Shown in pieces: positions 1 to 32,899 of a DNA stretch of 32,899 bases. Positions within the stretch are counted from its first letter, which is position 1. Each line of letters opens with the position of its first letter. Source of the stretch: Deltaproteobacteria bacterium (GTDB lineage: Bacteria; Myxococcota_A; Polyangia; HGW-17); NCBI GenBank assembly GCA_016937155.1, contig JAFGWM010000021.1, positions 1 to 32,899 on the forward strand, in the 5' to 3' direction. The position numbers were made by a program, and so were the translations under genes. The notes beneath the pieces were generated by a model that did no database searches, was not told the DNA's origin, and worked only from the letters and a program-made list of their open reading frames with translations.

Positions 1-147
1 GGACCTGGAATGCAGCCCGGAAGACCTGGAATGCCTCCCGGCGGACCTGGAATGCCTCCCGGCGGACCTGGAATGCCTCCCGGCGGACCTGGAATGCAGC
101 CCGGAAGACCTGGAATGCCTCCCGGCGGACCTGGGATTCCTGGAATG
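1..147 (+). repeat. 21-bp tandem repeats encoding PGMPPG heptads
   Basis: Six consecutive 21-bp units built on ggacctggaatgcctcccgg fill the left edge, followed by one degenerate unit. Two variants occur, one coding MPPGG and one coding MQPGR, in the order Q, P, P, P, Q, P. This suggests that blocks of more than one unit were duplicated. The array may continue beyond the window. Confidence 0.85.
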
Positions 148-1848
148 CCTCCTGATGACAGAACTGCGCCTGTTGATGCCCTTCCGTATGATCCTATTAA
201 GGCGATGATTCAGGCACAGAATAAGGAGAAATCCTCATTTATTGGAAAGATGCTGAATACACGTGGCAAAAAAATGATTGCTCTTGTTGGTGGCATTGTA
301 TTCGTAATGTTTGCACTCCTGATTGTTCTGAAGGCTACAAAGAAAAAACCAGAAGCCCCCAAAGTTGATCCGGCTGTTGAAGCTAGAAAACAGAAAGAAG
401 CTGAATTTAAAAAATTATTTGATCAGGCTAAAGAGCTTATTCTAAATGCTCAGGGCAGACCCGATTGGAATAAAATCATAAAGACTCTCGATAGTGCAGA
501 TAAACTGATTGAGGGAAAAGTTGGCCCACAGAAAAAAGTAGCTGAAAGTGGAAAAAAACTCGACGATTCAATTCAATTCGTGCTTGCCAGAGTCAATCGT
601 CTTGGCTTTGCAACTGAAGAATTGAACAAAAAACTTAAAGGACTTCCCGAAATTTATAAGGATATTAAAGATAATATCAGTGAGAAGGGGAGTGCTTGGT
701 ATAAAACTAATCTGGATAATGTAACGAAGACCATAAGTGACCGGCTCAAGGTTTCCGGTGTTATAAGAGCTGATATCAAAAAGATAAAAGATTATCTTGA
801 TATTGCAAAGACAACTGCAGCAAAAAGGAAAGCTGTCAAATTATATGATGATATAATTGATAAATATAAAGACTGTAAAGTTGCTTATAACTTAAGGAAT
901 GAACTCGTAAGGGAGGCATTCCCTGCTTATGTGGCTAAACGTAAAGTTCAAGAGTTTTCTGGTAAACCATCACTCATTGATGCATGCAGAGTTACAGAAG
1001 ATATTATTGCAGATCAAAAAGCGTTTCAGGCTGCCGGAGGTAGTGTTTCTGTAAGCAACGGTGGAACTGCCGGTGATACCAAGGCAGTTGTTAATTCCGG
1101 TGGCGGCGGTGGAGGTGGAGGTGGTTCCATACCAGCCAGTGTAAGAAATAAGTATAATGCCAAGGATTTCAACGGAGCGAAAGTTGAGGCTGAAGCTCTG
1201 GCAGCGAAAAAAACAGGAGCTGCTGCAGATAAATTTAAGGCACTGGCAGGCCAACTTGGTATAATGGCCAGTTCGTGGACCGCGATAAGTGTTAACAGCA
1301 CTAATTTTGCTGTTGTTGTTTCTTCAATAGAAAAATGCCTTTCCGTTGATGCTCAGTTTGGTGGAAAGCATTCGGGTGAATTGAAAAGCAAACTGGCTGC
1401 GGCGGCAAAAAGTCTTGCAAGTGTCCAGATAGCTACTGGAAGTTATGAATCGGCATACATCTCATATAAAAAAGCTGTTAGTGCAGGTGCTCAGGATGTT
1501 TCCAATATTCTTTCCACACTTGAAGCCAAAGCCAAAAATATTTATGAGGATGCCTATAAGATGGGATCAAACAGTGCAGGTGCAAAAGCCAAGTATCGAC
1601 AAGTCATGAATATGGTTCCTGCTTCCTCCGAAATATACGGAAAAGCAAAGGCAAGATTAAGTGGTGGACCGATGCCTATGAAAGATCCTGCAATTTACAT
1701 CATGTCCACTGCGACGAATAATCCAAGACCAATGCCTGCTATGAGGACAATAGTAAAACAGATGCGTCCTGTAATGAAGACAATGAAATCCATGAAATCG
1801 ATGAAATCCATGCGAGTTGTCGTTGATGACGACGACGATGACGATTGA
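1..1848 (+). CDS. Membrane protein with Pro/Gly/Met heptad repeats and Met/Lys-rich tail (5' truncated)
   Basis: The frame is open to the left edge, so the true start and probably an N-terminal cytosolic domain lie outside the window. Residues below are counted from the Met at base 10. Residues 1-48 are a heptad repeat of the form [G/R]-P-G-M-[P/Q]-P-G encoded by 21-bp DNA repeats. One membrane helix lies near residues 89-108 after basic residues, so the rest is probably periplasmic. That part is Lys/Ala-rich and helical, and TPR-like in places. It contains a run of nine glycines near residue 365-375. The end is rich in Pro, Met and Lys (MKSMKSMKSM) and closes with seven Asp. I do not recognise a family. 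The layout (cytosolic part, Pro-rich linker, one helix, periplasmic helical region) resembles membrane Ser/Thr kinases or FHA proteins of myxobacteria, but no kinase domain is visible here. Confidence 0.8.
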   Translation, partial: GPGMQPGRPGMPPGGPGMPPGGPGMPPGGPGMQPGRPGMPPGGPGIPGMPPDDRTAPVDALPYDPIKAMIQAQNKEKSSFIGKMLNTRGKKMIALVGGIVFVMFALLIVLKATKKKPEAPKVDPAVEARKQKEAEFKKLFDQAKELILNAQGRPDWNKIIKTLDSADKLIEGKVGPQKKVAESGKKLDDSIQFVLARVNRLGFATEELNKKLKGLPEIYKDIKDNISEKGSAWYKTNLDNVTKTISDRLKVSGVIRADIKKIKDYLDIAKTTAAKRKAVKLYDDIIDKYKDCKVAYNLRNELVREAFPAYVAKRKVQEFSGKPSLIDACRVTEDIIADQKAFQAAGGSVSVSNGGTAGDTKAVVNSGGGGGGGGGSIPASVRNKYNAKDFNGAKVEAEALAAKKTGAAADKFKALAGQLGIMASSWTAISVNSTNFAVVVSSIEKCLSVDAQFGGKHSGELKSKLAAAAKSLASVQIATGSYESAYISYKKAVSAGAQDVSNILSTLEAKAKNIYEDAYKMGSNSAGAKAKYRQVMNMVPASSEIYGKAKARLSGGPMPMKDPAIYIMSTATNNPRPMPAMRTIVKQMRPVMKTMKSMKSMKSMRVVVDDDDDDD

Positions 1849-1873
1849 TCTTCAGTTCTTTAATTAAATTCCC

Positions 1874-1902
1874 TTGACAACAGCACATCTTGAGCCTACT
1901 CT
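1874..1902 (+). promoter_or_regulatory. Sigma-70-type promoter for the yceD-rpmF-rpiB-rib operon
   Basis: A perfect -35 box TTGACA (1874-1879) is followed by a 17-bp spacer and TACTCT (1897-1902). The AT-rich stretch TTTAATTAAA lies just upstream, where an UP element would sit. The promoter falls 26 bp before the ATG at 1928 and 25 bp after the previous stop. A TTG start at 1874 would place translation inside the -35 box, which argues for the ATG at 1928. Confidence 0.7.
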
Positions 1903-1927
1903 CCCTTACCCGTTGTGGGAGTGTGTT

Positions 1928-2464
1928 ATGAGACCAGTTATTGTACAGTTAAGAGAAATCAGAGAACAGGCAAAAAAGCTTGACTATTTTATTGACAGTG
2001 AGTTCCTTGAGGCCAGGCTATCTGATGTTCTGGATTCAACAAAGCAGAGTTCATGTTCCGGTACAATAAAAGTTGAGAAGATTCAGGGCGGTGCGTATGT
2101 TACCGGACAGGTTAAATCTGAAATTTTTCTCAAGTGCAATAAATGCCTTAGTGGTTTCAACTATAATATTCCTGAACACTTCAGTTTTGTTCTGCTGAGA
2201 TCCCCAGACCATTTTAAGGATGAAACTGAGTTGAAATCAGGGGATTTGGATGTTGTTTATTTCTCAGGTGAGCAGATTGACCTTACAGATCACATTGTAG
2301 ATCATCTGATTCTGGAAATACCAATGAATCCAGTGTGCTCAGAAGATTGTACAGGTATTCAATATGACAGCAAAATTCCGCCAGAATTCCATACTGATCC
2401 CAGGTGGGAAGGTCTCAGGAAAATTGCTGGCATTGATAATAGTGTAACAGATAATAATTCTTAG
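1928..2464 (+). CDS. yceD: YceD/DUF177 family protein
   Basis: This 178-residue protein is a member of the DUF177 (YceD) family, which is typically encoded just before rpmF and is linked to large-subunit rRNA or ribosome maturation. Visible features are a CNKCL pair in the middle (near residue 71) and a second pair in NPVCSEDCTG near residue 139. These are the usual Cys positions of the family, although the last CPxCG motif found in many members is missing. The start at 1928 has a GGGAG ribosome site six bases upstream and gives the N-terminus MRPVIVQLREI, typical of the family. A longer reading from TTG at 1874 would overlap the promoter. The rpmF gene follows after 15 bp, in the canonical order. 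Confidence 0.9.
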   Translation: MRPVIVQLREIREQAKKLDYFIDSEFLEARLSDVLDSTKQSSCSGTIKVEKIQGGAYVTGQVKSEIFLKCNKCLSGFNYNIPEHFSFVLLRSPDHFKDETELKSGDLDVVYFSGEQIDLTDHIVDHLILEIPMNPVCSEDCTGIQYDSKIPPEFHTDPRWEGLRKIAGIDNSVTDNNS

Positions 2465-2479
2465 AAATGAGGTAGTAAA

Positions 2480-2671
2480 ATGGCAGTACCAAAGCAAAGA
2501 CAGTCAAAAATGAGAAGAGATTCAAGAAGAGCTCAGCATGATAAAATAAGTTCACCTCCAAATGCAAGTGCATGTCCCAGTTGTGGCGAACCCAGAATTC
2601 CCCACAGAGCATGTCCTTCCTGTGGACACTATCGCGACAGAGAATATGATACACTTATCACTGGTAGATAG
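2480..2671 (+). CDS. rpmF: 50S ribosomal protein L32
   Basis: This 63-residue protein begins MAVPKQRQSKMRRDSRRAQ, the standard bL32 N-terminus. It carries the zinc-ribbon pair CPSC...CPSC near residues 33-36 and 46-49. Length and composition are normal. A ribosome site GAGGTAG lies upstream. The Cys-containing (zinc-binding) form is kept. The stop codon shares its last base with a GTG that could start rpiB. In many bacteria rpmF is followed by plsX and fabH, but here it leads into rpiB and riboflavin genes. Confidence 0.97.
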   Translation: MAVPKQRQSKMRRDSRRAQHDKISSPPNASACPSCGEPRIPHRACPSCGHYRDREYDTLITGR

Positions 2672-2673
2672 TG

Positions 2674-3120
2674 ATGAAAAAAATATATATTGGTGCCGAT
2701 CATGGCGGGTTTGATCTGAAATCCGAACTTTGTGAGTACCTCACCACCACATTTGTTGAATTTGAGGATATTGGTGTATACAACACGGATAGTGTTGACT
2801 ATCCTGATATTGCAACCAAAGTATGCAAAATGGTTGACTCAGATCCTAACTCACTAGGTGTTTTGATGTGTGGTACCGGCATTGGTATAAGTATTGCCGC
2901 AAACAAGCATCGGAACATCAGGGCCGCACTGTGTTCAGACACTTACAGTGCGCGAATGGCAAGAGCCCATAATGATTCAAATGTTTTGTGTATGGGCGGC
3001 CGGGTTGTGGGAAGTGAACTGGCTAAAGATATTCTTTCGACTTTTCTTAAGAGTGAATTTGAAGGTGGTCGTCACAAGCGACGAATTGATAAAATCTCAG
3101 AACTTGAGAACAATATATAA
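2674..3120 (+). CDS. rpiB: Ribose 5-phosphate isomerase B
   Basis: RpiB/LacAB-family isomerase that interconverts ribose 5-phosphate and ribulose 5-phosphate in the cytosol (pentose phosphate pathway). The 148-residue length is standard. The N-terminal GADHGGF motif (D9, H10), the MCGTGIGISIAANK loop with catalytic Cys66 and the HND segment with His99 are all present. The start is either ATG at 2674 or GTG at 2671, which overlaps the rpmF stop by one base. Its product ribulose 5-phosphate is the precursor of the four-carbon unit of riboflavin, which fits the ribD and ribE genes that follow. Confidence 0.96.
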   Translation: MKKIYIGADHGGFDLKSELCEYLTTTFVEFEDIGVYNTDSVDYPDIATKVCKMVDSDPNSLGVLMCGTGIGISIAANKHRNIRAALCSDTYSARMARAHNDSNVLCMGGRVVGSELAKDILSTFLKSEFEGGRHKRRIDKISELENNI

Positions 3121-3158
3121 CATCTCAAAACCGTGTGTTGTCGTATTTCAGGTTTTTC

Positions 3159-4265
3159 ATGGATGCTGAAGATATCCGATACATGAAACTGGCCATGATC
3201 GAAGCGAAAAAGGGTGTCGGAAGGACTTCTCCGAATCCTCCTGTGGGGGCCGTTGTAGTTAGAGATGGTGAGGTGGTTTCAACTGGTTTTCATGAGTCGG
3301 CAGGTGAGCCACATGCTGAAATCATTGCATTGAAAAAAGCTGGAGAGAGGGCATATGGCGCTACGCTTTATGTCACACTCGAACCATGTAACCATTACGG
3401 TAAAACGCCTCCCTGTACAAAAGCAATATTGAAGGCCGGCATTAGAAAAGTAGTTTACTCCTGTGCAGATCCAGTGGCTGGGCATTGTGGTGGTGGCCTC
3501 TTTCTCAGGGAAAGTGGTGTGATTGTCACTGAAGGAATTCTAAAAAATGAAGGTGAGGAAATTTTACGTCCGTTTCTCTCAGTTTATTTAAAAGACAGAC
3601 CCTATATATTACTTAAAATGGGAATGACTCTTGACGGAAAAATTTATAGAACAAACAGAAGCGGATACATTACTTCAGATGAAAGTCTTCACCATGTGCA
3701 TGAGCTTCGAAACGAATTTGATGCAGTGATGATTGGTGGAAGAACTGCCAGAATTGATAATCCCCGACTGGATTGCCGTGGTGTAACTGGGGGCAGAGAT
3801 GGTGTAAAAATAGTAATTGATCCAACTCTTAAGAATCTGAGTCCTGAGTTAAAACTGTTTCAAAAAGGCACCGTGATTGTGGTTACTGGAGATGACTGTG
3901 ACAAGGACAGACTTTCGGAAATAAAGTCAAAAAGTGAATGCTTTTTAAAGTTTATTATCCCGAATGGGGATATTTTCAATAAAAAAAACCTTTCAACTGT
4001 AATGAAAGAGATTGCCACTTATGGTGTTTCAAGTATTTTGCTTGAGGGCGGAAGTTATCTGGCAGGTCAGATGCTGCATCATCATCTTGTGGATAGTGTA
4101 AAGTTCTTTTACAATTCATCCATTGCCGGAAACAATGGAACATTGAGTGCTGTTTCATCAATAACCGGAGATGACTTTTCTGATTTTAAAATAAAAATTA
4201 GAGCTCTGGAAAGTTATGTAGATGATTTTGTGGTTTCAGGTGATGTCATCTATAAGGATACCTGA
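3159..4265 (+). CDS. ribD: Bifunctional riboflavin biosynthesis deaminase/reductase RibD
   Basis: Catalyses two cytosolic steps of riboflavin synthesis: deamination of the diaminopyrimidine intermediate and NADPH-dependent reduction of its ribosyl side chain. The N-terminal deaminase domain (about residues 1-145) has the zinc motif HAE (His52, Glu54) and PCNHYGKTPPC (Cys77, Cys86). The reductase domain (about 148-369) has MTLDGKI, the ITSDES segment, the IGGRTARIDNPRL stretch and LLEGG near the end. The ATG at 3159 follows a short CAGG site and gives the usual N-terminus MDAEDIRYMKLAM. A GTG at 3135 would add eight residues. The usual DPNP...G.G stretch after the second zinc motif is shortened to ADPVAGHCGGG, a mild deviation. 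Confidence 0.95.
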   Translation: MDAEDIRYMKLAMIEAKKGVGRTSPNPPVGAVVVRDGEVVSTGFHESAGEPHAEIIALKKAGERAYGATLYVTLEPCNHYGKTPPCTKAILKAGIRKVVYSCADPVAGHCGGGLFLRESGVIVTEGILKNEGEEILRPFLSVYLKDRPYILLKMGMTLDGKIYRTNRSGYITSDESLHHVHELRNEFDAVMIGGRTARIDNPRLDCRGVTGGRDGVKIVIDPTLKNLSPELKLFQKGTVIVVTGDDCDKDRLSEIKSKSECFLKFIIPNGDIFNKKNLSTVMKEIATYGVSSILLEGGSYLAGQMLHHHLVDSVKFFYNSSIAGNNGTLSAVSSITGDDFSDFKIKIRALESYVDDFVVSGDVIYKDT

Positions 4266-4268
4266 GAA

Positions 4269-4871
4269 ATGTTTACAGGAATAATTGAAGATATAGGTAC
4301 TGTTACAAATGTTACCCCACTTTCGATGGCTGTTGAGCTGGAATTGAAAACAACAAAAATTCCTCTGGATGAGGTCAAGCTAGGCGACAGCATTGCAATA
4401 AATGGTATATGTCTTACGGTGACTTCAAAAAAACATGATGAAAATAAATTCAGCGTTCAGGCCGTTAAGGAGACTATTGACAGGACAACACTCACGATGT
4501 GGAAAAAAGGTTCTCTGGTAAATCTTGAAAGAGCCTTGTCATATGCCGGACGAATTGATGGACACCTGGTTAGCGGGCATGTAGATGACCGGGGAAGGAT
4601 AACAAGAATTAATTCCTCTGGTGCTCAGACTACGTTTACAGTTAATTATCCTCCTGAATTAAAGTCATTTTTGTCATTGAAAGGGAGTATTTGTGTGGAT
4701 GGAATAAGTTTGACCGTTGCATCACTTTCATCGGCTGCATTTGATGTTGCTGTTATTCCTTTTACAAAAGAGCACACAATACTGAGGTATAAAAGAGTAG
4801 GTGACCTTGTAAACCTTGAGGTGGATCTTATTGCAAGACATGTTTATGCAATGATGAATCCCAGGAGGTGA
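4269..4871 (+). CDS. ribE: Riboflavin synthase alpha chain
   Basis: Catalyses the dismutation of two 6,7-dimethyl-8-ribityllumazine molecules into riboflavin. The 200-residue protein shows the classic start MFTGIIEDIG and two lumazine-binding halves. The first contains GDSIAINGICLTV and the second contains GSICVDGISLTV, joined by GHLVSGHVD. It begins three bases after the ribD stop, so it is in the same operon. Its last codons, AGG AGG TGA, double as the ribosome-binding site of the next gene. The remaining genes of the pathway (ribBA, ribH) are not in the window. Confidence 0.96.
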   Translation: MFTGIIEDIGTVTNVTPLSMAVELELKTTKIPLDEVKLGDSIAINGICLTVTSKKHDENKFSVQAVKETIDRTTLTMWKKGSLVNLERALSYAGRIDGHLVSGHVDDRGRITRINSSGAQTTFTVNYPPELKSFLSLKGSICVDGISLTVASLSSAAFDVAVIPFTKEHTILRYKRVGDLVNLEVDLIARHVYAMMNPRR

Positions 4872-4875
4872 CAGT

Positions 4876-6684
4876 TTGAAAAATATCCGGTGGAGAAAAC
4901 AGTATGTCTCCAGAACGGTTACAGCTGCAGACATTTCACTCATAATAAAGCCTGGTTCACTCGTATTTATTCAATCTGGTGCTGCTGAACCTGGTTTTCT
5001 GATAAATGCTGCAATAGGTGACTCATCCATACCTGGAATATCTCTTCTCCAGGGATGGTCATTTTCAGATTCTGATTCATCTTTGAGTTTTAATTCTGGA
5101 TTTTTCTTTCGTGGCTCAAATGGGAAAAAATCTTTAAATCAGGCTAGTTATAATTATATTCCAGCTCATCTGAGTGAACTTCCAAGCTATTTTCAGAGTA
5201 AAATTATTGATCTCGATGTCGCATTAATTCAGGTTTCGCCTCCGGACGGGCATGGACTGATGAGTCTGGGAGTTGGTGTTGATATTACCAGAGCGGCAGT
5301 TCAGTCTGCAAAAACTGTAATAGCTCAGGTAAATCAGTTCATGCCTCGAACACATGGTGACAGTTTTATTTGTGTGGAGGATGTTGATTATTTCATTAAC
5401 CAGAGTGAAGAACTTATGGAGTTACCTGTACTGCACCCTGGGAAGGAAATAGAGGAGGCTCTTGGGAGTGAAATTTTTGAATTGATTCCATCAGGGGCAA
5501 CCATAAATGTTGGTTATGGTCAGGTTCCAGCGGGAATAGTCAGAAAATGCTACGGGCTCAAAGACATTGGGGTTCATTCAACCCTTGTTACAAACTGGCT
5601 TATGGAATTAATGCTTGAAGGTGCAATTACTAATAACTGTAAGAATATCAACAGGGGAAAAGCTGTTGCCTCAATGGCTGCAGGTACTAGACAATTCTAT
5701 GATTTTCTTGATGATAACCCTAATATTGAAATGCGATGTTCTGATTATGTAAATTCTCCTGAAGTGATATCTTCTCACCGGAATTTTTTCTCAATTCATG
5801 GTGGAGTAAAAATGGATCTCACCGGGCAGTTGACCTGTGAAAGGAATGAACCCGGATATTATGGTGGTGTTGGCGGGATTACAGATACCGCCAGAAATGC
5901 AATCAGGTCTACGGGCGGGGGAAGTGTTGTGGTTATGTTAAGCGTCAATAGCAGCGGCGAGAGTTCAATTGTGCCTCTTACAGGTGATGGAGTAGGCATT
6001 GAACTTAAAAGACAGGATATTGACTGGGTTATCACAGAGTTTGGTATCATTAACATGAGAGGGCGATCAATACGGCAAAGAGCCTTTGACTTGATTTCTA
6101 TAGCCCACCCGGATCATAGGGCGGAGTTACTTAATGCTGCACTGAGCAAAAAGTATGTTGATTTTTCTCCCGGCAGAACACACCTTTCTCATATGAATAT
6201 GAGAACAACGGAGATAAATGGAAGGTCTATGACAATTAAGACATGCTCATCTGCTGATCTCCCGACAATTGAGAGCTTTTATTACAAAATGAGCGAATCC
6301 TCTAAAAATTTCAGATTTTTCAGTGGTGAGTCATCTATCTCAAAACATATTAAAAATCTTGAAGAAACTGATGATATACATACTGTTACACTGTACCCTG
6401 TTGGTGGTCGTCAACTGATCGCTGTTGGAGAACTCAGTGCTTCTTCCAGAGAAGAAATTGGCGATTTTGCTATCGCAGTAGGTGAAAACTATCGAAAGAT
6501 GGGTTATGGAAAGCTTATACTGGAAAAAATAAGGGATCTGTCTCTTGAATTCGGATTAAAAACTATTCGTGCAGAGGTTCTTACCGGGAATTATGCAATG
6601 ATAAGGCTGCTTCGAAGTTATCCACTGAAATGGAATGAGACTGATATGGGCAGTTCATTAATTTTTACTGCAAACATTCAATAA
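4876..6684 (+). CDS. Acetyl-CoA hydrolase/CoA-transferase-like protein fused to GNAT acetyltransferase domain
   Basis: Residues about 1-440 match the 4-hydroxybutyrate CoA-transferase/acetyl-CoA hydrolase family. Visible segments are INVGYGQVPAG, YDFLDDNPNIEMR, MDLTGQL, YYGGVGG, ITEFGI and SIRQRAFDLISIAHPDHR. Residues about 450-602 are a GNAT domain with the acetyl-CoA loop YRKMGYGK. The family's catalytic glutamate sits in a GIH-T/S-E-M motif, but here the motif reads GVHSTL, with Thr at residue 236. The segment usually reading NSALEVDLTGQ reads HGGVKMDLTGQ. The N-terminal part may therefore bind CoA thioesters without transferring CoA. The start is a TTG with a perfect AGGAGG site supplied by the end of ribE. 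A role in protein or small-molecule acetylation controlled by acyl-CoA is inference. CoA-transferase/GNAT fusions are known from annotation. Confidence 0.85.
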   Translation: MKNIRWRKQYVSRTVTAADISLIIKPGSLVFIQSGAAEPGFLINAAIGDSSIPGISLLQGWSFSDSDSSLSFNSGFFFRGSNGKKSLNQASYNYIPAHLSELPSYFQSKIIDLDVALIQVSPPDGHGLMSLGVGVDITRAAVQSAKTVIAQVNQFMPRTHGDSFICVEDVDYFINQSEELMELPVLHPGKEIEEALGSEIFELIPSGATINVGYGQVPAGIVRKCYGLKDIGVHSTLVTNWLMELMLEGAITNNCKNINRGKAVASMAAGTRQFYDFLDDNPNIEMRCSDYVNSPEVISSHRNFFSIHGGVKMDLTGQLTCERNEPGYYGGVGGITDTARNAIRSTGGGSVVVMLSVNSSGESSIVPLTGDGVGIELKRQDIDWVITEFGIINMRGRSIRQRAFDLISIAHPDHRAELLNAALSKKYVDFSPGRTHLSHMNMRTTEINGRSMTIKTCSSADLPTIESFYYKMSESSKNFRFFSGESSISKHIKNLEETDDIHTVTLYPVGGRQLIAVGELSASSREEIGDFAIAVGENYRKMGYGKLILEKIRDLSLEFGLKTIRAEVLTGNYAMIRLLRSYPLKWNETDMGSSLIFTANIQ

Positions 6685-6746
6685 CAGACAAAAAGTGGTG
6701 TAGTGATTATTTACAGAAAAATCAAAATGAGCCATTTAACCGATAA

Positions 6747-6762
6747 CTAAATGCGCATTTAG
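6747..6762. promoter_or_regulatory. 16-bp perfect palindrome upstream of the lipoprotein gene (candidate operator)
   Basis: CTAAATGCGCATTTAG is its own reverse complement over all 16 bases. It lies three bases before a TATACT box (6766-6771) that could be a -10 element, so a bound dimeric regulator would overlap the promoter spacer. No good -35 box is visible, which would suit a regulated promoter. No T-run follows, so it is not a terminator of the gene before it. Confidence 0.5.
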
Positions 6763-6765
6763 GGG

Positions 6766-6771
6766 TATACT
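6766..6771 (+). promoter_or_regulatory. Possible -10 box for the lipoprotein gene
   Basis: TATACT matches the -10 consensus at five of six bases and lies 19 bp before the start codon at 6791. No clear -35 box is found 16-18 bp upstream. Support is the position in a 106-bp gap and the adjacent palindrome. Confidence 0.35.
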
Positions 6772-6790
6772 TTCATGGTGGAGGTTTCCA

Positions 6791-8899
6791 ATGAAAAGAT
6801 CTTTTTATATCAAAACCGTAATAATCAGCCTTTTTTCAATGCTTTTGCTTGCATCTGGCTGTGCAAGTCCTACCGGTAGTGATACCAATAACAACAATGG
6901 TACCAATAATGTGGTAAGTAATAACCATACAAATTTGCCATGTCCGGCATCTGAAGAAAGTGGTAACTGGCTTGTGCCTGTTGGTAACCTGAGTTTTGAG
7001 GTAATTCCGGATGAAGTTGTTACATTGAGGGCTATGGTTGTCAAGCGTACTGATGATACTGAAAACTATCAGGATGCACTTGTTCCCCTGTTTCCTCTTC
7101 ATTTTGAAATCATTAGTGGAACCGGTGGCGTTCTTAGTGCTGAAGATGTGCTTACAGATGAAAGTGGTATGGCAAGTGTTACATTCAGTGCTCCATCTGA
7201 AGGCGTTTATCGTGTTTCAGTAAGCGGTGAGGGTGTATGTGGTCGCCAGTATACAGTAAATGTTGTCACTCTTCTTGTGGGTTTTGAAGAGCTTGAAGCA
7301 AATCCCAGCTCATCTTTCACAAACAGGAAGATCAGTGTAGGAGTGAAAGCATTCAATAAGGTTCCAGGTGAAGGAGAAATGCCAATATCAGGGGCTCCTG
7401 TATTATTTGAGATAACCAGTTCCGGTTCAGGAAGTATTCTGGAAGACACTAATGGCAATTCAGGAAGTTCACTCACAATTGATACAGGTGTAAGCGGAAG
7501 TGCAACTTTGTTCTTCAAAACCGGAACAGAAGTTCACCAGGCAAAAATAAGGGCTACACTTGTTGATATGAGTGTTGAGCCTATTACAATCAATATTAAT
7601 GTTCAGGAAAATACCAACGGTGGAGCCTGTGAAAATAATATAGATTGTCCACCTGATGCTCCCATGTGTGAGGATGGCTACTGTATCGAAATTAATACCA
7701 GCGGCACCTGTACAAATAATGATGATTGTATCAGTCCATATATCTGCGATACGGTTTTAGAAAAATGTGTTCCACCTACCAATGGCGAACGCTGTAATTT
7801 GCTTAACAGTGCAAATCCATGTCCTGAACCAGAAATCTGTGTAGGTGGTTACTGTCAGGATCCAACGGATAATTGTGAGACAAATGATGATTGTCCAACC
7901 GGATGGCTTTGTAATGACGGAGAATGTATACCTGATAATGGTGGCGATCCTGACTGCTATACTGTACCCTGTCCCGATGGCGATGTATGTATTAACGGTG
8001 TTTGTGTAAATCCTGATGAATGTGATCTGAATGACAGTCCAACCAGACTCGCCGGAACATGGAATTTTGATTCCATGCTTCATCTCAGGGATGCTGTTGG
8101 TCCTTTCCTCGGAGGTATTCTTACCGCTGCCGAGTGGTTGAGGGATATTATTCAGGGCGATTTTCAAATTGGTGGAATTCCATCGTGGTTGATGAGCATC
8201 ATTAACGATCTGCTTCAGGATCTCATTTCCACTTATGTTCCACAGTGGGCTCAGGATCTGATTGTTGCTCTGGGTAATGTAAGTGATATTGTAGATGATA
8301 TGCGGGTCCTTCATACTGTCAACCTTGTACCAATGGGAAATGATGAATATTATGGAACTCAGGTTTGGGATCTGATCGAATTTGAATACGATGGGCAGTT
8401 TGTAACATCTCCACCGGAGGATGTACTCGGGTTTGAGGTTATTCCTGACGATTTTACCTCAAGAGAAATCTGCGGTACTTTCTATATTGATAGATACTAC
8501 ATCAGAAATGTTGTAGGTGGTCTGGTTTCATGGGCTATAGATGTTATTGTAACAGGAATAACATGTGGTTACGGAAACACATGTTATTACAGTCTTGAAG
8601 AAGCACTCTACGATGTAATTGATTGTGATGCCATTGCGGGTGCTATTGATGATCTTGTATATTCAATGTGGTCGGATGCTCCAAGTGTTTACGACCCAAT
8701 ATATAGTTTCTGTGACAGCCAGAAGGATAATGCTATCAGTGAGATTATTGATGCTCTTGATGACATTACTGTTAATCTTAATCTTCTCAGTCTGAGGGGA
8801 GTTGTTCCAATTGTAAACGATTCAACAATGGAACCTGGACGCTGGTATGGTTCACTGGCTGGTGGTAACTTTGATGGGGATTTTACTGCGGATAAATAG
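6791..8899 (+). CDS. Large lipoprotein with Ig-like and Cys-rich modules
   Basis: The signal peptide ends in the lipobox LASGC (Cys24) followed by Ala, so outer-membrane or surface display is expected. An Asn-rich linker (about 30-48) is followed by two Ig-like, Big-type domains (about 65-160 and 165-275), each with a turn of the type SG-x-A-x-(V/L)-x-F. Residues about 277-417 hold five modules with spacing like C-x2-N-x-D-C-P-x(n)-C-x3-G-x-C, common in myxobacterial surface proteins. The last 285 residues start with LAGTWNFD and contain further cysteines and amphipathic helices. I do not recognise that domain. A GGAGG site precedes the ATG. A surface or adhesion role is inferred from architecture only. 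Confidence 0.85.
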   Translation: MKRSFYIKTVIISLFSMLLLASGCASPTGSDTNNNNGTNNVVSNNHTNLPCPASEESGNWLVPVGNLSFEVIPDEVVTLRAMVVKRTDDTENYQDALVPLFPLHFEIISGTGGVLSAEDVLTDESGMASVTFSAPSEGVYRVSVSGEGVCGRQYTVNVVTLLVGFEELEANPSSSFTNRKISVGVKAFNKVPGEGEMPISGAPVLFEITSSGSGSILEDTNGNSGSSLTIDTGVSGSATLFFKTGTEVHQAKIRATLVDMSVEPITININVQENTNGGACENNIDCPPDAPMCEDGYCIEINTSGTCTNNDDCISPYICDTVLEKCVPPTNGERCNLLNSANPCPEPEICVGGYCQDPTDNCETNDDCPTGWLCNDGECIPDNGGDPDCYTVPCPDGDVCINGVCVNPDECDLNDSPTRLAGTWNFDSMLHLRDAVGPFLGGILTAAEWLRDIIQGDFQIGGIPSWLMSIINDLLQDLISTYVPQWAQDLIVALGNVSDIVDDMRVLHTVNLVPMGNDEYYGTQVWDLIEFEYDGQFVTSPPEDVLGFEVIPDDFTSREICGTFYIDRYYIRNVVGGLVSWAIDVIVTGITCGYGNTCYYSLEEALYDVIDCDAIAGAIDDLVYSMWSDAPSVYDPIYSFCDSQKDNAISEIIDALDDITVNLNLLSLRGVVPIVNDSTMEPGRWYGSLAGGNFDGDFTADK

Positions 8900-8950
8900 T
8901 AGATACGAATCTACTAATTCAGAATAATTATTTAAAAACCACATTAGTAG
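8897..8950 (+). terminator. Two overlapping, mutually exclusive hairpins after the lipoprotein gene
   Basis: TAGTAGAT (8897-8904, starting at the stop codon) pairs with ATCTACTA (8909-8916) around a four-base loop. The sequence CTACTAAT (8911-8918) can instead pair with ATTAGTAG (8943-8950). Both use the same CTACTA strand, so only one can form. Neither is GC-rich or followed by a clean T-run, so termination strength is uncertain. Confidence 0.45.
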
Positions 8951-9005
8951 CATCGACAGGGGGATTTAAATCTGATGTAATGTCTGATTATATCTCCAGT
9001 TAATG

Positions 9006-9034
9006 TTGACTGAATCGTTAATTAAAAGTAATAT
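9006..9034 (+). promoter_or_regulatory. Sigma-70-type promoter for the soluble Ser/Thr kinase
   Basis: TTGACT (9006-9011), a 17-bp spacer and TAATAT (9029-9034) lie 42 bp before the start codon at 9077, inside a 177-bp gap. Confidence 0.6.
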
Positions 9035-9076
9035 CCGAACGTTGGATTTAACCTTTTTTTCACAAAGAGAGAGTCG

Positions 9077-10333
9077 ATGTCCACAGAAAATCCTCAGATT
9101 TATGGAAAAGACCCGTTTCCACCTGGAACTGTACTCGAAGAAAAGTTTAGGTTGGAGAAGGTTCTTGGTAGAGGCGCAATGGGGGTGGTTTACCTTGGAT
9201 ACGATGTGTTTCTGGAAAGAAACGTTGCCATCAAGGTTCTGAAGGGTAGAAGTATGGCAAGCCATGAAGCTGTTGAGCGTTTTCGCAGAGAAGCAGTCAC
9301 AATGGCTACTATTAACCATCTTAATATCGTACAGATTTTTTCTTTTGGTGAGAAAGAGGGGTATTACTATTTTGTGATGGAATATATTCCCGGCCAGACA
9401 CTAGCCACTTTTATTGATGACTTTTACCGTGCATCAGATTTTGTGCCTCTTGATGTTGCCATTGGGCTTATAAGTCAGATATGTTCAGGATTAGGAGCTG
9501 TTCACAAAAGAGGGATTGCTCATCGGGATGTAAAGCCTGCAAATGTTCTTATTTCCAGGGATAATTATCATGTTGCTCTCACAGACTTTGGTCTTACAAG
9601 TCTGAGTGAAACAGGAAAAGACAAATTTGTGGAAGGAACACCCCTTTATCTTGCTCCTGAACGGATTAAGAGCGAGGTTATAAAACCCGATGATCTACCT
9701 GCGAGTGACATTTATAGTGTAGGCTGTATATTTTTTGAACTTCTCACCGGAAGACCTCCGTTTGAGTGTGATAATATCGTGGAACTTTTAGGCATGCATA
9801 TTCATGAGCCAATACCCCGTGTTACACTTGAAAGACCTGATATTCCAATATATATCGACGAAATTATCACAAAAGCTATGGCAAAGAAGATTTCTGACAG
9901 GTATTCCAGCTGTGAGGAGTTGAAACAGGAGCTCCTTTCAAAAAGAATGCCACAGGTTTCAAGCCGCTTTGTGAGGCCGTTTGCTGTTTTATTTGATGAT
10001 GGTAATCGTGCAAAGGAGCTTGGGGATTATCTGCGTAGAGAAATTCCCAGACTTAATATTCATGAATATCAGGATCAGAATGAAGCACTTGCTGTCTGTC
10101 AGAAAGAAAAGCCTGACGTGGCACTGATTACTTTTCGTGAGGATGATCAGTTCAGTGCTCTTGAACTGGCCTCCATGCTAAGTAATTCAAGTGTACCCAT
10201 GGTTCTTTATATGCCGGAAAAACAGACTTCCATGCAATTCCTTTATACAGATATGGGTGTAATAAGTGTTCTGTCAAGTGCAGGTGAGTTTCCTGAGGCT
10301 GCCGAATCAATCAGAGAGTTGCTGAAAAGTTAG
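9077..10333 (+). CDS. Soluble Ser/Thr protein kinase fused to receiver-like domain
   Basis: Hanks-type kinase, residues about 24-290. It has the glycine loop GRGAMGVVY (31-39), VAIK lysine Lys53, HRDVKPAN (catalytic Asp151, Asn156), DFG (Asp170) and GTPLYLAPE (187-195). All catalytic residues are present, so activity is expected. Residues about 300-415 look like a response-regulator receiver fold. It begins FAVLFDDGNRAKEL, and the Asp307/Asp308 acidic pair is kept. The phospho-acceptor position in KPDVALITF is Thr352 instead of Asp, and the later conserved Lys is absent. This suggests a receiver that cannot be phosphorylated in the usual way and may serve as a docking domain. No membrane helix is present. 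Its substrate is unknown. Confidence 0.9.
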   Translation: MSTENPQIYGKDPFPPGTVLEEKFRLEKVLGRGAMGVVYLGYDVFLERNVAIKVLKGRSMASHEAVERFRREAVTMATINHLNIVQIFSFGEKEGYYYFVMEYIPGQTLATFIDDFYRASDFVPLDVAIGLISQICSGLGAVHKRGIAHRDVKPANVLISRDNYHVALTDFGLTSLSETGKDKFVEGTPLYLAPERIKSEVIKPDDLPASDIYSVGCIFFELLTGRPPFECDNIVELLGMHIHEPIPRVTLERPDIPIYIDEIITKAMAKKISDRYSSCEELKQELLSKRMPQVSSRFVRPFAVLFDDGNRAKELGDYLRREIPRLNIHEYQDQNEALAVCQKEKPDVALITFREDDQFSALELASMLSNSSVPMVLYMPEKQTSMQFLYTDMGVISVLSSAGEFPEAAESIRELLKS

Positions 10334-10341
10334 GATTTATA

Positions 10342-10950
10342 TCACTGGGCTCTGGATACAACAAATTCGCCGTAATCATCACCACATTCGATTCCTTTTG
10401 TCTGTTTGCATGAAAATGTTCTCATGCCTGTGTTTCCTGTGGGATCATATTCCCCGCCATAGGCAAGATCCATAAACGCTGCACTTACCCCTCTGATCAT
10501 ATATGCACCCTTTTTATTGCCATATCCGTAGGAAACCGCATCTGATTCATAATAATCGTAAGCTCTTATCACCATTTTTTCATTTGGGATAAGTTCGATT
10601 ACTTCAGCTTTTGCCCATCCCCACGCGGTAAAGACGGCAAATGCTCCATACAATATGTCTTCGGGGGCTTTTTCTATCATGGGTTCCACAACAGCTTTCC
10701 ACTCATCACTGGTAATTATTCCATAACCGGTATGATATCCGCATTCCTGTGCCGCATTGACCAAAAGCCATTCAGCAGCTTCAAGCATTTCTGAATCCAC
10801 TTTTGCGGTAAGTCTATCAGCAAATGTATTCCATATTGCTGCAGGCAACTGAGTAACGAATACATTAAAGCCGCTGACCAGACCGTCTTCATTGCCGATA
10901 ACCCTTATTTTCGACATATTTTCAATAATTTTTTTTCTATCTATAGTCAT
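10342..10950 (-). CDS. V4R-like domain protein, second paralogue
   Basis: This 202-residue cytosolic protein has a C-terminal half resembling V4R (4-vinyl reductase / hydrocarbon-binding) domains. It shows the GWAKAEVIEL strand, then a region matching the hydrophobic pocket, and the ending C-x5-G-x2-C-x5-F-V-V that mimics the family's final Cys pair. The start at ATG 10950 has GGAGG five bases upstream. An ATG twelve bases earlier overlaps the stop of the neighbouring gene and lacks a site. It resembles the preceding gene: both have a V-x-GF-x-V segment near residue 30 and a similar (I/Q)G-x-S-A helix near the end, so they are probably diverged duplicates acting together. The ligand is unknown. 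It converges on the kinase gene with eight bases between the stops. Confidence 0.7.
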   Translation of the reverse strand: MTIDRKKIIENMSKIRVIGNEDGLVSGFNVFVTQLPAAIWNTFADRLTAKVDSEMLEAAEWLLVNAAQECGYHTGYGIITSDEWKAVVEPMIEKAPEDILYGAFAVFTAWGWAKAEVIELIPNEKMVIRAYDYYESDAVSYGYGNKKGAYMIRGVSAAFMDLAYGGEYDPTGNTGMRTFSCKQTKGIECGDDYGEFVVSRAQ

Positions 10951-10961
10951 GTTTTCCTCCA

Positions 10962-11498
10962 TTATTTTCTTACAATTTTAAAAGAAGATTTAGTTGCTCC
11001 ACTCACAATGCTTTCCTCTTCAAAAACTTCGAAAGAACGTCTTGGTGTGTCAAAAAGAAGAGAAAATACGGCAGAAATAAACCCCTGAGTCATAAAATTC
11101 ACAGGTTTATCACGTGTGCCCCATTTTTTTATCCATCCTTCATCAACATGACTGTGGGTTAATTCGGTATATCCACTTTCAGGTCCTGCTTTTTGGAAAT
11201 GAATTTTTCCCAGGCCTGTTGCACTGTAGTATTGTTCAGCTATATTTATTTTGTCCCTGATAGAACAGATGCCGTTTTCTATGTAATACTTTTTAAGAAC
11301 ATCATAAAATACATCTTCACATGATTCTGCCAGAAGCAGTTTCCCATCAAGCATCCCGGCGTCGTCGGCCAGTTGTGCATAGAGTGTTGCATAGTGATGG
11401 CAGTGCAGGACGTTTACGAATCCGTTTACATAGTGTCTGCAGGATTTTGAATCAAAGTGGTGATCCAGTATGTATTCCAAATTTTTAAAATTGCTCAT
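10962..11498 (-). CDS. V4R-like domain protein, first paralogue
   Basis: This 178-residue protein has a striking His/Cys motif, VNGFVNVLHCHHYATLY, near residues 22-38. Its C-terminal V4R-like half contains GKIHF, ELTHSHVDEGWIKKWG and FMTQGFISAVFSLLF. His and Cys residues could bind a metal or a cofactor, but that is inference. The start at 11498 has AAGGAG six bases upstream. An upstream ATG at 11519 would overlap the stop of the preceding gene. Its stop is directly followed by the second V4R-like gene. Confidence 0.72.
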   Translation of the reverse strand: MSNFKNLEYILDHHFDSKSCRHYVNGFVNVLHCHHYATLYAQLADDAGMLDGKLLLAESCEDVFYDVLKKYYIENGICSIRDKINIAEQYYSATGLGKIHFQKAGPESGYTELTHSHVDEGWIKKWGTRDKPVNFMTQGFISAVFSLLFDTPRRSFEVFEEESIVSGATKSSFKIVRK

Positions 11499-11511
11499 AG
11501 ATATCTCCTTT

Positions 11512-11703
11512 TTATACATTCGGTGGATTTTTACCCATTACTTCTTTTATTGCAGCCTTCAACTTGGAAATATTTTCGGGAGTGTCCGGCAAATCTGGAG
11601 CTTTGCTGCTTGAAATGCCGCTTTTCATGGCTACCCGCATTCTTTCCTGCATGCCTCCATTTTGAATAACAAAATCATAAAGTGTTTTCAGTTTCGTTCC
11701 CAT
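11512..11703 (-). CDS. Small conserved-looking protein of 63 residues
   Basis: It starts with ATG after a strong GGAAGGAG site at proper spacing and ends 13 bases before the V4R-like gene start, so it is translated and part of the same operon. It begins with a helix (KLKTLYDFVIQNGGMQERMRV) containing a Gly-Gly-Met step, then a flexible SSSKAPDLPDTPENIS stretch and a final helix KLKAAIKEVMGKN. No Cys, membrane helix or signal peptide is present. I do not recognise the family. The context suggests a partner of the two V4R-like proteins. Confidence 0.7.
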   Translation of the reverse strand: MGTKLKTLYDFVIQNGGMQERMRVAMKSGISSSKAPDLPDTPENISKLKAAIKEVMGKNPPNV

Positions 11704-11743
11704 TTAGTACTCCTTCCAGATTAAAATTTGCAAAAATGAAAAA

Positions 11744-12034
11744 TCAATTTTCCAGATTTGAAATTAATTGTTCAAAAAAATCCTTCTGTTCAGGTTTATT
11801 TGTTTTAGAAAAAAATACGGTACAACTGGTGGTTCCTAAAATGCCTTTTATCTGCATGCCACTTGAGTCGCTGAATCGAAAAAACGGTCTTGGAAAATCT
11901 GTGAAAAGTTCAAGAACCCCTGACAGAGATAGTTTCTCAAGAAAACGACTGTCGGTAATTGAATCAAAAACATAATCCCAGATAAGTTCCTTATCAAGAC
12001 AGTCTTTTTTGGGTTTAGAAATTAGTATTCTCAT
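11744..12034 (-). CDS. Protein of 96 residues, function unknown
   Basis: The ATG overlaps the TGA of the cysteine-desulfurase-like frame (ATGA), which implies translational coupling with it. The protein begins with a beta strand (MRILISKPK), followed by an alpha/beta mix with GILGTTSCTVFFSK near residue 65, and ends in a helix. It has two Cys and no signal peptide. I do not recognise it. The coupling suggests a partner or accessory of the desulfurase-like protein. Confidence 0.6.
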   Translation of the reverse strand: MRILISKPKKDCLDKELIWDYVFDSITDSRFLEKLSLSGVLELFTDFPRPFFRFSDSSGMQIKGILGTTSCTVFFSKTNKPEQKDFFEQLISNLEN

Positions 12035-13185
12035 TTTGCCAGTTTTCTCAAACCTGAAATCACTGTTTCAATTTCTGAAAAGGTATTAAACCCACTCAGA
12101 CTGAGTCTCAGGGTTCCACTTTTTGTGGTTCCAAGAGATTTGTGAATAAGGGGAGAGCAGTGGAGTCCATATCTTGATATGATTCCATAATTTTCAAACA
12201 GTATCTGAGCTGCTTCCATTGGTGAAAATGAACTCATCGTAATACTGATAATTCCGGAGTCTGTGCTCATATGTCCTCCATGAATCCTGATATTACTATG
12301 ATGTTTAAGTTCAGTTTTTAAATACTGTGCCAGTTCAAGTCATCTGGAACTAAAAATATTGCTGTTTTCTTTTCCCCACATCAGGGCTTTTAGCATGGCG
12401 ATTGAACCTGTGTAATGAGGAGTTCCTGCTTCAAATTTTTCAGGCATGATTTTGGGATGAGTAAGAGAATAGCTTTCAGTTCCTGTTCCCCCTGAAATGA
12501 TTTGCCTGATTTGAATAGTGCTGAATATCTTTAAAAAACCCAATCCTTGAAGTGAGCGAATGCCCTTGTGTGAAGGGGCAACCACTATATCAGCATGAAT
12601 ATATTCATCCACACCAGTCTGGGTTTTGCCAAAAGACTGAGAGGCATCAAGTAACGTGGTTACACCTCTCGATTTTGCTAATTTAAAAAACTCTTTCCAT
12701 CCGGTATATCTACCTGTGACATTGCTCAGTGAGGACATTACAAGGACTTTAAATGAACTGCCATCTTTGGATTCAGTGAATTTTTTAAATTCATCGAACG
12801 AGGGTACTCCTTCATGATTGCATGAAATATTTACCAAATTGTTATCAGGATTAAATTCAAGAAATTTCTGAAGAGGTCTGTAAACGCTGTTATGCTCGGC
12901 ATCAGTTGTGACAATTGTGTCTCCCTTTTTGAGTTTTAGCCCTAAAATGGCAACATTCAGCCCAGCGGTTGCTCCACTAACAAGGGATATTTCATCTTTC
13001 TCGCAGTGGAGTATTTCGGCTAGAGTTTTTCGGATTTCGTCTCTGGTATCTGCTCCCCCCGTTGCTCTGTTAAAGAAAAGTGGAGGAGAGTCAATGCTAC
13101 GTTTTATAGCAGTTGCAACATCTTCAGGTAAAGGCCAGCTGCAGGATGCATTGTTCATGTAAATTATATCCGGTTTTTCAAACAT
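12031..13185 (-). pseudogene. NifS/SufS-like cysteine desulfurase interrupted by an in-frame TGA
   Basis: A class V aminotransferase-fold, PLP-dependent enzyme. The upstream part (13185-12340, 281 residues) has the start IIYMNNASCSWPLPE, VSGATAGLNVAI, AEHNSV, LLDASQS and the PLP-lysine segment SHKGIRSLQGLGFL. The downstream part in the same frame carries YGLHCSPLIHKSLGT with the active-site Cys, then SGTLRLSLSGFNT. A single TGA (12342-12340) separates them. The 23 codons between it and the next ATG still read as family-like protein (LELAQYLKTEL, then RIHGG). A GGAGGA sits just before that ATG at 12270. Features resemble the desulfurase subfamily often found near selD and yedF in selenium metabolism. 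The TGA may be a recent nonsense mutation, a sequencing error or a readthrough site. It is not at the catalytic Cys. Confidence 0.8.
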
Positions 13186-13288
13186 ACAAATCGAATCGGT
13201 GGTTGAAAGTTATTCTTTAGGTAAAAAGTCCGGATTATATTGATTTGGAAGATTTTAGAGATGAATAGTATAGAAATAAAGTTTCAGA

Positions 13289-14650
13289 TTATTTAGGTGA
13301 TTCCTTGATGAAATCGATTAACTCTTCAACAGTTCCTGTCTTCTGATAACCGTCAGCCATTCGTTTAACTGTAAAATTTCCACTGGATATCTCATTATCA
13401 CCGATTACTGCTGCGTAAGGAATCTGCTTACGATCAACCCATTTAAAAAACTTTGTTGGTTTTGGAAATTCAGGATAAATATCAGCAGAGATTCCCGCCT
13501 TACGAATTTTATTTAGAGCGCTATACCCAAATGAAAAGTTTTTCCGGTCTAAAACAGCAAGGGAGAAATCAGGAACCGATGATGGTAATTCCGGTGAGGA
13601 TTCTTTAAGCAGCTCAATAATGCGTTCCAGTCCGAAACTGAATCCGACTGCAGGAATGTTTTCACCACAGAAGATACTTATAAGTCCGTCATATCTGCCT
13701 CCACCGCCGAAACTTGAAACATGTCCGGGGATTCTCAGTTCAAATATAGGTCCGGTATAGTAATCAAGACCTCTCGCCAGAACTGGGCCAAATTTCAAAT
13801 GGTTTCCAATTTCAGCTTCATCAGCCCATTTAAGTATCTGCAGAATTTCTCCAACTCCCGTTTTGCCTTCATCAGTAACTACGCCTGAAATTTTATCAAG
13901 CAGCTCTATGTTGCTCAACTCTTCTCCATTTACAAGTTCAATAATATCTGAAATTATTTTCAGTGAGTCACCAGGAATATTAAGTTGTTTAAGGCTTGAA
14001 ATTACATCCTGAGGCGATGTCTTATCCAGTTTATCCAGAATGGTCAGACATTCAATATGCTTAGAAGCTTCAATTTTTAAGCCATCAAGCATGCCGAACA
14101 GTATTTTTCGGTGATTCAGTACAATTTGAAAATCATGAAGCCCCAGTTCATTCATGATGACGTTTACAGCATGAAAAATATCAACCTCTGAAGTTAATTC
14201 AGTTCCACCAATAACGTCAACATCACACTGATAGAATTCCCGGAATCTTCCTTTTGCAGGGCGGTCAGCTCTCCATACAGGCTGTATCTGGTATCTCTTA
14301 AAAATCCTGGAAAGCTGTTCTCTGTTTGATGAATAAACCCGGGCAAGAGGCACAGTGAGATCATATCTGAGTGCTGTTTCAGCTAAATCAGATTCAGAGA
14401 CTTCATCTTTTCCCAGAATTCTCTGAAGTTTTTCACCCCTGTGAAGAATTTTGAAAAGAAGTTTGTCTCCTTCATCTCCATATTTGCCTGTCAAAACACT
14501 AAGTTTTTCAAAAGCCGGGGTTTCAAGGGGAGAAAACCCGTGATTCTCATAGTTTCTACGTATAATATCAATTACATGATTTCTAAGGGCCAATGTATCC
14601 GGAAGAAAATCTCTTGTTCCGGATGGCGGCAACGGTACTTTTGATGCCAT
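13289..14650 (-). CDS. hisS: Histidyl-tRNA synthetase
   Basis: Class II synthetase that charges tRNA-His. The 453-residue length is normal. The N-terminus PLPPSGTRDFLPD, motif 2 (FKRYQIQPVWRADRPAKG, then FREFYQCDVDVIG), the histidine-binding segment LDYYTGPIFEL, FGGGGRYDGL and motif 3 VGFSFGLERI are present. The C-terminal anticodon-binding domain follows (FSLAVLD to KRMADG). The ATG at 14650 has GGAG eight bases upstream. A GTG nine codons earlier would give an unusual extension. It lies upstream of the desulfurase-like gene with 103 bp between, so co-transcription is possible but not shown. Confidence 0.97.
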   Translation of the reverse strand: MASKVPLPPSGTRDFLPDTLALRNHVIDIIRRNYENHGFSPLETPAFEKLSVLTGKYGDEGDKLLFKILHRGEKLQRILGKDEVSESDLAETALRYDLTVPLARVYSSNREQLSRIFKRYQIQPVWRADRPAKGRFREFYQCDVDVIGGTELTSEVDIFHAVNVIMNELGLHDFQIVLNHRKILFGMLDGLKIEASKHIECLTILDKLDKTSPQDVISSLKQLNIPGDSLKIISDIIELVNGEELSNIELLDKISGVVTDEGKTGVGEILQILKWADEAEIGNHLKFGPVLARGLDYYTGPIFELRIPGHVSSFGGGGRYDGLISIFCGENIPAVGFSFGLERIIELLKESSPELPSSVPDFSLAVLDRKNFSFGYSALNKIRKAGISADIYPEFPKPTKFFKWVDRKQIPYAAVIGDNEISSGNFTVKRMADGYQKTGTVEELIDFIKESPK

Positions 14651-14836
14651 TTTATCTACTCCACTTACAGAATTCACTGCCTGTCAGGGTGCTTATCTGT
14701 TTTAATTATCAGATGTTAGACACAACGGGGAATTTAGTAACAGATTTCACTGGTGGTGACAAGCACTACTGCAAATCAAATTGAACTTCATTGATGATGA
14801 AAATGTTTTTCTTATGCCGGCTTTAAAGGTACTTTT

Positions 14837-14848
14837 TTAACATGTTAA
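14837..14848. promoter_or_regulatory. 12-bp perfect palindrome TTAACATGTTAA
   Basis: It lies 19 bp before the start codon at 14868 in the divergent gap between hisS and the propeller gene. It could be a regulator site, but the short AT-rich sequence may be chance. Confidence 0.25.
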
Positions 14849-14867
14849 CTGATAAAAGGGGTGGAGA

Positions 14868-16070
14868 ATGAGCCCTTTTTCATTTAGTATCCCTAATGTA
14901 AGGGGTTTAATTGAGGGGTTCAAAATGAACGTTTTATTATTAATCGCCGGTGGATTATTTATAATCAGTAATTCAACCTGGGATGTAAATCAGACACATA
15001 TACTAAATTTCAATGACAACACGCCTACATTTAGAGGCTCATTGAAGAGAGAAGGGCGATCACCCTTCAAGGGACCGGTAAAATTTAATGTCAAGTGGAC
15101 ATTTCAGACTACAAAGGGAATCTTTTCCAGTCCTGTGACAGATTCATCCGGGAATATTTATTTTGGTGGACAGGACGGGTATTTCTACTGTGTGAATAAA
15201 AAGGGGGGGTTGAACTGGAAGTTCTATGTGGGGGATGATGTTGACTCCACACCATCACTTGGTGATGATGGTACAGTTTACTTCGGTTCTGATAACGGAT
15301 ACCTTTATGCCCTGAATCGAAAAGGAAATTTAAAATGGAAACTGGGTATCGGGTCTCCTGTAAGGTGTAGTCCGCTGATTCTTGAAAAAAACACAATTAT
15401 AGTGACAAATTATAATGGGTATGTTTATGCCATCAGACGTGGAACAACACTCTGGCAGTCTTATCTGACCGGGGGCTGGAGTAATTCTTCTCCGACATGG
15501 AATGAAAAAAAATCACTTATTATGGTGGCTAATAATCGGGGGACACTAGCTGCATTTACAAAATCGGGAGTAAAAAAATGGCAGAAACAACTGACCGGTT
15601 ACCACTACAATGGTGCTGTTCAGAATTCAACACTCCCTGTTGATGATAATGGCAATGTGTATATTTCTGCTAATACGGGAGTTTATTGTTTCAGTTCTTC
15701 AGGAAAACAACTCTGGAAAAACAGCAGTATTAAGGCTGCTATGCCAGTAACTATTCTTAAAAATGGAGATCTTGTGATTGTCGATACAAGAGGATATCTT
15801 CATAAAATTTCATCTTCTGGAAAATCCATCTGGAAAAGAAAAGTGGCGGGATATGGAAATTACAGTAATATAGCGGTTGATAAATCCGGAAACATGTATT
15901 TCGGTAGTCGTGATGATTATTTTTACGGTGTAGACGCCGATGGAAACAGACTGTTTTCTCAGTATACCGGAAAGGATGTTGACTCAACACCCACAATTAC
16001 TCCTGACGGTTGTATTGTTTTCGGTACTGATTCAGGGAAGCTTTATAAAGTCTGTGACAAGATAAACTGA
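14868..16070 (+). CDS. Secreted PQQ-like (eight-bladed) beta-propeller protein
   Basis: An N-terminal hydrophobic segment (NVLLLIAGGLFIISN, about residues 21-35) is preceded by Arg and Lys and should export the protein or anchor it in the membrane. The rest shows eight repeats of the kind N-x-Y-F-G-x(3)-G-x-L/F-Y-A-x-(N)-x(3)-G-x-L-x-W-K. This is the pattern of PQQ-type propellers of the BamB/outer-membrane type. No quinone-binding dehydrogenase motifs are visible, so a structural or binding role is more likely than enzymatic activity. The start is ambiguous: ATG 14868 follows GGTGGAG at very short distance, and ATG 14925 follows GAGGGG but gives a signal peptide without a basic end. The gene sits alone before the giant TPR gene. 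Confidence 0.82.
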   Translation: MSPFSFSIPNVRGLIEGFKMNVLLLIAGGLFIISNSTWDVNQTHILNFNDNTPTFRGSLKREGRSPFKGPVKFNVKWTFQTTKGIFSSPVTDSSGNIYFGGQDGYFYCVNKKGGLNWKFYVGDDVDSTPSLGDDGTVYFGSDNGYLYALNRKGNLKWKLGIGSPVRCSPLILEKNTIIVTNYNGYVYAIRRGTTLWQSYLTGGWSNSSPTWNEKKSLIMVANNRGTLAAFTKSGVKKWQKQLTGYHYNGAVQNSTLPVDDNGNVYISANTGVYCFSSSGKQLWKNSSIKAAMPVTILKNGDLVIVDTRGYLHKISSSGKSIWKRKVAGYGNYSNIAVDKSGNMYFGSRDDYFYGVDADGNRLFSQYTGKDVDSTPTITPDGCIVFGTDSGKLYKVCDKIN

Positions 16071-16125
16071 TTGAATTTCAACCAATCATTATTTAATTCC
16101 GGATGATACGGTTTCAAGCCGGAAT
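16068..16125 (+). other. Two short inverted repeats between propeller and giant TPR genes
   Basis: TGATTG (16068-16073, overlapping the stop) pairs with CAATCA (16083-16088) and is followed by a T-rich stretch, so it might be a weak terminator. ATTCCGG (16096-16102) pairs with CCGGAAT (16119-16125), just before the AGAGG ribosome site, so it may fold in the leader of the TPR gene. Confidence 0.35.
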
Positions 16126-16141
16126 ATAAAAGAGGTTTTTC

Positions 16142-19100
16142 ATGAGTGACAAGGATCTGGAAAATACCAGTTCAGAAGTGGATATTGAAAAATCAGTTGG
16201 AGAAGAAAGCTCAGAGGAAATACTTCTGGAGGAAGAAATTCTTGAAATCGAAGAAATACAATTCGATGAGGATTTTGAGGAAGAAGTTGAAGAAAAGAGT
16301 AGTGCCGCTCCACCACCTTTACCTCCTCCATTACCAGTCCCTGAAAAGCTGAGTGCTATTGAAGAGTTTGTCATTGCCACCCATGAGAAAGCATATCCAG
16401 TTTGTGATAACTCCGTTATAGAGGAATTTTCCGAGAAAATAAGCAGGGAGTTTGAGGAACGGGATCATGAACACTATCTTACTTATAGCAACAGAATAAA
16501 GGATAATCTAATAAAAGCCATATATCTGAATCAGGCGGGATATCTGTCTGAAAAAACAGGAAATCTTGCTCTGGCTTTGAAATATTATGCTGCTTCTCTT
16601 GATGCGGATAAATCGTTGATTCCTAATCTGAGATCTCTGAGAAGGATACTGAAACTAAGAGGGCTGCGTGATAAGGTCAGCACGATTACTTCAATTCAGA
16701 TAAATGCTTCATCCGAAGTCGAAGAAAAAGCAGTTCTTGAATATCTTATAGGAGTTGAAAAGGATGCTGTTGATAATCCTGAAGCTGCTCAGCATTTTGT
16801 GAATTCTCTTGAATTAAATCCAGCTTATATTCCGTCAATAATTGCGCTAAACCGCATGAGTGTTATCACCGGAGACGCAAATAATTCATCAATTATCATG
16901 GAGAATCTTGCTTCTTTGACAGGAGATGCTGAACTTCAGGCTTCTCTTATTATGTATGCTGCAAATAAATATGAAGTTTCCGGTAACTATGCAGCAGCAA
17001 GAGATTTGTTTAAAAAGTCACTGTTATTTTCATCGGGGCATCATCAGGAAATCTGGTATCGTCTCACAAAAAACATACTGGAAAACGGTACGTTTGAAGA
17101 TTATATTAATGTTTTAAAACAAAGGCTTGAGTGGCATAGAGATAATGGTGAAGAAGTTCCTGCTCAGTCAATGTCGCTTTTTATTTCGTGGCTGATTGAA
17201 AGAAATTCAGGAGCATCAGATGCTTTTGAGTTTCTGAGAGATTATGCAGGGGAAGAGCAGCACGAATGTATTTTAAACAGGTTGTATGATCTGGCATGGG
17301 CAAATGGCAACTGGGATTTTCTTGCAAATACTGCTGACTCTTCTGTTGATGGCTATATAAGACTTCTGGCAAAGGCAAACATTGGACTGGCGGATGATGA
17401 TGAGTATGAAGGTGATGATGATGAGTCCCGAATCATCAGATATTTTCTAGAGGATTTCTTAATTGACGATACCGAAGCTCTTGAGGAGATTCTTCCCATT
17501 CTTTCAGATAATAATCTCAGATCTTTTATTCGACTTATTATTGACCTTAAGAAATTAAAAACCGGAAGAATGGTTCAATTTGAAAAAGACAGCCAATGTT
17601 CGGAGTTGCCTGAATATTCTGAACTGCATTATTTTTCATCTGTTCTTGAGGGCAATGATAAACTCGCTATCGATATTCTCAGGAATTCTCCGGAACTGAC
17701 AGACTCATCTCTTTTTTACTCCTTGGAATTATTCAGGCTTATTGTACAGAGCATGAGCACTGATGAAAACAAAGAGCTTTTACAGAGAAGTATTGAGCGA
17801 ATCATTTCAGAAGAAGGTAATAATCCAGTAATGTTACTTCTTTCTTCAGTTTTTTCTGATAATGCGGATTTAAAAGACTCAGCACTGGAAAAAGCAGCTT
17901 CCATTGTTTCTACCAGTGAGTCTCTGGTTCTGAGACTCCACAGACTCAGAAAACTTCTGTCAGTTAAAAAGGATCCTCAACTTCTATCCTCGATCATACC
18001 TGAGTTTTTCAGTGATCCTGTGTTGAATGAACTTGCAGGGAAATTATGTCTTCTTAACAAATGGAATGAACAGTATATTGATTATTTGAACTCTGCTTCT
18101 GATATGGGGAGTGAATCTGCATCCATAGAACTTGCCTTGAGAGAGTATCTGAAAGGCGAAAAGGAACCTGAAAAAAGAATTGAAAATCTAACTTCAATGG
18201 AAGCCTCCTGGTGGAAACTGATTTTTTCAATGTCAAGTGGTGATGCTCTCCATGTGATGGAAAATGCTGGAATATTTTCCTCTTACATGGAGCTTCAGCA
18301 GGATGTGTTGTATTCCAGAGCCTCTCTTTCCATAGATAATTCATCTGTTTCTGAAAAAGTTGATTTGCTTCACAAGGCGATTGATGCCAATCATGACTCG
18401 TCTTTAGTATATCAGATGCTTCTTGAGAGTTGTTTTAACGCTGGAATTTCATTATCTGTTTCACCTCCGGAAACATCACCGGTATGGGTTAAACTCTGGT
18501 ATGGAACTTATCGGCTTTTCACTGACAATGATTCTTCCGGGGAGGAAATTCTTAAGTCGATAGCATTTTCAAATGATTTATATTCTGATATTGCTGCTTT
18601 AATTCTGAGGTTTGTTCTTCTCCGTGATTCACGTGATACTGAGAGTTATGAGCTTATAAAATTTACCGATATTGATCGGTCTGTTTTTTCTTCATTCATT
18701 ACCACACTTATAGCAGGTCAGATCCCCCTTGAAATTCCGGGAAAACTTTTTGATGCAGTGTTGAATCCAATGTCTGCATTATCATCTGATGTACTGGAGA
18801 TCTTACCTGATTCCGAGGGTGTGGATGAATTCAGTTCATGGATGTCGTTGACAAAAGAACTTAAGGGTAAACCTCAAAAAGCGATTGAAATAAGAAATTT
18901 CAATGGTGAAAACCGCCTGGGTATGCTTTTAAGCATAAGAAGAATGCTTTCAATATCAGATGAGTATTCACTTGATCTCTATCTTGAACTTGCGGACTGT
19001 TTTCCCATGGGGACGCAGCAACGAAAGAGTTCTTTACTTGAAATTGCTGAGCATAGCCAGGACAGTGCAAATCTTGTTGCTGCATATTTCAGGCTTTACA

Positions 19101-22100
19101 ATGAATTCCCGGGGAATGAAGAGTTCATAAAAAATGCATTTTCAATAGCAATGGAAACAGTTGATGATAACTCAAAAGCTGTTATTTACAGTATGGCAAA
19201 ATATGCTGATATTCCGGAAAATGATTACTCCAGGCTAGAGGAAATTTTTACTGAGAATCAACTGAGTGATGAGCATAACTGGCCTGAACTCCTCAGAAGT
19301 GATTATAAATTCGGGACAGGAAAACTTCCTGAGTTCGATTTGAAGAATACTGAGTTGACTCCTGGATATGATGATTTGATTGCGAGTGATGCAAAACTGC
19401 TTACTGAATTACATTATGAATTCAATAATCAGGTATGGCTCAAAGAAGCAGCCAGACTTTATATGGCTCTGGATGATTTCAGCACTGCAGGCTCTCTTTT
19501 TGATGAGACTGAGATTTCATCTGAAATCAATTCTTTACTTAGAATATCCTGTGCATTTAGAGGTTTTGATTTTAATAAAGTCATAGAAATTTCAAGAAAT
19601 TTGATTGAAAAATCCGGGTTTATCAGAACTCTTGCAGGTGAACTCTCCTTCATTTTAAATGAAGATTTAGACTGGGTTGATGAAAGTGATTATTCTCTGA
19701 AGCTTGATATTTTCTCAAGAAACGGAGATCTGGAAATGTTTTCCAGTCTTATGGAAAAACTTGAATATCCTGCCGGACATTATGCATGTGCACTAATGAA
19801 CTTCATTGAAAATACTGATGCCTATAGCTCTTTTCTTGAAATGGTAAAAAATTCAGAATACTCACAGGGAATCCGTTTCCATAAAATGGTAAGTTTCCCA
19901 ACTCCTGAAAATAAACTTCTTTATCATGAGGTTTATCCTGATGAATACAGTACTTTAAGGATTATTGAAGACGGTAACATTCCAAGTGAACTTCCTGGGA
20001 ATCCTCTGGTTTTGTGGTTTGCACTGGACAGTGGTCTGGTTACTTTTCAGGCAATTCATGAACACATCAGTGATAGTGTTCTTAAAAATAGACTCAATGT
20101 TAAACAGATACTTTTTAATATCGAAGAGCAGTTTGAACAGATTACAGACCGGGAATCGGATTTCATCGAAAAAAGTATTTTCCATAACCTGAGGACAGAA
20201 AATGTTCCTCTCGAAGACCTGACTGATTATTTCCGTATTTACACTGCTTCGTGTAAAAATGAGTTCGTCAGGGAATGGTTCAGTGATCCTTCTGAATATA
20301 CATACTCAAATTCTTTGGTTCAGGCAGTTGATATGCTGAGGGTTATTGAGTCTGGTGGGAGCGTTGTTCTTGATGAAGATTTCGTTCAGGAAATGTCTGC
20401 TATTGGAACATATATTCTGGATTTTATGCAATTAACAGAAAAAACAAAAGAAGTCTCTACATATACTTCCAACTGGATAAAACTTTCTGCTTTTGCTAAA
20501 CAGGAGGATAAATATGATTTAAAACACTCCCTTGATGAAGAGATAAACTCAGGCAGGTATATCAGGGAACTTTCCTATTTTCGTTCAATGTTGAATATGG
20601 AAATTGATTCCGGTTATCCATCTGTTTTGTCCAGTATGCTTGGTGAAAATGAAAATTTCTCAACTTCCTGGGAGGGCATTACTGATTTACTTTCGCAAGG
20701 CATGTCTGAACTTGCAGCAACAAGGTGTATGGTGGGAAGTGAGTTGAAAAGTGAAGAACTTGAAAGCTCAATGGTGGAGTTTCTCCCGCAGAATGTGCGA
20801 TTCAAATATCTTAAGCGATATTACAGGAAAAAATCTGACTATGATGAGTTTTACAGACTTTTCCAGCAGTCAGATGAAGAGTACAAACTTTCCGATTTGC
20901 TTACGGCTTCTATGACATCTGAGACTGTATATAAAAACCTGAAGGATTCTACTGATCCATTTTTGCAGTTTCTGTATGAGCAATTCGCCTGGGAATTTGG
21001 CCACTTTGCTGATATAACGGGACGACTTTTATCAGAAATAGAATCATCAGAAAGTACACCTGAAAATCAGGCAAAAGCATACAGAGAGCTTTCATGGATC
21101 GACGAATATGAGAAAGGTGATGTTGAAAGTTCACTTATGACTCGTTGGGCTCTCCTTAGCTCAGGTGTAAGAGACAGCTATAATCTGATGCTTCTGATAG
21201 ATGATAAAAGAACCACTGGTGATGTGGATGCCGAAATTGCTCTTTTGGATAAATTAATAGAGTTGTTATGGGTATTCATTGATAAAATTGGTTACATTGC
21301 AGAAAAAATCAGACTTGAAGAAAGGGTTGGATTACCACTACCGCAGGTTTCTTTTTTTGAAAATATCAGGGAGCAGATCGAGTTGAATGGCGAACTGCTT
21401 TGGTGGTGGCAACTTAAAGCAGGTACTGATTTCCCGGTTAATCTTGAATTCCAATGGTATAGAGATGAACCTGTGAGCAGAATGGTTTATGGATTCAGAC
21501 TCGCCAAACAGTTTAAAGACTCCGGAGTGCTTGAAGATGCCTATGAAATATCGGTGGATCTTCTTAATTCATCACCACTGGAGTCTGAGCCAGTTCTGAT
21601 GCTGACACTGGGAATAAGTCTTCAGATGAAAAAGTGGGAAGCAATTCCTGTAATAATAACAAGACTTATAAATCTGGGACTGTATGAAGAGATTGTTCAG
21701 TCTGAGCTCTGGTTTATGGCTGGACTGGTTACTGAGATTTGGGGAGAAGATTATGAAAATGCTGTTAACTGCTATGAAAATGCGATAAATCTTGATCCAG
21801 GGAAACAGGAAATATTTGGACATATATGCAGATGCTGTGAAAAAACAGGTGATTTTAAGGTTCTTGCAGCGGCGATAGAGCGGCAGATTGATTATACTCC
21901 GAATCAGGAAATAGCTGCGAGACTGTTATATGATTTGATTTCAGTCTATAGAGATAAACTGGATAAACTTCCTTTTGCAGTAATGGCTGTTAAAAGATAT
22001 CTGGAAATAAATCCTGGAGACTTAAATGTTCTCAATGATTTATGTGAGCTTTACAGAAGCCAGAACAATATTTCTGAGGAAATTAAAGTATTAAATCAAC

Positions 22101-23458
22101 TTGTAACCGTTGAAAAGTCTTCGGACGAACTTTCCAGGCTTCACAGGAGACTTGGTGAACTGCAGGAAACAGAAAACACCAATCTGGCTATTTCTTATTA
22201 TATGAAATCACTGGAATATTCTCAGAAAAACTCCGTTTTCAAAAAACTTTATGAACTATATTCCGAGATTGGTGATTTCAGAAATGCAGTTCGTTCCATA
22301 AAGAGATATATTTCTCTGATTAATGATAAACAGGAAAAAATTTCACTGACTATCGAAGCTGCATTGATTTTTGAAAAACGCCTTAAGGATCTGAGAAATG
22401 CAGCTGCAATGTTTGCCTCTGCAGTTGATTATGATTCTGAAAATATGGATGCAGTTAAGGCCCTGGTTGAACACTACAATAGAAATAATGACACCATGAG
22501 CAGAAATGTAAAACTGGATATGCTCTGGGTAAATGAACGTCAGAAAGTGCATGGTATTAAATCCAGAGATGCAATTAAGCGCATAAGCACTTTGTTCGCA
22601 TATAAAAAAGATAAGGAGAATGCTTCAATTTTAGCTGAAGCAGCATTAAGCTGTGGTGTCAGGGAAGATGAACTGGCCGTTAAACCACAAAAGGTGGCAC
22701 TTGATTTTGAAAGTCTCCAGCGGATTAGAATTCTGTATACTCACCCTATACATGATTCTCACCTTCAGTTATTTTCTTTTATTTCATCTGAGGCACCGAA
22801 ATATTACAAGGATTTCATTAAAAAGAATTCAAACCTCAGTGGAAGCAGGCTGAAAAATCCTCCTTCAGGACTAAAAAATGCGACAAACGATGGGTTTTTT
22901 AATGAAATTCAGACTGGGAAAGTAGTCAAGCCAATTGTTCTGCCATATGAAAATCCCGTACTGCTGATACCTGAAAGTATGGCAGATGAATCAGTCACTG
23001 AGGATATCTGGAACTTTTTCATAAATCCCCTTAAGGTATTTCATGCTAAAGGGCTGTCTCTGCCGTATTGCCTTGATGAAGAATCTTTAACTGCCCTTAT
23101 GGCATCCATGGTAAAATTTACATTTCCTGAAAAAGATGTTGGGGAAGTTAATGAAAATCTCTTAATGGAGATTTCCAGGTCAACATCAAAGCTTTTTTCC
23201 AGAATGGACCGGTCTACTTATGCCAGTTACATAATTGAAGCCGGTACATTCAATCACGTTACAGCTTCAGGAATTCTGGTTTCTCTCGAGAGGGCTGCAA
23301 ACTGCCTGGGATATTTAAGTTGTGGAAGTCTGGGTGTTGCAATTGAATCTCTTAAACTACTTTCCGGTAATAATACTGATGAGTTGATAAAGTTCCTGGT
23401 GACTTCACAGCATTTTTCTGCCAGAGCCCAGGGGAAAGAAACATCAAGTTCCTTCTGA
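16142..23458 (+). CDS. Giant TPR-repeat protein (2438 residues)
   Basis: A soluble helical solenoid with no signal peptide or membrane helix. Residues 1-55 are strongly acidic, and 56-70 form a proline-rich linker (APPPLPPPLPVPE). Most of the rest is divergent helical-hairpin repeats. Clear TPRs appear near 140-165 (ALKYYAASLDAD) and about 1860-2120 (ENAVNCYENAINLDPG, FAVMAVKRYLEINPGDLNVL, AISYYMKSLEYS, AAMFASAVDYD). The last 270 residues form a distinct domain ending in a segment (ASGILVSLERAANCLGYLSC) that resembles the ends of large myxobacterial TPR proteins. AGAGG precedes the ATG. It is the first gene of a tight five-gene run with a pseudokinase and a kinase, so a scaffold role is likely. 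No enzymatic motif was found. Confidence 0.88.
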   Translation: MSDKDLENTSSEVDIEKSVGEESSEEILLEEEILEIEEIQFDEDFEEEVEEKSSAAPPPLPPPLPVPEKLSAIEEFVIATHEKAYPVCDNSVIEEFSEKISREFEERDHEHYLTYSNRIKDNLIKAIYLNQAGYLSEKTGNLALALKYYAASLDADKSLIPNLRSLRRILKLRGLRDKVSTITSIQINASSEVEEKAVLEYLIGVEKDAVDNPEAAQHFVNSLELNPAYIPSIIALNRMSVITGDANNSSIIMENLASLTGDAELQASLIMYAANKYEVSGNYAAARDLFKKSLLFSSGHHQEIWYRLTKNILENGTFEDYINVLKQRLEWHRDNGEEVPAQSMSLFISWLIERNSGASDAFEFLRDYAGEEQHECILNRLYDLAWANGNWDFLANTADSSVDGYIRLLAKANIGLADDDEYEGDDDESRIIRYFLEDFLIDDTEALEEILPILSDNNLRSFIRLIIDLKKLKTGRMVQFEKDSQCSELPEYSELHYFSSVLEGNDKLAIDILRNSPELTDSSLFYSLELFRLIVQSMSTDENKELLQRSIERIISEEGNNPVMLLLSSVFSDNADLKDSALEKAASIVSTSESLVLRLHRLRKLLSVKKDPQLLSSIIPEFFSDPVLNELAGKLCLLNKWNEQYIDYLNSASDMGSESASIELALREYLKGEKEPEKRIENLTSMEASWWKLIFSMSSGDALHVMENAGIFSSYMELQQDVLYSRASLSIDNSSVSEKVDLLHKAIDANHDSSLVYQMLLESCFNAGISLSVSPPETSPVWVKLWYGTYRLFTDNDSSGEEILKSIAFSNDLYSDIAALILRFVLLRDSRDTESYELIKFTDIDRSVFSSFITTLIAGQIPLEIPGKLFDAVLNPMSALSSDVLEILPDSEGVDEFSSWMSLTKELKGKPQKAIEIRNFNGENRLGMLLSIRRMLSISDEYSLDLYLELADCFPMGTQQRKSSLLEIAEHSQDSANLVAAYFRLYNEFPGNEEFIKNAFSIAMETVDDNSKAVIYSMAKYADIPENDYSRLEEIFTENQLSDEHNWPELLRSDYKFGTGKLPEFDLKNTELTPGYDDLIASDAKLLTELHYEFNNQVWLKEAARLYMALDDFSTAGSLFDETEISSEINSLLRISCAFRGFDFNKVIEISRNLIEKSGFIRTLAGELSFILNEDLDWVDESDYSLKLDIFSRNGDLEMFSSLMEKLEYPAGHYACALMNFIENTDAYSSFLEMVKNSEYSQGIRFHKMVSFPTPENKLLYHEVYPDEYSTLRIIEDGNIPSELPGNPLVLWFALDSGLVTFQAIHEHISDSVLKNRLNVKQILFNIEEQFEQITDRESDFIEKSIFHNLRTENVPLEDLTDYFRIYTASCKNEFVREWFSDPSEYTYSNSLVQAVDMLRVIESGGSVVLDEDFVQEMSAIGTYILDFMQLTEKTKEVSTYTSNWIKLSAFAKQEDKYDLKHSLDEEINSGRYIRELSYFRSMLNMEIDSGYPSVLSSMLGENENFSTSWEGITDLLSQGMSELAATRCMVGSELKSEELESSMVEFLPQNVRFKYLKRYYRKKSDYDEFYRLFQQSDEEYKLSDLLTASMTSETVYKNLKDSTDPFLQFLYEQFAWEFGHFADITGRLLSEIESSESTPENQAKAYRELSWIDEYEKGDVESSLMTRWALLSSGVRDSYNLMLLIDDKRTTGDVDAEIALLDKLIELLWVFIDKIGYIAEKIRLEERVGLPLPQVSFFENIREQIELNGELLWWWQLKAGTDFPVNLEFQWYRDEPVSRMVYGFRLAKQFKDSGVLEDAYEISVDLLNSSPLESEPVLMLTLGISLQMKKWEAIPVIITRLINLGLYEEIVQSELWFMAGLVTEIWGEDYENAVNCYENAINLDPGKQEIFGHICRCCEKTGDFKVLAAAIERQIDYTPNQEIAARLLYDLISVYRDKLDKLPFAVMAVKRYLEINPGDLNVLNDLCELYRSQNNISEEIKVLNQLVTVEKSSDELSRLHRRLGELQETENTNLAISYYMKSLEYSQKNSVFKKLYELYSEIGDFRNAVRSIKRYISLINDKQEKISLTIEAALIFEKRLKDLRNAAAMFASAVDYDSENMDAVKALVEHYNRNNDTMSRNVKLDMLWVNERQKVHGIKSRDAIKRISTLFAYKKDKENASILAEAALSCGVREDELAVKPQKVALDFESLQRIRILYTHPIHDSHLQLFSFISSEAPKYYKDFIKKNSNLSGSRLKNPPSGLKNATNDGFFNEIQTGKVVKPIVLPYENPVLLIPESMADESVTEDIWNFFINPLKVFHAKGLSLPYCLDEESLTALMASMVKFTFPEKDVGEVNENLLMEISRSTSKLFSRMDRSTYASYIIEAGTFNHVTASGILVSLERAANCLGYLSCGSLGVAIESLKLLSGNNTDELIKFLVTSQHFSARAQGKETSSSF

Positions 23459-23471
23459 AAAGAGTTTTAGT

Positions 23472-23891
23472 ATGAGTGATATTAAGAAGAAGATTAGATT
23501 TTATGGAATTCTCGATCTGATATTTTCTGTTTTATATCTGATTGTTTTTGTAATACTGCTTCCTGCTCATGATCCTTTCGCAAGATTTATGACTGTTTTT
23601 TTCCCTGTTCTATTGGGAATATCAGGGATTATGATGGTTCTTGGATTGAAATTCTCCAGAGAGATTGGGATGGGTATCGCTTCAATGTTTATTGCCGTCT
23701 GTTTGCTCTCCATTTCTCTTCTGGCTTATACAATTGGTTATTTCAAGGGGATTTATGGTCCTTTGGGACAGGGAATCACTATCGTCAGTTATCTTGCAAT
23801 AGCTCTTGTTATTGAGATGTTTGGAATCTGGCCATTCTTTCAGTTAAAAGCCCTATGGAAATTATCGTCATCTGAAAAGGCTGGAAAATGA
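23472..23891 (+). CDS. Small four-helix membrane protein
   Basis: This 139-residue protein has four hydrophobic segments, near residues 11-30, 38-58, 65-88 and 100-122. It has a basic N-terminus (SDIKKKIR) and a basic end. No family is recognised. It starts 13 bp after the giant TPR stop and overlaps the next gene by four bases (ATGA), so it is translationally coupled. It may anchor the TPR protein or a neighbouring kinase at the inner membrane, which is inference from context. Confidence 0.78.
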   Translation: MSDIKKKIRFYGILDLIFSVLYLIVFVILLPAHDPFARFMTVFFPVLLGISGIMMVLGLKFSREIGMGIASMFIAVCLLSISLLAYTIGYFKGIYGPLGQGITIVSYLAIALVIEMFGIWPFFQLKALWKLSSSEKAGK

Positions 23892-25759
23892 CCTGGAAAA
23901 GATATTCCTTATTCATGTCAGGTGGTTTTATACTTTTACCGCTGTTATCTTTTTTAGTCGGTTATCTCAGTAGTGTTCACACCGGAAAGAGTGAACCGTC
24001 AATAAAAGTAAAGGAAGAACTGGTTAGAATATTCCATGAGGCAACAAATGGAAAGTCAATTGAACTATCTACATTCAGTGAATACTCTGATAATTATCCG
24101 GGGCCTCTTTTTGTTAATATAATTCACAGAGGGAAATTCCTGTTTCACTGTGAAGAGGCTGCTTCTCCCCTTGCGGATGCTGTAAGAAAATGTCGTGATA
24201 AAATAATTAAAATGTCACCCTATCCCTCGGAATCCCGAATAAGAATTGATTTGGCATTGTCTTTTGTGAGAATACCCCATGTCCCCCAAATAAGGTCTCT
24301 TCTGATATTACCAGGTGTTGAGGCAATAAAAGGAAATGCAAATGGTCTTTCAAGATATATTCTTCCTGATGAGATGTATTTCGATGATTTCCTTGCCGGG
24401 TCCACACCTTTAAGCTTTGTTAAGGAATTGAAAATAGGTGTTAATATTGAAAAACTGGAAAAAGAGCTAAGTCTAAGACTTGGGAGATGGCCTGACAGCA
24501 TATACAGAGTGAAACTGATGAGCCTTGTGAACGGTTATACTGAGCCTGATAAAATGCGTGAGGTATTCAGAAGTGGTTTAAAGAAACGAAAAAAAGTTAC
24601 TTCAGATTCGGTGTATAAGGCAGCACTTGCCGGTGGAGATTATATGCTGAGATCCCTTGTTAAAAATCCCCGCCGGAAGATTCCATGTACAGGCAAACTG
24701 TGCAGAGGAAAATTCTTCAGGACAACTAAAGGCCAGTTTGTATATAACTACTGGATAACAAAGGGAGCTGCGGATTTTCAGAATAAGTACATCTACAATC
24801 TGCCAAGGCATGCCGGAACCACTTATGCGCTGGCCAATCTGTTCAGAATTACTGGTCTAAAACGTTTTGGTGATGGCGCATCCATAGCAATCTCCTATCT
24901 GAGAGAGCTTGCGGACGGAAACTGCAGGGGACCCGGGTTCCGTTGTGTCTCCAGTGGAGGGTGGGCTTCTCTGGGGTCAAGTGCTCTTGCTCTGGTTGCG
25001 GTGACAGAATATTTTCTGGCTACAGGAGATTCTACCTACAATGAATTTGGGCAGTCTCTGGCCGGCTTTTTGCTTTATATGCAGCGTCCAGATGGTTCAT
25101 TTATGCATCACTATAATGTTCGAAAAATGAAACCTGACAAGGACAGGGTTGATTTGTATTACAGTGGAGAGGCTTCTCTGGCTCTCGCCAAATCATGGAA
25201 GGCATGGAAGAAACCGGAATATCTGAAAGCAGCTGAAAAGGGGGTGGACTGGCTCACAACTGAACAGGTAAAGCCACTTCCATTCAGGTTTGCTTTTGGT
25301 GAAGAGCACTGGACATGTCAGGCCGCTCGGGAACTTTATCCCGACGTTAATAAGAAAAGGTATATCAGGTTTTGTACTGATTTCGCAAATTATATAGAGC
25401 GTCAGCAGTGGAAACCGGATGAAACAGAATTTCCTGACTATATTGGGACCTACGGTTTTACACCTGTGGTTCCTGCTCACAGCAACGGCGCCGGTTCAAG
25501 AACTGAAGCCAATGTATCAACATTTGAATTAATTAAATTTAATGAACAGAGTACAAAAAAAATTGAAAATCAGATACGTCTGGCTTTGTCTCATATTATT
25601 AATAATCAGAGAAACCCTGAAAACTGTTGGCTCTGCAAGGATCCGGAATATTCAAGTGGGGCTGTTACGACCAGTCCTGTTCAACTTGATGTAAGGATAG
25701 ATACTGTTCAGCATACCACTACCGGACTTATCAGAGCCTGGGCGTCTTTATACAAATGA
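23888..25759 (+). CDS. Membrane-anchored periplasmic protein: AMMECR1-like segment plus helical toroid
   Basis: A single N-terminal helix (about residues 8-28) anchors a 595-residue exported part. Residues about 70-190 weakly resemble AMMECR1: FLFHCEEAASPLADAVRKC sits where the family has LRGCIG...PLxEAV, and a later PGVEAIKGNANGLSRYILPDE resembles the family's glycine strand. Residues about 250-623 contain repeated helical hairpins with YALANLFRITG, ALALVAVTEYFLATGD and YYSGEASLALAKSW. This fits an alpha/alpha toroid of the six-hairpin glycosidase/epimerase type, but I cannot identify catalytic residues. Paired Cys (CTGKLC, CRGPGFRC, CWLC) suggest disulfides and a periplasmic location. The gene overlaps both neighbours by ATGA. 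Function is unknown. Confidence 0.75.
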   Translation: MTWKRYSLFMSGGFILLPLLSFLVGYLSSVHTGKSEPSIKVKEELVRIFHEATNGKSIELSTFSEYSDNYPGPLFVNIIHRGKFLFHCEEAASPLADAVRKCRDKIIKMSPYPSESRIRIDLALSFVRIPHVPQIRSLLILPGVEAIKGNANGLSRYILPDEMYFDDFLAGSTPLSFVKELKIGVNIEKLEKELSLRLGRWPDSIYRVKLMSLVNGYTEPDKMREVFRSGLKKRKKVTSDSVYKAALAGGDYMLRSLVKNPRRKIPCTGKLCRGKFFRTTKGQFVYNYWITKGAADFQNKYIYNLPRHAGTTYALANLFRITGLKRFGDGASIAISYLRELADGNCRGPGFRCVSSGGWASLGSSALALVAVTEYFLATGDSTYNEFGQSLAGFLLYMQRPDGSFMHHYNVRKMKPDKDRVDLYYSGEASLALAKSWKAWKKPEYLKAAEKGVDWLTTEQVKPLPFRFAFGEEHWTCQAARELYPDVNKKRYIRFCTDFANYIERQQWKPDETEFPDYIGTYGFTPVVPAHSNGAGSRTEANVSTFELIKFNEQSTKKIENQIRLALSHIINNQRNPENCWLCKDPEYSSGAVTTSPVQLDVRIDTVQHTTTGLIRAWASLYK

Positions 25760-27141
25760 AATACTGTAAAAAATGCAACAGTTCATTTTCAAGTGATTTG
25801 ACTTTTTGTCCCTTTGACGGGACGTTTATGTCTGTACCTGAAAAAAGAACCGTTGCAATGTATGATCCTCTGGCTGGTATCATTCTTGATGGACGATATC
25901 AGATTATGGTACCATGTGGGGATGATATATTTTCTATTCATTACAGCGCTAAACATATCTCATTAAGTAAACGCTATACCATAAAATTTCTTCGTTCGTT
26001 TTTGTGCTCCTCAGAAAATTACAGAAGCATGTATCTTGATCTTTCTAGGATGAGAGCTTCACTGGAACATCCAGGAATTGAAAAAACTGTAGATTATGGA
26101 ATTCATTTGGAACAGCCATATATGGTTTGCGAATATACTGAAGGTGACAGTCTGGATGTCTATATAAAAAAAAACGGGGTTAACTCTGATATCTCAAAAA
26201 TAATGAATAAACTGTCAGAAGCACTTTCATATGTTCACTCAAAGGGACATCTGCTGCAGAATATTATCCATTCAAATGTTCGAATAAAAATAAATCCCGA
26301 TGGGGATATGAAGGTTGTTTTAATCAATCCGGGAATTCTGCAGACAACGAGAAAGAAAATCCTTGAAGGAAGTTATTTTGGGCTGATTGAATATCTGCCG
26401 GAAGAAACACTGAAAATGGGGATTTACGACTGCCGAAGTGAATATTATCAACTTGGGCTGATTCTCCGAAAAATGCTCGTTTCTGATGAAATGGAAAAAC
26501 CTGAGTCAATGGACAGTATTATCAATGGTGGCTTTTATCGGAAACTCACAGAACTGGAAAACAAGGAGAGCAAAACACGGTTTATCAGGTATACTGAATT
26601 GTATTATTTTTTAACAGCGCCTCATAAGGATAGAATAGGTACCCATGAGGAATTTAAAAAAGTAATGAATAATTCTTCCGGTGGAATTCAAAGGAAATTA
26701 CTTTTAGTTTCATCGGTAATTTTTGTACTTTTTTTTCTCGCAGCAGTATCAGCTGTTTTTAACTCAGTTTCTTCACGGGATGAAAAAAAATCAGTCCCGG
26801 AACAGGCTTCCAGAACTACAGTAAAAATAATTCCACTTGAGAAAAATATTTCCAGAACCGGTTTTTATACAGTTCAGATTGAGACAGAACCGGTAGGTGC
26901 AAGGATTTTATCAAATGGCAGACAGTATATTTCTCCAGCTGATATTGAAATTCCTTCAGGTACAGAACTGAAAATCAAAATTGACAGGGATGGGTATGAA
27001 TCCAGAGAGCTTTCACTGCATCCAAAGGGTAATGAGAAGGTTGTTATCAGCCTCAGGTCTGCTAAGAGAGAGAAGACCGTGGGGAGAAACAGAAAAAAAG
27101 AAAAATCGGAACTTATGGATCCCTTTAAGGATAGAAAATGA
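25756..27141 (+). CDS. Zinc-ribbon Ser/Thr pseudokinase with transmembrane helix and PEGA domain
   Basis: Residues 4-21 form a zinc ribbon with CKKC and a later C-P-F-D-G, but only three of the four usual Cys are present. Residues about 45-290 have the kinase fold in outline. The ATP lysine (Lys77 in YTIKFLR) is kept, but the glycine loop is lost (VPCGDDIF). HRD is replaced by HSN (172-174) and DFG by NPG (191-193), so catalysis is not expected. A membrane helix lies at about 314-336. A periplasmic PEGA domain (about 370-434) has VQIETEPVGARILSNG. The tail is very basic. The gene overlaps the gene before it and the active kinase after it by ATGA, which suggests that this protein is an allosteric or scaffold partner of that kinase. 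Confidence 0.85.
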   Translation: MKYCKKCNSSFSSDLTFCPFDGTFMSVPEKRTVAMYDPLAGIILDGRYQIMVPCGDDIFSIHYSAKHISLSKRYTIKFLRSFLCSSENYRSMYLDLSRMRASLEHPGIEKTVDYGIHLEQPYMVCEYTEGDSLDVYIKKNGVNSDISKIMNKLSEALSYVHSKGHLLQNIIHSNVRIKINPDGDMKVVLINPGILQTTRKKILEGSYFGLIEYLPEETLKMGIYDCRSEYYQLGLILRKMLVSDEMEKPESMDSIINGGFYRKLTELENKESKTRFIRYTELYYFLTAPHKDRIGTHEEFKKVMNNSSGGIQRKLLLVSSVIFVLFFLAAVSAVFNSVSSRDEKKSVPEQASRTTVKIIPLEKNISRTGFYTVQIETEPVGARILSNGRQYISPADIEIPSGTELKIKIDRDGYESRELSLHPKGNEKVVISLRSAKREKTVGRNRKKEKSELMDPFKDRK

Positions 27142-28727
27142 CGGACAAAAATAAATTGGACGAACTCAGTAGAATTCCCAGCAGGGAGGATTTCGCGGTA
27201 GCCTTTGATGAACGATTCAAGGAAAATACCGATTTGAAAAAAACAAAAGTTGGTGTTATTGCTCCCGGATCAGTTGTAGATCCCTTTATGAACCGGGTTA
27301 TTGACGGAAAATACAAGGTTGAAAGACTGCTTGGTGGTGGGGGGATGGGGAATGTTTATCTGGCAAAGCACATGGTGATTGAAAAAAAGGTTGCAATAAA
27401 AGTACTGCACCCGGAGCTGGCTAAAAAAGCATCTGTCGGTAAAAGATTTCTGCAGGAGGCTAAAGCAGCTTCTTCAATCGAACATGAAAATATTGTTCAG
27501 ATTATGGACTATGGAAAGACAGAAGATGGTTTTACATATATGGTGATGGAATATCTTCAGGGGATGGAGCTGGGAAATTACATTCAAAAACACGGGGCTC
27601 TGGACTGGAAAACTGCTCGTGACATTATAATTCAGGTTGCCAAAGCCCTTGGTGCTGCTCATGCCAGGAATATTATTCACAGGGATATTAAACCTTCCAA
27701 TATTTTCCTTATTGATTTTGCGGGGAAAAGCAATTTTGTAAAGATTATTGATTTTGGTATAGCCAAGGTTGGCCAGGAAAATGATGGGGAAAAAATGACA
27801 AAAACGGGCACTATAATGGGAACACCTGATTATATGAGCCCTGAACAGGCAGGTGGAAAGGATTTAACTTCTGCAAGTGATATATATTCAACAGGTATAA
27901 TACTTTTTGAGCTTTTGGCCGGAAAAGTTCCCTTTGAAGCTGATTCTTTCATGGCAGTTTTATCCATGCATCTGTTTGATGCTCCCCCGAAAGTCTCTGA
28001 AATTAACACAAGTGCATCAATTCCTTCTGTGATGGATAGTATAATTCTAAAATCACTGGAAAAAAAGGCTGAGGATCGTTTCAACACAATGGATGAACTG
28101 ATCGATGCACTCAATTCTATTTCAGATGATGGTATTGCCAGAAAGATTACTGTTAAAAGTCATATGAGGCGCAGCAGGCGAAAGTTGCTGATTCTTCTTT
28201 CTTCTTTAGCTGCTCTTGGTGCAGCAGCAGTTATGGGTTTATGGATAGTGAAGAATATCGGGGCTTCACCTGAAGAGAGTTCTCTCAGAGGTCTTGGGGT
28301 AAGCGTTCCGGATATGGAGATTGATGTTTCAGAAATGAAAATTGAATCCCCCAGGGAATCTGATGTTATGGTTACAGTCACGGCGAATGAAAAAGATGCA
28401 TCTATTGTTGTTGAATCCGGTGTTGTTTCTGTAAAAACAGGTAAGACATATACACGATTTGGGAAGGGTGCTGTTTTAGGGACTACACCACTGAAAGGGC
28501 TGACTGTAAAATCATCAAATGATAAAATAAAATTAAAAATCACAAAGGCTGGCTTTGATACTTCAGTGTTTGATGTGAAACTTGATTCCAGTCTGACCAT
28601 TGAAAAAATCCTTAAGAAAACGCATAAACGAACAGTTACAGTTCCTATGATGAAGCCGATTCCTATGAAAGTTTTCCCTATGGTTCATAATAATGGTGAA
28701 CTCCTAACTCCCATGTTTGAAGACTGA
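27138..28727 (+). CDS. Membrane Ser/Thr protein kinase with PEGA-like periplasmic tail
   Basis: PknB-type kinase domain at about residues 58-330. It has the glycine loop GGGGMGNVY (66-74), Lys88 in VAIKVL, HRDIKPSN (Asp183, Asn188), DFG (Asp205) and GTPDYMSPEQ (228-237). All key residues are present. About 50 residues precede the domain. A basic stretch and one membrane helix (about 350-371) follow. The periplasmic part contains a PEGA-like beta domain (about 413-497) and a Met/Pro-rich end, PMMKPIPMKVFPM. The kinase end thus resembles the Met-rich tail of the first gene in the window. It is the fifth gene of the run that starts with the giant TPR protein. Substrates are probably encoded nearby, which is inference. 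Confidence 0.93.
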   Translation: MTDKNKLDELSRIPSREDFAVAFDERFKENTDLKKTKVGVIAPGSVVDPFMNRVIDGKYKVERLLGGGGMGNVYLAKHMVIEKKVAIKVLHPELAKKASVGKRFLQEAKAASSIEHENIVQIMDYGKTEDGFTYMVMEYLQGMELGNYIQKHGALDWKTARDIIIQVAKALGAAHARNIIHRDIKPSNIFLIDFAGKSNFVKIIDFGIAKVGQENDGEKMTKTGTIMGTPDYMSPEQAGGKDLTSASDIYSTGIILFELLAGKVPFEADSFMAVLSMHLFDAPPKVSEINTSASIPSVMDSIILKSLEKKAEDRFNTMDELIDALNSISDDGIARKITVKSHMRRSRRKLLILLSSLAALGAAAVMGLWIVKNIGASPEESSLRGLGVSVPDMEIDVSEMKIESPRESDVMVTVTANEKDASIVVESGVVSVKTGKTYTRFGKGAVLGTTPLKGLTVKSSNDKIKLKITKAGFDTSVFDVKLDSSLTIEKILKKTHKRTVTVPMMKPIPMKVFPMVHNNGELLTPMFED

Positions 28728-28736
28728 AAGTAAGCA

Positions 28737-28764
28737 TTGATATTTATTTTCACTTTCATATACT
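28737..28764 (+). promoter_or_regulatory. Promoter for the 1009-residue membrane protein
   Basis: TTGATA (28737-28742), a 16-bp spacer and TATACT (28759-28764) lie 24 bp before the start codon at 28789. A GGGAGG ribosome site (28778-28783) follows. This may separate the last gene from the kinase operon, or add to read-through from it. Confidence 0.55.
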
Positions 28765-28788
28765 GTCCGTTTCGTCCGGGAGGCCTAA

Positions 28789-31700
28789 ATGGACAGCCAG
28801 CAATTCAGAGTTTTTCATGATTCAGAAGATTTTCAACTACTGGAAACTATAAATCTTATACTTGATAACGGTAAAACACCTAAAAGGCTGAAAAAACTTT
28901 TTGATACCGGATTTCATCCAAGAGGGATCAAGGAACTGGCTGCGCCACAATCTCTCAGGATTGCTGTGGCAATGATGGAACTTCTTGGTACATTAAAGAA
29001 AGGTACTCCGGAAGAACGGTTGCACGCTCTGAGAGCTGTACGAACCGAGACACTCCATGAAAGTTCACAGTCTCTTCGAAACAACGTCGCAAGGGTTTTA
29101 ATGCGTATTATGAAGAGAATTGTGAGGTCTAGGGGAAATCTCCCCAGACAGTTATCCCTTATTCATGATTTTCGGGAGGCTGCCACAGGCAAACCCAGAC
29201 TGGTAAGAAAATATTTAAAAAAATACCACCTTTTTGAAATGCCGGAAGAGTGGAATCAACTTGCTTTTGATCATCATGTTCATGATGCCAATTCCAAGGG
29301 CAGGAAATCTCCAACCCATATGGTGATGGACGCATGGATAAAAGGAATTCGATTTTTGGGAGTGATTTATTACAATTTCATAAGGCCTGAGGTTGCTTCT
29401 GAACTTCTGGAGGCCGCAGAGATAATGGGAATTGAGGTCAGGCTGGGCGTTGAGCTGGCTGCAAAAATGCATAACAGATACGTTCAACTTGTATGGTCTC
29501 CTATGGGTTTTTTTGACAGAAGAGATTTTGTTGACTTTCTGAATGAACCTGAAGTAGCTGAATTTATGAAGCTGGGTGTTGAAGTAAGGGAGTTTAAGAC
29601 TGTTCAGGTTCTTCATATACTGGAAAACTATAATAAGACACATAGGCATGTACTTTCTGAAGAGTATGAGATTAAGACCGATGATCTGACTTCTGAACAG
29701 TTTATGAATTTTGTTGGAAGGGGGCAGCCATCTCTTGTTCATTTAGCTGAATTTGTTCATAAATCAATTTTTAGTTCCATCAGGGATACCGCTTCACGAT
29801 TATTCAGTTCTCTTCAGGACGGAAATGCGGATCCTGACATAATCAGGGGAAAAATTGATAAACTGGATAGGCTTATCCCCGAGAAGCTGGTGGAGCTTTA
29901 TTTTAGACCGGAGATAAATCCAGGCTGTGTCAACTGTTCTGTTCCAGTGGATACACCTGAAATTCCGACTCTTATGAATTTCACAGTGGAAGGTCTTTTG
30001 GACATTCTCGATTCACTTCCATGCCGTTCAAGAATTACTCTGAATCCTTCAAACCTGACTCAGGCTGATGTGATTGAAGCCCTCTACCGTGGTCATGGCA
30101 GAATTACGCATATTGAAATTTATAATTCAAAGGACTGGGCTCATCATCTCACAGAGCATCGTGAAGCTATTAATAATATACGGATAGTAATTAATAATCA
30201 GAACGTTATTGAACTAAAGAGAATAGTTCGGGAGAGGAAAGATGCTGCGGCCATAAGGGATTCACATGAAGGTACGGATCAGGAGTCTGTTTTGGAAGAA
30301 ATTCTTGGAAATCTCAGTAGTTTATTGGGATATTATCAGCATCAGAGGCTTCGTTCCAGAATGGGGAGTGATTCAATCGGCCGATCAAGAACAACTCCTG
30401 GAATGGGAATGGTTGTGCTCCCGACTATTCCATGGAGAGGCCGCAGAGAAATCCTGAAAGAGCGTGAAAGACTTCTGCCGATAAGTACTACACCTGTAAA
30501 ACACACAAGTGTTGTTGTGGGAAACAGGGATGCTCTAAGACGCTATGATATCAGTATGCAGGCGGAGATGAAAAATTCTCTTTCCAGAATAAAACATCGC
30601 ATAACCAGCTGGAGTTTCGGTTCGAATACCACAACATTAAGCAGAGATGGAAACATTGCAGCAATTGGTGGTTTGGCAGGGCAGGGTATAAATGGTCTTA
30701 AGAATATGGAAAAAAAGAAGGATAGTAGGACTGATTATCCTAAACCCCTCAACTCTACTTTGAAAAACTTTCTGAAAATATTTGTGGGTTTTATCCCTGC
30801 ATTTATCACTTTTTATTTTACAAAAAGCTGGTGGGTTCTGGCATGGTTTGGTGCACTTATATGGTTCGGAATCACAGGCTTTAGGAATATTATTCAAAGT
30901 GTTCTGGGAGGAGGAGGTCTGTTCAGGACTTCATTGCTGGAATGGAAGGATTTTGTGAACTGGAGCAGAGTAAGTGATTCTCTCCTTTTTACCGGCTTCA
31001 GTGTGCCTTTACTGGATTTTCTTGTGAAGGATCTTCTCTTGAATAGATCTTTCGGGATAACACCTTCGTCAGATTCGTTGACTCTGTACACTGTTATGGC
31101 ACTGGCAAATGGGATATATATCTCAAGTCATAATATGTTCAGGGGGCTTCCTATTGGGGCAGTTGTAGGTAATTTTTTCAGAACTGTACTTTCAATTCCT
31201 GTGGCTATTTTCCTTAATTTCTCAATTATATTAATATTAAAGGGCTCAGGAGCCTCCGGGGAGGTTATTTCTACACAGATGTTTCTGTGGGCAGCTGTTA
31301 TTTCAAAGTTTGCTTCTGATATCGTTGCAGCAATTATTGAAGGAAGTGCTGACAGGAAAACAAATGTCAGTATAAGACTTAGTGATTACAGGGAGAAACT
31401 GCAGCATATATACAAAGCCTACAGCAGACTTGAAGTTGTGTTTCCAAGCCGTAATGTGAATAAACTTATGACTGATCCTGAAAAACTTTCTGAAATTTTA
31501 ATGAAAAAAGATCCTGTGTTATTAAAGAATATGGTTATTAATTCACTTGATTTACTGTATTTCTGGATGTACCAGCCAAGAGCTGAATATGCATTCCGGA
31601 AAAAATTGAAAAATATGAATGAAAATGAGCTTGTGTCCCTTATTGGATTTCTGAATATTTTAAGATGCAAAAAAATGATCAGTTCCATGATTCTTGATGG

Positions 31701-31818
31701 GTTAACCGGAAAAAAATTTGAAAAACCGCTGGCATTTTTTCTTTCAAGAAGTGATGAATTTTTGTCTGATGCTGAAACAATTATTAAATCAAATATTTAT
31801 ATCAAAAATAAAAGTTAA
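28789..31818 (+). CDS. Large membrane protein with degenerate PHP-like domain
   Basis: This protein has 1009 residues. An N-terminal helical region (1-150) precedes a PHP-phosphoesterase-like segment. H-x-H metal ligands lie in FDHHVHDANSKGRKSP (His163, His165), and Glu222 lies in GIEVRLGVE. The second metal motif (usually a TDHD-type sequence after the first strand) reads IYYNFIRP, so the site is incomplete. The middle (about 400-650) is charged, with a Ser/Arg-rich low-complexity stretch. Residues about 660-840 contain several hydrophobic helices (GFIPAFITFYF, WWVLAWFGALIWFG) and a loop FRGLPIGAVVGNFFRTVLS. The C-terminal part is soluble and helical. A GGGAGG site precedes the ATG. A membrane-linked metal-dependent hydrolase or signalling protein is possible. 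No function is assigned. Confidence 0.75.
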   Translation: MDSQQFRVFHDSEDFQLLETINLILDNGKTPKRLKKLFDTGFHPRGIKELAAPQSLRIAVAMMELLGTLKKGTPEERLHALRAVRTETLHESSQSLRNNVARVLMRIMKRIVRSRGNLPRQLSLIHDFREAATGKPRLVRKYLKKYHLFEMPEEWNQLAFDHHVHDANSKGRKSPTHMVMDAWIKGIRFLGVIYYNFIRPEVASELLEAAEIMGIEVRLGVELAAKMHNRYVQLVWSPMGFFDRRDFVDFLNEPEVAEFMKLGVEVREFKTVQVLHILENYNKTHRHVLSEEYEIKTDDLTSEQFMNFVGRGQPSLVHLAEFVHKSIFSSIRDTASRLFSSLQDGNADPDIIRGKIDKLDRLIPEKLVELYFRPEINPGCVNCSVPVDTPEIPTLMNFTVEGLLDILDSLPCRSRITLNPSNLTQADVIEALYRGHGRITHIEIYNSKDWAHHLTEHREAINNIRIVINNQNVIELKRIVRERKDAAAIRDSHEGTDQESVLEEILGNLSSLLGYYQHQRLRSRMGSDSIGRSRTTPGMGMVVLPTIPWRGRREILKERERLLPISTTPVKHTSVVVGNRDALRRYDISMQAEMKNSLSRIKHRITSWSFGSNTTTLSRDGNIAAIGGLAGQGINGLKNMEKKKDSRTDYPKPLNSTLKNFLKIFVGFIPAFITFYFTKSWWVLAWFGALIWFGITGFRNIIQSVLGGGGLFRTSLLEWKDFVNWSRVSDSLLFTGFSVPLLDFLVKDLLLNRSFGITPSSDSLTLYTVMALANGIYISSHNMFRGLPIGAVVGNFFRTVLSIPVAIFLNFSIILILKGSGASGEVISTQMFLWAAVISKFASDIVAAIIEGSADRKTNVSIRLSDYREKLQHIYKAYSRLEVVFPSRNVNKLMTDPEKLSEILMKKDPVLLKNMVINSLDLLYFWMYQPRAEYAFRKKLKNMNENELVSLIGFLNILRCKKMISSMILDGLTGKKFEKPLAFFLSRSDEFLSDAETIIKSNIYIKNKS

Positions 31819-31849
31819 AACACAAAATAATTTGTTAAATTGCTTTTTC

Positions 31850-31877
31850 TTGACAATTGATCAGGTGAGTATATAGT
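31850..31877 (+). promoter_or_regulatory. Strong sigma-70-type promoter for the outer-membrane protein gene
   Basis: A perfect -35 TTGACA (31850-31855), a 16-bp spacer and TATAGT (31872-31877) precede the gene start at 31934. Inverted arms ATCAGG (31860-31865) and CCTGAT (31884-31889) flank the -10 box, which may be a repressor site. Confidence 0.7.
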
Positions 31878-31933
31878 CATACCCCTGATGGCACGTATAG
31901 CCACACATAACAAACCATTTAAAGGAGTGGAAA

Positions 31934-32491
31934 ATGAAAAAACTATTTTTAAGTGTGATTTTAGCAGTTGCAATGATTCCCGCAGCATCTTTTGCACAGG
32001 CACCGGCTGCTGCAGCAACCAGCATGGGTTTTGCTGAAGTTTCCGTTGGTTTTGGCGGAATGCAGGGTGATGTTGAAGGTATCGATCCTTTTTTGGGATT
32101 TAATATTTCCGGTTTTTACAATGTGATGCCAAATGTTGCCGTTGGTGCAAGTATTCGTTACCAGATGTACAGTGTGGACAGTGGTGATGCTTCCTCAATT
32201 ATGTTTGGTGTTGAAGGCCGTTATTACTTCCCTATTAATAATCAGATGAGGGTTTATGGTCTGGCTGGCCTTGGTTATGATATGTATTCAATCAGTATTG
32301 ATACTCCCCTTGGAACCGTGGAAGGTGATGATACTGCAATCTACATTCAGGTAGGTGGCGGTGTTGAATATGCTCTTTCTCCTGTTATGTCAGTTGGTGG
32401 ACAGCTCCGTTACCAGTTGAATATGTGGGATGAAGGAGATGGCGATGCCAATGACTGGTATCTTGGTGCAGTATTCTCCTACAAATTCTAA
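31934..32491 (+). CDS. Small outer-membrane beta-barrel protein
   Basis: A typical signal peptide (MKKLFLSVILAVAMIPAASFAQA, cleavage after Ala near residue 21) is followed by amphipathic strands alternating with polar turns. The protein ends in YLGAVFSYKF, whose terminal Phe is the usual outer-membrane insertion signal. Repeated glycine- and tyrosine-rich strands (VGASIRYQMY, GVEGRYYF, YGLAGLGYDMY, VGGGVEYAL) fit an eight-stranded OmpA/OmpX-like barrel of about 165 mature residues. An AAAGGAG site lies just before the ATG. The strong promoter suggests high expression. The ligand or role is unknown. Confidence 0.88.
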   Translation: MKKLFLSVILAVAMIPAASFAQAPAAAATSMGFAEVSVGFGGMQGDVEGIDPFLGFNISGFYNVMPNVAVGASIRYQMYSVDSGDASSIMFGVEGRYYFPINNQMRVYGLAGLGYDMYSISIDTPLGTVEGDDTAIYIQVGGGVEYALSPVMSVGGQLRYQLNMWDEGDGDANDWYLGAVFSYKF

Positions 32492-32709
32492 TAGCTCCAG
32501 TTTCCCTTTATTTAACCGTTCCAACTGATTTTTAAGAAAATGATAATCACAGTAAAATTCAGATAGAATTTTGTTATAGCAGACAAGTAAAAGTGAATCT
32601 GTAAAACTAACTTACAGCAAAGCGCAAGATAGTAGATCTAAGGGCAAAGCGAAAAAGGGGATCGACCAGGAAAAAATAAAATGTTCCAGTGGTAAAGAAA
32701 GAGAGAAAG
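32492..32709. other. Gene-free stretch, no recognised content
   Basis: No convincing gene, RNA or terminator is seen. The octamer GCAAAGCG occurs twice, about 25 bp apart, near 32619 and 32645. The second half is purine-rich. The left end of the transposon remnant should lie here, but without the right end its inverted repeat cannot be identified. Confidence 0.4.
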
Positions 32710-32899
32710 ATGCCTGGACCATTGCCATTAGAACTGAGAGAACGATCAGTAAAAGCGAGTTGCCAAGGAAGGAATGAAGATAGAAAATACCTCTTCAACC
32801 ACCTTATACTCCAGAATCAAATGCGATAGAACTTCTGAGGGGATGGTTAAAGCAGATGATTCGTAAAAGGGAGCCAGGAACACGTGAAAGTTTGGAAAA
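32710..32899 (+). mobile_element. Internally deleted IS630-family transposase remnant (runs off right edge)
   Basis: The ATG at 32710 starts MPGPLPLELRERSVKA (to 32757), the typical N-terminus of IS630-type transposases. About 26 bp later, and in another frame, bases 32784-32899 read LQPPYTPESNAIELL, then WLKQMIRKREPGTRESLE. This matches the end of the DDE domain (family pattern PPYSPELNPIE...W..LK..R). The Glu of the DDE triad is encoded at 32829-32831. The helix-turn-helix and the two catalytic Asp in between are missing. The element therefore lost most of its coding region and is inactive, although it could be mobilised by a full copy if its ends remain. Confidence 0.75.

Follow-up and report, generated by a model that had tools for sequence, protein, structure and literature searches.

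The stretch of DNA analyzed here (the window) spans an entire contig (32,899 bases), and the genome to which it belongs measures 4.1 Mb. Between positions 16142 and 28727 it carries five open reading frames on the same strand (Table 1), which we refer to as TPR, TM4, TOR, PSK and KIN. A preliminary description had these genes lying without gaps. The junction sequences confirm ATGA overlaps at TM4-TOR, TOR-PSK and PSK-KIN but reveal a gap of 13 bases between TPR and TM4. Hydrophobic segments number four in TM4, in agreement with its description as a four-helix membrane protein, and one each in TOR (N-terminal), PSK (residues 316-334) and KIN (350-368). As far as can be judged from single transmembrane segments, the sequences fit the proposed topology, with the kinase inside and the PEGA-like domain and the toroid outside.

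Table 1 Features of the five-gene run in the window (TM, transmembrane segment)
Feature	Position	Strand	Description
TPR gene	16142..23458	+	2438-aa giant repeat protein; N-terminus acidic and proline-rich, without TM
TPR protein, C-terminal domain	22721..23455	+	about 245-250 aa; from alignment and predicted fold
TM4 gene	23472..23891	+	139-aa four-helix membrane protein
TOR gene	23888..25759	+	623 aa; membrane-anchored (hydrophobic anchor, residues 7-25), probably periplasmic
TOR, AMMECR1-like N-terminal domain	24002..24577	+	about residues 39-230; without LRGCIG motif
TOR, (alpha/alpha)6 barrel	24593..25756	+	residues 236-623
PSK gene	25756..27141	+	461 aa; zinc-ribbon-like N-terminus, pseudokinase domain, TM, PEGA-like domain
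PSK C-terminal tail KSELMDPFKDRK	27103..27138	+	
KIN gene	27138..28727	+	529 aa; kinase with intact VAIK/HRD/DFG, TM, extracytoplasmic PEGA-like region
KIN C-terminal tail GELLTPMFED	28695..28724	+	

Two flanking genes were considered as further members and rejected. The PQQ propeller gene (14868) adjoins the run in the window and in genomes G006 and G007, but in G001, G002 and G005 the two are on different contigs, and the gene is therefore not core. The gene for a 1009-aa downstream protein (28789) occurs only in genera g1 and g3 and in two more distant genomes, away from the cluster. This protein (28789-31818) is a membrane protein without a Pfam family but with a possible PHP-like motif (FDHHVHD), found at 54-70% identity in only four other genomes, one distant family included. 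Elsewhere in the window lie a second Ser/Thr kinase (9077-10333), whose C-terminal stretch resembles a receiver domain by eye, an acetyl-CoA hydrolase/transferase fused to a GNAT acetyltransferase domain (4876-6684) and a 702-aa cysteine-rich protein with DUF7107 and an Ig-like domain (6791-8899). An Rfam search found no RNA, and PHROGs returned no match for TM4, TOR or the 1009-aa protein.

KIN retains all catalytic motifs (GGGGMG, VAIK, HRDIKPSN and DFG; Pkinase E = 3e-54) and, together with its one transmembrane segment, is predicted to be an active, membrane-bound Hanks-type Ser/Thr kinase, as the preliminary description had suggested. The best-scoring NCBIfam model for KIN was PknB_PASTA_kin (NF033483); at 342 bits the score falls under the curated cut-off of 450, so that KIN is not a member of this PknB/Stk1 PASTA kinase model. 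The PEGA domains previously proposed for the run were recovered unevenly: the profile search detected none in KIN and a marginal one in PSK (E = 0.003; 17.9 bits against a cut-off of 20.8), although the orthologous kinase at locus L054 matches PEGA at E = 1.7e-8.

At the corresponding motif columns PSK reads GDDIFS, YTIK, LQNIIHSN and NPG (Pkinase E = 8e-12), which places it among the pseudokinases, and the catalytic aspartate is missing in all five carriers. Its earlier designation as a zinc-ribbon pseudokinase thus stands with regard to catalysis, while the ribbon-like start consists of three cysteines and an aspartate. In other families, the upstream kinase position is occupied by an intact zinc-ribbon kinase (HRD, DFG). 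Within the window's own family the motifs form a graded series, from HQN/DLG with an intact G-loop (genus g4) through IQN/DVG with the G-loop lost (G001) to LQN/NPG in the window. Such stepwise loss would also suit a functionless gene on its way to deletion, as would the faster divergence of PSK (37% identity to G001, compared with 52% for KIN) and the lack of the gene in one family member (G002, locus L040). We consider this improbable: the frame is open in all carriers, the zinc ribbon and the C-terminal tail are conserved, and dN/dS is well under 1. For the three g4 species (the window's own copy is too diverged for this comparison), PSK values range from 0.11 to 0.28 and those of KIN, TOR and TM4 from 0.04 to 0.15, so that PSK is under purifying selection even if its ratio is about twice that of KIN and TOR. 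Given this selection in g4, PSK is likely to be functional without catalysis, judging from its sequence evolution.

The origin of PSK was assessed in several ways. BLAST and HMM scores do not separate a zinc-ribbon kinase from a copy of KIN as its source, and when the kinase domain was used to place this family's pseudokinases within the clade of zinc-ribbon kinases, an AU test rejected the grouping (p = 0.0013), with very long branches. The common zinc ribbon and an AMYDPLxGxxxDGRY-like linker speak for descent from a zinc-ribbon kinase, so that PSK may derive from either source. The graded loss of catalytic motifs within one family offers a natural series for the transition from an active kinase to a regulatory pseudokinase.

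The TPR protein had been described as a 2438-residue TPR solenoid. Its size and TPR matches are confirmed, but the significant Pfam signal lies mainly at residues ~1850-2120, apart from a single weak match at 121-157, and the last ~250 residues form a separate, non-TPR domain. The middle region is probably a divergent repeat. The C-terminal domain is shared by all TPR proteins encoded at these loci, and its model (pLDDT 91.6) weakly resembles M48/M56 zinc peptidases (Z 4-6, best Z 6.2). The HExxH zinc site is absent from all 18 aligned sequences, and we rejected an active peptidase on this ground. Giant TPR genes of this family often occur as tandem pairs (L174, L177, L181, L184, L186, L189 and L190).

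In the TOR model (pLDDT 92.6), the anchor at the N-terminus is followed by a divergent AMMECR1-like domain and then by an (alpha/alpha)6 barrel. A single hhalign comparison of the N-terminal domain with AMMECR1 gave a probability of 95.7% (E = 1e-8), whereas seven control pairs stayed below 1%. Pfam found no AMMECR1 match in this domain, and the LRGCIG motif, which most genuine AMMECR1 proteins in the relatives carry, is absent from TOR. In its predicted fold the barrel belongs with the AGE superfamily and is closest to cellobiose 2-epimerase (9l8i; Z 31.9, rmsd 3.0 Å, 333 aligned residues, 11% identity). By alignment, R307, H308, W475, R603, D605, Q608 and H609 are invariant, and H308, H407, H474 and H609 are the conserved histidines. 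We found no description of this domain pairing in the envelope in the open-licence literature.

These features raise the possibility that TM4/TOR is first of all an epimerase, isomerase or glycosidase acting on envelope carbohydrate, with the kinases as its dedicated regulators. The invariant R/H/W/D/Q residues resemble a catalytic pocket, and a triple-histidine center has been described for the cellobiose 2-epimerase class (PMC5726027). The structural match, however, comes at low identity, and GH76, GH105, glucuronyl-hydrolase and terpene-cyclase barrels follow closely; by sequence, a GH9-type entry scores best (E = 2e-4), ahead of cellobiose 2-epimerases (E = 0.008-0.03). No carbohydrate biosynthesis genes adjoin the run, and the TPR-kinase part persists in a genome without a TOR match (G029). 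We regard a unit primarily for sugar or glycan modification as unlikely.

The preliminary description had asked whether the gene order is conserved in distant species or the genes are scattered in related genomes. We ran this check on 59 relatives, recorded as Myxococcota or Deltaproteobacteria MAGs, in a class that includes Kofleriaceae-labeled genomes. TOR was found in 43 of them, and the order recurred in the same genus, in other genera of the family and in distant families of the class; the observation was not refuted. The complete order TPR-TM4-TOR-PSK-KIN is present in G001, G004, G006 and G007 (TM4 not called in the last); within the window's family it occurs in genera g1 and g4, while g2 (G002) has TPR-TM4-TOR-KIN. 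Sister genera retain the overlap between TM4 and TOR, and in other lineages TM4 is fused to the TOR N-terminus. Distant families show an extended order, TPR-IGL-MPR-TM4-TOR-(zinc-ribbon kinase)-kinase, in which IGL is an Ig-like lipoprotein and MPR an HExxH lipoprotein, and many Kofleriaceae-type MAGs have TPR-IGL-MPR-(TM4)-TOR-KIN(-KIN).

A kinase adjoins TOR in 16 of the 49 loci with more than 5 kb upstream, and 14 of these 16 also have a TPR gene upstream. Conversely, 19 TOR loci bear a TPR gene: 14 have an adjoining kinase, two end at a contig edge (L122 and L151), and at L096 the kinase stands one ORF away. In a kinase tree, the locus kinases form one clade (support 97/98) apart from other kinases, with the window's KIN in its non-zinc-ribbon subclade (placed more loosely in a second tree) and the pseudokinases outside on very long branches. 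Because the order recurs across genera and families, the run is not a chance row of genes but probably one envelope-signaling unit without a name; the earlier statement that no named system with this five-gene set was known agrees with our search of the open-licence literature, which found none.

Several observations count against the unit reading. In g3, the incomplete genome G005 has TPR-TM4, but its TOR gene is split and not followed by a kinase, and in genus g23 (G028 and G036) different contigs carry TPR-IGL-MPR and TOR-kinase. Relatives of the TPR C-terminal domain occur in all 57 related genomes examined, usually in several copies each, although in the window's family and in G021, G044, G045 and G053 the copy adjoining TOR scores higher than any other in its genome. 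In addition, kinases neighbor many things, since the window's genome has 60 Pkinase matches.

What the loci demonstrate is a modular conserved cluster; the single complex that had been suggested goes beyond them. TPR and kinase genes occur without TM4/TOR at four loci: L174 reads TPR-TPR-IGL-MPR-zinc-ribbon kinase-kinase in a genome without a TOR match, and L184, L185 and L186 have TPR followed by a kinase. One family thus retains TPR with both kinases, and another TPR with one kinase. In the second tree, where deeper support is lower, the kinases of these four loci fall inside subclades of the locus clade. Other TPR orthologues, among them L175, L178, L180 and L182, have no such adjoining kinase. 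TM4/TOR, in turn, is found without TPR or kinases: unfused beside purD- or nadB-like genes and, at six loci, fused beside an nqrA-like gene and other nqr-like genes (nqrA and nqrB Pfam-confirmed in L138). These six (L086, L087, L100, L136, L138 and L141) belong to another Myxococcota lineage and have TOR, fused to TM4 where recognized, directly upstream of Na+-NQR genes. A protein of ~3050 aa is encoded just upstream of this TOR in L138 (97-9258) and L136 (3-9146); we rejected it as a TPR protein because the L138 copy is built of pentapeptide repeats, dozens in number, and has an FGE-sulfatase domain toward its end. As TM4/TOR stands alone, the MPR homologue of the window's family sits elsewhere with other genes, and g23 splits the TPR-MPR and TOR-kinase parts, the gene content divides the cluster into three or more modules, namely TPR plus kinases, IGL plus MPR, and TM4 plus TOR. 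The five genes are accordingly not an indivisible complex, all the more so as PSK can be missing or replaced by an active kinase. The earlier signaling-unit interpretation thus retains its conservation and its topology and loses its indivisibility.

The same separations would suit mere co-regulated neighbors, that is, operon-mates needed simultaneously in the envelope that form no complex and whose kinases do not act on TM4/TOR. The nqr-linked TM4/TOR, the TPR-kinase loci without TOR and the MPR homologue located elsewhere in the window's family all fit such an arrangement. It accounts less well for the same kinase clade staying with the TPR gene across families f1, f7, f13, f15, f16 and others, or for the retained TM4/TOR overlap, and we judge it possible but rather doubtful.

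A C-terminal motif also characterizes the locus kinases. [DNTS]P[FMY] occurs within the last 30 residues of 26 of the 42 complete locus kinases and of 1 of the 53 other kinases of the window's genome; because the kinases are relatives of one another and the motif was picked after being seen, these counts are a description and not a probability. Kofleriaceae-type single kinases mostly lack the motif. It is kept in L174, whose genome has no TOR match, so TOR is not the sole possible partner of this DPF-type tail, and we rejected it as such.

Taken together, we see about an even chance that the window carries a copy of a modular envelope-signaling cluster of Myxococcota that acts as a signaling complex. 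In such a complex KIN would be the active transmembrane Ser/Thr kinase, and PSK, in the upstream position of the kinase pair, its catalytically dead partner with an allosteric or scaffold role. The giant TPR protein would gather kinases and substrates in the cytoplasm, while on the periplasmic side the kinases could dock on an envelope partner through their PEGA-like domains and DPF-type tails. TM4 and TOR may form an inner-membrane pair exposing the epimerase-like barrel to the periplasm, as an add-on with a state sensed by or controlled through the kinases. More tentatively, the whole may represent a new trans-envelope complex, in which paired transmembrane kinases, one of them dead in this family, sit on a giant TPR scaffold, dock on an envelope partner by a shared C-terminal DPF-type peptide, and read or control a membrane-anchored protein with AMMECR1-like and epimerase folds. 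A Myxococcaceae survey (PMC7694542) puts the number of Ser/Thr kinases per myxobacterium at around 100. Few of these kinases have known partners, and neighbors conserved over several families name candidates.

Parts of the cluster resemble known systems. Like the AGE superfamily (N-acylglucosamine/cellobiose 2-epimerase), TOR has an (alpha/alpha)6 barrel with conserved histidines and arginine; it differs in its 11% identity, its membrane anchor and probable periplasmic location, its AMMECR1-like domain and its paired cysteines. With the AMMECR1 domain (PF01871) it shares a collinear profile match over the whole domain, yet the domain in TOR, without Pfam match or LRGCIG, is fused to a barrel and membrane-anchored. 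KIN has the architecture of membrane Hanks-type Ser/Thr kinases such as the PknB/Stk1 PASTA kinases and Myxococcus Pkn6/Pkn8, with an N-terminal cytoplasmic kinase, one transmembrane segment and an extracytoplasmic C-terminal domain. Unlike these, it has a PEGA-like region and a DPF-type tail in place of PASTA, adjoins a zinc-ribbon partner (pseudo)kinase and lies downstream of a giant TPR gene. In TPR multikinase-associated proteins (Mkap), a TPR protein serves as a meeting place for kinases. In Myxococcus kinase cascades, of which Pkn8-Pkn14 is one (PMC6213207), several Ser/Thr kinases are proposed to cooperate. Compared by description rather than by sequence, the cluster presented here differs from the cascades and Mkap in its giant TPR protein, its own gene cluster and its envelope TM4/TOR module.
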